From NCBI RefSeq assembly GCF_022378355.1, contig NZ_JAKMAJ010000008.1, forward strand, positions 124,001-188,000: DNA of 64,000 nt, written 5' to 3'. Shown here one piece after another: positions 1 to 64,000 of the stretch. The notes under the pieces are model-generated. The model was not told the DNA's origin and searched no databases. It saw only the letters and a list, made by a program, of their open reading frames with translations. The position numbers and the translations under genes were made by a program. This stretch comes from Brenneria bubanii (GTDB lineage Bacteria; Pseudomonadota; Gammaproteobacteria; Enterobacterales; Enterobacteriaceae). Positions within the stretch are counted from its first letter, which is position 1. Each line of letters starts with the position of its first letter.

Positions 1-981
1 GATCCGGCGGCGCTGTCCCGCAGTCTGATCAACGCGGCGCAGCACACCGGCATCGGCCTGACGCTGCTGCCGGTGTGCTATCAGGATAGCGGTTTCGGCG
101 GTCAGCCGCCGGAGGCGAAGCAGCGCCGTTTCATCAACGACACCGAGCAGTTTCTTCGCTTATGGCAACAGCTGCTGGCGCAGACGCGCGATGGCGAGGT
201 ACGGCTGGGCGTCGCGCCGCATTCATTGCGCGCCGTTTCCGCCCATGCCCTGACGCAATTGCTGACCGGCATTGAACGAATGGATCCGCATGCGCCGATA
301 CACATCCACGTCGCCGAACAGCGTAAAGAGGTGGAGGACTGCCTTGCCTGGAGCGGTCTGCGTCCGGTGGAATGGCTGCTGGAACATCAGCCGGTCGATC
401 GCCGCTGGTGCCTGATCCATGCCACCCATATGACTGCGCCGGAGTATCAGCGCGCCGCCGCCAGCGGCGCCGTGGTCGGACTCTGTCCAACCACCGAGGC
501 TAATTTGGGCGACGGCATGTTCGACTTTCCTTTATGGCGCCAGCAAGGCGGCGGTTGGGGAATCGGCTCCGACAGTAATGTCGCCGTCAGCGCCGCCGAA
601 GAACTGTTGATGCTGGAATACTCCCAGCGGCTGCAGTTTCGCCAGCGCAATGTCTGCGCCGACCAACAGCAGACCGATGTCGCCGCCAGCCTGTATCTGG
701 GGGCGCTGCATGGCGGGGCGCAGGCCAGCGGTCGCAACGTGGACGGACTTGCCGTCGGTCAGCGCGCCGATCTGGTGGAACTGGACGGCGAACACGTCGC
801 GCTGGCGCTACTGCCCGAGGACAATGTCCTGGCCGGTCACTTATTCGGCAGCTCGCGCGGTTCGGCGGTAAGACGGGTATGGACCGGCGGTCGGCAGCGG
901 GTTGATCGTCAACATCCGCTGCATCCGTCGGCGTTAACGGCGTTCGTCAATGTGCGTCGGCAGCTATTGCAACAAATTTGA
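1..981 (+). CDS. hutF: Formimidoylglutamate deiminase, 5' end cut off by window
   Basis: The reading frame is open from base 1 and encodes the last 326 residues of an amidohydrolase; the start lies upstream of the window, because the family is about 450 residues long. HutF removes ammonia from N-formimino-L-glutamate to give N-formyl-L-glutamate in the cytoplasmic histidine-degradation pathway. Visible family signatures are an HVAE metal/substrate motif near base 312, LIHATHMT near 412, a CPTTEANLGDG loop near 484, and the metal-binding aspartate in GSDSN near 565. It is followed after 16 bases by hutG, so the two form the two-step route best known from Pseudomonas rather than the one-step HutG route of Klebsiella. 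The identification is firm. Any other hut genes must lie to the left. Confidence 0.93.
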   Translation, partial: DPAALSRSLINAAQHTGIGLTLLPVCYQDSGFGGQPPEAKQRRFINDTEQFLRLWQQLLAQTRDGEVRLGVAPHSLRAVSAHALTQLLTGIERMDPHAPIHIHVAEQRKEVEDCLAWSGLRPVEWLLEHQPVDRRWCLIHATHMTAPEYQRAAASGAVVGLCPTTEANLGDGMFDFPLWRQQGGGWGIGSDSNVAVSAAEELLMLEYSQRLQFRQRNVCADQQQTDVAASLYLGALHGGAQASGRNVDGLAVGQRADLVELDGEHVALALLPEDNVLAGHLFGSSRGSAVRRVWTGGRQRVDRQHPLHPSALTAFVNVRRQLLQQI

Positions 982-997
982 TCGGGAGATTAATACC

Positions 998-1804
998 ATG
1001 ACTACCCCAGCGCCGTTTATTTTTCATCAGGGCAGCGAACCGTTGTTTATCACCATGCCGCATACCGGGGTTCGGCTGCCCGACGAGATGGCCGGCACCC
1101 TGACGCCCGAAGCGCAAGACGTGCCCGATACCGATTGGCACATTGAGCAACTCTATGCTTTTGCCAGGCAAATGGGCGCGTCATGGCTTCAGGCCACCTA
1201 CTCACGCTATGTGGTCGATCTCAATCGTCCGCCGGACGGCGCCAGCCTCTATCCGGGGCAGGCCACCACCGGACTGTGTCCGGAGACGCGCTTTGACGGC
1301 GGGCCGATTTACCTGCCGGGCGCCGCGCCGTCTCCCGATGAGGTGCAGGCGCGGCGCTGCCGCTACTGGCAACCCTGGCACGATAAGCTCGCCGAGGAAC
1401 TGCTGCGCATGAAAACCCGCTTCCCGCGCGTGGTACTGTGGGACGCGCATTCCATTCGTTCAGTCTTGCCGCAATTTTTTGACGGGCGTTTGCCTGATTT
1501 TAATCTCGGCACCAATAAAGGCGTGAGCTGCGCGCCTGAGTTGCAGCAGCGTATCGCGGCAATCGCTCAGGCCGCAGATCCGTTCACGCTGGTAGAGAAC
1601 GGACGCTATACCGGTGGATATATCACCCGGCGCTATGGTCAGCCGGAGCAAGGCGTACATGCGGTGCAGATGGAACTGGCGCAGTGCGGCTATATGGATG
1701 AAACGCCGCCCTGGCGCTGGCAACCGCGCAAGGCCCAGGCGTTACAGACGCATCTTCAGGCCATGCTGGCGTCGGCGCTGGCGTTTGCCCGTCAGGGCCA
1801 ATAG
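998..1804 (+). CDS. hutG: N-formylglutamate deformylase
   Basis: This 268-residue protein of the N-formylglutamate amidohydrolase family hydrolyses N-formylglutamate to glutamate and formate, the last step of histidine degradation by the HutF route. The N-terminal part holds the family signature PLFITMPHTGVRLPDE, and later segments include RYVVDLNRPP, LWDAHSIRS and ENGRYTGGYITRRYG, which carry the expected His, Asp, Glu and Arg active-site residues. An open frame extends upstream to about 950, but the ATG at 998 follows a GGGAG ribosome site and matches family N-termini. It lies 16 bases after hutF and 72 bases before hutD, so one transcript is likely. Identification is secure from sequence and neighbours. 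Confidence 0.93.
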   Translation: MTTPAPFIFHQGSEPLFITMPHTGVRLPDEMAGTLTPEAQDVPDTDWHIEQLYAFARQMGASWLQATYSRYVVDLNRPPDGASLYPGQATTGLCPETRFDGGPIYLPGAAPSPDEVQARRCRYWQPWHDKLAEELLRMKTRFPRVVLWDAHSIRSVLPQFFDGRLPDFNLGTNKGVSCAPELQQRIAAIAQAADPFTLVENGRYTGGYITRRYGQPEQGVHAVQMELAQCGYMDETPPWRWQPRKAQALQTHLQAMLASALAFARQGQ

Positions 1805-1876
1805 TCGCTCCGGCCGTTTGAACCAAATCGATAGCAGGGACGGCGTCGCCGTCCCTGACTCAACAGAGCGTATTTC

Positions 1877-2416
1877 ATGATCGACGTTTATGATACCGAT
1901 AGGCTGCCGGTGACGCGTTGGCGTAACGGCGGCGGGGAAACGCGGGAAATCATCAGTTTTCCGCCCCGCGCGGCGCAGTTTGCGTGGCGCGCCAGCATCG
2001 CCAGTATTGCTTCCAGCGGCGCTTTTTCTTTTTTCCCTGGCGTAGACCGGGTGATTACCCTATTGGAAGGCGAGGGGGTGGCGCTGACGTCGCCGGGGGC
2101 GTTTGACCGGCAATTGGCCTTGTTCGAGCCTTTTGCCTTTGCCGGAGAAGCGGAGGTCAATGCCCGTCTATCCGGGCCGGAGAGTCTGGACTTTAATATT
2201 ATGACGCGCCGCGGGGTTTGTCGGGCGACGGTGATCGCCACCCGGCAGGCGCAGCAGGCCGATGCCGGGGTTTTTTGGGTGATAGACGGACGCTGGCAGG
2301 CGGGGAGTCAGTCATTCACGCGCGGGCAGGGCGCATGGTGGAACGGCTGCGCCGTCGAGGTTCGCCCCGCATGCGAACAGGGACATCTGCTGTTCGCCGC
2401 CATTAGCTACGATTGA
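1877..2416 (+). CDS. hutD: HutD family protein
   Basis: This is a 179-residue HutD-family cupin-like protein. It opens with a short strand followed by VTRWRNGGGETREI, the conserved family N-terminus, and continues with FAWRASIASIASSGAFSFFPGVDRVITLLEG and a DFNIMTRRG segment. HutD proteins are encoded in hut clusters and have been proposed to moderate hut expression or set an upper limit on pathway activity; no enzyme reaction is established. It is the third gene of the hutF-hutG-hutD series on this strand and the last hut gene in the window. The start at 1877 gives a family-typical N-terminus. Confidence 0.9.
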   Translation: MIDVYDTDRLPVTRWRNGGGETREIISFPPRAAQFAWRASIASIASSGAFSFFPGVDRVITLLEGEGVALTSPGAFDRQLALFEPFAFAGEAEVNARLSGPESLDFNIMTRRGVCRATVIATRQAQQADAGVFWVIDGRWQAGSQSFTRGQGAWWNGCAVEVRPACEQGHLLFAAISYD

Positions 2417-2810
2417 TAGGCGCGGCTTGCGATCTCAGCGGGCGAATCGAAAACGGCCACCTTGTCGACCGTCGCTATCCTGTCGGCGGCAATATCAATC
2501 ATGATATTCGAGCATGTCGGGCACTTTTTTAGTGCAGCCGCTTGCGGGATACCGTGCGCATTGTTCGCGTTTTAATCGACGCAACCCTGCGGTTTGTTGT
2601 ATGGAAAATATAATTGTTAGATGTCGTATTATTATTTTGATAATTAAATTGCTGCTCAACGCCACGCGGAAATGGCCATTTTTATTATTTTTCCGTAGTG
2701 AAATGTGACGAGCTGTTTCAATTTGTTTGGCGACGGTATTTTTATCTGATTGGTACAGGAGTTGCTTAATGAATACCTGATGTTAATAAACCGATAATAA
2801 TGGGGTGTTC
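2417..2810. other. Intergenic region, hutD to aminotransferase
   Basis: No gene is supported here. The first 100 bases are GC-rich; on the minus strand they contain a 31-codon open frame (2407-2502) with host-like codons that could be a decayed gene end. Bases 2491-2508 form a small inverted repeat, AATATCA and TGATATT around ATCA. The rest (from about 2580) is AT-rich and is probably the promoter region of the downstream aminotransferase. Confidence 0.5.
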
Positions 2811-3977
2811 ATGAGCGAGATAAAAACTATTAATAGGCAGCGTAGAGATCTTTTTAAATATTCCAGCGCGCTTCTTGGGGGACTGGCATTAAGCGGATTG
2901 AGCAAAACGGCATTAGCCTCGACGATCGCCGACGGCGCATCAACCAATAATGCCTCGTCCGCGTTGATACGCATCAACTATAATGAAAACCCGTTGGGGA
3001 TGTCGCCCAAAGCGCAAGAGGCGGCCCGCCAGGCAATAGCCAAGGCTAACCGTTACCCTTATCAGGAGGAAGGTTTGCTGCGCGACAAGATTGCCGGCAT
3101 GCACGGCGTCGATAAAAACAAGGTGCTGGTGTTACAAGGATCGTGCGAAGGTATTCGTTCCTGTTTTGAAGCTCTGGGAACGCCGAAAACCCAGCTTGTT
3201 ATTCCGGAGTTGACCTACGAAGGCGGGCCTAAATACGCCAAAATCATGGGGATGAATATTGTTCGCGTTCCTATGTTGCCGGGCTGGAAATTCGATGTCG
3301 CCGGGCTGAAAAAAGCGGTTGATGAATATGACGGTCCTTCCATTGTTTATATTGTTAATCCTAATAACCCTACCGCCACCATTACCCCTGCCGATTTGAT
3401 TGAACCCTGGATAAAGAGTCAGCCCAAAGAGACATTATTTCTGGTGGACGAGGCTTATGCCGAATTCGTCAATGACCCGGGATTCCGTTCGGTCGACGGT
3501 TTGATCAGAGAAGGCTATGACAATATTGTTCTGCTGAAAACCTTTTCAAAAATATTCGCCATGGCGGGTATGCGTGCGGGGTATGCGATCGGCAATAGCG
3601 ACATGCTGAAAAAAATGGCGGATTATAATACCTCTGAATCCTTGAATTTCTGCGCCATTGAGGCCGCCAGCGCATCACTGGATGATAAAGATTTCATTAA
3701 ATACAGTAAGAAAACCATTGATACCTCGCGTCAGATTTTAATCTCCGCATTGAAAAAGCTCGATCTTGAGTATCTGCCTTCGGAGGCCAATTTTCTGTTT
3801 CATCGAATCAAGGTGCCTCTAGCCTCCTATCAGCAAAAAATGAAAGAACACGGCGTGATCATCGGCAGGGCGTTCCCGCCGGCGACGGACTGGTGCCGCA
3901 TCTCCATGGGAACCCCGGAAGAAATGACGCGCTTTACCCAACTGATGCTTGATTTCAGAAATCGCGGCTGGCTATAA
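2811..3977 (+). CDS. PLP aminotransferase (HisC-like) with Tat signal peptide
   Basis: This 388-residue fold-type I aminotransferase resembles histidinol-phosphate aminotransferase. The mature part has YNENPLGMSPKA near residue 57, the NPNNPTA motif, a LVDEAYAEF segment, and the PLP-lysine motif KTFSKIFAMAGMRAGYAIG. Residues 10-45 look like a twin-arginine signal: RQRRDLFKYS, then a hydrophobic stretch LLGGLALSGL and a cleavage-like ALA-S. Export of the folded, PLP-loaded enzyme to the periplasm is inferred from this. The substrate is unknown; proximity to hut genes is suggestive but not proof of an imidazole substrate. The ATG at 2811 was preferred over a codon two residues upstream because it has TGGGG at proper spacing. 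Confidence 0.8.
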   Translation: MSEIKTINRQRRDLFKYSSALLGGLALSGLSKTALASTIADGASTNNASSALIRINYNENPLGMSPKAQEAARQAIAKANRYPYQEEGLLRDKIAGMHGVDKNKVLVLQGSCEGIRSCFEALGTPKTQLVIPELTYEGGPKYAKIMGMNIVRVPMLPGWKFDVAGLKKAVDEYDGPSIVYIVNPNNPTATITPADLIEPWIKSQPKETLFLVDEAYAEFVNDPGFRSVDGLIREGYDNIVLLKTFSKIFAMAGMRAGYAIGNSDMLKKMADYNTSESLNFCAIEAASASLDDKDFIKYSKKTIDTSRQILISALKKLDLEYLPSEANFLFHRIKVPLASYQQKMKEHGVIIGRAFPPATDWCRISMGTPEEMTRFTQLMLDFRNRGWL

Positions 3978-3981
3978 GCGA

Positions 3982-4003
3982 GCCGCCGGCCTCGGACGGC
4001 GGC
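3982..4003 (+). terminator. GC-rich stem-loop after the Tat aminotransferase
   Basis: A 7-bp stem (3982-3988 with 3997-4003) and 8-base loop sits five bases after the stop codon. There is no T-run, so it could be a weak or Rho-assisted terminator or an mRNA 3'-end stabiliser. Confidence 0.4.
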
Positions 4004-4141
4004 GGGCGCAAACAGACGGCGCGGTCGACCGGGGCGTGAGTGCGATGAATCAGGCGGAAATAAATGCCGGCATAAAAGGATATTTTAAAGATTTGGCGTA
4101 ACCTTTAGGGCGTAACTTTAAATTTTTGTAAGGTTAATTCT

Positions 4142-6535
4142 ATGGCAAGTAAAGCAGGATTATCACGCATACTGATAATCGTCACCGTTCTATTTTCCGC
4201 CCTGACCGGCCTATACCTGCTGATTGGCGGTATCTGGCTGGTCAAACTGCACGGCTCCTTGTACTACCTGATCGCCGGTCTGATTATGCTGGCGACGGCC
4301 TGGCTGTTGTATCGGCGACGCGCCGGGGCGCTGTTGCTGTACGCATTTTTCCTGCTCGGCACGACGATCTGGTCGCTGTGGGAGGTCGGGCCTGACTTTT
4401 GGGCGCTGACGCCGCGTCTGGACGTCACTTTCTTCTTCGGCCTGTGGATTACGCTTCCCGTTATTTACCGCGGCCTGAATGCCCGAGGTTCGCTGGCGCG
4501 GGGGGCGCTGGGCGTCTCGCTGGCGATCGCCGTCATCGTGCTGGGGTATGCGATATTTAATGACCCGCAGGAAATTAACGGCACCCTGAGCGTCGCGCAA
4601 ACCGCCGCCGCCGACCAAGCCGCCGACGGGATTCCCGACGGCGACTGGCCCGCCTATGGCCGGACCCAACAGGGTACGCGCTATTCGCCGCTGACGCAGA
4701 TTAACGACAAAAATGTCGGGCAGCTGCAGGAAGTCTGGCGCTTTCGCACCGGCGATCTGAAAAAGGCCAACGATCCGGAGGAAATCACCGATGAAGTTAC
4801 GCCAATCAAGATTGACGATATGCTTTATCTTTGTACTCCGCACCAACGGCTGTTTGCGCTCGACGCGGCGACCGGCAAGGAAAAATGGCATTTTGATCCG
4901 CAGTTGGAAACCAATCCTTCATTTCAGCACGTCACCTGCCGCGGCGTATCTTACCATCAGACCCCGGCGGCAGCGCAGGCCAATACGGCGGATACCAAGC
5001 CCGCGCTCTGTGCCCGCCGTATTCTGCTGCCGGTCAACGACGGCAATTTGTACGCGCTGGATGCGAAAAGCGGCGAGCTGTGTCCCGACTTTGCGGATCA
5101 CGGCAAGCTGAATCTGCAAAGCAATATGCCCTATACCCGAGCCGGCGCTTATGAGCCGACGTCGCCGCCGATCGTAACCGACCGCGTGGTGATTATCGCC
5201 GGCGCGGTGACCGATAATTACTCCACGCGCGAACCTTCCGGCGTGATACGGGGTTTTGATGTGGAGAGCGGCAAACTGCTGTGGGTCTTTGATACCGGCA
5301 GCAAAGATCCAAACAAGATCCCTCAAGGAAAACAGCTTTATACGCCAAATTCGCCGAACTCCTGGGCGCCGGCCGCCTATGATGCCGCGCTGGATTTAGT
5401 CTACCTGCCGATTGGCGTGGCGACGCCGGATATCTGGGGCGGTCATCGCACGCCGGATATGGAGCGTTTTGCCAGCGGCCTGCTGGCGCTGAATGCGACG
5501 ACCGGCAAACTGGCGTGGTTCTATCAGACGGTTCACCATGATTTATGGGATATGGACGTACCGGCGCAGCCGAGCCTGGCGGACATTACCGATAAGACCG
5601 GCAATACCGTGCCGGTGGTGTATGTACCTGCCAAGACCGGCAATATCTTCGTGCTGGATCGCCGAACCGGCGAGACCATCGTTCCCGCGCCGGAAACTCC
5701 GGTCCCGCAAGGTCCGGCCAAGGGCGATCGTCTTTCTCCCACCCAGCCTTATTCCGAACTGACGTTCCGTCCTCAGCAGCCGTTGAGCGGTAAGGATATG
5801 TGGGGCGCCACGATTTACGATCAGCTGATTTGCCGCGTGATGTTTCATCGCTTGCGTTATGAAGGGCCGTTTACGCCGCCATCCGAGCAGGGAACGTTGG
5901 TTTTTCCCGGCAACCTGGGCATGTTCGAATGGGGCGGTATTTCGGTTGATACCGACCGGCAAATCGCCGTCGCCAATCCGATGGCGCTGCCGTTCGTTTC
6001 TCAATTGATTCCTCGCGGCCCGAATAATCCGGCGCAACCGAGCGAGGGCGATAAAGGCGGTTCCGGTTCGGAATCAGGGGTTCAGCCGCAGTACGGCGTG
6101 CCTTTCGGCGTTAAGCTGAACGCTTTCCTGTCGCCGCTGGGCGTTCCTTGCAAGCAGCCGGCCTGGGGTTATATCTCGGCCATTGATCTGAAAACCAATG
6201 ATATCGTGTGGAAAAAACGCATCGGTACCGTTCGTGACAGCTCTCCGCTGCCGCTGCCGTTCAAGGTCGGCATGCCGATGCTGGGCGCTCCGGTATCAAC
6301 CGCGGGTAATGTGTTCTTCATTGCCGCGACGGCGGACAACTATCTGCGCGCATTTAACGTCACCAATGGCGAACCGCTCTGGGAGGCGCGTTTACCGGCA
6401 GGCGGTCAGGCTACGCCGATGACCTACAGGGTTAACGACAAACAGTATGTGGTAATCGCCGCCGGCGGACACGGTTCGTTCGGCACCAAGCTTGGCGACT
6501 ATATTATCGCCTATGCATTGCCTGACGCGAAATAA
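4142..6535 (+). CDS. gcd: Membrane-bound PQQ-dependent glucose dehydrogenase
   Basis: At 797 residues this matches E. coli Gcd in length and layout. The first 140 residues hold about five membrane helices that anchor the enzyme and accept electrons for ubiquinone. The rest is a periplasmic beta-propeller starting at DWPAYGRTQQGTRYSPL. Residues equivalent to the catalytic and PQQ contacts are visible in CTPHQRLFALD (His), VHHDLWDMDVPAQP (Asp) and VPAKTGNIFVLDRRTGE (Lys). The enzyme oxidises glucose to gluconolactone in the periplasm, which acidifies the surroundings and can release mineral phosphate. No pqq biosynthesis gene is in this window, so the cofactor must come from elsewhere in the genome or from the environment. 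A GC-rich hairpin follows the gene. Confidence 0.95.
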   Translation: MASKAGLSRILIIVTVLFSALTGLYLLIGGIWLVKLHGSLYYLIAGLIMLATAWLLYRRRAGALLLYAFFLLGTTIWSLWEVGPDFWALTPRLDVTFFFGLWITLPVIYRGLNARGSLARGALGVSLAIAVIVLGYAIFNDPQEINGTLSVAQTAAADQAADGIPDGDWPAYGRTQQGTRYSPLTQINDKNVGQLQEVWRFRTGDLKKANDPEEITDEVTPIKIDDMLYLCTPHQRLFALDAATGKEKWHFDPQLETNPSFQHVTCRGVSYHQTPAAAQANTADTKPALCARRILLPVNDGNLYALDAKSGELCPDFADHGKLNLQSNMPYTRAGAYEPTSPPIVTDRVVIIAGAVTDNYSTREPSGVIRGFDVESGKLLWVFDTGSKDPNKIPQGKQLYTPNSPNSWAPAAYDAALDLVYLPIGVATPDIWGGHRTPDMERFASGLLALNATTGKLAWFYQTVHHDLWDMDVPAQPSLADITDKTGNTVPVVYVPAKTGNIFVLDRRTGETIVPAPETPVPQGPAKGDRLSPTQPYSELTFRPQQPLSGKDMWGATIYDQLICRVMFHRLRYEGPFTPPSEQGTLVFPGNLGMFEWGGISVDTDRQIAVANPMALPFVSQLIPRGPNNPAQPSEGDKGGSGSESGVQPQYGVPFGVKLNAFLSPLGVPCKQPAWGYISAIDLKTNDIVWKKRIGTVRDSSPLPLPFKVGMPMLGAPVSTAGNVFFIAATADNYLRAFNVTNGEPLWEARLPAGGQATPMTYRVNDKQYVVIAAGGHGSFGTKLGDYIIAYALPDAK

Positions 6536-6546
6536 CGAGTGCGAGT

Positions 6547-6569
6547 AGGCTCCCCCGCTGGGGGGGCCT
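6547..6569. terminator. Bidirectional hairpin between gcd and the EAL gene
   Basis: A 10-bp stem (6547-6556 with 6560-6569, one G-T pair) closes a three-base loop in the 41-base gap between two converging genes. T-runs are short on both sides, but position and strength fit a shared terminator. Confidence 0.65.
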
Positions 6570-6576
6570 TGATATA

Positions 6577-8157
6577 TCAGGACTGGCGGGTAATCGGCCG
6601 CACCCGGCGTCCTCGCAACCATGCCATAAATGTCCGGCTGTCCATCGGGCGGGCGTACAGATAGCCCTGCAAATATTTAACGCCGTTTTGCTTCAGGTAT
6701 CGGTATTCGTGCCGGGTATTCACGCCTTCCGCCACCATATCCAACGTTAACCGACGGCTTAGCCCGATAATCGCGTCCAGTACCGGCGTATCGCTATTGC
6801 TCGATTCAATGGTTCCAACGAAGGCCTTATCGATTTTGAGATAATCCAGAGGGAACATTTGCAGATAGGATAGCGAGCAGTGGCCGGTGCCGAAATCATC
6901 AATGGCGATAATGAATCCTTCCTGGCGCAATAGCGTCAGTTTTTCCACCACATCCTGCGTATTGGTAATGAGGCTGCGTTCGGTGAGCTCCAGGGTAATG
7001 CGCATCTTGTGCGACGACAACATGTCGGCAAAGCGGCGGATGTCGGCGACAAAATCGGGATGCTGAATATGTTCGGCCGCGATATTCACATCCAGATGAA
7101 AACCTTCCGGCACCTGCCAGTGTTTGACATCGCTGGCCAGCAGTCTGAACATATGGTGCGTTAACGGAATGATCAAATGTTCATTCTCCGCCGTAGGGAT
7201 AAACACATCCGGACTGATGCTTCTGCCGCCGGGCCGATACCAGCGCATTAGCGCTTCCACACCGACGCAACTGCGGGTAGTTATATCGTAGATGGGTTGA
7301 TAATGTACGGCGAACTCATCATTAAGCATCCCCTTGCGCAGCTCTTCGCGCAGCGACATTTTGCGTTTTTGCCACGACCGTATAATGGCGGTAAAGACGG
7401 CGGACAAAATCAGCGCCAGCGGCAGGAAGGTGGTGAAGGCGTTCCGCCATGACTCAATCAACTCCGAAGCCGGTACCGCCGTGCTGACGGTAATCGGGTA
7501 ACGGGATGAGTCGACGGTGGCCGACATCGGCGAGATCAGCGGATTATTGTCGATAATCGGCGCGCCTTCCCTGATGATGTAGCCGTTGTTGAACTGGATG
7601 CTTAGCAGGTATTTTCGGGTGTTCCCCATGGCGTTCATAAAGTCGATCAAATATTGCGCATCGACAATGGCAAAGGCGCCGAACGATGAGGCATCCTGGC
7701 GGGCAAACAGCACCGCAGGGCGTTCCTTGACGCTTTTGGTTTCTTTCAGTGAAGTATTCCATACCTCGGGCATGGGTATCGGCAGCGGGCGCATAATGAT
7801 GTTTTCGATGGGGATACGCTGGTTGCCGGATACGGAAGAGCAGTACAGGTCGGTTTTTTCCGTTAGCCCCACTGAACGAAAATAGGCGGAAAGGGTGCCC
7901 TGCTGTATCAGCACGGGGAACGCGCGTTCGCAGGTTTTTCCTTTTAAAATTAATAAGCTGTCCACCATGCTCCAGGCCTGCCGGCTAATGGATTCCGCCT
8001 GATGCAAGATGACCTGATTGGTTATCTTCAGATCCTGTCTTACTTCCTGGTTAGCAGTGAAAAAGCTGAAGATGATGCCCAGTAAGGTGGGAAACAGCCA
8101 CGCGGCGGTTAACAGAAGTATATTCCGGCGGGCATGGTTATGATTGTTCTTTTCCAT
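6577..8157 (-). CDS. CSS-motif EAL domain c-di-GMP phosphodiesterase
   Basis: This 526-residue membrane protein has an N-terminal helix (about residues 12-33), a periplasmic CSS-motif domain with CERAF and the diagnostic YCSSVSG, and a second helix (about 240-260). An EAL domain follows. Catalytic EAL residues look complete: EALMRW, DVNIAAEH, LELTERS, IAIDDFGTGHCSLSYL, LKIDKAFV and VAEGV. Proteins of this class (PdeC type in E. coli) hydrolyse cyclic-di-GMP and are tuned by periplasmic redox through the CSS cysteines. The gene stands alone, converging on gcd, with a 780-base AT-rich region upstream. Lowered c-di-GMP would favour motility; the actual signal is unknown. Confidence 0.92.
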   Translation of the reverse strand: MEKNNHNHARRNILLLTAAWLFPTLLGIIFSFFTANQEVRQDLKITNQVILHQAESISRQAWSMVDSLLILKGKTCERAFPVLIQQGTLSAYFRSVGLTEKTDLYCSSVSGNQRIPIENIIMRPLPIPMPEVWNTSLKETKSVKERPAVLFARQDASSFGAFAIVDAQYLIDFMNAMGNTRKYLLSIQFNNGYIIREGAPIIDNNPLISPMSATVDSSRYPITVSTAVPASELIESWRNAFTTFLPLALILSAVFTAIIRSWQKRKMSLREELRKGMLNDEFAVHYQPIYDITTRSCVGVEALMRWYRPGGRSISPDVFIPTAENEHLIIPLTHHMFRLLASDVKHWQVPEGFHLDVNIAAEHIQHPDFVADIRRFADMLSSHKMRITLELTERSLITNTQDVVEKLTLLRQEGFIIAIDDFGTGHCSLSYLQMFPLDYLKIDKAFVGTIESSNSDTPVLDAIIGLSRRLTLDMVAEGVNTRHEYRYLKQNGVKYLQGYLYARPMDSRTFMAWLRGRRVRPITRQS

Positions 8158-8937
8158 TACGTCTCTATTCTTTCATTTCCCTGATGCTGTTGGGATTATT
8201 TTACCCACAGCATACGTCGAGGGCTTTGAATAACCAAGTCAGGAAAGACCACACTATCTTTGCCGGAAAGTGTAGCATGTCTCAGCTAAAAAGTCCGTGG
8301 CCGATACGTTTTAAAATGATGCGCGTGAAGAATAGATGATTCTAATAAGACTATTCTCTGTTAGCGTGTTTTAGTCTTTATTCTCTATTGGTTTCTTGTT
8401 TCATTGGGTTATTTTTCATTTCGGATGGATATTTTTTTATTTGTCGCTTATGGCTTGGCGTTGGCGTGCAATGAGCGCCTTCTGTTTTTAGCGCCAGTTA
8501 TTATTATCAACGATGGCTGATTTGATTAATGAACACATTAATTGTTCGTCCTTATTTTTTACCTGGTCGATTGGTTAAATGATTTTTGTGTTTTAAGTTT
8601 GCCGACGGCAAAGAGTAATGGCTATGTTTTTTATTGGTTTTTTATTTTATTATTAATTTTAGCAATCTGACGTTTGTCCAAAAAATTGAGCGTTGAGATT
8701 ATTGGCTTACGGTTAAAGTATCATATCTTAGTGTTTTTTTTGATGCTGAATACTTCATGTTATATATGAATGTGGCGTTTATTTAATGGCTTGTGGCAAT
8801 GCGTGGCATATAAGCGTCGGTGGGATTGGCGCTATGGATTTAAAAAACATAGCGGAAAATGAGCATCGATGACGGCATACATAACGACGGTCTGAACAAA
8901 ATAACGCCGCAATGCGGCGCCGTCATCTGGCGGCGCA
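8158..8937. other. Long AT-rich intergenic region
   Basis: This 780-base stretch separates the EAL and M81 genes and is far richer in A and T than its flanks, with repeated runs of T (for example 8431-8437, 8735-8742) and no supported ORF. At 8911-8940 GC-rich inverted segments (GCCGC/GCGGC) follow the M81 stop and may terminate it. The rest could hold the EAL promoter, H-NS binding DNA or an unrecognised RNA; nothing definite is seen. Confidence 0.5.
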
Positions 8938-10437
8938 TTAGCGCGGAGCCTTGAAGGCGGATCCCATCGGCATTAACCGCAGACCATCAGGCAGACGCCG
9001 CCAGGGCAACGTCGTCAGATCCACGGGCATAAAACCCGGCGCGGCCGCGACGATAATCTCCGCCGCAATAGTGGAAAAATCGGCGCGAAAATGTACTGCA
9101 CTTTTGACCACCAGAATATCCTGCTCGGTGGTTTCAATACCGGCAAAACGAAACATCGCCTGATCGGCCAACTGCGCCTTGTGGCTGGCGACCACTACGC
9201 GGACGTTATCGATCTTCAAGCAGGCGCTAGGGCCAAGGTTCATATCGAAACCGCCGAAATAGGGACCGGTGGCCTTGAAACGGCCGCACATAATGCGTTC
9301 AATAAAAAAATTCGCCGTAAAGGGCTCGTCGCCGCTCAGACCAGCGCGTCCCCCTAGCGCCAGAGTGACGCTATTGCCTGCGCCGGCCGCCTCAATGGTT
9401 TTCATCGCCGCCGGGTCCACCATCAGACCGATGGCGGCGCGGTTGGCTTTATTTCGCACCAGCGCCCGCAGCATGCCCGTGGTATCGGAATTGCTCCCCG
9501 CGCCGGGGTTGTCCTGAGCATCCGCTATCACTATCGGGCGCAATCCTTGCGCCGCTCGACTGATGGCATAGCGTACCGCCTCATCCGGCGTGTAGGTTTT
9601 AGCTGTGAAGCGGGATTCGGCAGCGCACACCGCCTGAAACAGCCTATCGGCCAGCCGTTCCGCCTGCGCCTGATCCGCGGCATAGGCCCAGATAGCCGGC
9701 GTACATTCGGCGAAATCCGCCGCCGGAAAGCCCATGGCGAAGGAGAGATGCGTCTGCGCCGTTTCCAGCGCCGCCAGCTGCTGGTACAGCTCGCGAGCCG
9801 GCGCAATATCGGTACATTGCCAACTGATAGGAATCAGAAACGGAATACGGCGTACGGCTTTGGCCGGCTTGCCGTCTATTGTCTGGTGACGCCTCAGCAG
9901 TTCCCAGGCGCGTACGCCGGTGTCGGCCATATCCACATGGGGATAGGTGCGGAAAGCGACCAGATAGTCCGCATTATCCAACATGGCTTGAGTGACGTTG
10001 GCATGCAGGTCCAGGCTGGCCACCACGGGGACGGACGAGCCGACCAAGGCTCGCACTCGTCGCAGCAGCTCGCCTTCGCCGTCATCAAGGTGTTCGGCCA
10101 CCATCGCGCCATGCAGATCCAGATAAACGGCGTCGACGGGCAGCGCCGAACCAATACCGGCAAGAATCAGATCGGCGATGCTTTCAAAAGCATCGCGAGT
10201 GACCGGTCCGGAAGGGCTGGCCGCCGCCCATACCGTCGGAATCACTTCATCGCCGTGCGCCAGCGCCTGAGCGACGAAGCCGGCGGCGGGAATATTCTTG
10301 CCGCGTATTGCCGGCCATATCGCATCGTCCTGCGCCAATCCCGGCCAGCCGCCGCCCTGCTCGAACATCTGCCAGTCGGCGGGGCTGGGGGCAAAGGTGT
10401 TGGTTTCATGCTCAAAACCGCCATATACGATACGCAA
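8938..10437 (-). CDS. M81 family metallopeptidase (MlrC-like)
   Basis: This 499-residue protein belongs to the microcystinase-C-like M81 family, zinc enzymes that cut small or linearised peptides. The N-terminus RIVYGGFEHETNTFAP, the DLHGAMV segment, SLDLHANVT and TYPHVDMADTG carry the conserved Glu, Asp and His residues of the DUF1485/MlrC N-domain, and DNPGAGSNSDTTG opens the C-domain. The open frame runs to 10515, but a TTG at 10437 preceded by GAGGAG gives the family-standard N-terminus, so it is chosen here. It is transcribed away from the peptide ABC importer, and a palindromic GntR-type operator lies in between. The likely role is hydrolysis of the imported peptide or amide; the true substrate is unknown. 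Confidence 0.85.
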   Translation of the reverse strand: MRIVYGGFEHETNTFAPSPADWQMFEQGGGWPGLAQDDAIWPAIRGKNIPAAGFVAQALAHGDEVIPTVWAAASPSGPVTRDAFESIADLILAGIGSALPVDAVYLDLHGAMVAEHLDDGEGELLRRVRALVGSSVPVVASLDLHANVTQAMLDNADYLVAFRTYPHVDMADTGVRAWELLRRHQTIDGKPAKAVRRIPFLIPISWQCTDIAPARELYQQLAALETAQTHLSFAMGFPAADFAECTPAIWAYAADQAQAERLADRLFQAVCAAESRFTAKTYTPDEAVRYAISRAAQGLRPIVIADAQDNPGAGSNSDTTGMLRALVRNKANRAAIGLMVDPAAMKTIEAAGAGNSVTLALGGRAGLSGDEPFTANFFIERIMCGRFKATGPYFGGFDMNLGPSACLKIDNVRVVVASHKAQLADQAMFRFAGIETTEQDILVVKSAVHFRADFSTIAAEIIVAAAPGFMPVDLTTLPWRRLPDGLRLMPMGSAFKAPR

Positions 10438-10611
10438 TGTCTTCTCCTCGCTGTATTGATTGATGTCCGTCTGATGTTGCCGGCGCGGCTGCACCGCGGC
10501 AGTGCGCAATGGCAAAATCAGGTGAGCAAAATTGCACCAACGGCGCGCAAATTATCGGCAGGAATCAGGTTTGAAAGCTGGAACGATAATTGCTTTCGTT
10601 AATAATCGTCG

Positions 10612-10623
10612 ATTGTCGACAAT
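10612..10623. promoter_or_regulatory. Operator palindrome shared with the GntR promoter
   Basis: The 12-base perfect palindrome ATTGTCGACAAT lies 51 bases before the binding-protein start codon, in the divergent control region of the M81 gene. The identical 12 bases recur at 18168-18179 beside the GntR gene, so both are probably bound by that regulator. Binding is inferred from the repeat. Confidence 0.75.
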
Positions 10624-10673
10624 GTCCTGTCAGAGGATAACGCCATTTCCATCAATTGATCCAGGAGCTTTAC

Positions 10674-12266
10674 ATGACCAGTTCGAGATTACCGCTACGG
10701 CGTTATGCCCGTTATGCGTTAATGGCTGCATCGCTAGGGTTCAGTTCGACAGTAGTTCAGGCCGAAACCGTTAACGCCGTCATGCACGCCAGCCTGCGTA
10801 CGCTGGATCCCAACATCACCACGGCCTATATCGTGCGCGACTATGCCTACATGGTTTATGACACGCTTCTGGCGCTTGATGCCGACAATAAAGTCCAGCC
10901 GCAGATGGCGGAAAAATGGGACGTCTCGCCGGACGGCAAAATCTATACCTTCACGCTGCGCGACGGACTGAAATGGCATGACGGCCAGCCGGTTACCGCT
11001 GCGGACTGTGTGGCGTCCATCCAGCGCTGGGCGCAGTTGGATAAACTGGGACAGGTAATGAACGGCCTGCTGGATACTATGCAGGTTATTGATGATAAAA
11101 GCTTCTCCATGACATTCAAACAGCCGACGGCCATCGCGTTGCAGGCGCTGGCCAAATCCAGCGGCGTCGCGCCGTTTATGCTGCCCAAGCGTCTGGCCAG
11201 TCAGCCGCCGGGCGAACCCATCAAAGAAGCCGTCGGCTCTGGCCCATTCCGTTTTGTCGCCAGCGAATACCGTCCCGGCGTACAGGCGGTATTTGAGAAA
11301 TTCGCCGACTATGTGCCGCGCAAGGAGCCGGTCAGCGGACTGGCGGGCGGCAAGGTGGTGAAGGTCGACCGGGTCAAGTGGCTCTCCATGCCGGATACCA
11401 TGACCTCGGTGAATGCGCTGCTGTCCGGCGAGGTGGATTTCATCGAGGATTTACCGATGGATCTGCTGCCGATGCTGGAGAGCAACGACGAGGTCACGCT
11501 GAGCGAATATAAGCTGCAAGGCTCGCAGAATGTGGCCCGGCTCAATTTTCTCCAGCCGCCGTTTAATAACAAGCTGATACGTCAGGCCGCGCTGGCGGCG
11601 ATGGATCAGGAAGCGGTACTGCAGGCGCAAAGCGGCAATCCAAAGTATTTTCACACCTGTCCGGCGTATTTCGGCTGCGATACGACCTATGCCAGCACGC
11701 AGGGTGCCGAACTGCTGGTGAAAGGCAATCCGGCCAAGGCCGCGGAGCTGCTGAAGCAGGGCGGGTATGACGGTACGCCGATCGTTATCCTGCACGCCAC
11801 GGATGTTCAGTCGCTGGCGGCGATGCCGCCGGTTTTCGCTCAGTCGTTGCGTCAGGCCGGTTTTAACGTTCAGCTGCAGGCGATGGACTGGCAGACCGTG
11901 ACGGTGCGCCGCGCCTCAAAAGAAAAACCCGCCAACGGCGGCTGGAACATTTTCAGCACTTACAACACCATCGCCGATATCTCCGATCCGGTGGGATCGA
12001 TCACCGCCGCCGCCAACGGGCCGCAGGCCTGGTTCGGCTGGCCGGATATTCCTTCCGCGGAAGCGCTGCGGTTAAAAATTGCGTTGAGCACCAGCGACGG
12101 CGAGAAAAAACAGTACGCCGAAGCCTTGCAGAAAATTCTGCTGGATGAAGTCGCCGCCATTCCGTTGGGCGAGCGTTCGGTGGTCACCGCCCGGCGGGCG
12201 AACGTCAAAGATCAGGTGAACACCACCGTGCCCATTTTCTGGAATATGACCAAAACCGGTCGTTAA
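10674..12266 (+). CDS. ABC transporter periplasmic peptide-binding protein
   Basis: This is a 530-residue family-5 (DppA/OppA-type) solute-binding protein. The first 32 residues form a Sec signal peptide ending VVQA. The mature chain shows the SBP-5 signature around EKWDVSPDGKIYTFTLRDGLKWHDGQPVTAADCV (family hallmark, about residues 85-118). It captures a peptide or peptide-like solute in the periplasm for the permeases and fused ATPase downstream. The ATG at 10674 follows AGGAG; an upstream in-frame codon at 10656 lacks a ribosome site. The operator palindrome just upstream suggests GntR control. A stem-loop after the stop would set higher expression of the binding protein than of the membrane parts. 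Confidence 0.92.
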   Translation: MTSSRLPLRRYARYALMAASLGFSSTVVQAETVNAVMHASLRTLDPNITTAYIVRDYAYMVYDTLLALDADNKVQPQMAEKWDVSPDGKIYTFTLRDGLKWHDGQPVTAADCVASIQRWAQLDKLGQVMNGLLDTMQVIDDKSFSMTFKQPTAIALQALAKSSGVAPFMLPKRLASQPPGEPIKEAVGSGPFRFVASEYRPGVQAVFEKFADYVPRKEPVSGLAGGKVVKVDRVKWLSMPDTMTSVNALLSGEVDFIEDLPMDLLPMLESNDEVTLSEYKLQGSQNVARLNFLQPPFNNKLIRQAALAAMDQEAVLQAQSGNPKYFHTCPAYFGCDTTYASTQGAELLVKGNPAKAAELLKQGGYDGTPIVILHATDVQSLAAMPPVFAQSLRQAGFNVQLQAMDWQTVTVRRASKEKPANGGWNIFSTYNTIADISDPVGSITAAANGPQAWFGWPDIPSAEALRLKIALSTSDGEKKQYAEALQKILLDEVAAIPLGERSVVTARRANVKDQVNTTVPIFWNMTKTGR

Positions 12267-12273
12267 GTCCGCG

Positions 12274-12297
12274 CTGCCCGTCGGCAACGCCGGGCAG
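12274..12297 (+). terminator. Intercistronic stem-loop after the binding-protein gene
   Basis: CTGCCCG (12274-12280) pairs with CGGGCAG (12291-12297), followed by TTTG. Such hairpins between binding-protein and permease genes usually attenuate readthrough or protect upstream mRNA. Confidence 0.6.
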
Positions 12298-12326
12298 TTT
12301 GTTCCCGACACGATAGGTAACTCGCT

Positions 12327-13268
12327 ATGCCACGATTTATTTTACAGCGTCTGGCGGCCACGCTGCCGGTATTGTGCATCGTCGCGGTCATCGTCTTTCT
12401 GCTGCTGCGCCTGACCTCCGGCGATCCGGCGCTGATTCTGGCCGGCGACAGCGCGACGCCGGCGCAGCTGCAACAGATCCGCATCTCGATGGGGCTGGAC
12501 AAGCCGGTATTGCAACAGTTTCTGATTTGGGTGAGCGGACTATTGCATGGAGATCTCGGCGTATCGTTGATTTCCGGCACGCCGGTATCCGCCATGATTG
12601 CCGACCGCTTCGCCCCGTCGCTGGCGCTGTGCCTCTCTACCATCGTACTCGCGATTATGGTGGCGATCCCGCTGGGCATCATGGCGGCCTGGCGACAGGG
12701 TAAGCCGCTGGATCGCCTGATCATGGCCGGTTCGGTTATCGGCTATTCCGTGCCGGTATTTATCTTCGGCTACGTGTTGATTCTGGTGTTCGCGCGCTGG
12801 CTGGGCTGGCTGCCGGTACAGGGTTACCGGGCGCTGAGCGAAGGCGTCTGGCCGTTTCTGGAACGGCTTATTCTGCCGACGCTGGCGCTCAGCACCGCCT
12901 ATATCGCGCTGATCGCCCGTATCGTGCGCACCAGCGTGATCGAAGTGATGGGGGAGGATTTTATTCGCACCGCGCGCGCCAAAGGACTGAAGGAAAGCGG
13001 GGTACTGATTCATCACGCGCTGCGCAATGCGGCCGTGCCGATTGTCACCATCATCGGCGTCAGTATCGCGATGCTGATCGGCGGCGTGGTGGTGACCGAG
13101 TCGGTATTCAATATTCCGGGGCTGGGTCGTCTGGTGCTGGAGTCGGTACAGGCGCGCGACTATCCCATCATTCAGGCGCTGATTCTGATCTTCTCCGTGC
13201 TGTATATCGTCATCAATCTGGTTATCGATTTGCTCTATGCCCTGATTGATCCGCGTATTCGTTATTGA
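12327..13268 (+). CDS. ABC transporter permease, DppB-like
   Basis: This 313-residue integral membrane protein has about six helices and opens with MPRFILQRLAATLPVLCIVAVIVFLLLRLTSGDPA, the standard DppB/OppB N-terminus. The EAA loop that docks with the ATPase is visible as DFIRTARAKGLKESGVLIHHALRNAAVPIVT near residue 215. It forms the heterodimeric channel with the next gene. The two permeases are separated by about 20 bases and belong to the same transcript as the binding protein. The family assignment is certain; substrate specificity cannot be read from sequence. Confidence 0.93.
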   Translation: MPRFILQRLAATLPVLCIVAVIVFLLLRLTSGDPALILAGDSATPAQLQQIRISMGLDKPVLQQFLIWVSGLLHGDLGVSLISGTPVSAMIADRFAPSLALCLSTIVLAIMVAIPLGIMAAWRQGKPLDRLIMAGSVIGYSVPVFIFGYVLILVFARWLGWLPVQGYRALSEGVWPFLERLILPTLALSTAYIALIARIVRTSVIEVMGEDFIRTARAKGLKESGVLIHHALRNAAVPIVTIIGVSIAMLIGGVVVTESVFNIPGLGRLVLESVQARDYPIIQALILIFSVLYIVINLVIDLLYALIDPRIRY

Positions 13269-13287
13269 GCTGAACAGGAGCATGACC

Positions 13288-14166
13288 ATGAGTTCAGAAA
13301 CCTCGGTAGTGCCGATGCAGTCGTCAGGCGGAATATCAGCCCGACTTCGAGCCGGTTTACTGACCTGGCCGGTGATGCTGGGCGCCGTCGTGCTGCTGAT
13401 CGTGGTGGCGCTGGCGCTGCTCGCGCCCTGGATTAGCCACTACAATCCGATTGATATCGATCCGTCGCAGCGGCTTAAAACGCCGTCCGCGCTGCACTGG
13501 CTGGGTACCGACGCGCTGGGGCGCGATATCTTCGCCCGCGTGGTGTTCGGCGCCCGTCAATCGCTGACGGTTGGCTTGGGGGCGGTGTGCATCAGCGTGG
13601 TTATTGGGTTGGCGATCGGCGTGGTCGCCGGCTATTTTCGCCTGGTTGACGCCATCGTCATGCGCGTGATGGATGGGGTGATGGCCATTCCCGGCATTCT
13701 GCTGGCCATCGCGCTGGTTTCCCTCTCCGGCGCCAGTCTGTTTACCGTGCTGGTGGCGATTTCCATTCCTGAAATTCCGCGCGTGGTGCGGATGGTGCGC
13801 AGCGTCATCATGGGCGTCCGCAACGAATCCTACGTTGAGGCGGCGGTTATTCTGGGAACGCCGGTTCCGGTCATCATGTGGCGGCACATGCTGCCGTCGA
13901 CGGTGGCGCCGCTGATTGTACAGGGCACCTATATTTTTGCCTCCGCGATTCTGACCGAGGCGATTTTGAGCTTTCTCGGCGCGGGCATTCCGCCGGAGAT
14001 CCCGTCATGGGGCAACATCATGGCCGATGGTCGGGTCTATTTCATGATGCTGCCGGGGATGATTCTCTACCCAGGTATCCTGGTGTCGCTGACGGTATTG
14101 AGTGTCAATGTGCTGGGGGATGCGGTGCGCGATGCGCTTGACCCCCGGATGGCGAAAAGGCTGTAA
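13288..14166 (+). CDS. ABC transporter permease, DppC-like
   Basis: This 292-residue permease partners the preceding one. It has an extended N-terminal tail, a first helix at about residues 25-50, the DppC hallmark HWLGTDALGRDIFARVVFGARQSL, and an EAA loop ESYVEAAVILGTPVPVIMWRHMLPSTVAPL. The start chosen is the ATG at 13288, 7 bases after AGGAG; the ATG six bases upstream is too close to that site and an earlier in-frame start at 13246 lies inside the previous gene. It ends 70 bases before the ATPase gene. Confidence 0.93.
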   Translation: MSSETSVVPMQSSGGISARLRAGLLTWPVMLGAVVLLIVVALALLAPWISHYNPIDIDPSQRLKTPSALHWLGTDALGRDIFARVVFGARQSLTVGLGAVCISVVIGLAIGVVAGYFRLVDAIVMRVMDGVMAIPGILLAIALVSLSGASLFTVLVAISIPEIPRVVRMVRSVIMGVRNESYVEAAVILGTPVPVIMWRHMLPSTVAPLIVQGTYIFASAILTEAILSFLGAGIPPEIPSWGNIMADGRVYFMMLPGMILYPGILVSLTVLSVNVLGDAVRDALDPRMAKRL

Positions 14167-14235
14167 CTACGCGCTGACGTTTAGCCCGACAGCATCTGTT
14201 CCATAACGGCAGACTTTACAACAACAGGAGATCCC

Positions 14236-15951
14236 ATGGAGCCAATTAAATCCTCTGATGCGCCCCGGGCCGCCGACCCGGTGCTGGATGTACAGTCGGT
14301 CACCGTTAAAACCGGTCGCGGCGCAACGGGCCGGGCGGTGGTGGAGGCGGTATCCTATCAGGTGTATGCCGGCGAGACGGTCTGTATTGTCGGCGAATCC
14401 GGTTCGGGAAAATCCGTCACCTCGCTGGCGATTATGGGGTTGCTGCCGGCCGGCGCTCTGTTCGTGACCGGCGGCCGCATCCTGGTGGATGGCGAAGATG
14501 TGGTGCAGGCCAGCCCGTCGCGTCTGAGAGCGCTGCGCGCCTCCACCGTCGGCATGGTATTTCAGGAACCGATGACCGCGCTCAATCCGGTGCAGAAAGT
14601 CGGTAAGCAGATTGACGAGGTGCTGCGCATTCATACGCAACTGCCCGGTCAGGCGCGCAAGCGGCAGATTATGGCGATGCTGACGGCGGTGCACCTGCCG
14701 GACATTGAACGTATCTACCACAGTTACCCGCACCAGCTCTCCGGCGGGCAGCGTCAGCGTATCGTGATTGCCATGGCGCTGATTCTTAAACCCCGGGTGC
14801 TGATTTGCGACGAGCCCACCACCGCGCTGGATGTCACCACGCAGAAACAGATCCTGACGTTGATTAAGGAGTTACAACGCAATCAGCAGACGGCGGTGGT
14901 GTTTATCACCCATGATTTCGGCGTGGTGTCGGAAATCGCCGATCGTATCGTGGTGATGAATCGCGGGACGCTGGTGGAAAGCGGCAGCCGTGACGACATT
15001 CTGGTTCGCCCGGTTCAGGAATACACCCGCATGCTGGTCTCTTCGGTACCCAGCCTACTGCCTCGCCACGCCTCCCGCCCTTCGGCGCCGGACGCTCTTG
15101 AAGTGATCGGGCTGGACAAAATTTATGAAGAGAAAAAATTCATGGGCGCGACCCGGCGGGTCGTGGCCGCCAACAACGTTAGCTTCCGCATTCGCCGTGG
15201 CGAAGTGCTGGGCGTGGTGGGCGAGTCCGGTTCGGGAAAATCCTCGGTGGCGCGCTGTCTGGTACGGCTACAGGAACCGACCAGCGGCAGCGTCATGCTG
15301 GGGAACGATGATCTGGTGAAACACCGGGCGGGGGAGATGCGTCAACTGCGGCGGCGAATACAGTTTATCTTTCAGGATCCCTACCGCTCGCTTAATCCGC
15401 GCCGCACGGTGGGCGACTCGCTGATTGAAGGGCTGATCAATTTCGGTACGCCGCGTCAGCAGGCGCTGGATACCGCCGCCAGAGCGTTGGAAATGGTGGG
15501 GCTGTCGGCAGACATTATGTCGCGCTATCCGCATCAGTTTTCCGGCGGACAGCGCCAACGTTTATGTATTGCGCGCGCGGTGGTGATGGAACCGGACGTG
15601 CTGGTGGCGGATGAGGCGGTATCGGCGCTGGATGTATCGGTACAGGCGCAGGTCTTGGAGCTGCTGGAGGCGATCCGCCAGCGGACCGGCGTCGCCATTC
15701 TGTTCATTACGCACGATCTCCGGGTCGCGGCGCAAATCTGCCATTCCATCGTCGTGATGAAAAAAGGCGAGATCGTCGAGGCCGGCGACGCCGCCAGGGT
15801 ACTGAGTCATCCCAGTCACAGCTATACGCGCGCGCTGATTGACGCCGCGCCGGGGCGGGATTGGGACTTCCAGAATTTCTGTCCGGCAGGCGCGCTGCCG
15901 CATTCTGCCTCCGTTCCCGTTTTTTCCAATGAAACAAGGAAACCTGTATGA
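14236..15951 (+). CDS. ABC transporter ATP-binding protein, fused DppD-DppF type
   Basis: At 571 residues this is a tandem fusion of the two oligopeptide-type ATPases. Each half has a Walker A GESGSGKS (near residues 54 and 331), an LSGGQRQR or FSGGQRQR signature, and a Walker B DEPTTALD or DEAVSALD followed by the H-loop (FITHD). Both halves therefore look catalytically competent. The protein powers the permease pair. Its stop codon overlaps the amidase start by four bases (ATGA), so uptake and amide hydrolysis are translationally coupled. The start ATG at 14236 has AGGAG upstream. Confidence 0.94.
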   Translation: MEPIKSSDAPRAADPVLDVQSVTVKTGRGATGRAVVEAVSYQVYAGETVCIVGESGSGKSVTSLAIMGLLPAGALFVTGGRILVDGEDVVQASPSRLRALRASTVGMVFQEPMTALNPVQKVGKQIDEVLRIHTQLPGQARKRQIMAMLTAVHLPDIERIYHSYPHQLSGGQRQRIVIAMALILKPRVLICDEPTTALDVTTQKQILTLIKELQRNQQTAVVFITHDFGVVSEIADRIVVMNRGTLVESGSRDDILVRPVQEYTRMLVSSVPSLLPRHASRPSAPDALEVIGLDKIYEEKKFMGATRRVVAANNVSFRIRRGEVLGVVGESGSGKSSVARCLVRLQEPTSGSVMLGNDDLVKHRAGEMRQLRRRIQFIFQDPYRSLNPRRTVGDSLIEGLINFGTPRQQALDTAARALEMVGLSADIMSRYPHQFSGGQRQRLCIARAVVMEPDVLVADEAVSALDVSVQAQVLELLEAIRQRTGVAILFITHDLRVAAQICHSIVVMKKGEIVEAGDAARVLSHPSHSYTRALIDAAPGRDWDFQNFCPAGALPHSASVPVFSNETRKPV

Positions 15952-17360
15952 AAACGACATCCGAACTGTGGCAACTGTCGGCCAACGAGATCACCAGTTT
16001 GATTCAACTGCGCGACATCAGCGCCCGGGATGTTGCGCAAGCCTGCCTGCAGCGTCTGGAGGCGGTGAATCCCGCCATTAACGCGGTGGTGGACTATCGT
16101 CCGGAAGAGACGCTGGCGCAAGCGAGAGAAGTGGATCGAAAGCTGGCCATGGGCGAGCCGGTCGGTGCGCTGGCCGGGGTTCCGGTCACCATCAAGGTCA
16201 ATGTGGATCAGACGGGTTATGCCAATACCAATGGCTTGCAGGCGCAGAAAGATCTGATCGCCACGCGCAATAACCCGGTGGTTTCCAGCCTGTTATCGGC
16301 CGGCGCGCTGAGCATCGGGAGAACCAATACGCCGGCGTTCAGCTACCGGTGGTTCACCGATAACCAACAGCACGGCGCCACGTTTAATCCGCGTAACGCC
16401 GCGCTGACGCCGGGCGGTTCGTCCGGCGGGGCGGCGGCATCGGTGGCGGCGGGAATCGCCGCTATCGGACACGGTACCGATATCGCCGGTTCAATCCGCT
16501 ACCCGGCCTATGCCTGCGGCGTTCACGGTTTGCGTCCGTCGTTTGGCCGTATTGCCGCGTACAACGCGTCCGGCGCCGAGCGCACCATCGGCGGACAAAT
16601 TATGGCGGTTTCCGGACCAATCGCCCGCAGCGTGGCGGACCTGTCCCTGGCGCTGGGCGCCATGTCGGTCGGCAGCGTCGATGATCCCTGGTGGGTGCCT
16701 GCGCCGCTAAACGGACCGGCCATGCCGCGTCGCGCCGCGGTTTGTCTGCGTCCCGACGGCATTGATACCGCGCCGGAAATTTGTCGGTCGCTGCTGGAGT
16801 CGGCGGACAAACTGCGCGACGCGGGCTGGATCGTCGATGAAGTGGATGAACTGGTTTCGCTGGAACAGGCGGTGGCGATCCAGATTACGCTGTGGATGGG
16901 CGATGGTTATGCCGGTATGGTGGCCGCCGCGGAGCGGGAAGGCGATCCCGGCGCCATCGCCGCGCTGGCGGGGCAGAAAGCGATTGCCGAGCAAATCGGC
17001 ATCACCGATTTTTCGCAGGCGCTGTCGCGGCGCTTGGGCATCGCCCGCGAATGGGGCGTCTTCCTGCAGCAATATCCGGTGGTGCTGCTGCCGGTGAGCG
17101 CTTCGCTGCCGTTTGCCAACAACCTGGATTTGCAGGGTGAAGCGGCCTATCAGCACGTGTGGCGATCCCAGTTGCCGATGATTGGACTGCCGGTCACCGG
17201 TCTGCCGGCGCTAAGCCTGTGTACCGGCTATCTGCCTGATCGGACGCCGCTGGGCATTCAAATCGCGTCCGGGCGTTTTCGTGAAGATCTGTGTCTGGCG
17301 GCGGCGGCGGACATTGAGGCCCGCAGCCCGCGCTTGCCGCTGGCTGACATTCCCGACTGA
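15948..17360 (+). CDS. Amidase signature family hydrolase
   Basis: This 470-residue cytoplasmic hydrolase has the complete Ser-cisSer-Lys triad of the amidase signature family: Lys in GVPVTIKVNVDQTG (about residue 82), the cis-serine in the GGSSGGAAASVAAG loop, and the nucleophile in HGTDIAGSIRYPA (about residue 183). It cleaves a carboxamide bond. Coupling to the ABC ATPase gene (ATGA overlap) indicates that the imported compound, or a product of it, is the substrate. The downstream neighbour is the convergent GntR gene only 16 bases away. GatA itself is unlikely because there is no gatB/gatC partner here. Confidence 0.9.
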   Translation: MKTTSELWQLSANEITSLIQLRDISARDVAQACLQRLEAVNPAINAVVDYRPEETLAQAREVDRKLAMGEPVGALAGVPVTIKVNVDQTGYANTNGLQAQKDLIATRNNPVVSSLLSAGALSIGRTNTPAFSYRWFTDNQQHGATFNPRNAALTPGGSSGGAAASVAAGIAAIGHGTDIAGSIRYPAYACGVHGLRPSFGRIAAYNASGAERTIGGQIMAVSGPIARSVADLSLALGAMSVGSVDDPWWVPAPLNGPAMPRRAAVCLRPDGIDTAPEICRSLLESADKLRDAGWIVDEVDELVSLEQAVAIQITLWMGDGYAGMVAAAEREGDPGAIAALAGQKAIAEQIGITDFSQALSRRLGIAREWGVFLQQYPVVLLPVSASLPFANNLDLQGEAAYQHVWRSQLPMIGLPVTGLPALSLCTGYLPDRTPLGIQIASGRFREDLCLAAAADIEARSPRLPLADIPD

Positions 17361-17376
17361 TCGGCATGGCGGGGCG

Positions 17377-18075
17377 TCAGTTGATGGCGACGTCCTGCCC
17401 CTTTTGCTGTTTCAGCCAGTCCGACAGCTTTTTCCCTTCGGTTTCGTTGTGCAGCCAGGCTTCCTGCGAGGCGAGCGGCCCGTCGCCGGCCAACAGCGCT
17501 TCAACCATCGGCGTGTGCTGGGAAAAGATATCGGCCGGGCCGTCGGCGGTATAAATATTGCTGGTCATAATATACAAACGCACCTGCTGCTCCACCAGCG
17601 TGTACTGATGATCCAGCCGTTGGTGATTGGCGGCCTTGACGATGGTGTGGTGCAAATACATATCGCTTTCGCTGATGTTATCCATGTCGCCTGCCGCGCA
17701 GTCGTCTTTCAGGCGTTGATAGGCGCGTTCTATGGCCTGGCGCTGCTCCGGCGCCGGGTGTTCGGCCGCCAGACGCGCCGCCAGCCCTTCAAGGCTGCCG
17801 CGCAGCGTCCACAGCTCCCACACGTCATTGATTGAGAGCGAGGTGACTTCCCAGCCGGTGTAGGGGATCTGCACTAAAATGCCTTCTCCGGATAAGCGCT
17901 GAAATGCGCTTCTGACGGTGGCCCGGCCTACGCCGAGCTGTTCGGCCAGCGAGGCTTCGGTGAGGCGATCGCCGGGTTTGACCGAACCGGAAAGAATGTA
18001 GCTGCGCAGACTGTCGGTGGTTTGCGCTTCGATAGAGTTTTTTGCGAGTGGTTTTAAGCGGGAACGTTTCATCAT
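17377..18075 (-). CDS. GntR family regulator (FadR/FCD subfamily)
   Basis: This 232-residue regulator has an N-terminal winged helix (about residues 15-80, with LSGSVKPGDRLTEASLAEQLGVGRATVRSAFQRLSGEGIL) and a helical FCD ligand domain (about 90-215). Metal-ligand-like residues are in DMYLHHTIVKAANH and the SQHTPMVEALLAGD segment. It is transcribed divergently from the kinase gene and convergent with the amidase. The operator palindrome ATTGTCGACAAT lies upstream of it and also before the ABC operon, so it probably represses, or autoregulates, the whole 9-20.7 kb cluster in response to a pathway acid. Two adjacent ATGs (18075, 18072) are possible starts; neither has a strong ribosome site. Confidence 0.9.
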   Translation of the reverse strand: MMKRSRLKPLAKNSIEAQTTDSLRSYILSGSVKPGDRLTEASLAEQLGVGRATVRSAFQRLSGEGILVQIPYTGWEVTSLSINDVWELWTLRGSLEGLAARLAAEHPAPEQRQAIERAYQRLKDDCAAGDMDNISESDMYLHHTIVKAANHQRLDHQYTLVEQQVRLYIMTSNIYTADGPADIFSQHTPMVEALLAGDGPLASQEAWLHNETEGKKLSDWLKQQKGQDVAIN

Positions 18076-18130
18076 TGGCGGACATGGGCGCTCAGAAATC
18101 GGTGATGGGCGGATTATATAGGTGTCGATT

Positions 18131-18183
18131 GGCGATTGTCGACTCTACGCTTGCTTTGCCTTGTGCAATTGTCGACAATCGCC
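18131..18183. promoter_or_regulatory. GntR operator region with two copies
   Basis: GGCGATTGTCGAC (18131-18143) and GTCGACAATCGCC (18171-18183) form a perfect 13-base inverted repeat 27 bases apart. The second copy contains the full palindrome ATTGTCGACAAT (18168-18179). This sits between the divergent GntR and kinase genes, as expected for an autoregulated operator that could also loop DNA. Confidence 0.75.
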
Positions 18184-18213
18184 AATACCGCGACTAACGG
18201 GGTTCAAGATGAT

Positions 18214-19317
18214 ATGACGAGACATACAGACAGCATCGCTATTACGGCGGACGCCAGTGGCTTGACTACCGGGTTTATCAGCATGAGCGATGACGAGGCA
18301 TTACAGCTTGCCCGATCGCACTACGGCATTGAAGGCCGGGTGCGGCGTCTGGATACCGAGAAGGATGATACGTTTCAGCTGACGGATATGGCCCGCGGGC
18401 GGCAATATATTCTCAAGGTCGCCAATCCCGCCGAGCCGGCGGATGAGATCGACTTGCAGGACGCGCTGCTGAATTTTTTGCGGCAGGCGGACAACGCATT
18501 ACCGGTGCCAGCGGCGGTAGCCGATATTCAGGGCCGCACGATGGCGCGCATCACCGACGCGGCGGGCCAACAGCGCTATGTACGACTGCTGACCTATCTG
18601 GAAGGCACGCCGTTGGATAGCGTCGAGGCCTCTCCCCGGCAGCGGGAACTGGTGGGCGAGGTACTGGCCCGCCTGCGGCTGGCGATGGCGCAATTCGACC
18701 ATCCCGCCGCGCATCGTATCTTGTTTTGGGATGTTAAAAATCTCGGCAATCTGCAACCGCTGCTGGCGTCGGTTGAAAATAAACAACGGCAACGGCTCCT
18801 TGAACGAGGAATGGCACGTTTTCTGCAACTGTCTGCGCGTATTCAATCGCTGCCTTGTCAGGTATTGCACAATGATTTTAGCCAGTCGAATATTATCGTC
18901 GATCCTTGCGGCCGCGATTTCGTTACCGGGGTCATTGATTTCGGCGATACGGTCTACACCGCGGTCGCGGTCGATGTCGCCACCGCGTTGCTGAATCAAT
19001 TGCCGCGAGACGCCGCCGCCAATCCGCCGGACGATCTGTTCGCTCAGGGCCGTGATTTACTGCGCGGCTACCTGCGCCGGGCGCCGCTCAGCCAGGAGGA
19101 ACTGGCTTTATTACCGCATCTGGTGATGGGGCGTGTAATTGCTCGTGCGCTGATTACGCTGTGGCGCGCCCAACGCTTCCCGGATAACGCCCGCTATATT
19201 TTGCGCAATACCGAGCCGGGGTGGGGACAACTAACCTGGCTGCTGGCCCGTTCCAGCGATGAACTTTCGCAAACGTTTATGTCGATGATTCCGTTTTCAG
19301 GAGAACACCATGACTGA
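18214..19317 (+). CDS. APH-fold kinase, hydroxylysine-kinase-like
   Basis: This 367-residue protein has the aminoglycoside phosphotransferase fold: a nucleotide lobe with YILKVANPAEP (ATP lysine), the catalytic loop VLHNDFSQSNIIVD and the metal-binding VIDFGDTVYT. The N-terminal layout (ALQLARSHYGIEGRVRRLDTEKDDTFQL) resembles the small-molecule kinases found beside class-III phospholyases, such as hydroxylysine kinase, rather than antibiotic-resistance enzymes. It overlaps the following PLP gene by eight bases. The inferred role is to phosphorylate a hydroxyl of an amino alcohol so that the next enzyme can eliminate phosphate. The ATG at 18214 is preferred because upstream in-frame codons overlap the operator; the ATG at 18283 is an alternative. 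Confidence 0.78.
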   Translation: MTRHTDSIAITADASGLTTGFISMSDDEALQLARSHYGIEGRVRRLDTEKDDTFQLTDMARGRQYILKVANPAEPADEIDLQDALLNFLRQADNALPVPAAVADIQGRTMARITDAAGQQRYVRLLTYLEGTPLDSVEASPRQRELVGEVLARLRLAMAQFDHPAAHRILFWDVKNLGNLQPLLASVENKQRQRLLERGMARFLQLSARIQSLPCQVLHNDFSQSNIIVDPCGRDFVTGVIDFGDTVYTAVAVDVATALLNQLPRDAAANPPDDLFAQGRDLLRGYLRRAPLSQEELALLPHLVMGRVIARALITLWRAQRFPDNARYILRNTEPGWGQLTWLLARSSDELSQTFMSMIPFSGEHHD

Positions 19318-20665
19318 TTCCCATACAAGCCGCGGCAAGATGGTCAATGCCTTTAATCCCGATGATCTTGACCATCTTGATCCGGCCGACCGCGTCGCCA
19401 TTGAACGGCGCATTCGCCTGCTCGGCCCGGCCTATCGCCTGTTCTATCAGCAGCCGGTGGACGTGAGTCGGGGGCGGGGCGTGCGCCTGTATGATCGCCG
19501 CGGCAATGAATATCTGGACGCCTACAATAACGTGGTCTCGGTCGGACATGCGCATCCCCGAGTCGCCGATGCCATTAATGCGCAGATGCGTAAACTCTGC
19601 ACCCATACCCGCTACATTCAGGACGGTATTCTGGATTACGCCGAACAGCTGTTGCCGACGTTCGGCGGCAGAATGGCGGAACAGGGCCATATGATGTTTA
19701 CCTGCACCGGTTCGGAGGCCAACGATCTGGCGTTGCGTATCGCCCGTCACTACACCGGCCGGCAGGGGGTGATCATTACCTCCGAGGCCTACCACGGCAA
19801 TTCATTCCTGACCTCCGGCATTTCGCCGTCGTTGGGGGTTCATTCACCGCTCGGCCAATGGGTGCGCCGCGTGCCGGCGCCGGACTCGTATCGTCTGTCC
19901 AGCGCGGAAATGGGGCAGCGCATGGCGGAGCAGGTCGCCGCGCAGATCGTCGAATTACAGCGCTACGGAGAGGGTCTGGCGGCATTTATCGCCGACTCGG
20001 TATTTTCGTCCGACGGCATTTACGCCGATCCCACCGACCTGCTGGCGCCCGTCGCCGAAGTGGTGCGCGCGGCTGGCGGGTTATTTATCGCCGATGAGGT
20101 TCAGTCCGGCTTCGCCCGTACCGGCGATACGCTGTGGGGCTTTCAGCGCCATGGTATCGATCCGGACATCATTACCATGGGGAAACCGATGGGCAATGGC
20201 TACCCGGTGGCCGCGGTGGCCGTCACCCACGAAGCCGTCGAGCGTTTCGGCAGCGACCAGCGTTACTTCAATACCTTTGGCGGCAATTCGGTGGCTATCG
20301 CCGCCGCGCAGGCGACGTTTGATGTGATTCGCGACGAGCGGTTGCAGGAAAATGCCTATCGGGTCGGAAAATTTTTACGCGCCGGCTTGCGCGACATTGC
20401 CCAACGTTATCCGCAAATTGGCGATGTGCGCGGCACCGGACTGTATATCGGCGTCGAAATGGTCAGCGATCCTGAGCGCAAGACCCCGGATGCGCCCTTG
20501 GCGACGGCGATTGTCAACGGGCTGCGTGAGCGCCGGGTACTGATCTCGGCCACCGGTTACTCCGCCAACGTACTGAAAATTCGTCCTCCGCTGGTCTTTT
20601 CGGAAGACGACGCCAGCCAGCTACTCAGCGAAACGGAAGCGGTGTTGGCGCAGTTGCTCTTATAA
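19310..20665 (+). CDS. Class-III PLP enzyme, probable amino-alcohol-phosphate phospholyase
   Basis: This 451-residue fold-type I enzyme has the class-III aminotransferase core: YLDAYNNVVSVGHAHPRV, FTCTGSEANDLALRIAR, FIADEVQSGFARTG and the PLP lysine in ITMGKPMGNGYPVAAV. The combination of MGKPMGNG, YFNTFGGN, GDVRGTGLYIGVEMV and VLKIRPPLVFSEDDA is the pattern I recall for AGXT2L1/AGXT2L2-type phospholyases, which eliminate phosphate and ammonia from phosphoethanolamine or phosphohydroxylysine. The adjoining kinase supports that over ordinary transamination. It starts at 19310 after CAGGAG, inside the end of the kinase gene. The exact substrate is not determinable. Confidence 0.8.
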   Translation: MTDSHTSRGKMVNAFNPDDLDHLDPADRVAIERRIRLLGPAYRLFYQQPVDVSRGRGVRLYDRRGNEYLDAYNNVVSVGHAHPRVADAINAQMRKLCTHTRYIQDGILDYAEQLLPTFGGRMAEQGHMMFTCTGSEANDLALRIARHYTGRQGVIITSEAYHGNSFLTSGISPSLGVHSPLGQWVRRVPAPDSYRLSSAEMGQRMAEQVAAQIVELQRYGEGLAAFIADSVFSSDGIYADPTDLLAPVAEVVRAAGGLFIADEVQSGFARTGDTLWGFQRHGIDPDIITMGKPMGNGYPVAAVAVTHEAVERFGSDQRYFNTFGGNSVAIAAAQATFDVIRDERLQENAYRVGKFLRAGLRDIAQRYPQIGDVRGTGLYIGVEMVSDPERKTPDAPLATAIVNGLRERRVLISATGYSANVLKIRPPLVFSEDDASQLLSETEAVLAQLLL

Positions 20666-20709
20666 CGCGGTTCAGATCCGCGGCCCGGCGCAAAAAAGGC
20701 TGAACCGCG
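20666..20709. terminator. Hairpin between convergent aminotransferase-type gene and pirin
   Basis: CGCGGTTCAG (20666-20675) pairs with CTGAACCGCG (20700-20709), a 10-bp stem with a 24-base loop containing an A-run, directly after the stop codon and before the convergent pirin gene. Confidence 0.6.
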
Positions 20710-20734
20710 GGCGCGGCAGCTTGCGCCGGGTGAC

Positions 20735-21595
20735 TCAGAGCCTGACGTCGCCGAATGCGCCGGACTGATAGTCACGAATAGCCTCAGCAATCTCTTCGCG
20801 GGTATTCATGACAAAAGGCCCGTGCGAGACCACCGGCTCATTCAGCGGCGCTGCGTGCCCGAACAGGATCACCGCATCCGTGAAGGCCGTCATATTGACC
20901 TCATTGCCGTCATCATTCAGCTCAATCAAATGCTGAGGGTTGATCGGCACGCCGTCTATCGCCAGATTACCGCGCACCGTGTAGAGAAAAACGTTATGCC
21001 CCGGCGGCGTCGGCAGCGATATGTCGCTGCCGGGTTCCATGTTAACGGTCATCAGCGAGATACCGGTCAGCGAGTCGATCGGCGCCTTGTTGCCGGCAAA
21101 TTCGCCTGAAACCAGAGCGATCTTGACCCGCCCCTGGTCGAGCGTGATTTCCGGGATTTGATCTTTCTGGAGGCCGATGTAGGCCGGTTTGGTCATTTTT
21201 AGTCCGGATGGCAGATTCACCCACAGCTGCAGGATCTCCAGCAGACCGCCTTTTCGTTTAAAGGATTCGGGAGACAATTCCGCGTGAATCAGGCCGGACC
21301 CGGCGGTCATCCACTGTACGCCCCCGGCGCTAATGATGCTTTCATGACCGCCGCTGTCCAGATGAGAGAGTTCGCCGTCAAGGATGAAGGTAACCGTCTC
21401 AAAACCGCGGTGAGGATGGGGACCAAAAGGCAGACCGGCATTATCCGGCGGATAGACCTGAGGTCCGTGGTGGTTCAAAAACAGAAAGGGATCGATTTGC
21501 TCGACTTTGGGGCCGGGAAGCGGCCGGATCGTCGAGAGTTCAGCAATATCGTCGCGGTATGCCGGGTGCTGAAATTTGATCGTTCTACTGGTCAT
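20735..21595 (-). CDS. Pirin family protein
   Basis: This 286-residue bicupin protein has the pirin N-domain with metal ligands in FGPHPHRGFETVTF and GLIHAELSPE (His, His, His, Glu) and a pirin C-terminal domain. Family members include quercetin 2,3-dioxygenase-active proteins in E. coli and regulatory partners in other bacteria; which applies here cannot be told. It is longer than E. coli YhhW (about 231 residues) because the second cupin is complete. It lies between the kinase/phospholyase cluster and the LysR gene and is divergent from the latter, with a 171-base shared control region. Confidence 0.88.
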   Translation of the reverse strand: MTSRTIKFQHPAYRDDIAELSTIRPLPGPKVEQIDPFLFLNHHGPQVYPPDNAGLPFGPHPHRGFETVTFILDGELSHLDSGGHESIISAGGVQWMTAGSGLIHAELSPESFKRKGGLLEILQLWVNLPSGLKMTKPAYIGLQKDQIPEITLDQGRVKIALVSGEFAGNKAPIDSLTGISLMTVNMEPGSDISLPTPPGHNVFLYTVRGNLAIDGVPINPQHLIELNDDGNEVNMTAFTDAVILFGHAAPLNEPVVSHGPFVMNTREEIAEAIRDYQSGAFGDVRL

Positions 21596-21766
21596 GCATG
21601 ATCCCCCAGGTAAGGTTTTATCCCCTTCATCTTGCCGGTTATCGGCGTGATGATGTCATGACTCGGCGCCGGCGATAACTTCTCTTTGATAGCTTTCACA
21701 GTTCATCCGCGGCGATTTCGCTATAGTGGCACCCTGTTAGCCTCGCCTCAAGTGGAAGCATTTGCG

Positions 21767-22675
21767 ATGAAAATGCAGTTGTTTTACGAATTCATTCAGC
21801 TGTCTGAATTGCTTAACTTCAGTCGGGCGGCAAAGAAAATGAATATGACACAGCCGGTTTTAAGCCGCCATATGAAATCGCTGGAAGAACAATTCGGCGC
21901 TGAACTGTTCCGGCGTGACACTCACAGCGTGGAACTGACGTCGACGGGAAAATTATTATGCGCAGAAGCCCGCAAGATCGTTCAGCAGTATGAAAGTTCG
22001 GTCTCCGTGGTAAACGCATTTACCGGCAAAAGCCGCCGTCGGCTGACCATTACCTATCTGGGCGAAGCCATTCAACATGTGCTGGTTGAATTACTGACCC
22101 AGTTTCAACGCAATCACCCCGACATTATGGTGGAATGCCGCGATAGCGAGTTGGATGAAGCGTTACTCTTTCTGGAAGATCACACCTGCGATCTGGGTTT
22201 TTTAGTTCGGCCGAATTTCTTGGAAAATCAAAAATTCAGTTCTTTGCCGTTTCAGACCGATTCACTGTGCGTGGTGGTGAATAAAAATCATCCGCTGGCC
22301 GGGAAAGCGCGGGTATCGCTAAGGGAAGTCAGCGAATGGCCGATCATTCGTGTCGATCCCCGCGAATTTTTGTTGTCAGAAGAATACAGCACGCGATTTT
22401 TTGATTGTTATCACATTGATTTTAATCTGGATAAGGAATATCCCAACCTGAAAACCTGCTGTTTTAATCTGGAGTTCAGAGATCGGGTCGCGCTATTGAT
22501 GCCGAAGCATCGCGGCTATTTACTCGGCGCCAACTGCGTATTGCTGGATGTGTTGGAGACGGATTACTGGTTCAACCTGGAATTGGTATGGGACAATAAA
22601 AACGCCAACCCCTGTATTTCTCTTTTTTTAAATGAATTTACGTGTTTTTTAAATGAAAAACCCCTGGTTTCCTAA
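21767..22675 (+). CDS. LysR family transcriptional regulator
   Basis: This 302-residue regulator begins MKMQLFYEFIQLSELLNFSRAAKKMNMTQPVLSRHMKSLEEQFG, a standard LysR winged helix with the recognition helix at about residues 28-48, followed by a linker helix and a periplasmic-binding-like effector domain. It is the first gene on this strand before the crotonase/BKACE cluster and points the same way, separated by 398 bases that contain a CRP-like site. Activation of that cluster by a pathway intermediate is inferred. The ATG at 21767 follows GTGGAAG; an open frame upstream to 21686 adds an atypical N-terminus and is not used. Confidence 0.88.
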   Translation: MKMQLFYEFIQLSELLNFSRAAKKMNMTQPVLSRHMKSLEEQFGAELFRRDTHSVELTSTGKLLCAEARKIVQQYESSVSVVNAFTGKSRRRLTITYLGEAIQHVLVELLTQFQRNHPDIMVECRDSELDEALLFLEDHTCDLGFLVRPNFLENQKFSSLPFQTDSLCVVVNKNHPLAGKARVSLREVSEWPIIRVDPREFLLSEEYSTRFFDCYHIDFNLDKEYPNLKTCCFNLEFRDRVALLMPKHRGYLLGANCVLLDVLETDYWFNLELVWDNKNANPCISLFLNEFTCFLNEKPLVS

Positions 22676-22863
22676 GTGATGATTTATTGATGAATACTGT
22701 CTTTATTTATCACGATTTATCTGTTTTATATCTGATGGTAGCGCCGGTCATTAAAAGTAAAAATCAAATGTGATGTATGTCTCATTAATATCAATTCAAT
22801 GACTTTCCTTTCTCTTTCCATATTTTTACTTTTTGCTTTTTAATTTCATTATCTTTTGTTTTT

Positions 22864-22891
22864 AAATGAAAAAATAATTATTTTTTCATTT
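22864..22891. repeat. Perfect 28-base palindrome
   Basis: The left arm AAATGAAAAAATAA is exactly complementary to the right arm TTATTTTTTCATTT with no loop. It may act as a bidirectional terminator with T-runs for the LysR transcript or as a protein-binding site; the sequence alone does not decide. Confidence 0.6.
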
Positions 22892-22997
22892 TTTAGTATG
22901 GCTATGTGGAAAATGCATAACCGGGAAAATAAAAAGAATTTCTACTGAAATTGGCGCGGTGATAGGTTTTTATTGTCGGGAGATGCCAGAGATAAAA

Positions 22998-23013
22998 TGT
23001 GAATTACATCACT
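22998..23013. promoter_or_regulatory. CRP-like binding site
   Basis: TGTGAATTACATCACT matches the CRP consensus TGTGA-N6-TCACA at nine of ten positions. It is centred about 68 bases before the crotonase start codon, which suggests cAMP-CRP activation of the cluster, that is, catabolite repression. Confidence 0.65.
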
Positions 23014-23073
23014 TAAGTCGACGTTACTTCCAATAATTCCAGTTAATTAAATAAAGCCGTATAGGAGTTGAAG

Positions 23074-24069
23074 ATGGTGATTAAAGCTAATTATGAGTCC
23101 GATGCCGGAAAACGTAAAGAAATGTCACATAAGGAATTGGGCACTATTCCCCCGATGCCTTTCGAAGAGTATTCGGAAAAACTCAAACACTGTTTCACCA
23201 TGAAACGGAAGAACGGAATTCTCGAAGCCCGTCTGCATACCAATGGCGATAGTCTGCAATGGGGCGCGCCTGCGCACCAGGCGTTGCATTATTTCTTCGA
23301 CTGGGCCGGCAGGGATCCAGACAACGAAATTATCATTCTCGGCGGCACCGGCAAGGACTTTATGAAAGGGATTGGCCGACTGGATGAAAAGGGCAACTGG
23401 CTCCCGGCCACCGAGTTCTCTTCCGCGCCGGATGAAGCGTGGAAAATGTATGAGTATCAGTACTATGACGGTACTAACGACATTGAAGGCCAGGTCTTTG
23501 ATGTTGAGGTTCCCACCATCGGCGTATGGAACGGCGCGGCTTTCCATACCGACCTGGTGCTGTTCAGCGATATCACCCTGTGTACCGAAGACGCCTGGAC
23601 CACCGAGATGCACTTTCGCACCAACATGGTGCCCGGCGACGGCGTGCAAATCGCCTGGCGTGAATTAATGGGGCGCAAGCGTTATGCCTACGCTGAGCTG
23701 ACCGGTGAAATCATTACCGCCCGTAAGGCGCTTTCCCTCGGCATGGTCAATGAGATATGTCCCGACACGGACGCGGCTTATGACCGCGCCTGGGAAATCG
23801 CTGAATTGATTATGCGCACCGGCACCCGCGTCACCCGCCGTATTACCACGCAGCAACTGCGTAAAGCCTGGAAAGAAGACATCGCCAACGAACTGCGCAA
23901 CGCCTTCGCCACCGAAATGTTCGTCACCGCCACCGAGCACTCTCCGCACGAAGCCAACTACTGGATGTGGGCGCACGAAGAGGCAGAACTGGTCAAGGCC
24001 GCCGAGAAGAAAGGCAAGATTGTTCGTCCGCGTATTGACGGTGGTCAGGAGGAGGACGAAATCAAGTAG
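23074..24069 (+). CDS. Crotonase-fold carbon-carbon hydrolase, 6-oxocamphor-hydrolase-like
   Basis: This 331-residue crotonase superfamily protein is not an ordinary enoyl-CoA hydratase. The stretch from PFEEYSEK (about residue 29) to MVPGDG (190) follows the pattern of Rhodococcus 6-oxocamphor hydrolase as I recall it. The residues expected for its catalysis are present: His68 in APAHQA, His158 in NGAAFH, His180 in TEMHF, Asp189 in VPGDG and a Glu near 281. That enzyme opens a cyclic beta-diketone by retro-Claisen water addition and uses no CoA. The C-terminal 40 residues are an extra charged tail. TAGGAG supports the ATG at 23074. It is the first gene after the CRP site and precedes the BKACE gene, so it probably forms the keto acid that later steps cut. 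The substrate is inferred only as a beta-dicarbonyl. Confidence 0.8.
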   Translation: MVIKANYESDAGKRKEMSHKELGTIPPMPFEEYSEKLKHCFTMKRKNGILEARLHTNGDSLQWGAPAHQALHYFFDWAGRDPDNEIIILGGTGKDFMKGIGRLDEKGNWLPATEFSSAPDEAWKMYEYQYYDGTNDIEGQVFDVEVPTIGVWNGAAFHTDLVLFSDITLCTEDAWTTEMHFRTNMVPGDGVQIAWRELMGRKRYAYAELTGEIITARKALSLGMVNEICPDTDAAYDRAWEIAELIMRTGTRVTRRITTQQLRKAWKEDIANELRNAFATEMFVTATEHSPHEANYWMWAHEEAELVKAAEKKGKIVRPRIDGGQEEDEIK

Positions 24070-24243
24070 GGGTTTATTGACGCGGCGTATCTCAGCGCCA
24101 TAGCCATTTTGTCAACGGTGGCCGTCCATGCGGTCACCCAAGCGGGTAAGCGTTCGGTTTACGCCCGCCGATATCAGAATGACCGATGTGTATAGGCAAT
24201 CGATTGATTTAACAATTATAAAAACTGTGAACGGGGAAAATCC

Positions 24244-25083
24244 ATGAACACAGGCAACGACGTGATTATTTCCGCCGCGCTCACCGGTGCGGTAACACCA
24301 AAAGAGATTAATGAACATATTCCGCTGACGCCAGAGGAAATCGCCGCCGACGCCTATCGCTGCTGGCAGGCGGGCGCCGCCATCGTACATCTCCATATGC
24401 GCGACGATCGCGGCATGGGCGCCATGGACTGCGACAAGTTTGCTGAAACGCTGCGCCTGTTGCGTGGCTACCATGACTGCGATGTGATCATCAACTGCAC
24501 CACATCCGGCGATCATCGCGCCAGCGACGCGCAACGGATGGCGCACGTTTCCCGGCTGGATGGCATTGAAATGGCCTCCTGGGACGCCGGATCGTTTAAC
24601 TGGATGCCCGGCGGCGTATTTATCAACTCGCCGCAGTTCCTCGGCCAACTGGGTGAAATTCTGACCGAGCGGGCGATCAAGCCGGAAGTGGAAATCTTCG
24701 ACAGCGGCATGCTGGGCGTCGCCGGCTATTTTGTCGAACAGGGCAAGCTGCCGTCTCCCTTGCATTATCAATTCTGTCTCGGCGTGCCGGGCGGTATGCC
24801 CGCCACGGTAGAGAACCTGAATTATCTGGTTTCGCATATCCCCGCCGCCGCCACCTGGTCGGCCTTCGGCGTCGGCAAGCACCATCTGCCGATCCTGTTC
24901 TCCACTCTGGCGCTGGGCGGACATGTGCGGGTCGGTCTGGAAGACAATGTCTATTTCAGCAAAGGGGTAAAAGCCACCAACCCTCAATTGGTGGAGCGCG
25001 CCGCGCAGGCCATCCGCCTGTTTGGCAAACAGGTGGCCACGCCGGCCGGCGCCAGAAAAACGCTGGGGATCCGTCCTCTATAG
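24244..25083 (+). CDS. BKACE family beta-keto acid cleavage enzyme
   Basis: This 279-residue TIM-barrel protein belongs to the BKACE (DUF849) family, zinc enzymes that react a beta-keto acid with acetyl-CoA to give acetoacetate plus a new acyl-CoA. Visible features are VIISAALTGAV at the N-terminus, the zinc-binding HLH in AAIVHLHMRDD, the NCTTSG loop, and VRVGLEDNVYFSKG near the C-terminus carrying the catalytic or metal Glu. Family members act on 3-keto-5-aminohexanoate, dehydrocarnitine, triacetate and similar acids; which applies here is open. Downstream thiolase and CoA-transferase genes can activate and split the acetoacetate. The gap of 174 bases after the crotonase has no gene. Confidence 0.9.
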   Translation: MNTGNDVIISAALTGAVTPKEINEHIPLTPEEIAADAYRCWQAGAAIVHLHMRDDRGMGAMDCDKFAETLRLLRGYHDCDVIINCTTSGDHRASDAQRMAHVSRLDGIEMASWDAGSFNWMPGGVFINSPQFLGQLGEILTERAIKPEVEIFDSGMLGVAGYFVEQGKLPSPLHYQFCLGVPGGMPATVENLNYLVSHIPAAATWSAFGVGKHHLPILFSTLALGGHVRVGLEDNVYFSKGVKATNPQLVERAAQAIRLFGKQVATPAGARKTLGIRPL

Positions 25084-25117
25084 CGCTCCCTTTCTGCAGT
25101 TATATCGGGAAAAAAGT

Positions 25118-26287
25118 ATGAAAGAAGCAGTCATTGTTTCGGCGGTTCGTACGCCGATCGGCAGGTGTCGCGGTACCCTGGCTCCGGTTCCGGCGCATAA
25201 GCTGGGCGCGCTGGCGGTGAAAGAGGCGGTGCGCCGGATCGAAATCGATCCTGAGAGCATTGATGATGTCATCTTTGCCAATTTAATGAACAACGAAATC
25301 AATAATATGGGACGAATGGTGGCGCTGCAAGCGGGGCTGCCGATTACGGTGCCTGGCATTACGCTCGATCGCCAGTGCGCCGCCTCGTTAAACGCGCTGG
25401 CCTACGGCGCGATTCAGATCATGGCCGGGTTTGCCGAAACGCTGGTCGTGGGGGGCGTGGAGAGCGATTCCCGCCGCACCTGGTCGCTGGAAAAAACCGA
25501 AATCGCCTATTCGGTACAGCCGCCGCGCTTTGTGGATATTCACACCTCGCCGGACCATCTGGGCAATCCCTCCATGGGCATCACGGCGGAAAACATCGCC
25601 CGGCGTTATGAACTCAGCCGCCGCGAGCTGGATGAATTTTCGCTGCGCAGTCACCGGCTGGCTGCCGCCGCCTGGCAGGAAGGCCGCTTTGACGGGCAGG
25701 TCGTGCCGGTTTCGCTGCCGGACAGGAAAGGACGGGAAATCGTGATCCAGCGGGATGAATCGGTACGTCCCGACTGCTCGCTGGATTCGCTGTCCGCGCT
25801 GCGCCCCTGTTTTTGCGACGACGGCATCGTCACCGCGGGCAACAGTTCGCCGATGAGCGACGGCGCCGGCGCGCTGGTGCTGATGGAACGTTCGCTGGCG
25901 CAGGCGAGAGGACTGGATATTTTGGCGGTATTTCGCGGTTATGCCGCCGCCGGGGTCGATCCCAACTTTATGGGGCTGGGGCCGGTGCCCGCCACCGCTA
26001 AACTGCTGCGCCAGAACGCCCTGGCGGTTAACGACATTGACCTGTGGGAACTGAACGAGGCTTTCGCCGCGCAGTCGCTGGCCTGTATCCGCGATATCGG
26101 TATGGATCCACATCGGGTCAACCCGAACGGCGGGGCGATCGCGCTGGGACATCCGCTGGCCGGCAGCGGCGCCATTCTGGCGACCAAAGCCGTTTATGAC
26201 ATGCAACGCCGTCATCTGAACAACGCCGTGATTACCTTTTGCGTCGGCGGCGGTCAGGGCGTGGCGGTTCTGCTGACGAGGGAATGA
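25118..26287 (+). CDS. Thiolase (acetyl-CoA acyltransferase family)
   Basis: This 389-residue thiolase has the nucleophilic Cys in TLDRQCAASLNALA (about residue 90), the GHPLAGSGA histidine motif and the C-terminal [10 protein letters not shown] cysteine. It splits a 3-ketoacyl-CoA with CoA. It starts with ATG at 25118; a longer open frame begins inside the BKACE gene but would overlap its end without a ribosome site. It overlaps the CoA-transferase A region, with the two genes only two bases apart. A second thiolase gene lies at 30197, so the route may release acetyl-CoA at two successive cuts. Confidence 0.92.
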   Translation: MKEAVIVSAVRTPIGRCRGTLAPVPAHKLGALAVKEAVRRIEIDPESIDDVIFANLMNNEINNMGRMVALQAGLPITVPGITLDRQCAASLNALAYGAIQIMAGFAETLVVGGVESDSRRTWSLEKTEIAYSVQPPRFVDIHTSPDHLGNPSMGITAENIARRYELSRRELDEFSLRSHRLAAAAWQEGRFDGQVVPVSLPDRKGREIVIQRDESVRPDCSLDSLSALRPCFCDDGIVTAGNSSPMSDGAGALVLMERSLAQARGLDILAVFRGYAAAGVDPNFMGLGPVPATAKLLRQNALAVNDIDLWELNEAFAAQSLACIRDIGMDPHRVNPNGGAIALGHPLAGSGAILATKAVYDMQRRHLNNAVITFCVGGGQGVAVLLTRE

Positions 26288-26289
26288 TC

Positions 26290-26955
26290 ATGGCGGGAAA
26301 ACTCGCTTCAACAGATGAAATCATCGGTCTGTTTCAGGACGGACAGACGTTAATGTGCGGCGGTTTCGCCAACCATGGCGTGCCCAATCGGCTTATTCAG
26401 TGCGTGATCGACAGCGGCGCGCGGCATTTCACCCTGATTGCCAACGATTCCGGCGACGCGGATCTCACCGTGGGCCGACTTATCCACCACGGATTGGTGG
26501 ACAAGCTGATTGCGTCGCATATCGGGCGCAACACCGAAACGGTGGCGCTGGTCGCCGCCGGAAAAATCGAACTGGAACTGGTGCCGCAAGGCAGTTTGGC
26601 CGAACGGATGCGCTGCGGCGGTTCGGGGCTGGGCGGCGTGCTGACCAAAACCGGCATCGGCACGATGGTGGAAGAGGGCAAGCACAGCGTCATGGTCGGC
26701 GGCGAGCGCTATCTGCTGGAAACGGCACTACAGGCGGATATCGGTCTGGTGCGCGCGCGCGCCGCCGATCCGCTGGGCAATCTGACCTATCGCGGCACCA
26801 TGCGCAACTTTAATCCGCTGGTCGCCAAGGCTTCCCGCCTGACGCTGGCGGATACCGACATGCTGGTGGACGTGGATGAACTCGGCGTCGACGGCATCAT
26901 CACCCCCGGCGCCTACGTGGACAAGATTCTGATGTCGCAAGGAGAACGGTTATGA
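26290..26955 (+). CDS. CoA-transferase subunit A
   Basis: This 221-residue subunit of the 3-oxoacid/acetate CoA-transferase family I opens with KLASTDEIIGLFQDGQTLMCGGFANHGVPNRLI and contains GLGGVLTKTGIGTMVEEGK and the ADIGLVRARAADPLGNLTYRG block. It moves CoA from an acyl-CoA to a free acid such as acetoacetate, together with subunit B. The ATG at 26290 lies two bases after the thiolase stop; an ATG at 26284 is an alternative. The overlap with subunit B (ATGA at 26952) indicates coupled translation. Confidence 0.92.
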   Translation: MAGKLASTDEIIGLFQDGQTLMCGGFANHGVPNRLIQCVIDSGARHFTLIANDSGDADLTVGRLIHHGLVDKLIASHIGRNTETVALVAAGKIELELVPQGSLAERMRCGGSGLGGVLTKTGIGTMVEEGKHSVMVGGERYLLETALQADIGLVRARAADPLGNLTYRGTMRNFNPLVAKASRLTLADTDMLVDVDELGVDGIITPGAYVDKILMSQGERL

Positions 26956-27596
26956 ACGCACGAGACAGAATTGCCAGGCGTGCCGCGCAATATTTTTCTG
27001 ACGGCGACGTCATCAATCTCGGCATCGGTATCCCCAGTCTGTGCAGCGACTATGCGCCGCCCGGCGTCATGTTTCATACCGAAAATGGGCTGGTGGGCAT
27101 GGGGCCGCTGGTCGACGGGCTGCTGGCGGTGGAGGGCTTCTCGAATGCCACCGCACTGCGTTTCGTGCCGGTCCCCGGCGCCTGCGCGTTCGACAGCGCC
27201 GAATCTTTCGCGCTGGTGCGTTCCGGCAAACTGGCGGCGACGGTGTTGGGGGCGTTACAGGTGGCGGAGAACGGCGATCTGGCCAACTGGGCGCAACCCG
27301 GCCGGGTATTCGGTATGGGCGGCGCGATGGATCTGGTCAACGGCGCCCGCAAAGTGATTATCACCATGGAGCTGTGCACCAAGAAGGGTGAACCAAAAAT
27401 CGTTAATACGTGTAGTTATCCGCTAACGGGCAAAGGCTGTGTGAACCATATCGTCACCGAACAGTGCGTGATTGACGTCACGCGCGACGGGCTGATGCTG
27501 GTGGAATTGCTGGAAGGAATGACGCCCGCAGCGATCCAACAACAGGTCGAACCCCGGCTGATTATCGCCGATAGGTTGACCACTATGCCGGCTTAA
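26952..27596 (+). CDS. CoA-transferase subunit B
   Basis: This 214-residue partner subunit carries the catalytic glutamate in the family motif FHTENGLVGMGP (about residue 42), after NLGIGIPSLCSDYAPPGV. GMGGAMDLVNGARKVIITM and ITEQCVIDV-like sequences later in the chain are typical. With subunit A it forms the active CoA-transferase. In this operon the most likely acceptor is acetoacetate made by the BKACE enzyme, with the resulting acetoacetyl-CoA going to thiolase. Confidence 0.93.
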   Translation: MNARDRIARRAAQYFSDGDVINLGIGIPSLCSDYAPPGVMFHTENGLVGMGPLVDGLLAVEGFSNATALRFVPVPGACAFDSAESFALVRSGKLAATVLGALQVAENGDLANWAQPGRVFGMGGAMDLVNGARKVIITMELCTKKGEPKIVNTCSYPLTGKGCVNHIVTEQCVIDVTRDGLMLVELLEGMTPAAIQQQVEPRLIIADRLTTMPA

Positions 27597-27646
27597 TAAC
27601 GGCGACAGCGCTGCATTTTCCGGTTCACGCCGTGGGAGCACACTTT

Positions 27647-29002
27647 ATGACAGGGCAAAAAAATAATATGGCGTTAAATAAAATGGCCGGGTGTTCTATC
27701 AAGAACGATACGCACTCCGGAACCGCCGAGCGCCATGGTTTTGGTTCTCGCGGTTGGACCATCATCATCTTACAGGCGCTTATGTTCTGGATCGCCGCGG
27801 GAGCGGTGACCCACGGACTGAATGTGATGTTGCCTGCGTTATCGCAGACCTACAATCTGGACTACAGCAGCTTGCTGGCGCTGGCGACGCCGGCATCCTG
27901 GGCCTCGATTCCCGCCGGGCCGATATGCGCCTGGCTGTGTGAAAAGAAGGGGGCCAAATTCAATGTCATTTTCTGCCTGATCGCCTGTGGGCTGTGCTTC
28001 GGCCTGCTAGGGACTTGCGGATCGCTGGTGGGATTCACCCTGCTGTTCGCCGGCGTCTGTTTCTTTGGCACCGGATTTGCGTATGTCGGCGGCACCGCCA
28101 TCATGACCAGTTGGTTCGTGCGCAAGGCGGGTCTGGCATTGGGATGGTGTACGGTTGGGCAGACGTTTTCCAGCGCCTTTTTCGTTCCCACGCTGGCGGC
28201 GCTGTTCGTCTGGTTGGGGATCCGGCATGGGTTCTGGGGCATCTCGGTGATGATGTTTATCATGGCGATACTGGTGGCGCTGTTCGTCGCCAATAAACCC
28301 GAGGATATCGGCCTCGCGCCGGATAACGAACCGATTTCCGTCGCTGAACTGGGGGCGAGGGTGCGCGAGCACGACCGCTATGTTTGCCCGCTCGGCGTCA
28401 GGCAACTGCTGGGCATGCGCGATGTCTGGTTCATGGGGATTGCCACCGGCGCCATTTACATCATGCTGGTAGGCGTGGTCAGCCAGATCGTTCCCCGATT
28501 AATGGAGATGGGCTATGAGTTAAACACCGCCATCTTTTATATGACCCTTTCGGCACTGTTCGGCACGTTGGGCGCATACGGCTGGGGCTGGCTCAATCAC
28601 CGCATCGGGGTTAAGCGCGCGCTGCTGGTTTACACCCTCTGGTGGATGGCATCCGTGGCGATCAATCTGTTCGCCCATCATGCCGTGATGCTGTGGATCT
28701 CCCTGCTGATGATTGGTTTCAGCCTGCCGGGCGCCACCAACTTAAGCACTGCGCTGATCGCCAGTAAATTTCCCCGCCGTCTCTATGTCCGCGCCATCGG
28801 CATTGTTCACCCTATCCAATCGGTGGTGCGCTGCTTTGCTTTCTCCATTCTGGCATTCGGACTGGCGTATCTGGGCGGTTATACCGGCGCTTATCTGCTG
28901 CTGGTGGGTGTCGGCGCCATTGCGCTGGTGATGATCTGGATGACCGACGTAACGCCGGTCGATGTTAGCGTGATCGCTGATACGGGGTGGAGAGAAGCAT
29001 GA
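27647..29002 (+). CDS. MFS transporter
   Basis: This 451-residue inner-membrane protein has about 12 helices and a hydrophilic N-terminal tail of about 35 residues. The layout, with FIMAILVALFVANKPEDIGLAPDNEP between helices 6 and 7, fits the organic-acid type (OFA/ACS-like) of the major facilitator superfamily. It probably imports the growth substrate of the cluster or a pathway acid. GGGAG upstream supports the ATG at 27647. Its stop codon overlaps the start of the next gene (ATGA), so carrier and outer-membrane channel are co-expressed. Confidence 0.9.
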   Translation: MTGQKNNMALNKMAGCSIKNDTHSGTAERHGFGSRGWTIIILQALMFWIAAGAVTHGLNVMLPALSQTYNLDYSSLLALATPASWASIPAGPICAWLCEKKGAKFNVIFCLIACGLCFGLLGTCGSLVGFTLLFAGVCFFGTGFAYVGGTAIMTSWFVRKAGLALGWCTVGQTFSSAFFVPTLAALFVWLGIRHGFWGISVMMFIMAILVALFVANKPEDIGLAPDNEPISVAELGARVREHDRYVCPLGVRQLLGMRDVWFMGIATGAIYIMLVGVVSQIVPRLMEMGYELNTAIFYMTLSALFGTLGAYGWGWLNHRIGVKRALLVYTLWWMASVAINLFAHHAVMLWISLLMIGFSLPGATNLSTALIASKFPRRLYVRAIGIVHPIQSVVRCFAFSILAFGLAYLGGYTGAYLLLVGVGAIALVMIWMTDVTPVDVSVIADTGWREA

Positions 29003-29985
29003 ATCGTATTAAATTCGTGCCTGGGCATATAGTCTGCGCGATGGGACTCTGTCTGGCGGCGATGGCCGGCCACGCCGTTGCGGCAGAGGGAATCAGTCCG
29101 CTGCAACCCGGCGCAACGACGGGCAATGCCGCCGGCGCGTTGCCGCCGCCGGGATTGTATCTGATCACGGATGTCGCTTATGAAGCGGGCAAGCTGAAGA
29201 ATGAACAGGGCAAAACGGCCAGGACGCCGGCCGGTCAGCGGATCAAGGCCGCCAACGTCAGTTCCGTGGCGGCGCTGACCTGGGTTCCTGGCTGGGAGGT
29301 TCTGGGCGCGCGCTATGCCGCCGCCATAGCTCAACCATATAAATGGGCAAGGACTCGGGTCAGTGATGAAGCCGGCAGCCACGTTGTGAGTAGCAGCGGC
29401 ATGGTCAATACCGCCATTACGCCGGCGATCCTGTCATGGGATCTGGGCGGCGGATATCATCTGGGAACCGGGCTGACGCTGTATGCCGATAACGGGAAAT
29501 TCCGCTACGCATACGATGCCTCTGCCCGGCGTAATGTGAAATCCTCTACCGCCATCGGCAATGATTACTGGACGGCGGAGCCAAGCCTGGCGCTGACTTA
29601 TTTGACTGATGGCTGGAATATTACGGTTAATAATCTGCTGGATGTGAACACCACCAATAAAACGACCAAATATCGTTCTGGCATGACCTATTATCTGGAT
29701 ATGACCGTCGCCAAACATATCGATAACGTCACTCTGGGGCTTCTCGGGAATTATACCAAACAAATTACCGACGATAAAATTAATGGGAAATCGGTCTCCG
29801 CAATTCCGGGTTTTTATGGCGAAGGGAATAAAATGGAACATGTATTAGCCGGGCCGTTACTGGCCTATAATTTTGGCGGGTTTTCGATAAATGCCCGAAT
29901 GTTATTTTCGCTGCGGGCGAAGAATGATGCGGACGTGTCATTCTTCCATCTCGGATTTAGTATGCCGCTGATGCATTTTCACTGA
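28999..29985 (+). CDS. Outer-membrane channel, SphA/MetA-pathway type
   Basis: This 328-residue protein has a signal peptide ending at AVAA (about residue 28) followed by LPPPGLYLITDVAYEAGKLK, the start of the phenol/MetA-degradation outer-membrane family. The rest alternates in beta-strand style and ends in a hydrophobic terminal strand finishing HFH, with an aromatic residue next to the end. Genes of this family usually accompany degradation of aromatic or other hydrophobic compounds and probably admit the substrate. Translational coupling to the MFS gene supports a paired two-membrane uptake system. Confidence 0.82.
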   Translation: MNRIKFVPGHIVCAMGLCLAAMAGHAVAAEGISPLQPGATTGNAAGALPPPGLYLITDVAYEAGKLKNEQGKTARTPAGQRIKAANVSSVAALTWVPGWEVLGARYAAAIAQPYKWARTRVSDEAGSHVVSSSGMVNTAITPAILSWDLGGGYHLGTGLTLYADNGKFRYAYDASARRNVKSSTAIGNDYWTAEPSLALTYLTDGWNITVNNLLDVNTTNKTTKYRSGMTYYLDMTVAKHIDNVTLGLLGNYTKQITDDKINGKSVSAIPGFYGEGNKMEHVLAGPLLAYNFGGFSINARMLFSLRAKNDADVSFFHLGFSMPLMHFH

Positions 29986-30196
29986 GTGCCCCATGTTTAT
30001 TGTTTTCGGCAGGTTTCCAGCTTCAGAAAAATAAAATAACAATCGAAATGTTGTTATTCGGTAATTAATTCGGCTCGGTGCTTAATTAATTTTAGCGTAT
30101 AAGAATATACCATTACTTATATACCCATAAATAATGCGAGTCGCAGAAAGGCCAATGCGCAGCAGCTTGCGGTATGGCGGGTATAGCGAGGCATTT

Positions 30197-31375
30197 ATGA
30201 CATCACTGGTTATTGCCAGCGCCGCACGTACGGCGATTGGTAAATTTGGCGGCAGTCTGAGCACCTTTCGCGCGCCGCAACTGGGCGCATTGGTGATGGA
30301 CGCGGCGGTGCGCCGGGCGGGGATTGAACCGTCAGCGGTCACGGAAGTGATTTTCGGCAACGTGCTTCAGGCGGGTCTGGGGCAGAATCCCGCCCGTCAG
30401 GCGCTGCTGCAAGCCGGTCTACCGGATACCACGCCGGCCACCAGCATCAATATGGTCTGCGGCTCCGGTCTGCAAAGCGTGATTCTCGCGGCGCAAAGCA
30501 TCGCCGCCGGTAATGCGCACGTGGTGCTGGCCGGCGGCATGGAAAACATGTCGGCGGCGCCCTATCTGCTTAATCAGGCGCGCTGGGGATACCGCATGGG
30601 CGATCAGTCGGTAACCGACAGCATGGTCAATGACGGTCTGTTCTGCGCCATTAACCGCTATCACATGGGGGTCACGGCGGAAAATGTGGCGAAACGCTGC
30701 CATGTCAGCCGCCAAGAGCAGGATGAAGTGGCATTGCTTTCCCAGCGGCGGGCGGCGGCGGCGATTGAGCGCGGCGCATTTCGCCAGGAAATCATTCCGG
30801 TCACGCTGAAAAGCAAGAAGGGCGACACGGTGTTTGCGGTTGATGAACACCTGCGGGTCGGCACCTCGGCGGAAAGCCTGGCCAAGCTGTCGCCCGCTTT
30901 TGATCCCGCCGGTTCGGTAACGGCGGGCAATGCCTCGGGAATCAACGACGGCGCGGCGGCGCTGGTGGTGATGAGCGAGGCATGGGCAAAACAGCATGAC
31001 GTTAAGCCTTTGGCGCGTATCCGCAGCTATGCCGTGAGCGGCATCGATCCCGCCGTTATGGGGATCGGACCGGTGCCGGCGACCCGGCAGGCGTTGACCC
31101 GGGCGGGATTAACGGTCGCCGATCTGGATCTGGTGGAAGCCAACGAAGCTTTTGCCGCGCAGTTTGTCGCCGTCAGCCATGAACTCCAACTGGATATGGA
31201 TAAAACCAATATTAACGGCGGCGCCATTGCGCTGGGGCATCCTATCGGCGCATCCGGCGCCCGCATTCTGGTGACGCTGTTACATGCCTTGGCTGAACAA
31301 GATAAAACGCTGGGGCTGGCGACGCTTTGTGTCGGCGGCGGGCAGGGCGTGGCGATGATTGTAGAACGCGTTTGA
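30197..31375 (+). CDS. Second thiolase (acetyl-CoA acetyltransferase type)
   Basis: This 392-residue thiolase is distinct from the one at 25118. It has [15 protein letters not shown] (active Cys about residue 88), [15 protein letters not shown] and [11 protein letters not shown], and resembles acetoacetyl-CoA thiolase (AtoB type) more closely. It would divide acetoacetyl-CoA into two acetyl-CoA. The ATG at 30197 follows GCGAGG; an in-frame start at 30134 is less likely. A 211-base AT-rich gap separates it from the porin gene, so it may have its own promoter. Confidence 0.92.
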
Positions 31376-31573
31376 ACCTTGTGCATGGAAAGCGTAAGCC
31401 ATGCGAAAAGATAGAGTCAGGAATATCCCTATATCGCGGCAAGTCGAGGGTTTTGTCGTTTATATCACTGATATTAAAAATTAAATGTGGCTATTTAAAA
31501 CAATAAAGACACACGCGGCCAGCCATCACATGCGCTATTGGCACGATGAAAATATCTCTACAAAGGTGAAATT

Positions 31574-33493
31574 ATGATAACGAAAAATAGAGGAAGCACC
31601 TATAAACGGCGGCTTACCATGATGTTGTTGATCTGCGGCCTGATGGGCTCGACGCAGGCCGCGGTGACCGCCGGTCAGTATAGCGCCGCGGAAAAGGGCA
31701 ACGAAGGGATGGTCAATGTGGCGGTCACCGTCGATGCCGAAGGCGTCATCAAGGATATCGTGGTGGATGCCAGTCAGGAGACGCCGGCACTGGGCGGCGA
31801 AGCCGGTCCGGCGGTGGGCAACGCCATCGTCGAGCATCAGAGCCTGAATGTGGATGGCGTAACCGGCGCGACGAATACCAGCAATGCGGTGAAGAAAGCC
31901 GTCTCGCAGGCGTTGCGTCAGGCCGGGGCGGATGTCGATCGTTATCAGGGCAAGGTCGCACGGCAAGGACAGGATGAGGAAGCCAGCGTCGATATCGTCG
32001 TTGTCGGCGGCGGCGTCTCCGGTACGGCCGCCGCGCTGGCGGCGGCGGAAAAGGGCGCCAGGGTGCTGGTGATAGAAAAAATGCCGGTTCTGGGCGGCGC
32101 GGGGCGGATGGCCAGCGGTTTTACCGCGGTGGAATCCTCGCTGCAAAAAGCCAGGGGCATGAAATATACCGCCGCCGAATTGACGCAGCGGTTACTGGAG
32201 TACAACCAATATCTTTCCAACGGACCCTTGACGAAAAAGATCGTTGATAAATCGGCTTCGACGGTTGATTGGATGATCCAACATGGCGTGGAGTTGGAAA
32301 TCGTCTCAACCACCCGCGACGCCAAACGGAGCTCCGTACAGCAAGCGCATCTTGACGATCCGATTAAGTCGGACGTGTATCACCGCATCAAAAACGGCGG
32401 CGAGGCCGCTTATCAGAAGCTGTATGCGGATTTCGGGAAACTCGGCGGGAAGGTGATGACCAAAACGGTTGGTAAGTCGCTGATTCAGGATGAAAAAGGA
32501 AAAGTGATCGGGTTAATTGCCGAAAAGGCCGACGGCGGTAAATTAACCGTCCACGCCAGGGCGGTTATTCTGGCCAGCGGCGGTTTCGGCGCGAACAAGA
32601 AGATGCTGGATGATGCAATGCTGACGTCGAACATTTTCCCGCTGGCATGGCCCAATATGGGCGAGGGGCTGCAAATGGCCTGGGCGGCCGGCGGCGCAAA
32701 ATGGGATATGCAATCGGCGTTGATTCATGCCGCGCAATTGGTCGATATCGAGCCTTCGGAAGACGCGCATCACGGCGGCGGCGATGCGGCGGCGCTGGAT
32801 AGCCCGCTGATCTGGCTGCTGAAATCGCCGCTGCTGTGGGTGGATGTGGTCGGTGAACGCTTCGCCGACGAAAGCCATATCTATGACACGGCGTTCTGGG
32901 CCAACGTCGCCTATTCCGTCGGCGGCAATTATTACATCATCGTCGATACCCCTACGCTGCAATCTTTCAGCAAAAACGCCATGCCGTTCCCGCTGTCGGG
33001 CGCCGGGCCGGCTAATCCGCCGAAACCCGGCGACTTTGTCGCGCTGGCGGATGCGGGCACCAGAGGCGGAACGAGCAAATCGATTATCAAGGGCAAGGAT
33101 ATTGCCGAACTGGCGGCGCGGATGGGCATTGCGCCTGAGCGGCTGAAAGCCACCGTTGATCGCTATAACGGCAATGTGAAAGGCAAACAGGATAAGGACT
33201 TCGGCAAGAAACCTGAATATCTGGCGTACGGTATCGAAAAAGGGCCGTACTATGCCTTCAAGGCGGTGGTGGTCAGCTTGAGTTCTCTGGGCGGCGTGCG
33301 GGTGAATTCAGACTTGCAGGTCACTAATGCGGATCTTCAGCCCATCGACGGTCTGTATGCGGTTGGGAATAATGCGGCGGGCTTCTACAGCGTACCCGGT
33401 TATCCGCCTTATCAGGGATTGGCAAATGGCTTTGCCCTGAATTCCGGGCGTATTGCCGGCGAACATGCCGTGCAAAGTTGGGTAAAAAAATAA
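31574..33493 (+). CDS. Exported FMN/FAD reductase (fumarate/urocanate reductase-like)
   Basis: This 639-residue protein has a signal peptide (about residues 1-30), an FMN-binding domain with the flavinylation motif DGVTGATNTS near residue 96 (the Thr carries FMN covalently, attached by ApbE), and a FAD domain from VDIVVVGGGVSGTAAALAAAEKGARVLVIEK (about residue 137). The tail holds GVRVN and GLYAVGNNAAGFYS motifs of flavocytochrome c reductases. No CxxCH heme motif is present, so electrons reach it by another route. Relatives reduce fumarate, urocanate or other enoates in the periplasm. Here it may reduce an unsaturated substrate of the cluster; the hut genes about 30 kb away make urocanate another candidate. 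Confidence 0.85.
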   Translation: MITKNRGSTYKRRLTMMLLICGLMGSTQAAVTAGQYSAAEKGNEGMVNVAVTVDAEGVIKDIVVDASQETPALGGEAGPAVGNAIVEHQSLNVDGVTGATNTSNAVKKAVSQALRQAGADVDRYQGKVARQGQDEEASVDIVVVGGGVSGTAAALAAAEKGARVLVIEKMPVLGGAGRMASGFTAVESSLQKARGMKYTAAELTQRLLEYNQYLSNGPLTKKIVDKSASTVDWMIQHGVELEIVSTTRDAKRSSVQQAHLDDPIKSDVYHRIKNGGEAAYQKLYADFGKLGGKVMTKTVGKSLIQDEKGKVIGLIAEKADGGKLTVHARAVILASGGFGANKKMLDDAMLTSNIFPLAWPNMGEGLQMAWAAGGAKWDMQSALIHAAQLVDIEPSEDAHHGGGDAAALDSPLIWLLKSPLLWVDVVGERFADESHIYDTAFWANVAYSVGGNYYIIVDTPTLQSFSKNAMPFPLSGAGPANPPKPGDFVALADAGTRGGTSKSIIKGKDIAELAARMGIAPERLKATVDRYNGNVKGKQDKDFGKKPEYLAYGIEKGPYYAFKAVVVSLSSLGGVRVNSDLQVTNADLQPIDGLYAVGNNAAGFYSVPGYPPYQGLANGFALNSGRIAGEHAVQSWVKK

Positions 33494-33922
33494 GCAATCA
33501 ATATTGATAATAAGCGATGCGGTGCGGGATGTGCCGCATTAATAATAACCGGAGACTGAAACAGAACGTTAATAATAAAGCTAGCGGTCAGAGAATAATT
33601 ATTATCGTAGCGTCATTAATTATATTTATGACCGAAGAGAGCGTGAGTGTACTCATTATTTTTCAAGTTGCCTGCACATTGATTGGGTTAGTCGACTCAT
33701 TGCTGAGTTCCACGCTTAAATAACCCATGCTTCACGTTTTGCAAAACGCAAAGGTGTGGTCCTGCGGCTTGAATTATTTAGGATATAACCCTTATTCATC
33801 GCCCGTTAATTTTGTGCGGAAATAAATAGCCGTAATGGGTAGCGATGAATAATTCGCTCTGCCGTTTTTTGTCATGTAATGACCCTCTGTGGCCGTCTCA
33901 TTGCTCTTTGTGAGATAGAACA
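33494..33922. other. Intergenic region with 11-base inverted repeat before the OprB gene
   Basis: This 429-base gap has a weak ORF at 33517-33723 (68 codons, hydrophobic) that I do not support as a gene. TTATTCATCGC (33792-33802) and GCGATGAATAA (33842-33852) are exact inverted repeats 39 bases apart, the kind of pair a dimeric regulator could bridge. They lie 71-131 bases before the porin gene. Confidence 0.55.
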
Positions 33923-35296
33923 ATGAAAATAACACACCGTAATATGTGGACGAGAATGTTGTCCGCCGGCGTTGTCGTATCCGGCATGATATTGACGAAC
34001 GGCGCGGCGGTTGCCGCCGATGAGGGATCGTCAGGGCGGCCGCTGTCTGAAGCGGGATCATGGCTGGCGGACCACGGGGTTACGCCGCACCTGTTCGCCT
34101 CCCAGCTCTATCTGGGTAACCCCAGCGCCGGAACGGATACGGACAATCATGAAACGCTGACGATGTTATTTGCCGGCGCGGATTTCGATCTGGATCGCAT
34201 GGGATTGATTCCCGGCGGCAGCATCCACCTGATGCAACTGTGGGTGCCGTTTAGCCATAATCTGGATCTCGGCAATCAATCGGGCGGCGTACTGGCCGGT
34301 AACCCGCCGCCTTATATCCCTAAAACGGCGCATCTGATGCGTTTTACCTATGAGCAAAAGCTGTTCAATGATCGGCTGTCGATTGAGGCCGGCAAGAGTA
34401 ATCCCGGGCAGTTCTTCGGCTTGACCAACTGCAATATTCCGTCGGCCTGCGTGAATACCATTCTCAATGAAACGGCGGTATTTGCGCCGCCGCCTTATGC
34501 AGGCTGGGGCGCGCGCATCGGTTATCACTTTACGCCGGCGCTGGCGTCCGGCATCGGCGCCTGGCGCACCTATCAGGCGTTTCCGTTCACCAATGGCTGG
34601 GAACGCTGGGATGACGACTACCAGAGCGGCAATACCCTGTTGGTCGCCAACGTGGCGAGGCGCGTCAACTGGCGGCAAGAACCTTATCCCTTTAACTGGG
34701 AAGTGATGGCGTTCCATAACTTCAAACAGTACGACGACGTCTACTATACGGTGAACGGCACCTCCAATGTGTACGACGGCAGCGCCGCTGCGCGTACCCA
34801 CGACGGCGTTTCCGGCGTTTATCTCACCGCCAGAAAAGCATTATGGCGGCGCGACGGCGGCGATGCGCAGAACCCGGCACCCAGCGCCGTCAGTCTGCAC
34901 GGCAGCGTAACGCAAACGTTGCAGTCGCATGCACACAAAGGCGTCGCCACGCTGGCGGATGCCGGGCTGATCTGGTCCGGTCCCTGGCAAAGCCGTCCTC
35001 AGGACAGTTACGGTCTGACTTTCCGCTGGGCCAGACTGACAAGCAGCGAACGGAATTACCTGCAAGATAGGTATGACGTCGCGGGCGGAACAGGATGGCA
35101 GGTGCCGACCAATGAATATCAGCTCAGTATCGACGCTTCCATCATGCTGACGCCGGAAGTCAATATGCAGATGATCGGCGCCCGCACCTGGAATAATAGT
35201 AACTGGCAATACCCGTATTCCGGCATCAAGCCGGAAAATGGCTATACCTTCTGGCTACAACTTAACGTGATGGTGGACAAGCTGCTGGGGCTGTAA
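33923..35296 (+). CDS. OprB family carbohydrate-selective porin
   Basis: This 457-residue outer-membrane protein has a signal peptide to about residue 33 (AVAADEG) followed by WLADHGVTPHLFASQLYLGNPS, typical of the OprB family. The beta-barrel is rich in aromatic girdle residues, and the chain ends with LQLNVMVDKLLGL. OprB porins admit sugars or other small polar solutes. It may serve the preceding catabolic cluster as a second entry channel or act independently; an inverted repeat upstream suggests separate regulation. A terminator-like hairpin follows. Confidence 0.82.
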   Translation: MKITHRNMWTRMLSAGVVVSGMILTNGAAVAADEGSSGRPLSEAGSWLADHGVTPHLFASQLYLGNPSAGTDTDNHETLTMLFAGADFDLDRMGLIPGGSIHLMQLWVPFSHNLDLGNQSGGVLAGNPPPYIPKTAHLMRFTYEQKLFNDRLSIEAGKSNPGQFFGLTNCNIPSACVNTILNETAVFAPPPYAGWGARIGYHFTPALASGIGAWRTYQAFPFTNGWERWDDDYQSGNTLLVANVARRVNWRQEPYPFNWEVMAFHNFKQYDDVYYTVNGTSNVYDGSAAARTHDGVSGVYLTARKALWRRDGGDAQNPAPSAVSLHGSVTQTLQSHAHKGVATLADAGLIWSGPWQSRPQDSYGLTFRWARLTSSERNYLQDRYDVAGGTGWQVPTNEYQLSIDASIMLTPEVNMQMIGARTWNNSNWQYPYSGIKPENGYTFWLQLNVMVDKLLGL

Positions 35297-35313
35297 ATCA
35301 GTATGCGGCGGGC

Positions 35314-35338
35314 GCGGGGGGGAATGTCGCTCCCCCGC
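35314..35338 (+). terminator. GC-rich hairpin after the OprB gene
   Basis: GCGGGGGGG (35314-35322) pairs with CTCCCCCGC (35330-35338) with one mismatch-prone pair and a seven-base loop, 17 bases after the stop codon. The nearest T-run (ACTTTTTC) is about 15 bases further. Confidence 0.55.
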
Positions 35339-35385
35339 TCACGCCATTATTGACTTTTTCTATGCCGGCGGGCGTCGGCAGATAG

Positions 35386-36135
35386 CTATTCGGCAACCAA
35401 ATCAAGTTTGATGCCCAGCGACGCCATGTTGTCCTGATATTCCTGCGACAGGCGGGTATCGGTAATAACCCGACTGACCTGATGGTCGTTCGAGATCGGG
35501 TAGGGCTGTATCAGACCGAATTTGCTTGAGTCGGTCAGTACGATGGTCTCGATGTCTTTGCTCAACACCGCGTCGATGACGTCGCAACGCATCATATTAC
35601 GACCGGTAAACCCCGTTTCAGGATGGTAGCCGTCAATGCCGATAAACGCCTTGTGAAAGTGTACCTGCTGGATGCCGCTGCGGGTCAAGGGCCCGACCAC
35701 CGACTGGCTGTTTTTCTGATACAGGCCGCCGAGCGTGATCACGTCGCAGTCGGTATCTTTCAGCAGATGGGCGATATAGTGGCTGACGGTAATGATGGTG
35801 ACATTTTTGCTATTGGCAACGTAGCGCGCCAGCAGGGCGTTGGTGCTGCCGCCTTCAATGAAAACGCAGTCGCCGTCGTCAATCAGCGTCGTGGCGTAAT
35901 CGGCCAGCGATTTCTTCAATTGAAAGTTGGTTTGCATGCGCGCATCGACATCATCGCTTTCTATCGCAACCGCGTAGCCGTGAGCCCGCTTGAGATAGCT
36001 GTTACGCTCCAGGGCGTTGAGATCCTGGCGGATGGTGACTTCCGATACGCCGGATAGCTGCGCTAGTTCGCAGACGCTGACGCTTTTGCGCTGATTAACG
36101 AGCTGAATAATATTTTGTTGCCGAGTGTTCATCAT
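35386..36135 (-). CDS. yciT: DeoR family regulator, YciT-like
   Basis: This regulator of about 249 residues has an N-terminal DeoR helix-turn-helix ([34 protein letters not shown], about residues 20-54) and a C-terminal sugar-phosphate-sensing domain with [53 protein letters not shown] and VLTDSSKFG. It matches E. coli YciT along its whole length, which supports the symbol, although its role here is not known from context. It converges on the OprB gene. The start is one of two adjacent ATGs (36135, 36132); a TTG further upstream has no better support. Confidence 0.82.
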
Positions 36136-36306
36136 AGCCAAATGAAAAGGAAGTGAAGGGAATGACAGATACTATAACGCGTTTGCCGACAAAGTTCGAA
36201 ATGCCGTCATTAATCGCTCCCGGCCGTCTTCCCCTTTTTTAGCTGTCTCTTATCAGATCCTCTGGTCAAGAGACAGTATTTAAAGAGAGGCGAATTATTC
36301 TTCTGG

Positions 36307-36672
36307 GTGTTTATTGAGAAAATTGATGAGCAATACGGCATACAGGATCTAGCCGCTGTAAGCAGTATCATCCTTGGATTGCCGTTACTGAAAACTCGCG
36401 CCAAACCGGGAGCGGCTACCAAAGGTACTTCGATAGCCTCGAAAATGTCTCGCCGATACCTTGATGTACATTTACCTTTTCGGCTTCCAACTTTAACGAA
36501 CAAGAGCATCAAACTTTTAAAGCCAATGTATGTTAATAATCTGGGGGCTTTCGTAGGACGCACAGTCCCTGTAGTCGGATGGTTGCTGCTGGCAAATGAC
36601 TTTGCACAGATCTCTTTTAAAACCATGGTAACTTACAATCGTATTGCTCGGAGTAATGACAAGGTATGGTGA
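36307..36672 (+). CDS. STM2901-family protein, possibly 5'-truncated
   Basis: The 121 residues from a GTG at 36307 contain GAATKGTSIASKMSRRYLDVHLPFRLPT and a hydrophobic tail VGRTVPVVGWLLLANDFAQISFKTMVTYNRI, the pattern I associate with the small enteric STM2901 family of unknown function. The frame stays open upstream to about 36214 and encodes GELFFWV, which looks like the family N-terminal helix, but there is no ATG or good ribosome site there. The true start is either GTG or has been lost. It overlaps the DUF1493 gene by seven bases. The AT-rich composition differs from its neighbours and suggests acquired DNA. Confidence 0.55.
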   Translation: MFIEKIDEQYGIQDLAAVSSIILGLPLLKTRAKPGAATKGTSIASKMSRRYLDVHLPFRLPTLTNKSIKLLKPMYVNNLGAFVGRTVPVVGWLLLANDFAQISFKTMVTYNRIARSNDKVW

Positions 36673-36992
36673 TGGAAAATGATGTGCTCACTTTCTTTCA
36701 GAATGAATTGCCAATTTTGGGCTGGCTTCCAACGAAAAATAATGCCGTGGGAATTGATGATGTTCTTCAGGAATATACTGAACAGGAAGATCTGTTTCCG
36801 GTAATTGAGAAGTTCGGACATCATTTTGGTGTCGATTTATCCGTAATGGATATGAGTGAATATTATCCTTGGGTGATACCATGGTTTTTTCGTAAATGGT
36901 TTACAAGCAAACCTGTTATTCAGACTAAAAGACCGCTAACAGTAAGAATGTTTGCGGAGTCTGCTAAAGCCGGTCGCTGGCTTTACGGTTGA
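36666..36992 (+). CDS. DUF1493 family protein
   Basis: This acidic protein of 108 residues resembles the DUF1493 family (small enteric proteins sometimes likened to acyl carrier proteins). It has DVLTFFQNELPILGW, DDVLQEYTEQEDLFPVIEKFGHHFGVDLSVMDMSEYYPW and ends with RPLTVRMFAESAKAGRWLYG. Pairing with an STM2901-like gene occurs in Salmonella and relatives; the biochemical role is unknown. It is coupled to the upstream gene by overlap. An ATG six bases further on (36672) is an alternative start. Confidence 0.65.
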   Translation: MVMENDVLTFFQNELPILGWLPTKNNAVGIDDVLQEYTEQEDLFPVIEKFGHHFGVDLSVMDMSEYYPWVIPWFFRKWFTSKPVIQTKRPLTVRMFAESAKAGRWLYG

Positions 36993-37175
36993 ACCCCGGC
37001 GCTCTATTTTTGTAGATTATTCGAACTTTATGTATACCCCTGTGAGCGTTTTTTATGCCACGTCGTAGCACGTGCGCGCCACAGGGGCTCATACGTTGGG
37101 TCACGTCAAAACCCGTCAGAGTTGCATCTGTGTATAAGCGTCAGTCTGCGAAGGGGGCTTAGGAAGCAGAATGGC

Positions 37176-37838
37176 CTATAACGAAACCGTATTGAACGCC
37201 TGCTTCCAGTCGTGCTCAAATTTTTCCACCGCCGCTTTTACCGCCGGCGCGGCGATAAACTGTTCCGCCACGTCGATCGGCAGCGTCACCGCTTCGCATC
37301 CCGCCAGCAGACAGTCAAGCACCTGGCGCGCGGTCTTAAAACTAGCCGCCAGTACTTTGGCCTGCGGCGCGTGCAGCGACAGCAGTTTTTGCAGGTCGGT
37401 TACGGTCTGAATGCCGTCCCCGCCCTGAACATCCATGCGATTAACGTAAGGCGCGACATATTCAGCCCCGGCCAGCGCCGACAACAGCCCCTGACCTGCG
37501 CCGTATACCGCGGTGCCTAATGTCGGAATCCCTTCTGTTTTCAGGATCTTGATCGCCGCCAGACCTTCCGCCGTCACCGGCACTTTTACCACCACGTTGC
37601 CGGCGATGGCATGCAGCTTTTTGGCGTCGTCCACCATGCCTTTCGCCGTCGGCGCCATGACCTGTGCGAATAGACGTCCTTCGCCGCCTAATATTTCATG
37701 CAGCGCCAATAACACCTCGGCGACAGGTTTGCCGCCGCCGGCGATGATGCTCGGGTTGGTGGTGATGCCGGCCAGCGGAAAGATGCGCGCCAGGCGCTTG
37801 ACGGCATTTAGGTCGGCAGTGTCGAGATAGAGTTCCAT
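37176..37838 (-). CDS. fsa: Fructose-6-phosphate aldolase (transaldolase-like)
   Basis: This protein of 220 residues equals E. coli FsaA/FsaB in length and closely matches it throughout. The N-terminus is [16 protein letters not shown], the Schiff-base lysine lies in [16 protein letters not shown] (about residue 85), and [39 protein letters not shown] follows. It catalyses reversible aldol cleavage of fructose 6-phosphate to dihydroxyacetone and glyceraldehyde 3-phosphate, and is used for its activity on dihydroxyacetone and hydroxyacetone. It is divergent from the glycyl-radical pair ybiY-ybiW, the same arrangement as at the fsaA locus of E. coli, and shares the 144-base control region with its FNR box. 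Confidence 0.94.
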
Positions 37839-37908
37839 CGGTTTATCCTCAGAAAGTGTGAGTTATCACTAATTTTGCCAAGTATAAAATTATAAACCCC
37901 GATTACTG

Positions 37909-37922
37909 TTGATTTAAATCAA
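37909..37922. promoter_or_regulatory. FNR box
   Basis: TTGATTTAAATCAA is a perfect match to the FNR consensus TTGAT-N4-ATCAA. It lies 60 bases before the ybiY start and between divergent genes, so anaerobic activation of the oxygen-sensitive glycyl-radical enzyme is expected. Confidence 0.8.
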
Positions 37923-37982
37923 AATAACTTTCTTTCGAAACTTATTTAATCTTCGTATGAAGATAACTAACGGATCGGAACC

Positions 37983-38882
37983 ATGATTTTCAACATACAG
38001 CGCTACTCCACACATGACGGCCCTGGCATCAGAACCGTGGTCTTTCTGAAAGGCTGTTCATTGGGCTGTCGTTGGTGTCAGAACCCTGAAAGTCGTTCTC
38101 GGAAACAGGAACTGTTATTTGACGCTCGCCTTTGTATGGCCGGCTGCGACCTTTGCCGAAGCGCGGCGCCGGACGTGATTGAGCGCGGCGCGCAAGGTTT
38201 GGTTATTTTTCGCGAACGGCTGACGGAGGCGGATATGAATCGCCTGCAAACCTGTTGCCCGACGCAGGCGCTGACGGTATGCGGCACGGCGAGCGATCTG
38301 GATAACATCATGGCGGTGGTGCAGCGCGATATGCCGTTCTATCAGCGCAGCGGCGGGGGCGTGACGCTGTCCGGCGGCGAGCCCTTTATGCAGCCGGACA
38401 TCACCGGCGCGCTGTTGCAGCGCAGCCGCCATGCGGGTATCCATACCGCGGTGGAAACCTGCCTGCATGTACCCTGGTCCTATATTGAACCCTCGTTGCC
38501 CTACATCGATCTTTTCCTGGCCGATCTCAAACATGTGGATGAGCGGGTGTTTCGCGCCTGGACGGACGGTTCAGCCCGGCGCGTGATGGCGAATTTGAAG
38601 AAGGTCGCGCGCGCCGGAAAAACCATCATCATTCGCGTGCCGTTGATCCCGAACTTCAATGCCGACAACGCGGCGGTCAGGGCGATTACCGACTTTGCGG
38701 TCGACGAACTGAACGTCGCCGATATTCATTTTCTGCCCTACCACACGCTGGGCATGAATAAATACGTGTTGCTAAACCAGGCCTATCTCGCTGCGGATAA
38801 GCCATTGAACGATCCCGAGCTTCTTGCTTTTGCCGAGCACTACGCGCAGGCAAAAGGGCTGAAAGTCACCTTGAGAGGATAG
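37983..38882 (+). CDS. ybiY: Glycyl-radical enzyme activating protein
   Basis: This 299-residue radical SAM protein matches E. coli YbiY (PflE). CSLGCRWC (about residues 20-27) is the radical SAM iron-sulfur motif CxxxCxxC. A cysteine-rich insert (CMAGCDLC and CCPTQA) likely holds an extra iron-sulfur cluster, as in other glycyl-radical activases. [16 protein letters not shown] binds SAM. It abstracts hydrogen from the glycine of the downstream enzyme. The gene starts 60 bases after the FNR box and ends 4 bases before ybiW, so they form one anaerobic operon. Confidence 0.93.
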
Positions 38883-38886
38883 CACT

Positions 38887-41319
38887 ATGACCACCCTGAA
38901 TTTGACCCTGTTGAGTGAGCGCATCAAAGCGCATAAAAATGCGCTGATTCATATTGTGAAACCGCCGGTATGCACGGAGCGCGCCCAGCATTATACCCAG
39001 GCCTATCGGGAAAATATGGACAAGCCGGTTCCGGTGCGCCGGGCGCTGGCGCTGGCCCATCATCTGGCCAACCGCACGATCTGGATTAAGCACGATGAAC
39101 TGATTATCGGCAATCAGGCCAGCGAAGTACGCGCCGCGCCGATTTTCCCGGAATATACCGTCAGCTGGATTGAACAGGAGATTGACGATCTGGCCGATCG
39201 CCCCGGCGCCGGTTTTTCAGTCAGCGAAGCGAATAAACGCGTGCTGCATCAGATCTGCCCGTGGTGGCGCGGGCAGACCGTGCAGGACCGCTGCTACGGC
39301 ATGTTTACCGACGAGCAAAAAGCGCTGCTGGCAAGCGGCATCATCAAGGCGGAAGGCAATATGACCTCTGGTGACGCTCATCTGGCGGTCAACTTTCCGC
39401 TGCTGCTGGAAAAAGGTCTGAACGGATTGCGTGACAACGTGGCCGAGCGCCGTTCGCGCATTGATCTGACGGTGCTGGACGATTTACACGGCGATCAGTT
39501 TCTGAAGGCCATCGATATCACCCTGAATGCGCTGAGTCAGCACATTCAACGCTATGCCGAACTGGCGAGAGAGATGAGCGCGTCGGAAACGCGGGATGCG
39601 CGCCGCGCCGAGCTGCGCCAGATTGCGGAAAATTGCGATCGCATCGCGCATCAGCCGCCGCAAACCTTCCATCAGGCGCTGCAGCTGTGCTACTTCATTC
39701 AGTTGGCGTTGCAGATTGAATCTAATGGCCACTCGGTTTCTTTCGGCCGGATGGATCAATATTTGTACCCGTATTATCGCCGCGACGTTGAGCTGCAACA
39801 GACGCTGACGCGCGAGGGCGCCATCGAAATGTTGCAAAGCTGCTGGCTCAAGCTGCTTGAGGTCAATAAAATCCGCTCCGGCTCGCACTCCAAGGCCTCC
39901 GCCGGCAGCCCGCTTTATCAGAACGTCACCATCGGCGGACAAAATCTGATTAACGGTCAACCGATGGATGCCGTTAATCCTTTGTCCTATGCCATTCTGG
40001 AATCTTGCGGGCGTTTGCGCTCCACTCAGCCTAACCTGAGCGTGCGTTACCATGCCGGTATTAGCGATGATTTCCTCGACGCCTGCGTGCAGGTGATCCG
40101 TTGCGGCTTCGGCATGCCGGCTTTCAACAACGATGAAATCGTTATTCCCGAATTCATTCGGCTGGGCATTGAGCCGCAAGACGCCTATCAATATGCCGCG
40201 ATTGGCTGCATTGAAACCGCGGTCGGCGGAAAATGGGGATACCGCTGCACCGGCATGAGTTTTATCAACTTTGCCCGCGTGATGCTGGCCGCGCTTGACG
40301 GCGGGCGAGACGCGACCAGCGACAATGTTTTCCTGTCGCAGACCCGCGGGTTGTCGCTGGGCAATTTTGACAACTTTGAGCAGGTGTTGCAGGCATGGGA
40401 TCGGCAGATTGGTTATTACACCCGTAAATCGATTGAAATCGAGTATGTGGTCGACACCATTCTTGAAGAGAATGCACACGATATTCTGTGTTCGGCGCTG
40501 GTGGATGACTGTATCGAACGGGCGAAAAGCATCAAGCAGGGGGGCGCTAAATATGACTGGGTTTCCGGCTTGCAGGTGGGCATCGCCAACCTAGGGAATA
40601 GCCTGGCGGCGGTGAAAAAGCTGGTCTTCGAACAGGGCGTTATCGCGCAACAGCAGTTGGCGCAGGCGCTGGCCGGTGACTTTGCCGGCGTGACCAACGA
40701 GCAGCTGCGCCAGCGTTTGATGAATCAGGCGCCGAAATACGGCAATGATGATGACAGCGTCGATGAACTGCTGGTGCGCGCTTATCAAACCTATATCAAC
40801 GAACTCCGGCATTATCACAACCCGCGCTATGGTCGGGGACCGATCGGCGGCAACTACTATGCGGGAACGTCGTCAATTTCCGCCAACGTGCCCTTCGGCG
40901 CCGCGACGATGGCGACGCCCGACGGGCGCAAAGCCCATACGCCGCTGGCTGAAGGCGCAAGTCCGGCGTCCGGCACCGACCACCTGGGGCCGACGGCAGT
41001 TATCAGCTCCATCGGTAAATTACCGACCGGATCCATTTTGGGCGGCGTACTGCTGAATCAGAAACTGAATCCGTCGACGCTGGATAACGTCAACGATCGC
41101 CATAAGCTGATGGCGCTGTTGCGCACCTTCTTTGAAGCGCATAAAGGCTGGCATATTCAGTACAATATCGTTTCGCGCGACACGCTGATAGAAGCGAAAA
41201 AACACCCGGATCAATATCGTGATCTGGTGGTGCGCGTCGCCGGATACTCGGCGTTTTTCACCGCGCTGTCGCCCGATACGCAGGACGATATCATCGCTCG
41301 TACCGAGCATACGCTGTAG
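38887..41319 (+). CDS. ybiW: Glycyl-radical enzyme of the YbiW (PflF) group
   Basis: At 810 residues this equals E. coli YbiW in length and is closely similar along its whole chain. The active-site motif is AAIGCIETAVGGKWG (GCxE, about residue 440) and the radical glycine lies in VRVAGYSAFF near residue 787. GCxE is typical of diol or amino-alcohol dehydratase-type members, whereas pyruvate formate-lyase has a Cys-Cys pair, so the old name pyruvate formate-lyase is doubtful. The natural substrate is unresolved. Neighbouring fructose-6-phosphate aldolase suggests a three-carbon polyol or carbonyl metabolite. It depends on YbiY and strict anaerobiosis. Confidence 0.93.
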   Translation: MTTLNLTLLSERIKAHKNALIHIVKPPVCTERAQHYTQAYRENMDKPVPVRRALALAHHLANRTIWIKHDELIIGNQASEVRAAPIFPEYTVSWIEQEIDDLADRPGAGFSVSEANKRVLHQICPWWRGQTVQDRCYGMFTDEQKALLASGIIKAEGNMTSGDAHLAVNFPLLLEKGLNGLRDNVAERRSRIDLTVLDDLHGDQFLKAIDITLNALSQHIQRYAELAREMSASETRDARRAELRQIAENCDRIAHQPPQTFHQALQLCYFIQLALQIESNGHSVSFGRMDQYLYPYYRRDVELQQTLTREGAIEMLQSCWLKLLEVNKIRSGSHSKASAGSPLYQNVTIGGQNLINGQPMDAVNPLSYAILESCGRLRSTQPNLSVRYHAGISDDFLDACVQVIRCGFGMPAFNNDEIVIPEFIRLGIEPQDAYQYAAIGCIETAVGGKWGYRCTGMSFINFARVMLAALDGGRDATSDNVFLSQTRGLSLGNFDNFEQVLQAWDRQIGYYTRKSIEIEYVVDTILEENAHDILCSALVDDCIERAKSIKQGGAKYDWVSGLQVGIANLGNSLAAVKKLVFEQGVIAQQQLAQALAGDFAGVTNEQLRQRLMNQAPKYGNDDDSVDELLVRAYQTYINELRHYHNPRYGRGPIGGNYYAGTSSISANVPFGAATMATPDGRKAHTPLAEGASPASGTDHLGPTAVISSIGKLPTGSILGGVLLNQKLNPSTLDNVNDRHKLMALLRTFFEAHKGWHIQYNIVSRDTLIEAKKHPDQYRDLVVRVAGYSAFFTALSPDTQDDIIARTEHTL

Positions 41320-41347
41320 TCATTTTTTCCTTTCTGCCCAACCCCAT

Positions 41348-41382
41348 CCCCTGACGTTGAAACGACGCTAAAACGTCAGGGG
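41348..41382 (+). terminator. Stem-loop after ybiW
   Basis: CCCCTGACGTT (41348-41358) pairs exactly with AACGTCAGGGG (41372-41382), an 11-bp stem starting 28 bases after the stop. There is no T-run, so Rho-dependent ending or an mRNA stabiliser is possible. Confidence 0.55.
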
Positions 41383-41407
41383 CGTTCCAGTCGCCGTTCC
41401 TGACGCC

Positions 41408-41653
41408 ATGCGGATGCGCTTTTTTGGGTGCAAGAGGGCGTCGGCTGTGCGTTATTGTGGTCTGTTTTGGCCGTGGGCATCCGCTTGCACCAACGGCAGT
41501 CACTACGCCGGAGAAGCGGATATTGCGACGTTCGGATTCGGCCCATCGCGTGAGAATCTGGCCCATGTAATCGATGAGCATATTGAAATCGAACAGCTTA
41601 CGCGTGCGGCGGATGGCTATTGCGCAATTATCCATCAGCTTTATACGAATTAA
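41408..41653 (+). pseudogene. C-terminal relic of an M20-type peptidase
   Basis: An 81-codon open frame ends with CTNGSHYAGEADIATFGFGPSRENLAHVIDEHIEIEQLTRAADGY, which matches the C-terminus of M20/YgeY-type hydrolases where His and acidic residues close the metal site. The first 25 codons are unrelated, there is no start or ribosome site, and the N-terminal four-fifths of the enzyme are missing. It is a fragment left by deletion or transfer. Confidence 0.6.
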
Positions 41654-41675
41654 TCTTCTGGGCATGATATTTCAC

Positions 41676-41702
41676 TAAACTTTGAATCCATGCTGACGAA
41701 AA
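41676..41702 (+). promoter_or_regulatory. Sigma-28-like promoter for cheV
   Basis: TAAACTTT (41676-41683), an 11-base spacer and GACGAAAA (41695-41702) resemble the flagellar sigma-28 consensus TAAAGTTT-N11-GCCGATAA. It is 165 bases before cheV. The -35 element is identical to that before the chemoreceptor gene at 48973. Confidence 0.55.
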
Positions 41703-41867
41703 TAGATAAAGTGGAACCGCGACTTTCTCTCTAGGGGCGTCAGCAAGAGTGATTTGAAGCGCGCAGCTCAGCGCGCACAGTGTGAAAAGGAGATGTTGGG
41801 CCTTAATTTGCTCGCATCATGAATGTCGTTTGGTTAGGCCCATCATTTTATTCGTATTGAGGCAAGC

Positions 41868-42824
41868 ATGGATAATTTCCAGAAAGAAATTGATGAACGC
41901 ACGAATCTCACGTCGGCAAACAAGTTTGAATTATTATTGTTCCGATTGGGAAACACGCAACAAGATGAGAAATCCGAGCTGTTTGGCATCAATGTGTTCA
42001 AGCTGCGCGAAATTGTGCCCATGCCGTCCTTAACCAAGGCTGCGGGGATGAAACCGCCGATGCTTGGCGTGGTGAATATCCGCGGGCAAATTATCCCGGT
42101 TATCGATCTTCCCGCCGTCGCCGGCTGCGTTCCCGTCACCGGTCTCAATATTCTGCTGGTGACGGAATATGCGCGCAGCACCCAGGCGTTCGCCGTCGAA
42201 TCCGTCGATGACATCGTTCGCCTTGACTGGGGGCAGGTCCTGACTGCCGAAGCGGGCGTCAGCAGCCGTCATATCACCAGCATCGCCCGTCTTAATAACG
42301 ATAAAGAGAGTAATCGCCTGGCGTTGGTGCTGGATGTCGAGCAGATTCTGCATGATATCGCGCCGGTGGATCGCGATATTCATATCGATAATATGGAAAC
42401 GAAAAAATTTCCCATGAAGCCGGGAGCGGTCGCCATTGTCGCCGAAGACTCAAAGGTCGCGCGCTCTCTGCTTGAGCAGGGGCTGAATATCATGGCGATT
42501 CCTGCGATGATGCACGTGACCGGACTGGAAGCCTGGAAAAAGATAAAGGCGATGGCGCAAGAGGCGCAGGCGGAAGACCGCCCGATCTCGGATAAAATCG
42601 CCTTTGTGCTGACCGATTTGGAAATGCCGGAGATGGATGGTTTTACGCTGACGCGCAATATCAAGCACGACGATTTCCTGAAAAACATTCCCGTAATCAT
42701 CCACTCCTCGCTGTCCGGCAGCGCCAACGAGGATCACGTTCGCAAGGTCGGGGCGGATGCTTATGTGGCGAAATTCGAAATCAATGAATTGGCGACGACT
42801 ATCCAGTCAGTGCTGACTAAATAA
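41868..42824 (+). CDS. cheV: Chemotaxis coupling-response protein CheV
   Basis: This 318-residue protein joins a CheW domain (about residues 20-165; VFKLREIVPMPSLTKAAGMKPPMLGVVNIRGQIIPVIDL) to a response-regulator receiver (about 185-315). Receiver residues are complete: the acidic pair in VAEDSKVARS, the phospho-acceptor Asp in VLTDLEMPEMDG, the Ser in HSSLSG and the Lys in AYVAKFE. It links receptors to CheA and may act as a phosphate sink or adaptation element. E. coli K-12 lacks cheV while Salmonella and many plant-associated enterics have it. It stands alone behind a sigma-28-like promoter. Confidence 0.95.
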   Translation: MDNFQKEIDERTNLTSANKFELLLFRLGNTQQDEKSELFGINVFKLREIVPMPSLTKAAGMKPPMLGVVNIRGQIIPVIDLPAVAGCVPVTGLNILLVTEYARSTQAFAVESVDDIVRLDWGQVLTAEAGVSSRHITSIARLNNDKESNRLALVLDVEQILHDIAPVDRDIHIDNMETKKFPMKPGAVAIVAEDSKVARSLLEQGLNIMAIPAMMHVTGLEAWKKIKAMAQEAQAEDRPISDKIAFVLTDLEMPEMDGFTLTRNIKHDDFLKNIPVIIHSSLSGSANEDHVRKVGADAYVAKFEINELATTIQSVLTK

Positions 42825-42875
42825 GGCAAAGGGAGCGGGTCATCAGCGCCCATGTCTTGGCGGCCGCTGTTGTCG

Positions 42876-42901
42876 GCCGGGGGGCTGAAAGCCTCCCCGG
42901 C
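42876..42901. terminator. Hairpin between convergent cheV and aldo/keto reductase genes
   Basis: An 11-bp GC-rich stem (42876-42886 with 42890-42901, one bulged T) and a three-base loop lie in the short gap between converging genes. The position fits a shared terminator although T-runs are absent. Confidence 0.55.
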
Positions 42902-42917
42902 AAGGGCTTGATGGCGG

Positions 42918-43871
42918 TCAGGCGCTTGCGCTGTCCAATGCCTGAATATCTTCCGGCGAGAGTATGAGCTCGGCCGCTTTGGCAAAACTTTCTACCTGAG
43001 CAACGCGGGTGGCGCTGGCAATAGGCGCCGTGACGCCGGCTCGCTGGATCAGCCAGGCAAGCGCGACTTCCGCCGGCTTGGCGTTATGGCGATCGGCTAC
43101 GGCATCAAGCGCGTCAATTATCCTGGTGCCCCGATCGGTCAGATACTTGGCGATGCCTTCACCTCGCCGGGATTGCGATAAATCCGCTTTCGAACGGTAC
43201 TTTCCGGAAAGAAAACCGGAGGCCAGGCTGTAATAGGTGACGACGCCTAGGCCCTCTTTGATGCATAAATCCCGCAGCGCGCCATCATAAGACGCGCGAT
43301 CGTAAAGGTTATATTCGGGTTGCAATACCTGATATGCCGGCAGACCCTGTTCTTTGGCCGTCGAGAGCGCATCCGCCAGTTGCCCGGCATTAAGGTTGGA
43401 CGCGCCAATGGCCTTTATCTTGCCGGCCTGCAGCAGTTTTTCGTAGGCGCCCAGCGTTTCCGCATAGGGGACGTCGGGGTCGGGCCAATGGGAAAAATAA
43501 AGATCTATGGCATCAATGCCCAGACGTTTCATCGACCTTTCCACCGCTTGGGCGATCCAGGGTTGCGACAGGCCTTTCTCATCGGCGTGTTCAAGTTCGG
43601 ATCCGACCTTAGTGAAAATGGTCACCTTATCGCGAATGCCCGGCCTTGCCTTCAGCCATTTGCCGATGATGGTTTCCGATTCGCCGCCTTTGTTGCCCGG
43701 CGCCCAGGATGAATAGACGTCTGCGGTATCAATGGCGTTAAAACCATGGTCGATAAAAGCATCCAAAACAGCAAAGCTGGTTTTTTCATCGATCGTCCAG
43801 CCGAAGACATTGCCGCCGAACACCAGCGGTGCAATTTGCAGTCCGGTATTACCCAGTTTTCGCTTTTCCAT
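42918..43871 (-). CDS. Aldo/keto reductase
   Basis: This 317-residue NAD(P)H-dependent oxidoreductase is of the MocA/YghZ-like type. It opens MEKRKLGNTGLQIAPLVFGGNVFGW and has the catalytic Asp-Tyr-Lys-His set recognisable in NAIDTADVYSSW, FTKVGS and LYFSHWPDPD. It reduces carbonyls or oxidises alcohols; the substrate is unknown. The ATG at 43871 follows GGAGAG at ideal spacing, so the longer frame reaching 43916 is not used. It is convergent with cheV and has no functional partners nearby. Confidence 0.9.
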   Translation of the reverse strand: MEKRKLGNTGLQIAPLVFGGNVFGWTIDEKTSFAVLDAFIDHGFNAIDTADVYSSWAPGNKGGESETIIGKWLKARPGIRDKVTIFTKVGSELEHADEKGLSQPWIAQAVERSMKRLGIDAIDLYFSHWPDPDVPYAETLGAYEKLLQAGKIKAIGASNLNAGQLADALSTAKEQGLPAYQVLQPEYNLYDRASYDGALRDLCIKEGLGVVTYYSLASGFLSGKYRSKADLSQSRRGEGIAKYLTDRGTRIIDALDAVADRHNAKPAEVALAWLIQRAGVTAPIASATRVAQVESFAKAAELILSPEDIQALDSASA

Positions 43872-44220
43872 ATACTCTCCGTTTTCTGTTGCTATGCCAT
43901 GGTTCGTCAGAAGCATGGGGCGCGAAATGGAACATCAGCGCGTTTAACGATAGGGGGCTAAGGCTGATAAAAGCTGCCCATTAAAGGGTAGCCAATCAGG
44001 CTGATTGAGCCATTGGGAAAAAAGATCAATACAGGGTTATTGTGATGCTAAATTTGAATGGTTTATATGGAAATATAATAAATAGACTTTATCCATTCGG
44101 TTAATAATCGGTGAGGCGCTAAATTTTCCACACCGAACCTTCAGACTGCGCGATAGGGTTTTGAGCGAAAAGCGTGGCTGAAAACATTGATGGCGGCCGG
44201 CTGATGCGCCGCTGGTATGT
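43872..44220. other. Intergenic region, bglG to aldo/keto reductase
   Basis: This is a 349-base gap between two minus-strand genes. It should contain the reductase promoter. I see no conserved gene, hairpin with T-run or repeat; a 68-codon frame at 44037-44243 overlaps bglG and is not supported. Confidence 0.5.
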
Positions 44221-45072
44221 TTAGTCGTTTGCGTTGTCGTCAACGCTGCTGGCGAGTCGGCTGATATGGATCGTCAGCCAGGTCAGTTCGTCTTTAGGCA
44301 GGGTGAGCTGATATTTCTCCTGAATATAATCCCGGATCACCCAGGAAACCGACATCGCCTGCGGATGAAATTTCAGCAGCTCATCATAAAAATCGTCGCT
44401 GTTGCGCGAGATGATTTTCTGACTTAGCACGCGTTCGGCAAAATAGCGCAGATGGGTAATAAAGCGGCTGTAATTAATTGACTGGACATCGATATTTTTA
44501 TTCAGCTTGTAGCGCACGATTTCAGCAATCCGGTTAACCAACTGAACCTGATGATGGGCGTTGTCACTTTGCGTATCGCCGGAAGCATTAATTAAATGAA
44601 AGGCGATATTCACGGCTTCATCATCGGGCAACTCGACGTGGAAGCGCGCGCTGGCCATCTCTTTCGCTTGCAGACCAAGCTGATATTCGCGCGGGTAGTA
44701 GCGCTGGATCTCCCAGCTTAGTTTATTGACGAAATTCCGCCCGTTTTTACTGCGTTCAACCGCGTAGTAAAGATGCTCCGCCAGGGTGAAAAACAGCACC
44801 GAGTTCAGCTTCTCCACGTACTGCGGCTGCGCCAGCGCAATAATGTCATGGGTCAGATCAAAATAGGCCGCAGGTATGGTATCCGTCAGCGAAAGAAAGT
44901 GGCGCGACTTTAGCGTGTTCAGCGGGATAAACACCTGTTCCACGTCGTTCACGTTCACCAGGGTGCCGGGTTTGGTGCCAAAGCCGATGCCTTTGCCAAA
45001 CAAAATCATCTGCTGCTGATTATGATCCACCAGCAGCATGCTGTTGTTTAGCGCTTTATTCACTTTAATCAC
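44221..45072 (-). CDS. bglG: BglG/LicT family transcriptional antiterminator
   Basis: This 283-residue protein has an N-terminal RNA-binding domain (KVNKALNNSMLLVDHNQQQMILFGKGIGFGTKPG, residues 3-60) and two PTS regulation domains with the phosphorylatable histidines visible in LAEHLYYAVER, NIAFHLINA, RFITHLRYFAERVL and LTIHISRL. When unphosphorylated on the inhibitory site it binds the RAT hairpin at 48470-48498 and lets transcription pass the terminator before bglF. The GTG at 45072 with upstream AGG gives a family-typical length; the frame extends 6 codons further to a TTG at 45090. It is last in the bglF-bglA-bglG operon. Confidence 0.92.
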   Translation of the reverse strand: MIKVNKALNNSMLLVDHNQQQMILFGKGIGFGTKPGTLVNVNDVEQVFIPLNTLKSRHFLSLTDTIPAAYFDLTHDIIALAQPQYVEKLNSVLFFTLAEHLYYAVERSKNGRNFVNKLSWEIQRYYPREYQLGLQAKEMASARFHVELPDDEAVNIAFHLINASGDTQSDNAHHQVQLVNRIAEIVRYKLNKNIDVQSINYSRFITHLRYFAERVLSQKIISRNSDDFYDELLKFHPQAMSVSWVIRDYIQEKYQLTLPKDELTWLTIHISRLASSVDDNAND

Positions 45073-45100
45073 GTTAGTTACCTGCGGCAACGCTCAATAA

Positions 45101-48402
<3,302 letters not shown>

Positions 48403-48426
48403 ACTACGACTCTCCCATTTTTCCCC

Positions 48427-48480
48427 AAAAAAAAAGACCTGAAGCCCTCTTTGATGGTGCCAGAGAGGGCTTCAGGTCTT
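48427..48480 (-). terminator. Leader terminator of the bgl operon
   Basis: A perfect 17-bp stem (48464-48480 with 48434-48450) and 13-base loop is followed on the minus strand by a run of nine T (48427-48435). It lies 25 bases before bglF and stops transcription unless BglG binds the overlapping site. Confidence 0.9.
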
Positions 48481-48498
48481 GCCTGGATAACCAGTTAC
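48470..48498 (-). promoter_or_regulatory. Ribonucleic antiterminator (RAT) site for BglG
   Basis: Read on the minus strand, this 29-base element begins GTAACTGG and includes CAGGCAAGACCTGAAG, matching the BglG/LicT target. Its 3' part is the 5' strand of the terminator stem, so the two structures are mutually exclusive. Confidence 0.85.
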
Positions 48499-49060
48499 AT
48501 GCCTATGATTAGTTGTATATCCCCCTGCGGGGAAAAGTCAAAGGGACAACATGAACAAAGATGATAACTGTGAGCGGGTTGGCATTGCGGCGCCGTAAAC
48601 ATTGCGGTCAGCGCCCTGGAATGGCGGTGGTTGGTGAACCATAGTGCTTCGGCGAATCGCTTAACATAACCGACCGATAGCGCTGACGCCGGGTCACGGA
48701 TTTTCGCTCAGCAAGGGGATGTGATAACCAGCGCGGCATCAATAGTGAAATACCGCCTCAACGCTGCGCCTTGATTTTTATTACATCCGCAGTTAACTGG
48801 ATAAGCATAATGGTTAAAAATAGACGGTGTAAGCTGGATATCATGGTTTTTTATTTTTCGTTACTTTTATTCTTTCCACCAGGACGATAGTGAGCCTCAA
48901 AAAACAAAACAATATGACAAATCAAAACATTCAGAACTGTGTCGTCAGGGCAATTAAATTTTTAATAAAAAATAAACTTTATACGGAATGTGCCGATATT
49001 GATTTTCTACATATTTAACTTATGTAGCGAGCTGAAAAATTCAAACCTGTGGATAATAAT
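48499..49060. other. Divergent control region, bglF and chemoreceptor
   Basis: This 562-base gap has no supported gene. It holds the bgl operon promoter (not resolved; no good CRP match was found), and at its right end the sigma-28-like promoter listed separately. The stretch 48780-49050 is AT-rich. Confidence 0.5.
48973..48999 (+). promoter_or_regulatory. Sigma-28 promoter of the chemoreceptor gene
   Basis: TAAACTTT (48973-48980), an 11-base spacer and GCCGATAT (48992-48999) match the flagellar sigma-28 consensus at nearly every position. The start codon is 61 bases downstream. Confidence 0.8.
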
Positions 49061-50683
49061 ATGACTGATAGCCTTAATGAATTGGTATCCGGTGGTGGTA
49101 ATTCCACCGGAAAGCAAAAAACAGCCCTGCCTGGGCAAAATTTCCGACTAACCCCATTATTCCTGTTGGTTTTTTTCGTCGTTTTAATGCTATTTGCAAC
49201 TGCGATAGGTACTGCGTCTTATTACCTATGGCAAGGTGAAGTATCCCTGAATGGATCCAAACAGGAGCTTAATGTCCGTATGGAGCTGGTCGACAGCGCC
49301 AACCATATGCGCGCAGCGAGAATGAACCTCATGCATGCCGCCAACAGCAGAAACAATAGAGACATTGATCGTTACGACGCCAGCATGCGCGCGGCGGAAA
49401 CGCGTCTTGCGCTGTCGCGGCAGATGTTCAACGGCTACATCAATCGCAGCAACCGGGCAGAATCGGAACGGACACGCGATCGCGAACTGGAAAGCGCATA
49501 TAACGATTATATCAACATTGGGATCACCCCGATGTTTAATCTCGTTAAAACAGGAACGGCTCAGGAAATCAATAATTTTGAGTCGAATGTCGTTGATGAT
49601 TTAGATGTGAAATATGATGTGCCGTTAAAAGCGTCTTATCTGTATCGCGTCGCCCAGGAAAAAGAAATTAACGATAACGCCAAAAGCAATTCGCGATTAA
49701 GTTATATTTTCATGGGGGCGTCATTTATATTGACTGTCGTAATCACCCTTATGACTTTTATCCTTATTCAGCGGGTTATTATCAATCCTATCCGCTATTG
49801 GGTTTCACGGATTCAGGCCATTGCGCAGGGGAATTTGACGCAACCGAACATTCCGACAGGCGAAAATGAAATCAGCGTGCTGGGCAGAAATATACAGCAT
49901 ATGCAGCAGTCGCTCTATGAAACAGTTTACTCGGTGCGCGACAGCGCAGCATCGATTTATGACAACTCGAGCAAGATTTCTTCGGGAAATACCGATTTAT
50001 CGGCTCGTACCGAACAGCAGGCGGCGGCGCTCGCAGAAACGGCCGCCAGCATGGAACAGCTCACGGCAACGGTAAAACAGAATACCGACAATGCTCATCA
50101 TGCCCGTACGGTGGTTAGCAGTACCTCGCAAAAGGCGACGGAAGGGGGGGGGATTGTGGACAAAGTGGTGGAATCAATGGAAAAAATCACCCACAGCTCA
50201 GAAAAAATTTCCGAGATTATTACCCTGATTAACAGCATCGCATTCCAAACCAATATTCTGGCACTTAATGCCGCAGTTGAAGCTGCACGCGCCGGGGAGC
50301 ATGGAAAAGGTTTTGCTGTTGTGGCTTCCGAAGTCCGCAATCTGGCTCAGCGCAGCGCTAATGCGGCCACTGATATTACCCGCTTGATTGAATATTCCGA
50401 AAGCAGTGTAAGAGAAGGGGCGAACCTGGCTAACAGCGCCGGCAATGCGATGAAGGAAATTGTCCATGAAATTAAAAATATAACCAGCATTATGAATGAA
50501 ATCGCGTTGGCTTCCGACGAGCAAAGCAGTGGTATAAATCAAGTGTCGCTAGCCGTTTTCGAAATGGATAACGTGACTCAGCAAAATGCGGCGTTGGTGC
50601 TGGAGGCATCGGCATCGGCGGTATCCCTGGAACAACAGGCTGAATGTCTGAACCAGGCGGTAGCCAAGTTCACGTTAAATTGA
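49061..50683 (+). CDS. Methyl-accepting chemotaxis protein
   Basis: This 540-residue receptor has TM1 (about residues 33-58), a helical periplasmic Tar-type domain to about 210, TM2 (about 215-240), a HAMP domain, and a signalling domain whose tip is [41 protein letters not shown]. Methylation-site-like Q/E pairs are in [19 protein letters not shown]. The C-terminus ([14 protein letters not shown]) lacks the NWETF CheR-binding pentapeptide, so it depends on other receptors for adaptation. The ligand is unknown. A run of nine G (50144-50152) inside the gene could slip. ATG 49061 is preferred over GTG 49049, since GTGGA then serves as ribosome site. Confidence 0.92.
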
Positions 50684-50901
50684 CGGCAGTAGCCTGCTGA
50701 ACCGCCGCTATCCGATAGTCGGCATTTTCTGTACTCGCGATGTGCCCGCATAAGGTCTTTGGCCTGAATGTATCCTCCTCGCGCTTCCGGCCTGTAACGT
50801 CCTTCCGGGGCATTAAGGATATGCGTCCCGGGCGGATCGCGGGTTGGATAGGCCGCATTTCCAATGCGTTCATTTTTCCGTGAACGGACGCATGGCCTTA
50901 C

Positions 50902-51305
50902 TCACGAGAAATGAACGCAATCCCACGCCGGTTTCTGATGTCTGCGACCGGCATAATCATTCTGGCTTGCCCCGGCCAAACTAACCGGTCGGCAAATAAA
51001 ACACAACGCTTGCCGCGAGCGCAACATCATGCGGGAGACCTCCGGCGAGGGGGACTCATTTAGTTTAGGCGCGAGCCACCATTGCCGGGTCAGATCGCTG
51101 AAACCGTTTTTATCGCAGAACTTCATGGCTGCGGCAATGAGCTTTCTGCCCGCGCCGCTGCCTCGGCATCCATCATTGAGTATGAACCAGCGCAGATGTG
51201 CCTCGTTGTTGCCCAGATCCTCGCCATCTATTGCTACTGAGCCGACAATGCGGCCATTCAATATCGCTAGATATGGATTATGGTCGCCGGGAATACCCGT
51301 TTCAG
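50902..51305 (-). pseudogene. GNAT acetyltransferase relic
   Basis: Between about 51297 and 51060 the minus strand encodes NPYLAILNGRIVGSVAIDGEDLG followed by LRWFILNDGCRGSGAGRKLIAAAMKFCDKNGF, the core of a GNAT N-acetyltransferase including the acetyl-CoA loop RGSGAGRKL. The N-terminal part is missing; upstream the frame runs into integrase DNA in another frame. After about codon 140 the similarity stops and only a shadow frame remains. It is a decayed gene, part of the debris next to tRNA-Asn. Confidence 0.65.
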
Positions 51306-51593
51306 ATGGCCGAAAATCGCTTGAGTCTGCTTCAGGCGGGGACTGCGGGCCGGTTTGATATGTAAAGCAAGCAGTTTGCGGATGCCGTCGCGCTGTTGCC
51401 GGGCATCGGTCAGCGATACATCGGGATAAGCGCCTAAACTGAGGCGGGACTCTTTGCCATCGATACGATATTTGAGATACCACAGACGTGAACCGCCTGG
51501 ATTAACCAAAAGGTATAGACCGTGTGAATCGGAATCTTTGACGGGATTAGCAGATGATTTTAAGTTGCGGATTTTTGAGTCGTTAAGCGACAT
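51267..51593 (-). pseudogene. N-terminal relic of a P4-type tyrosine integrase
   Basis: The first 88 or so residues (MSLNDSKIRNLKSSANPVKDSDSHGLYLLVNPGGSRLWYLKYR and KESRLSLGAYPDVSLTDARQQR) are the arm-binding domain of P4-like integrases. The core-binding and catalytic domains are absent, and the frame continues into the GNAT relic. It starts 161 bases from the 3' end of tRNA-Asn, the usual place for such an integrase, so an integrative element was lost here. Confidence 0.8.
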
Positions 51594-51754
51594 TAGGGGG
51601 TCGCTTGGTCATCGAACCAACTTGCCCCGAAAGCTGACCACCATTTTTTCCCGATGCGGAGGGTGAACTGAAAATGCATTGGGAAGAATTTTCACGCTAA
51701 CCTGTTGAATTAATGTAGAATAGGGATTCGCAAGGATGCATGAAAACAAGAATT

Positions 51755-51830
51755 TGGCTCCCCTGACTGGACTCGAACCAGTGACATACGGATTAACAGT
51801 CCGCCGTTCTACCGACTGAACTACAGAGGA
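51755..51830 (-). tRNA. asnT-like: tRNA-Asn (GTT)
   Basis: The reverse complement folds into a 76-base cloverleaf beginning TCCTCTGTAG and ending CCA, with anticodon loop CTGTTAA (anticodon GTT). It equals enteric tRNA-Asn except for one G-T wobble in the acceptor stem. Confidence 0.97.
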
Positions 51831-52155
51831 ATCGGTTAACTGCGGGGGATGATAGCGGGAGCATTTCCCCTTGTCAAAGACTGTTATGCTTTATCGTGAC
51901 TGATTGCTGAAGGAATAATCAACGTATTGAAATTACTGTGCAAGTTGCATGTGGCGTTTGATATTTTTCTTATTTAATGGCGTTGCACCTTGAAATAGCA
52001 GGGGTTGCATTAGTGTGGTGCATATCAGGCTGGAGAAAAATCAATATTACTGGCTTTGAGTTAGGCTCGTTAAGCCCCTGAACCATTTCTTTTCCTTATT
52101 ATACCCCTGTCTTATCAAACAGGTATCCGGTTTTTACCGCTGTGCGTGCACATAC
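51831..52155. other. Upstream region of nac
   Basis: This gap of 325 bases between tRNA-Asn and the nac promoter carries the tRNA promoter (minus strand) and NtrC-type sites for nac (52006-52022, and a half-site TTGCACC at 51983-51989). No ORF is supported. Confidence 0.55.
52006..52022. promoter_or_regulatory. NtrC-like enhancer site
   Basis: TGCATTAGTGTGGTGCA matches the NtrC consensus dyad (TGCAC-N7-GTGCA type) and lies about 135-150 bases before the sigma-54 promoter, as at known nac genes. Confidence 0.65.
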
Positions 52156-52171
52156 TGGCGCGGTTCTTGCT
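52156..52171 (+). promoter_or_regulatory. Sigma-54 promoter of nac
   Basis: TGGCGCGGTTCTTGCT carries the invariant GG (-24, 52157-52158) and GC (-12, 52169-52170) ten bases apart and fits the sigma-54 consensus closely. Transcription would begin near 52182, ahead of a strong AGGAGG ribosome site. Confidence 0.75.
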
Positions 52172-52204
52172 ACCTCTATCGGGGTAACTACTCAGGAGGC
52201 AGAA

Positions 52205-52480
52205 ATGAATCTTAGACGGCTCAAGTACTTTGTGAAAATCGTTGATATCGGTAGCTTGACTCAGGCTGCTGAGTTGTTGCACATCGCACAACCGGCGCTG
52301 AGCCAGCAGGTCGCTACGCTGGAAGGTGAGCTGGAAAAACAGTTGCTGGTTCGTAGCAGACGCGGGGTTACTCCAACAGAAGCGGGGAAAATCCTTTATT
52401 CACATGCGCAAGCTATTTTGTATCAATGTGAGCAGGCTAAAAGTGCAGTGAATGGAGTCAGGCAGTCGGTAAACGTATAG
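52205..52480 (+). CDS. nac: Truncated nitrogen assimilation control protein (DNA-binding part only)
   Basis: This 91-residue protein is nearly identical in pattern to the N-terminus of Nac, a LysR-type regulator: MNLRRLKYFVKIVDIGSLTQAAELLHIAQPALSQQVATLEGELEKQLLVRSRRGVTPTEAGK. Full Nac is about 305 residues; here a stop codon follows the linker helix and the effector domain is absent. A stem-loop closes the gene. The sigma-54 promoter, NtrC-like site and AGGAGG ribosome site look intact, so the short form may be expressed under nitrogen limitation. From work in Klebsiella, as I recall, about 100 N-terminal residues suffice for Nac activity. Whether 91 are enough is not known. Confidence 0.85.
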   Translation: MNLRRLKYFVKIVDIGSLTQAAELLHIAQPALSQQVATLEGELEKQLLVRSRRGVTPTEAGKILYSHAQAILYQCEQAKSAVNGVRQSVNV

Positions 52481-52488
52481 ATTTTGAG

Positions 52489-52517
52489 TAGCCAGCCATT
52501 ATTTCGATGGCTGGCTA
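52489..52517 (+). terminator. Stem-loop after truncated nac
   Basis: TAGCCAGCCAT (52489-52499) pairs exactly with ATGGCTGGCTA (52507-52517) around a seven-base loop, eight bases after the stop codon. There is no T-run downstream. Confidence 0.6.
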
Positions 52518-52758
52518 TACATGAAATTACCTCTCAGAAAGTATTAACCTGCTTATATTTTTATCTATCACTTTGTTCCGCAAGCGTTTAGCGTTCATCA
52601 TTATATAATGATAATTGTGGCTATTAAGTTGTAATATACACTAGCGATCCGGCTCGCTAGGGTGTTACATTACTACTCATCTTGAGTTCTCTAATCCTGC
52701 TTGCCACTGGCTATCGATCCCCTATGGGGTTTTATGGCTGTTTTTTTAAGGAGTTCCA

Positions 52759-53025
52759 ATGAATAACCTTCTCTCTCAGCTCTTGATGAAGCTGGCTGAA
52801 AAAGAGGTCGGAGAAAAAGAACTTAATGCTAAAGTGGAATTGTTAGAAGTATTGGTGTTTTCTATTATCTCAATGTTAGATGATAATCAAATTAATGAGT
52901 TAACGAAAAAGGTAGAGTGCGTATTAGCCGATACGCCATTGAGCAGAGGCGATGATACCTGCCTGACCGTTGAATTATTGACTCGCAGCATTAATCGATT
53001 TACGACAACATCAATAAGAAACTAA
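52759..53025 (+). CDS. iraP: Anti-adaptor protein IraP-like
   Basis: This 88-residue protein resembles E. coli IraP (86 residues) at the N-terminus (NNLLSQLLMKLAEKEVGEKELNAKVELLEVLVFSII) and in charge pattern, with a coiled-coil-prone N-terminal helix. IraP binds RssB and blocks delivery of the stress sigma factor RpoS to ClpXP, raising RpoS under phosphate or magnesium stress. AAGGAG precedes the ATG. It is monocistronic, between nac and the convergent cycA, and ends at a strong terminator. The C-terminal third is diverged, so confidence rests on the N-terminal two-thirds. Confidence 0.8.
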   Translation: MNNLLSQLLMKLAEKEVGEKELNAKVELLEVLVFSIISMLDDNQINELTKKVECVLADTPLSRGDDTCLTVELLTRSINRFTTTSIRN

Positions 53026-53141
53026 TTCTGCTGTATTACTATTATTGCCGTATTAAATGACGGTGGTGGTATATTTATTGCTATTAACAATAAATTACCT
53101 TGCAGGTTACTAAAATTTGAATTTTCATTCTGATATATAAG

Positions 53142-53177
53142 AAGACGCTGACTGGTTGTCAGCGTCTTTTGTTTTTT
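53142..53177 (+). terminator. Intrinsic terminator after iraP
   Basis: AAGACGCTGAC (53142-53152) pairs with GTCAGCGTCTT (53158-53168) around TGGTT, followed by TTGTTTTTT. It is a textbook Rho-independent terminator between iraP and the convergent cycA. Confidence 0.92.
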
Positions 53178-53189
53178 ATGATGCTTATA

Positions 53190-54593
53190 TTACGCAGACA
53201 GCTTCTTGTTCTTGAGAACCTGATAGGCAATTGCCAAGATAATAAACCACACCGGCGTTACGGCCAGCGCTTGCAGGGTATCAGGCTGCAGCGTCAGCAG
53301 AACGATGACAAAGGCAAAGAAAGCCAAACATACCCAGCACATGAAAATCCCCCAGGGCATTTTATATTGTGAGCTCGTGTGTAATTGCGGTCTTTTTTTG
53401 CGATATACCAGATAAGAGCAGAGAGTTATGCTCCAAATGAACATGAAAAGAATCGCTGAAACCGTTGTCACCAGGGTAAAAACCGTCATTACATTCGGAA
53501 TGAGGTAAATCAAAACGACACCGAATAACAGGCAGATGCAGGAAAACAGTAATCCGGCGGAAGGCACTGCGCGTTTAGATAACTGACTAAAACGCTTGGG
53601 CGCATCCCCTTGTCTTGATAATCCAAACAGCATGCGGCTGGTGGAGAATACGCCACTGTTGGCGGAAGATGCCGCCGATGTCAGGACCACAAAATTTATC
53701 ACGCTGGCTGCGGCGGGCAATCCGACCAATACGAACATTTCAACGAAGGGGCTGCGGTCGGCAGCAATGGCGCGCCACGGGGTAACCGACATGATCATGA
53801 TTAATGAAAAAACGTAGAACATGATGATGCGCAGCGGTATTGCGTTAATCGCTCTTGGCAGTACGACGTTGGGATTCTTTGTTTCTGCCGCTGTGGTGCC
53901 GACCAGCTCAATGCCGACGAAGGCGAATACCGCTATCTGAAATCCGGCGAAAAAGCCGCCGATGCCTTTAGGAAACATGCCTCCGTCATTCCATAAATTG
54001 TTGAATGAAGGGATAGAGCCGGATGGAGACGGAAATTTCATGATAACCAGCGCTACGCCGATGACTATTAAGGCAACAATGGCCAAAATTTTTATCATCG
54101 CGAACCAGAACTCCATTTCACCGAACATTTTGACCGTGGCCAGATTCAGCGAGAGCAATAACAGCACGCACAGCAATGAAGAGATCCATTGCGACAGGTC
54201 GGGAAACCAGAATTGTGCATAAGCGCTGATTGCCACCACGTCGGCGATACCGGTCACTACCCAGCAGAACCAGTAGGTCCAGCCGGTAAAGAAACCGGCC
54301 CAGGGGCCGAGCAAGTCGGCTGAGAAATCACTAAATGATTTATAGTTCAGGTTGGAAAGCAGCAACTCGCCCATGGCACGCATCACGAAAAACAGCATAA
54401 AACCAATGATCATATAAACGAAGATAATCGATGGCCCTGCCAGGCTGATGGTTTTTCCTGAGCCCATAAATAGCCCGGTACCGATAGCGCCACCGATAGC
54501 AATAAGTTGAATATGGCGATTAGTCAGGTTTCTCCGTAGTTCGTCGTTGCCCGACGCTACTGGATCTGCCGTCTCTTTGGATTGATCTACCAT
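53190..54593 (-). CDS. cycA: D-serine/D-alanine/glycine permease
   Basis: This 467-residue amino acid-polyamine-organocation family transporter matches E. coli CycA (470 residues) nearly throughout. About 12 helices are visible; RRNLTNRHIQLIAIGGAIGTGLFMGSG is helix 1 with the broken substrate-binding segment, and FAFVGIELVGTTAAETKNP is the helix 6 substrate motif. It imports glycine, D-alanine, D-serine and D-cycloserine by proton symport across the inner membrane. In E. coli the small RNA GcvB regulates cycA; the gcvB gene is not in this window. Confidence 0.95.
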   Translation of the reverse strand: MVDQSKETADPVASGNDELRRNLTNRHIQLIAIGGAIGTGLFMGSGKTISLAGPSIIFVYMIIGFMLFFVMRAMGELLLSNLNYKSFSDFSADLLGPWAGFFTGWTYWFCWVVTGIADVVAISAYAQFWFPDLSQWISSLLCVLLLLSLNLATVKMFGEMEFWFAMIKILAIVALIVIGVALVIMKFPSPSGSIPSFNNLWNDGGMFPKGIGGFFAGFQIAVFAFVGIELVGTTAAETKNPNVVLPRAINAIPLRIIMFYVFSLIMIMSVTPWRAIAADRSPFVEMFVLVGLPAAASVINFVVLTSAASSANSGVFSTSRMLFGLSRQGDAPKRFSQLSKRAVPSAGLLFSCICLLFGVVLIYLIPNVMTVFTLVTTVSAILFMFIWSITLCSYLVYRKKRPQLHTSSQYKMPWGIFMCWVCLAFFAFVIVLLTLQPDTLQALAVTPVWFIILAIAYQVLKNKKLSA

Positions 54594-54925
54594 TTAATAT
54601 ATTTCCTGTTTTTTATGTGATGTTGTTTTGAGCTCTTTAGCGGCTCTCTCATTCATTAATACGAATACTGATAGGATAGCGTAACTGCTCGCCTGATTAT
54701 AGGGAACGGTCGGCATAACAAGGTGAATAATTGAACAACGTGACTCTGTGTGCTTTTTACACTGATAATGGGGTTTATCGTAATATGAAGGGGGAGTCTT
54801 ATCGGCGATAAGGTTAACAAAATTGCTAATTATGCTCAATATAATTTTAGGCCGTGAAAAAATAAGAAAAAATTAATGCTAAGTATTTGACAGGCGCCGC
54901 CAATTAGAGAATAATCCACGGCGTT
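54594..54925. other. Intergenic region, cycA to tRNA-Lys
   Basis: This 332-base gap must hold the cycA promoter (minus) and the tRNA-Lys promoter (plus). An 81-codon minus frame (54594-54839) abuts cycA but resembles nothing and is not supported. Confidence 0.5.
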
Positions 54926-55001
<76 letters not shown>

Positions 55002-55015
55002 ACAAATACAAGCAT

Positions 55016-56152
55016 TTACATCGCATTCTTTATTTCCCTTCTTTCTTCGTGTGCCATATTTGTGCCATTACGCTCAAATATGCAGTCTATTTGTTTCGCA
55101 TGCTGAGTTAAATGAACTGGTGAAAGATGTGCATATCTCCGAACCATTTCTATTGATTCCCAACCCCCCATTTCTTGCAATGCAGATAAAGGCACGCCGG
55201 ACTGGACTAACCAGCTCGCCCATGTATGTCTTAAATCATGGAAGCGAAAGTTTTCTATTCCGGCTCTTTTTAATGCAGCATTCCATGCCTTATTAGAATC
55301 CACCCTTAGCTTCCTCACCTCTTTATTATTCTGTCTAACAAAGACCCATCTATTGTGATTCCCAATCTGAGACCTGAGGACGTTGCATGCTGTTTCATTG
55401 AGAGCCACACCAATGGCCTTTCCAGATTTAGCTTCCTCTGGGTGAATCCAGGCCATCTTTCTCTGCATATCGACCTGCGACCATTCCAAATCAAGAATGT
55501 TCGCCCGCCTTAATCCTGTGGCCAGCGCGAAAATAACCACCGGCTTTAGGTAATCTGGCAGCTCGTCAATAATCCTCCTTGCCTCGTCCTGCGTTAGCCA
55601 CCTGATCCGTTTGTTTCTCGGCTGTCGGGCTTTGACTACTGGAACGGAATTAAGCCATCCCCATTCTGTGGCCGCTATCCTTAGCAGCGAGCGCATAAAC
55701 GCCTGTAGCGAGTATTTGCTTGATTCAGATATGGGCCTTGCCACATACGCAGGAACAGCCTTTCCTTCCCGCCTTAACCTTTCCCTCATCATCTCCCATC
55801 TTTCCTTGTGCTTTCTATCGTGGGCCTTAGATATCGCTATTTGAACCTGGTCATTCGTTATCGTTGATAACTCCCGTCCGTGGAAGTGATCGAGGAAAAA
55901 CGTTATCTTCGACTTGTCAGCATTAAGCGACCGCTTATGTGACTTTTCCCTCAGCCAACGAATGCACGCCTCATCGAACAGCTTTACCGGTGCTTCCCCG
56001 AGCTTTGCCGATCGCCATGAGTCGGCCTTTAGTTTGTCGTGTAACTCCTGAGCTTCTCTTTTGTCTACCGTTTCAAGAGACCTTCTAATTCTCTTCCCAT
56101 CCGGCGTAGTGAAATCACAGTGCCAGATGCCTTTCCTTTGCTTGATTGACAT
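55016..56152 (-). CDS. int: Phage tyrosine integrase
   Basis: This 378-residue recombinase has an N-terminal arm-binding segment (KGIWHCDFTTPDGKRIRRSLETVDKREAQELHD), a core-binding SAM-like domain and a catalytic domain. The catalytic set is complete: Arg in TGLRRANILDLEW, Lys in the SGKAIGV strand, HDLRHTW, and the nucleophile in MVRRYAHLSP. It catalyses integration at tRNA-Lys and, with Xis, excision. It ends 14 bases from the tRNA and its start overlaps the xis-like gene by 88 bases, an arrangement like lambda xis-int. Confidence 0.95.
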   Translation of the reverse strand: MSIKQRKGIWHCDFTTPDGKRIRRSLETVDKREAQELHDKLKADSWRSAKLGEAPVKLFDEACIRWLREKSHKRSLNADKSKITFFLDHFHGRELSTITNDQVQIAISKAHDRKHKERWEMMRERLRREGKAVPAYVARPISESSKYSLQAFMRSLLRIAATEWGWLNSVPVVKARQPRNKRIRWLTQDEARRIIDELPDYLKPVVIFALATGLRRANILDLEWSQVDMQRKMAWIHPEEAKSGKAIGVALNETACNVLRSQIGNHNRWVFVRQNNKEVRKLRVDSNKAWNAALKRAGIENFRFHDLRHTWASWLVQSGVPLSALQEMGGWESIEMVRRYAHLSPVHLTQHAKQIDCIFERNGTNMAHEERREIKNAM

Positions 56153-56373
56153 GTTTTTTCCTCGGTCATGTCACCCGCATTCACGCGAGCAGTGTTGATC
56201 GGATTCGCTATCGCAGCAAGGCACGCCGATTTTACAAATCGGTATTTGTGACGCTGGCCAGTTCCGATATCTGTCGCTGGAAGTACTCCGCGCTGGACGA
56301 GTGATTTGATTGTTTCAGGATGGACTTTCAATAGAGAGGATATTTCTTTTAATGTCAGGACTTCGTCATTCAA
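56065..56373 (-). CDS. Excisionase-like DNA-binding protein
   Basis: This 102-residue protein has a MerR/excisionase-type helix-turn-helix in residues 5-45 (LTLKEISSLLKVHPETIKSLVQRGVLPATDIG) followed by a basic tail overlapping int. Position directly before int supports a recombination directionality factor. The length is greater than that of lambda Xis (72 residues). Confidence 0.7.
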   Translation of the reverse strand: MNDEVLTLKEISSLLKVHPETIKSLVQRGVLPATDIGTGQRHKYRFVKSACLAAIANPINTARVNAGDMTEEKTCQSSKGKASGTVISLRRMGRELEGLLKR

Positions 56374-56376
56374 GAG

Positions 56377-56601
56377 CTAACTCCTTGCCTCTGCATCAAC
56401 GACGCGAACGTAATACGATAGCCAGAGCTTTGCGCTGAAAGTACCAGGTGGAAGGGCGGTTATCATCGTTGCGTATTTGTTGAGGATGTCTGTTGTGATT
56501 TTGTCGTGCTGAGAGATTGGTTTTCCCTTCCGCTGGGAGATGATTTCCTGCCTGCACCGCCGGGCGACGGTGCGTAGGGCGTTTTCAATTTCTGGCTTCA
56601 T
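56377..56601 (-). CDS. Small phage protein, function unknown
   Basis: This 74-residue, basic, helix-rich protein is not recognised. Notable segments are VARRCRQEIISQRKGKP and YATMITALPPGTFSAKLWLSYYVRVVDAEARS. It lies 3 bases upstream of the xis-like gene and 1 base after the methylase gene, so it is part of the operon. The compact spacing supports that it is a real gene. Confidence 0.65.
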   Translation of the reverse strand: MKPEIENALRTVARRCRQEIISQRKGKPISQHDKITTDILNKYATMITALPPGTFSAKLWLSYYVRVVDAEARS

Positions 56602-56602
56602 G

Positions 56603-57169
56603 TCATGCGGCTTTCCCTTTCAGATCAATACTGCAATCGCACTCGTTACCCCATGCATGCCAGCCGGGCGAATTCTGTCTTGCGAACAGCTCAATGCGTG
56701 GAATGTCGCCCAATAGACGAACCAGTAAATCGCGAACTTCTGGCGGTTTAGCGCTGTGCTCCATCCTTGGCGCCGTGATGTGCTGGCAGATAGATGCATC
56801 AATTCGAGGCGGCAGTTTCCCGCGAACAGCAAAGAGGCAGTCTTCGCTATTTGCCCTGGTCATGTGCCCCATTCCGATAACGCTTTTATCTCGCTGACGC
56901 CGGCCGACTTTGTGCCATGTAAATCCTTTTGTCGTCATTAGTCGAAATCCCCATGCATCCATAACCTTCAAGGCTTCCATTGGTTGCGTTGGAACCCACC
57001 ACATCGCCAATAAACATGATTCATTGTCGGCAATTTCCCATACGGGGATGTGGCATATGTCGTTAACGCTCATAACCGGGTATTTGTGGCCAGCTCCACG
57101 CTTCCCGTCATTGGCTTTGTCGCGGTAAACCCACGGCGGATCTGCGTAAATCAATCGATATCCGCTCAT
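56603..57169 (-). CDS. MT-A70 family DNA adenine methyltransferase
   Basis: This 188-residue protein has YRLIYADPPWVYRDK with the catalytic DPPW motif at about residue 10 and further MT-A70 features such as MWWVPTQPMEALKVMDAWGF. It is expected to methylate adenine N6 in phage DNA, perhaps to evade host restriction. It overlaps the zinc-finger gene upstream by four bases. Confidence 0.88.
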   Translation of the reverse strand: MSGYRLIYADPPWVYRDKANDGKRGAGHKYPVMSVNDICHIPVWEIADNESCLLAMWWVPTQPMEALKVMDAWGFRLMTTKGFTWHKVGRRQRDKSVIGMGHMTRANSEDCLFAVRGKLPPRIDASICQHITAPRMEHSAKPPEVRDLLVRLLGDIPRIELFARQNSPGWHAWGNECDCSIDLKGKAA

Positions 57170-57369
57170 GAAACCCTCCGCTGACTATCTGCGTAAACGC
57201 GCTTCTCATAGTCTTCCTTGCATCCCGCATCGCAGAAATGTCCTTTATCTATAGACTCATCACAGTTGTAGCAGCGTCCGATAAACGGGAGTGGTCGAGG
57301 CCGGCTACTTACTGCGGCAGAAGTCAGTAAATCACTAAGTTCATTAGCCTGATCGATAATGTCTGCCAT
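57166..57369 (-). CDS. Small zinc-ribbon phage protein
   Basis: This 67-residue protein has CYNCDESIDKGHFCDAGCKEDYEKR, four cysteines spaced as a DksA/TraR-like or DUF2116-like zinc ribbon (about residues 33-52). Such proteins are frequent in lambdoid left arms; function is not known, with transcription modulation possible. It is coupled to the methylase gene by ATGA overlap. Confidence 0.72.
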   Translation of the reverse strand: MADIIDQANELSDLLTSAAVSSRPRPLPFIGRCYNCDESIDKGHFCDAGCKEDYEKRVYADSQRRVS

Positions 57370-57371
57370 GA

Positions 57372-57632
57372 TTACCCCTTAAATGCTGTCTCTATTTCAA
57401 TAGAAAGGCGGTTGATTCTCTGTTCAAATGCCTGCAATGTCTGCACATCCGATGTCATTATTTCAAGATGACATAGACGAGATATCAGCTGAGATAACTT
57501 CGGGTAAAAACCGATTGTTGAAAGGTATTCTTGACCGATGTCTTTGCCTTCTTTTTTTATTTTCTTTTCTTGCAAAATGTACTGATACTTGTCTGAAGTT
57601 ATTACGTATTTCTCACCGATACTGATTTCCAT
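57372..57632 (-). CDS. DUF5405 family phage protein
   Basis: This 86-residue protein begins MEISIGEKYVITSDKYQYILQEKK, the DUF5405 pattern found in many enteric phages. The ATG at 57632 follows GGAGAAAAG; the longer frame to 57644 would start at TTG and is not used. Function is unknown. Confidence 0.72.
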   Translation of the reverse strand: MEISIGEKYVITSDKYQYILQEKKIKKEGKDIGQEYLSTIGFYPKLSQLISRLCHLEIMTSDVQTLQAFEQRINRLSIEIETAFKG

Positions 57633-57708
57633 TCTTTTCTCCAAAATTTAGGCAATAAAAAACCCGCCGGAGCGGGGTGCTATTTACGTTCTGCTGCTGA
57701 CTTAGCCA

Positions 57709-57948
57709 TTAGTCGTCATCCTCTTCATCAAAGCCTACCCATTCCACATCACTTCCGATGCCATGGCATAGCAATGGGTTGGTTGCTGCCAGCATTTCGC
57801 CGGCAGCTCCATGGAACTGAACCCTGCGAAGAACCACATAAAGTTCGAACATTTCTGTGCGCTCATCACCGATATCAAGATCACAGGCCAACTCGCGGCA
57901 TTCGGCAGCAAGAACAGATATTTTCTGTAGCAACTCGACTTTATTCAT
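57709..57948 (-). CDS. Small acidic phage protein, function unknown
   Basis: This 79-residue acidic protein (C-terminus DVEWVGFDEEDDD) is not recognised. The ATG at 57948 follows GGAG at correct spacing, four codons inside the longer open frame. It overlaps the upstream Ead-like gene by eight bases. An N-terminal helix with KISVLAAECRELACDLDI may oligomerise. Confidence 0.62.
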   Translation of the reverse strand: MNKVELLQKISVLAAECRELACDLDIGDERTEMFELYVVLRRVQFHGAAGEMLAATNPLLCHGIGSDVEWVGFDEEDDD

Positions 57949-58519
57949 CTGACGCTCCATTTAGCATTGCTTCGCAGCAAGATTCCCAGATACCTTTCAC
58001 ATCATCATCGCAAAAAAGAATTCCACATTTCGAGGCGATCAATTTACGTAGATTAGATGGCATTTCATCCGGCACCGCTGGCGGATTTCTCAGCTCATTA
58101 TCTAACTTGACGTAATTGATGTCTGGGTGTGCGATTCGAGCATCTACGGCAGCGTCAAATTCGTTATAACCAAGTTCACACAAGTCATCCCAACTAGCCA
58201 ATCCAGGCTCGTTATCGGCGCCAAACTCGTCCTTGTCACGTAAGAAACGATATCTCAGAGCATCGCGCTCTACATCTTCCGGCACCGCTGGCGGAACGGG
58301 CGAGGCGTAGAGACTTCGCACTTCAAAATTATTGTTCCCGTTGGTTATAATTTCGTCATATTCCTGCTTGTTTTTACACTGCCTCCATCCTTCGTTGTGC
58401 CAATTGAATTGCCATGCTACCGGCTCCTGCTTTTGCATTTCCAAGATGTACTTGGCCATTTCTGCCGTCTCATCCCCGGCAAAAGCCAACTGTTCCAGTC
58501 TTTCTTTGCTGATGTTCAT
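57941..58519 (-). CDS. Ead/Ea22-like modular phage protein
   Basis: This 192-residue protein starts MNISKERLEQLAFAGDETAEMAKYILEMQKQEPVAWQF and contains two linkers, PPAVPEDVE and PPAVPDEMP, encoded by a 17-base direct repeat (58069-58085 and 58279-58295). Such shuffled segments are characteristic of Ead/Ea22-type proteins of lambdoid phages. Function is unknown. It overlaps the ASCH gene by four bases. Confidence 0.7.
   Translation of the reverse strand: MNISKERLEQLAFAGDETAEMAKYILEMQKQEPVAWQFNWHNEGWRQCKNKQEYDEIITNGNNNFEVRSLYASPVPPAVPEDVERDALRYRFLRDKDEFGADNEPGLASWDDLCELGYNEFDAAVDARIAHPDINYVKLDNELRNPPAVPDEMPSNLRKLIASKCGILFCDDDVKGIWESCCEAMLNGASDE
58069..58295. repeat. 17-base direct repeat in the Ead-like gene
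   Basis: CCGGCACCGCTGGCGGA occurs at 58069-58085 and 58279-58295 and encodes the PPAVP linker both times. Recombination between copies would exchange or delete the 70-codon segment between them. Confidence 0.8.
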
Positions 58520-58806
58520 AATTCCACCTTAATAGCGAACACCCGTACCGGATCAGGGCCGAAATGTTCATGAGTAATAGTTTTGATTTCAAAACCGCGA
58601 TATGGGATATCGATTCTCCGGGATGCGTCATCCTTTTTCGGATATCCGCGGGTGATGATTAAGCGCCCATATTCCCTGGGTTTAAGTCCTACCATCAGGC
58701 GATTAAGCCAGTACGGATTGACCAATCTATATTCTTCGGTCTTTTCTCCGCGCTTCATTGCGTCGAAATACTCGCCGTTTACGGCTAATTGCAGATTGGC
58801 CATCAT
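58516..58806 (-). CDS. ASCH domain protein
   Basis: This 96-residue protein has NLQLAVNGEYFDAMKRGEKTEEYRLVNPYW and GRLIITRGYPKKDDASRRIDIPYRGFEIKTI, the ASCH pattern of small RNA-binding or RNA-modifying proteins found often in phages. Two adjacent ATGs follow a GGAGGGGGA ribosome site. It is coupled at both ends by four-base overlaps. Confidence 0.82.
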   Translation of the reverse strand: MMANLQLAVNGEYFDAMKRGEKTEEYRLVNPYWLNRLMVGLKPREYGRLIITRGYPKKDDASRRIDIPYRGFEIKTITHEHFGPDPVRVFAIKVEL

Positions 58807-59162
58807 TCCCCCTCCACCTTAACGCCAGCGGACACAATTGCTTTTATGCACTTGCTACGCATAGCGTTTGCTTTGTCAGACGCTGCGACGATAAGAGGGT
58901 GAAATCCAAATGGGATATCAACATGTGGCAACTTCACCGCCCGCGCTTCCAGCTCAGCAATACGGGCGTTAAGGGCTTCAACGTATTCCTGCGAATAAAG
59001 AGGAATCGCTTTGTTTTTTATCTTTTTCTTTGCTGCTGGATATGGGAACGGGGTTATATTGCTATATTTGAAAACCCCATGAATAAGCCTGTGCCGCAAC
59101 AATTTAAACCCCGTTGGCGTTATGTACCCAACGGGGTTTCTCAGCTCATCAATGCTTTTCAT
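58803..59162 (-). CDS. Ead-like phage protein with coiled segment
   Basis: This 119-residue protein has a YSQEYVEALNARIAELEARAVKLP helix typical of Ead/Ea22-type modules and an N-terminal basic part. Function is unknown. It is linked to both neighbours by ATGA overlaps. Confidence 0.68.
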   Translation of the reverse strand: MKSIDELRNPVGYITPTGFKLLRHRLIHGVFKYSNITPFPYPAAKKKIKNKAIPLYSQEYVEALNARIAELEARAVKLPHVDIPFGFHPLIVAASDKANAMRSKCIKAIVSAGVKVEGE

Positions 59163-59635
59163 GCTTCGCCGCCTTTCACAAAAATAATCCAGTGAGTCTT
59201 GTCATTCTTTCCCGTCCGCTGAGTGATTACCGGCTTTTCATGAGTGAGAGGAAGAATCTTACTGATCGGTATCTGCGTTTCGTTCCACTTAAAAACCAGT
59301 ACGCCGAGCGGACGCAGCACTCGGAACGCCTCACTAAATCCGGCACGCAAATCATCACGCCAGGTATCCGGGTTAAGGGCGCCGTATTTTTTTCGCATCC
59401 AGCCATTTTCGCCCGCACGCTCCAAATGCGGCGGGTCAAACACGACAACGGGGAATGATTCATCTGTGAACGGAAGAGAACGAAAATCGGCGATAATGTC
59501 AGGGTTAATAACCAGGCTCCGCCCGTCGCACAGCGTGTGCTGTTCGTTGCGGATATCAATAAAAACAGCACGCTCGTCGTGTTTGTCATGCCAGAACATG
59601 CGAGAACCGCAGCACATATCGAGGATGTTATTCAT
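59159..59635 (-). CDS. Phage SAM-dependent methyltransferase
   Basis: This 158-residue class-I methyltransferase-like protein opens ILDMCCGSRMFWHDKHD, has DFRSLPFTDESFPVVVFDPPHLERAG with a DPPH motif near residue 67, and ends with RVLRPLGVLVFKWNE. It lacks the DPPW of the MT-A70 gene and is smaller than DNA methylases with target domains. The target is unknown; DNA is likely from phage context. Confidence 0.78.
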   Translation of the reverse strand: MNNILDMCCGSRMFWHDKHDERAVFIDIRNEQHTLCDGRSLVINPDIIADFRSLPFTDESFPVVVFDPPHLERAGENGWMRKKYGALNPDTWRDDLRAGFSEAFRVLRPLGVLVFKWNETQIPISKILPLTHEKPVITQRTGKNDKTHWIIFVKGGEA

Positions 59636-60075
59636 GCCTTACCCTCCCGCAGCCTTGCCGAGTATGCAGTCATTGCGATAACGGCATCACCGAGAGTGAG
59701 CGCGCCGGAGTCAGACATTGCGTCGATAGCGTCCATGATGGCCTGCGCTTTAGTTTTGGCGATTATTTCACTTGCGGTTTTCGCCCCATCAAGAGCCGTT
59801 TTGATAACATCGACATACCAGTCGACATACTGGTACTCGTAAGAGCCGTCGTGGTTTTCAATCCACATGTCCTCCGCTATCGAAAACTCCATAGCCTCCC
59901 TTTGGGCTGCATTCTCCGCAACCAGCTCATTAACCAGATCAATAACTTCAAGCGAAATACCTTTCTTGCCCGGGAGATTCAGCGCGTTCTGAATGTTACT
60001 GATCGTCAGATTGGTAGCGCTTAGTTCTGTTTTTAATGATTTAATTTCTTCTTCAAGCTCATTAATTTTGTTCAT
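59632..60075 (-). CDS. Coiled-coil phage protein, function unknown
   Basis: This 147-residue protein starts with a clear coiled coil (MNKINELEEEIKSLKTELSATN), then a VIDLVNELVAENAAQRE helix, a tyrosine-rich GSYEYQYVDWYVD segment and an alanine-rich tail. It is Ead-like in style but not recognised more closely. It overlaps the methyltransferase gene by four bases. Confidence 0.65.
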   Translation of the reverse strand: MNKINELEEEIKSLKTELSATNLTISNIQNALNLPGKKGISLEVIDLVNELVAENAAQREAMEFSIAEDMWIENHDGSYEYQYVDWYVDVIKTALDGAKTASEIIAKTKAQAIMDAIDAMSDSGALTLGDAVIAMTAYSARLREGKA

Positions 60076-60177
60076 TGGTTTTCTCCAGATATTTCCAAGA
60101 TGTGACGTCGAGGCTTTCGCGCACGCTCGTACGCGGCCGCTTTGTGAGAAGCCGTTTCGTATGCTCTATTAATTGAA

Positions 60178-60588
60178 TTAACCCGATATGTATTCGCCGC
60201 GCGCGATTAACTCACGGCGTTGTTTTGCTTCTGCGATATGCTTTATTTTTGATAGCCGGTTGGCGTTTTTGAGTGACTTAATGGAAACATTGAGCGTTTG
60301 GCCTTCATTTTTCGGAATAGCCAGCTTTGGTTTTCGTTCTACGCTATATAGAAAATCCCTTTCTCCATCCTTGGTTTTTATCGGCGTTACGTTAATGATT
60401 GCGACGCCAGTCCTTTTACTTAACCCCCTGGCTGAATAATTGAAATCAGAAACGCTCATCCTGAATATTTCTGATAATTCCTCGCCAGACATTTCCCTTT
60501 TATATTTCTGCAACTGCCAGATTATCCGTTCTTTAATCCCCGATCCGTTTCCGCGGCCGTTGCGGCGGTAAAATGGATTACGCTTCAT
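60178..60588 (-). CDS. Basic phage protein, possible winged helix
   Basis: This 136-residue lysine/arginine-rich protein has KERIIWQLQKYKREMSGEELSEIFRMSVSDFNYSARGLSKRTG, which could form a winged-helix fold, and a basic C-terminal helix. It is not recognised. It overlaps the end of the following recombination-region gene by 11 bases and may bind nucleic acid. Confidence 0.6.
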   Translation of the reverse strand: MKRNPFYRRNGRGNGSGIKERIIWQLQKYKREMSGEELSEIFRMSVSDFNYSARGLSKRTGVAIINVTPIKTKDGERDFLYSVERKPKLAIPKNEGQTLNVSIKSLKNANRLSKIKHIAEAKQRRELIARGEYISG

Positions 60589-61408
60589 TATTCTGAGTAA
60601 CCTCCATGCTATTCAATTCATCAACTTTCTTAGTTGATGCCTCTGGCTTTTCAAACCAATCATCAGGAGATGACATTCCATCTCTCATACTTGCGTATAT
60701 CTTTTTCATTTGCACCATTTGCGCTGGCCGCATCGCCTCAATTCGACATTGAAGCCTTTTTTGAATCTGATCTATAGAAACTCTGAATTCTGTTTTAAAT
60801 ACCTCTGCCATTTTTTTAATGGCTTCCGGAGATGTGTCTGCGTGACTTGTGAGAGTAACTTCGCATTGTCTAACGGCTGATTCAATAACATCACCGGGTA
60901 TTACTCCGAGAATACAGGCTCTCAGTCTCCTAGAACCCTGATTCGCCACCATTTCATAGATATCTCTCGGGTCTTCCAGCTTTTTCTTTCCATTTCTAGT
61001 AAATCTAATGTGAGGAACGGAAAATGTTTTAACCTGCCTAGTGTTTGTTTCAATATCCCAAGCAAATGCCTCAACCGTTGATTCTCCATTTTTTTGCTCA
61101 AGCTCACGAACGCCGAATTGCATATTTCCCCAACTTTGAGCCAAAGCCTCAGCCAATCTAATGCTGGGTCCGGTAACCTCAGATCCACCTCTAGAGTATG
61201 AGTAAAGTGCACCCTCAGCTAGGGTGGGTCGAGTGCATGACTGCAAAATTCTATCCATAGCAGATATAGGGTCGCGTGGGAACTTCTTCGCTATAACCAT
61301 AGCTGCCTGTACTTCCTGGATTGCTCTCTTAGACTCAACCTCAACCATCCCACCGCTCTGTTGCTGTGCCGCTGGCGGCCCAAATGGGTTAGCTACTGAG
61401 TTATTCAT
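60578..61408 (-). CDS. Unrecognised 276-residue protein, possible annealing partner of RecE-like nuclease
   Basis: No RecT, Red-beta, Erf or Rad52 signature is apparent to me. The chain has a Gln-rich N-terminus, KRAIQEVQAAMVIAKKFPRDPISAMDRILQSC, GALYSYSRGGSEVTGPSIRLAEALAQSWGNMQFGVRE, TFSVPHIRFTRNGKKKLEDPRDIYEMVANQGSRRLR and an acidic tail. It overlaps the RecE-like gene by eight bases in the position where recT lies in lambdoid phages. A single-strand annealing role is inferred only from place and from the basic central region. Codon use is phage-like. Confidence 0.6.
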   Translation of the reverse strand: MNNSVANPFGPPAAQQQSGGMVEVESKRAIQEVQAAMVIAKKFPRDPISAMDRILQSCTRPTLAEGALYSYSRGGSEVTGPSIRLAEALAQSWGNMQFGVRELEQKNGESTVEAFAWDIETNTRQVKTFSVPHIRFTRNGKKKLEDPRDIYEMVANQGSRRLRACILGVIPGDVIESAVRQCEVTLTSHADTSPEAIKKMAEVFKTEFRVSIDQIQKRLQCRIEAMRPAQMVQMKKIYASMRDGMSSPDDWFEKPEASTKKVDELNSMEVTQNNEA

Positions 61409-62219
61409 TATTCCTCCTGGCCCACGATGGGCGCTGAATTATTTCAAATCCCAAACCCCAATGGTTGGATGATTTTGCTTTGTGATAGGTTAAAAGGTCT
61501 CGCTTAAATAGGGAGAGTCCAGCATCGTGGTCCTCGTCATCCAGAACAAAAAGCCGAGTTGGATACCTTCCGCAACTAATCGATTCACTAACAGCAAGAA
61601 AAGCAAACTGAGGTGCTACGCCAAATTGCGCCTTAAACCCTTCGCAATACATCGCCTCTTGGACGTGATATCTAAATTCTTCAATATGTCGAGGAAATCT
61701 TGACATGTCGGCTACTTTTTTTACATCGACAATGAGAGGACGAGATGTTAGATATTTATCTGGCCTTATCCGGCACAATTCTCCAGTTTCAGCATCATTC
61801 CAGTATATGGACGACTCGCAATGACCATCTGATTCAAGAAGCATTCTAGCGCCCGGATGAGCCATTGCACTTTCTCGCATCAGATTAAGCTTGCGTCCCT
61901 CATCATTAGTCATGACTGTTTTTCCTGTTGTGGCGCATTTTTCTAGAAATTCCTTTTCGCTAGCCTTACCATCATTTGTACGTCGGTTAAATTCTGGGGC
62001 GATAATAAACCGGTTAGCGAACTTTTCAGGCTCAAGAAGCAGGCAATGCAGCGCTGTACCCATATCAAGCGCTGACGTTTTTTCTGTATCAATTGGCGCG
62101 TACTTCTTCCACTGATAAATCGCCGGGCTTATTGCTATATCATCAAGTTGAGATTTGCTTATTCCAGGTCCGTCATGATAATCGGAGTTTTCAATATTTA
62201 AATATACCCCTGGTTTCAT
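61401..62219 (-). CDS. RecE-type 5'-3' exonuclease (PD-(D/E)xK)
   Basis: This 272-residue protein resembles the C-terminal nuclease domain of exodeoxyribonuclease VIII. It starts PGVYLNIENSDYHDGPGISKSQLDDIAISPAIYQWKK, followed by LDMGTALHCLLLEPEKF, RIRPDKY and IVDVKK (the PD...DxK catalytic core near residue 168) and the YHVQEAMYCEGF motif. It degrades duplex ends to leave single strands for an annealing protein. The start overlaps the upstream stop at a run of eight G, which serves as ribosome site. Confidence 0.85.
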   Translation of the reverse strand: MKPGVYLNIENSDYHDGPGISKSQLDDIAISPAIYQWKKYAPIDTEKTSALDMGTALHCLLLEPEKFANRFIIAPEFNRRTNDGKASEKEFLEKCATTGKTVMTNDEGRKLNLMRESAMAHPGARMLLESDGHCESSIYWNDAETGELCRIRPDKYLTSRPLIVDVKKVADMSRFPRHIEEFRYHVQEAMYCEGFKAQFGVAPQFAFLAVSESISCGRYPTRLFVLDDEDHDAGLSLFKRDLLTYHKAKSSNHWGLGFEIIQRPSWARRNNE

Positions 62220-62533
62220 ACCCCCCCCATATTTTCTAATTCACTAAGCGCAACATCATCCTGATTATTTTTAATCGCCTGCTTTATTCGGTGAACAGCT
62301 GCTATATACGCCGCATCAGTAATAAAATCATTTGATAGTTCTGTATATTCATCAGAATGCATCAATCTGTTACCCTCAAAATCTGAATCAAGGCGTAGTG
62401 TTTTTCTCAATGCATCCTCGACGCGATGTCTTATTGCGTCATTGTTCATAATCTCCATTGCACTTTCATCAACATATTTACGTTGATCATCCGTTAGTTT
62501 GTTCAATTCAGAATCTAACCAATCATTTTTCAT
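62216..62533 (-). CDS. Small acidic helical phage protein
   Basis: This 105-residue protein is not recognised. It is acidic and helix-rich (LNKLTDDQRKYVDESAMEIMNNDAIRHRVEDALRK; ITDAAYIAAVHRIKQAIKNN) and ends MGGV encoded by a G8 tract overlapping the next start. ATGA overlaps at both ends make it part of the recombination operon. Confidence 0.68.
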   Translation of the reverse strand: MKNDWLDSELNKLTDDQRKYVDESAMEIMNNDAIRHRVEDALRKTLRLDSDFEGNRLMHSDEYTELSNDFITDAAYIAAVHRIKQAIKNNQDDVALSELENMGGV

Positions 62534-62703
62534 GGCTCAATCCTCTTATTCAAGAAATCAATGATTATCTGAATGATTGTTTTGCGCGGTGGCGGATTAA
62601 AGCTAGCGCCCGTTAATATATTTGAGTGAGAAAATTCAATTGATTTGATTGCGTGAAAATTAGAGCTGCCAGCAACGGGCAGCCCTGCAATAGCTACTTG
62701 CAT
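62530..62703 (-). CDS. Short phage ORF of 57 residues
   Basis: This gene is too short for many callers. ATG at 62703 follows CAGGAG with good spacing, and the stop overlaps the next start as ATGA, like its neighbours. The product begins MQVAIAGLPVAGSSNF and ends IIDFLNKRIEP; it is not recognised. Confidence 0.7.
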   Translation of the reverse strand: MQVAIAGLPVAGSSNFHAIKSIEFSHSNILTGASFNPPPRKTIIQIIIDFLNKRIEP

Positions 62704-62723
62704 GGCAGACTCCTGAATGTTTG

Positions 62724-63725
62724 TTAGTAATTGATTTGAATGTTTGGTATTTCGTTCTTAGCGATAGCGGTGATAATTTTCTTTGCCATATCTTCCGTGA
62801 TACCGATTTTTAATAATGCCCCAAGGGCTTCGTTATTCACCTTTTTTCGATTATTGATATCGGATGCGCGACGTGCATTTTCATCAGCAATGCGCTTTTC
62901 TTCCGCCAGTCTAGCGGCCTCTTTAGCATCAGACTCACGTTTGATGCGTGCGGCTTGTTCCTGTGCTTTCTGGCGTTCTGCTTCGATAGCAGCCTGTCTA
63001 TCGCGCTCCGCTTTCGCCAGCGCTTCTAGTCGTTGCTGCTCTGCGCGTTCCTGCGCCTCTTTCCTTTCACGCTCAGCCTGTTCGGCCTTGAACTTTAATT
63101 CAGCTTCACGGCGCACGGATTCTGCTCGCTCGCGCTCTGCCTTTTCTTCAACTTCACGCTTAGCTTGTTCTGCTGCTTGTCGCTTTAGCTCTTCATCATG
63201 CGCGATACGCTGGCGTTCCGATTCTGCTCTGGCCTCCGCTAAGTCTCGATCGAACTTATCATTCATGAGCAGAGCTATTTCGTGGTCAGACTCGATGCGC
63301 TCAGCAAGCGCCTTATCGAATGCCGCGTTCATCTCCAACGCTTCACGGTGCCATGCCAGCATCTGCTGTTCGGCTTTGATGCGCTCCTGTTCCGCTTCCC
63401 AGTCAGTTAACGGCTGGCGAGCCTTATCGCGCAGTGCGTCGAACCTGTCACGGACTGTTTTACGGTTGGCATCAATCAGTTTCGGAATTTCTTTTAATTC
63501 CGCCACAAGGTCTTTACCAAGCCCGTCAAGATAAGATTTGCTTTGTGACACCTTGTAAGCCAGAGATGCAATTTCTTTGCGCCCCTTCGCTGTGCTGGTG
63601 TCAGGAACGAAAGACAATACATCACGTTCTACTTTACTAATGATTTCTTCAATCTGGTCACCAGACTTAAAAACCTCAACAGCATTCTTTGGCTCAATTA
63701 CAACCAAATCCGTTATTTCACTCAT
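62724..63725 (-). CDS. Long coiled-coil phage protein
   Basis: This 333-residue protein has a globular N-terminus (about 1-110, with KVERDVLSFVPDTSTAKGRKEIASLAYKVSQSKSYLDGLGK), then about 150 residues of Glu/Lys/Arg/Ala-rich continuous coiled coil, and a short C-terminal domain (ALLKIGITEDMAKKIITAIAKNEIPNIQINY). Similarity to TolA in such genes reflects the coiled coil and is misleading. Related proteins occur near recombination genes in phages; function is unknown. A G8 run upstream acts as ribosome site. Confidence 0.8.
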   Translation of the reverse strand: MSEITDLVVIEPKNAVEVFKSGDQIEEIISKVERDVLSFVPDTSTAKGRKEIASLAYKVSQSKSYLDGLGKDLVAELKEIPKLIDANRKTVRDRFDALRDKARQPLTDWEAEQERIKAEQQMLAWHREALEMNAAFDKALAERIESDHEIALLMNDKFDRDLAEARAESERQRIAHDEELKRQAAEQAKREVEEKAERERAESVRREAELKFKAEQAERERKEAQERAEQQRLEALAKAERDRQAAIEAERQKAQEQAARIKRESDAKEAARLAEEKRIADENARRASDINNRKKVNNEALGALLKIGITEDMAKKIITAIAKNEIPNIQINY

Positions 63726-63737
63726 ACACCCCCCCCT

Positions 63738-64000
63738 TTATTTGCTGGCTAGCAATTCACTAAGTTCACTTTCATGAACGTCAGTATCCTTGCCGTTTTG
63801 CTTCCTCCAAGAAATCTGGAGTTTTAAAAGATTTATCTTTCCCTTTTTTGTTATCTTGTAGTAATTACTCACATCATCTTTAGCTACTTTTTCTATATCA
63901 CCGTTAGATAAAAGTTTATTTATCCTTATGCTTAAATCCGTATCTTTTCTTTCACTTTTATCAACATTAATACCAAGTTCGCGAGATGCGAGATATAAAA
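63738..64000 (-). CDS. Phage protein, 5' end beyond window
   Basis: The minus frame is open from the window edge to a TAA at 63738-63740, encoding the last 86 residues. The part LSIRINKLLSNGDIEKVAKDDVSNYYKITKKGKINLLKLQISW looks like the end of a winged-helix DNA-binding domain. It is not recognised further. Twelve bases separate it from the next gene. Confidence 0.6.
   Translation of the reverse strand, partial: LYLASRELGINVDKSERKDTDLSIRINKLLSNGDIEKVAKDDVSNYYKITKKGKINLLKLQISWRKQNGKDTDVHESELSELLASK

Follow-up and report, generated by a model that had tools for sequence, protein, structure and literature searches.

Clostridium scatologenes converts phloroglucinol to acetate and butyrate by a pathway (PGR, DPGC, TfD, TAL) that, in the passages of PMC10470551 describing it, involves retro-Claisen ring opening, a BKACE, a CoA transferase and a thiolase, with a transporter and a regulator in the same cluster. 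The ring opener is given there as a Mn-dependent 'cyclase'. For Pelobacter acidigallici, the table of a 2021 review names two thiolases, one for triacetic acid and one for acetoacetyl-CoA, along with a CoA transferase and a hydrolase opening dihydrophloroglucinol; NIA is entered for the genes that come after the transhydroxylase, and BKACE is not named in the review's passages on this pathway (PMC8624197). 6-Oxocamphor hydrolase (OCH) and Anabaena beta-diketone hydrolase (ABDH) are CoA-independent beta-diketone hydrolases, and the BKACE family, with its Kce, 3-oxoadipate and 3,5-dioxohexanoate types, is marked by PF05853 and a His-X-His motif.

Here we analyze an operon of Brenneria bubanii lying in a 64,000-nucleotide stretch of DNA, referred to as the window. 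Like the C. scatologenes cluster, the operon joins a candidate retro-Claisen enzyme to a BKACE, a CoA transferase, thiolases, a transporter and a regulator; like P. acidigallici, it pairs a CoA transferase and two thiolases with a candidate ring hydrolase. Its putative ring opener is a crotonase, whereas that of C. scatologenes is the cyclase, which bears out the claim of a preliminary description of this locus that a different enzyme family is used. Cyclase-type DPGC, a PGR with the TR(S/N) motif and TfD, all reported for the C. scatologenes cluster (PMC10470551), are not found among the Brenneria operon proteins. We estimate a probability of roughly 0.5 that the operon encodes a phloroglucinol-level ring-opening route, with the crotonase as ring opener, that ends in acetyl-CoA.

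Gene content, regulation and distribution of the operon

An ORF scan combined with family profile searches recovered, within positions 21767–33493, all of the genes named in the preliminary description from LysR to the flavoprotein, each matching its expected family (Table 1). The order is lysR, crotonase, BKACE, thiolase, CoA-transferase A/B, MFS carrier, an optional channel, a second thiolase and the flavoprotein, followed by an OprB-family porin that the earlier gene list, correct as given, had left out. Start codons within ORFs were chosen by us, and the crotonase ATG at 23074 was checked; genes of relatives were called with our own scripts rather than taken from annotations, and their coding scores are rough. 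The two thiolases are 41% identical. Thiolase 1 is below the cut-offs of equivalog models among the best 25 of 43 NCBIfam matches, and thiolase 2 scores 515 bits with PRK05656 and 500 bits with PRK09051/BktB, each below cut-off. Two HtpG-like neighbours gave weak PADLOC matches only.

Table 1. Features of the Brenneria bubanii operon, in window coordinates.
Feature	Position	Strand	Evidence or remark
LysR-family regulator	21767..22675	+	Pfam HTH_1 and LysR_substrate
CRP-like site TGTGAATTACATCACT	22998..23013	.	76 bases 5' of crotonase ATG
Crotonase, OCH/ABDH type; proposed ring-opening beta-diketone hydrolase	23074..24069	+	
BKACE; proposed 3,5-dioxohexanoate:acetyl-CoA cleavage	24244..25083	+	PF05853 313 bits, cut-off 24.8
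Thiolase 1, divergent; proposed triacetyl-CoA / 3-oxoacyl-CoA thiolase	25112..26287	+	TIGR01930 426 bits
3-Oxoacid CoA-transferase subunit A	26284..26955	+	TIGR02429 204 bits, exceeds cut-off 128.5
3-Oxoacid CoA-transferase subunit B	26952..27596	+	TIGR02428 243.4 bits, slightly below cut-off 243.55; ENG motif
MFS carrier	27647..29002	+	PF07690 115 bits
Outer-membrane channel, optional	28999..29985	+	PF13557 (Phenol_MetA_deg)
Thiolase 2; proposed acetoacetyl-CoA thiolase	30194..31375	+	TIGR01930 496 bits, exceeds cut-off
Exported FMN_bind + FAD_binding_2 reductase; accessory	31574..33493	+	Pfam domains
OprB-family porin, 3' of flavoprotein; accessory	33923..35296	+	PF04966 109 bits, cut-off 22.9

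The CRP-like site proposed earlier was located upstream of the crotonase. The window holds four matches to the motif with at most one mismatch against 1.10 expected; 2 of 100 shuffles have four. Across the nine Brenneria loci (the window plus L025–L032), a site with at most two mismatches lies at -72 to -81 in six but not in L029–L031. A promoter and terminator scan gave nothing in excess of shuffles. The LysR regulator likely controls the operon, judging from gene neighbourhoods: its orthologue adjoins the crotonase in seven of eight fetched Brenneria loci, standing apart in L032, and is divergent in G163. LysR matches of at least 40% occur in 21/37 crotonase loci, and in L062 an aromatic-catabolism activator (XylR_N) lies directly 5' of the crotonase.

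Window-type crotonases form a separate, highly conserved clade apart from OCH and ABDH. Because they are 76–96% identical in 36 of the 37 loci, which come from several phyla, their likeness is a sign of horizontal transfer. Viral contigs and E. coli genomes contained no crotonase relative; plasmids yielded 24 records with distant homologues (32–37% identity among the 20 of 24 listed). Among the organisms carrying the crotonase, Brenneria, Telmatospirillum, Tolumonas and Lonepinella are found in bark, peat, sediment and herbivore guts, including that of the koala.

Co-occurrence of crotonase and BKACE across genomes had been suggested as a check on their pairing. BKACE is encoded in 33 of 34 crotonase genomes searched versus a base rate of 38/295 genomes in the order. 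The 37 loci stem from 35 genomes, of which these 34 were searched; L037 and L065, which share a species or contig with L036 and L057, were omitted, as was L068, frame-broken in its record. For the alignments, L007 (in-frame stop) was excluded throughout, and near-duplicate loci were excluded from A3, A4 and A5 (19, 32 and 27 rows). The core kept most constant is the crotonase, BKACE, CoA transferase and thiolases: among the 37 loci, CoA transferase A is present in 27, B in 26, and the thiolases in 27 and 25. Neither the flavoprotein nor the channel belongs to this core, and their standing as constant members was not sustained; the PF13557 (SphA-type) channel occurs in 4/9 Brenneria loci and 9/37 overall, and the exported flavin reductase at 50% or more in only 8/37. 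The MFS carrier is seen at 45% or above in 18/37. In agreement with the earlier remark that no described pathway has this gene set, none was found in the open-licence PMC literature (titles and abstract starts), among the matches listed.

Class and catalytic residues of the crotonase

By sequence profile and predicted fold, the crotonase groups with the CoA-independent hydrolases OCH and ABDH, which outrank every other listed chain both in profile scores and in the fold comparison. Identity to the two in the fold alignment is about 30%. It shares with them the fold, most catalytic residues and, as proposed here, CoA-free C–C hydrolysis; the window protein is the longer. The residues of OCH noted at the outset are in place. 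In HMMER alignments, H52, H142, H164 and D173 of the window protein correspond, by our own count, to OCH H45, H122, H145 and D154, and all four are invariant in 27/27 aligned orthologues. These were picked from 40 sequences, at least 38 of which keep each residue. We take His45, His145 and Asp154 of OCH to be catalytic. For ABDH, the passage of PMC3584854 on its active site gives H43, H144, D153 and E243. OCH E244 lies outside the HMMER alignments, and the fold alignment stops at model residue 268, equivalent to OCH 247. Invariant E265 would match OCH E244/ABDH E243, but sits in a stretch (259–275) with pLDDT below 50. With a mean pLDDT of 70, and residues 163–190 also below 50, the predicted model is moderate in quality, perhaps because the alignment is shallow.

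We propose that the crotonase hydrolyses a free beta-diketone without CoA. Pfam and NCBIfam return only general enoyl-CoA hydratase models for it, with low scores, and CoA enzymes lie all around, as would suit an ordinary CoA-dependent hydratase in a beta-oxidation-like route whose acyl products pass to BKACE and the thiolases. Such a role is improbable given the top ranking of OCH and ABDH and the invariance of the OCH-type His and Asp residues, and neither an acyl-CoA dehydrogenase nor a ligase was seen among the window operon genes. The camphor-type chemistry raised in the preliminary description left no sign among operon genes, and a camphor or terpene route was dropped.

BKACE subtype and clues to its substrate

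The window BKACE exceeds the PF05853 cut-off and has the His-X-His motif of the family (HLHMR at 49). It is below the cut-off of all four matching NCBIfam subtype models. The best of these is the lysine type NF052387 (280 bits, cut-off 382), as expected if BKACE cleaved 3-keto-5-aminohexanoate in a lysine fermentation, whereas the 3,5-dioxohexanoate model NF053538 gives 174.5 bits (cut-off 430). Cleavage of the amino compound is nevertheless hardly credible: no aminomutase is present among the operon genes, and Glu14 of Kce, the residue that binds the 5-amino group and that is Trp in CsTAL (PMC10470551), is replaced in 19/19 aligned BKACEs. The position is V17 in the window protein, V or M in 18 of the 19 (picked from the window sequence and 29 others) and G in L051; Glu is found in none.

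Two relatives add to the picture. In L051, a crotonase of 83% identity lies directly 5' of another BKACE (35% identical), whose best model is NF053538 at 370 bits (cut-off 430, not reached) versus 288 for the lysine type. In L045, a locus of the sole BKACE-less genome of the 34, a second crotonase follows the first, and acetoacetate-CoA ligase (865 bits against a cut-off of 521) is encoded two genes on. The loss of Glu14, the nearness of the L051 BKACE to the 3,5-dioxohexanoate model and the second crotonase and ligase of L045 are three clues that point to 3,5-dioxohexanoate (triacetate) as substrate. They strengthen the parallel, drawn earlier, to triacetate cleavage in the phloroglucinol pathway.

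A candidate route to acetyl-CoA

Computation shows which genes are present, the classes of their proteins and how far these are conserved and co-occur; the substrates and the sequence of reactions are all inferred. Under LysR and CRP control, a small ring compound, either dihydrophloroglucinol or phloroglucinol in its triketo form, would be imported by the MFS carrier, whether or not the channel is present. Without CoA, the crotonase would open the cyclic 1,3-diketone by adding water across one of its C–C bonds, a retro-Claisen reaction, and the ring-opened acid would yield triacetate, either directly or once a 3-hydroxyl has been oxidized, perhaps by an SDR. BKACE would then convert triacetate and acetyl-CoA to acetoacetate and acetoacetyl-CoA, the CoA transferase would activate acetoacetate (or triacetate), and the two thiolases would cut the products to acetyl-CoA. 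That a CoA-independent ring or beta-diketone hydrolase feeds BKACE appears very probable; a phloroglucinol-level compound as the substrate is a tentative assignment.

By chemical argument, a six-membered 1,3-dione yields a beta-keto acid, or the 3-hydroxy form of one, on opening only if its ring is 1,3,5-oxygenated. The earlier scheme of beta-diketone opening to a beta-keto acid did not state this need for a 1,3,5-oxygenated ring. Resorcinol and quinate/shikimate rings were dropped on reasoning only, since their 1,3-diones give no beta-keto acids; for quinate/shikimate the literature yielded a single paper, which deals with phenol in refinery wastewater. It is doubtful that phloroglucinol itself, as the triketo tautomer, is opened by the crotonase with water alone. 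If it were, the core would convert an aromatic ring to acetyl-CoA without a redox step, which would account for the operons of Brenneria and G163 having neither a linked ring reductase of the cytoplasm nor a linked dehydrogenase for 3-hydroxy acids. The Brenneria operon does carry the exported flavoprotein, a caveat to a redox-free reading.

Members of the crotonase family are not known for ring opening at the phloroglucinol level, which this operon probably carries out. If so, nature would have a second, unrelated enzyme for opening the ring, the key step when polyphenols are broken down anaerobically, and the crotonase gene would be a candidate for the hydrolase listed without one in the table of PMC8624197. 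Bacteria living in bark, peat, sediment and the guts of herbivores would have a route to such carbon, and a superfamily commonly annotated as enoyl-CoA hydratase would gain a further role.

Other gene content bears on the phloroglucinol level in both directions. Counted in its favour, L061, L055 and L060 contain genes for phosphotransacylase and acetate/butyrate kinase. PF18089 (phloretin/DAPG hydrolase) is found in 4/36 crotonase genomes versus 3/295, two sets that differ in taxonomic make-up; none of these genes is beside the crotonase (the nearest is about 45 kb away, in G673), and their context gives no clear link. Counted against it, neither a phloroglucinol reductase nor a triacetate-forming (3-hydroxy-acid) dehydrogenase was detected among the Brenneria operon proteins by ORFs and profile matches, and the window BKACE scores low on NF053538. 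An SDR lies near the crotonase in many relatives, with gaps that also count against: it is absent at E 1e-50 from the window genome (best match 38%) and from 16/36 genomes overall. By eye it reads (A/G)RR, not TR(S/N), which PMC10470551 gives as the motif of phloroglucinol reductase. Likewise counted against it, a phloroglucinol-level route leaves unexplained the flavoprotein and, in other lineages, the OYE and HpaB-family genes.

By eye, the flavoprotein has a stretch resembling a signal at its N-terminus; it carries the motif DGVTGATN, and its nearest NCBIfam model is vinyl phenol reductase (280 bits, cut-off 600). In an alignment with FccA, its Y437, L569 and P612 stand at positions 402, 504 and 544, where FccA has the fumarate-type residues Arg402, His504 and Arg544. 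The flavoprotein therefore has a substrate other than fumarate. This would suit a crotonase that opens another cyclic or linear beta-diketone, derived from a plant phenolic or enone, with BKACE taking a different beta-keto acid; the diketone would be made by the exported flavoprotein in Enterobacterales and by OYE/flavin reductases in Spirochaetes and Actinobacteria. Such a substrate is possible though unlikely. The flavoprotein occurs with the OprB-family porin in 9/9 Brenneria loci, Kosakonia has both beside its crotonase operon together with NrfD, NrfC-like and ApbE-like genes, and OYE/flavin genes are present in crotonase loci of Spirochaetes and Actinobacteria. However, the flavoprotein is missing beside the operon in G163, a genome of another family, and, at 50% or more, from most of the 37 loci, yet crotonase and BKACE stay, and triacetate and acetoacetate are the compounds indicated by L051 and L045. 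A molybdenum enzyme in L045 was examined as a possible pyrogallol transhydroxylase, a role that found no support; among solved structures, acetylene hydratase is nearest to it (391 bits).

Organization, conservation and spread of the crotonase operon

The crotonase operon is real, conserved and mobile. All genes named in the preliminary description are present as open reading frames (ORFs), and Pfam and NCBIfam matches bear out their family assignments. With start codons chosen by us, the genes for the beta-keto acid cleavage enzyme (BKACE) and thiolase 1 are separated by 28 bases, and 4-base overlaps join thiolase 1 to ctfA, ctfA to ctfB, and the MFS gene to that of the PF13557 channel. Wider gaps of 174, 208 and 198 bases lie upstream of BKACE, thiolase 2 and the flavoprotein, respectively. 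This spacing suggests one main unit. A promoter and terminator scan was uninformative, because hits showed no excess over shuffled sequences. A CRP-like site lies 76 bases upstream of the crotonase ATG, with such a site at -72 to -81 in six of nine Brenneria loci.

Counting the window genome, 9/10 genomes of the genus encode the crotonase. The order lysR, crotonase, BKACE, thiolase 1, ctfAB, MFS, (channel), thiolase 2, flavoprotein, porin is kept in the window and eight further loci, and the channel is present in 4/9 Brenneria loci. LysR is separated from the crotonase in locus L032; in L039, the named copy of this locus, a second flavoprotein and a porin-like gene are among the genes between them. 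The whole eight-gene run that starts with the crotonase and ends with thiolase 2 recurs in G163, a genome of another family, with a divergent lysR; an unrelated gene on the opposite strand follows thiolase 2, and no flavoprotein match was found in the 13 kb past the operon. Acerihabitans arboris carries two core-operon copies (L036 and L037), one with the flavoprotein and the other without it in the DNA examined.

The crotonase gene is rare, since homologues (E 1e-20) occurred in only 3/295 genomes of the order sample, namely the window genome, G163 (90%) and G018 (37%), and in 6/398 of the phylum sample, none exceeding 37% except that of the window genome. A scan of named genomes gave 37 crotonase loci, 36 at 76–96% identity; the 37th, L068 of Enterobacter sp. 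EA-1, falls outside this count, its operon having many frame breaks that are perhaps sequencing errors. Hosts are Enterobacterales, Pasteurellaceae, Tolumonas, Alphaproteobacteria, a deltaproteobacterial MAG, Spirochaetes, Chloroflexi and Actinobacteria. In a crotonase tree with nine of 29 inner forks unsettled and five long-branched outgroup rows, one branch united Tolumonas and Actinobacteria (100/95) and another Pasteurellaceae and Spirochaetes (100/100). Such identity across phyla and groupings that cross them mean that the crotonase has spread by horizontal transfer. Partner enzymes are less alike across phyla: Spirochaetes and Actinobacteria share 76–85% identity with the window crotonase, about 60–65% with its BKACE and 37–60% with its thiolases. 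The two crotonases of spirochaete locus L058 may serve two related rings.

Features of the window and of fetched loci carrying crotonase relatives
Source	Positions	Feature
Window	18136-20665	Upstream of operon: aminoglycoside-phosphotransferase-type kinase-like ORF adjoining class III aminotransferase ORF (named by eye)
Window	23074-24069	Crotonase
Window	24244-25083	BKACE (PF05853)
Window	31574-33493	Flavoprotein
Window	33923-35296	OprB-family porin (PF04966), downstream of flavoprotein
L039	4343-9558	LysR-crotonase interval: second LysR-like gene, second flavoprotein, porin-like gene, SnoaL_4 protein
L043 (Kosakonia)	2411-8879	Flavoprotein, OprB porin, NrfD, NrfC-like and ApbE-like genes adjoining crotonase operon
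L045 (deltaproteobacterial MAG)	7929-16094	In a row: crotonase, second crotonase, NADH-type FAD reductase, Mo/W enzyme (closest to acetylene hydratase), acetoacetate-CoA ligase
L058 (spirochaete)	6339-7331; 10001-10996	Two crotonases of two subclades, residues near active His differing
L060, L079 (Actinobacteria)	14568-15557; 10279-11268	Phosphotriesterase-family protein adjoining BKACE
L108 (Spirochaetales)	3940-6792	HtpG/HSP90 (504, above cut-off of 371) near 36%-type crotonase, BKACE cluster
L079 (Cellulomonas)	2812-7093	HtpG/HSP90 (327, below cut-off) near such a cluster
L061; L050; L051	18976-20550; 11231-12805; 4032-5543	HpaB-family genes near crotonase or BKACE

Linkage of the crotonase to BKACE

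BKACE, counted at at least 55% identity over half its length, was found in 28/37 crotonase loci. Among the nine others, the L051 crotonase is immediately followed by a distinct BKACE, L058 has a BKACE fragment at its edge, and L065 is on the same contig as L057. For L052, L056 and L062, BKACE is on a contig equal in length to that of the crotonase, and for L059 and L064 on another, short contig; none was found in the genome of L045, a 1.3-Mb partial MAG. The co-occurrence raised in the preliminary description holds across genomes, with BKACE in 33/34 crotonase genomes versus 38/295 in the order (37 of the 38 above cut-off). These two sets differ in taxonomy, but physical linkage is independent of that difference. 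No BKACE was found in G018, the genome carrying the 37% crotonase homologue.

A proposed phloroglucinol-type route and the probable BKACE substrate

On retro-Claisen cleavage by water, a six-membered 1,3-dione would yield a delta-keto acid, which would also be a beta-keto acid only with the third alternate ring carbon oxygenated. Fitting rings would be phloroglucinol, or dihydrophloroglucinol once its 3-hydroxyl is oxidized. BKACE would next convert the beta-keto acid to acetoacetate and a 3-oxoacyl-CoA, products that would explain the CoA transferase and thiolases of the operon. The same set, a CoA transferase and two thiolases, is listed for P. acidigallici in PMC8624197, where genes after the transhydroxylase, dihydrophloroglucinol hydrolase included, are marked NIA, taken here as "no information". 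Evidence is good for the general function, a CoA-independent ring or beta-diketone hydrolase feeding BKACE, but not for the exact ring. We read the operon as a putative phloroglucinol-type ring-opening route with a non-homologous hydrolase. No description of the gene set was found in the open-access literature searched.

The window BKACE scores below the cut-offs of all four matching curated NCBIfam subtypes, the lysine type scoring highest. Alignment to the lysine-type enzyme Kce places chain residue E20 opposite V17; E20 was equated with Glu14 from the position of His46 and His48. This position is V or M in 18/19 BKACEs aligned and G in L051. According to PMC10470551, Glu14 binds the 5-amino group, and the triacetate enzyme has Trp16 in its place. 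In L051 the partner of this crotonase is a BKACE nearest the 3,5-dioxohexanoate (triacetate) model (370 bits versus a cut-off of 430). In BKACE-less L045, a second crotonase (37%) adjoins the first, and an acetoacetate-CoA ligase, far above cut-off, lies two genes past it. Both natural replacements would still fit triacetate as input and acetoacetate as output, for L045 by inference. The actinobacterial phosphotriesterase-family protein could reopen a lactone that triacetate may form.

Other neighborhood signs lean towards plant phenolics, none decisively: an aromatic-catabolism activator (XylR_N, V4R) directly upstream of the L062 crotonase; phosphotransacylase (PF01515) and acetate/butyrate kinase (PF00871) genes in L055, L060 and L061; a rhamnosidase adjoining a second cluster (36%-type crotonase, BKACE, CoA transferase, thiolase) in L108; and PF18089 in 4/36 crotonase genomes versus 3/295 in the order. 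Besides the tabulated loci, L057, L065 and L081 have HpaB-family genes, possibly 4-hydroxybutyryl-CoA dehydratase-like, near the crotonase or BKACE.

Accessory dehydrogenase and flavoprotein

A short-chain dehydrogenase (SDR; 250 residues, PF00106) is present in 15/37 crotonase loci and, at E 1e-50, in 20/36 crotonase genomes, carriers including Tolumonas osonensis, Pasteurellaceae, Telmatospirillum, Spirochaetes and three Actinobacteria. At this threshold it was not found in the window genome, in ten further genomes searched (Brenneria, Acerihabitans, Sodalis, Kosakonia, Klebsiella and Enterobacterales MAGs) or in genomes G657, G658, G659, G664 and G668; the G163 match (47%) lies 1.3 Mb from the operon. 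Its nearest solved structures include cyclohexanol and 3-hydroxybutyrate dehydrogenases, and the SDR could be a 3-hydroxy-5-oxohexanoate dehydrogenase or a reductase. By eye, the phloroglucinol reductase motif TR(S/N) is missing from the SDR sequences.

The flavoprotein combines FMN_bind and FAD_binding_2 domains and is nearest the vinyl phenol reductase model of NCBIfam, far below cut-off. Alignment to FccA revealed no fumarate-type residues. Maturation by ApbE is possible, because ApbE is encoded in 10/10 genus genomes; ApbE is common, occurring in 7/14 control genomes. Rather than as a core pathway step, we read the exported flavoprotein as a putative periplasmic anaerobic reductase for a compound of the same source. 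The Kosakonia gene group of L043 is likely a respiratory reductase unit.
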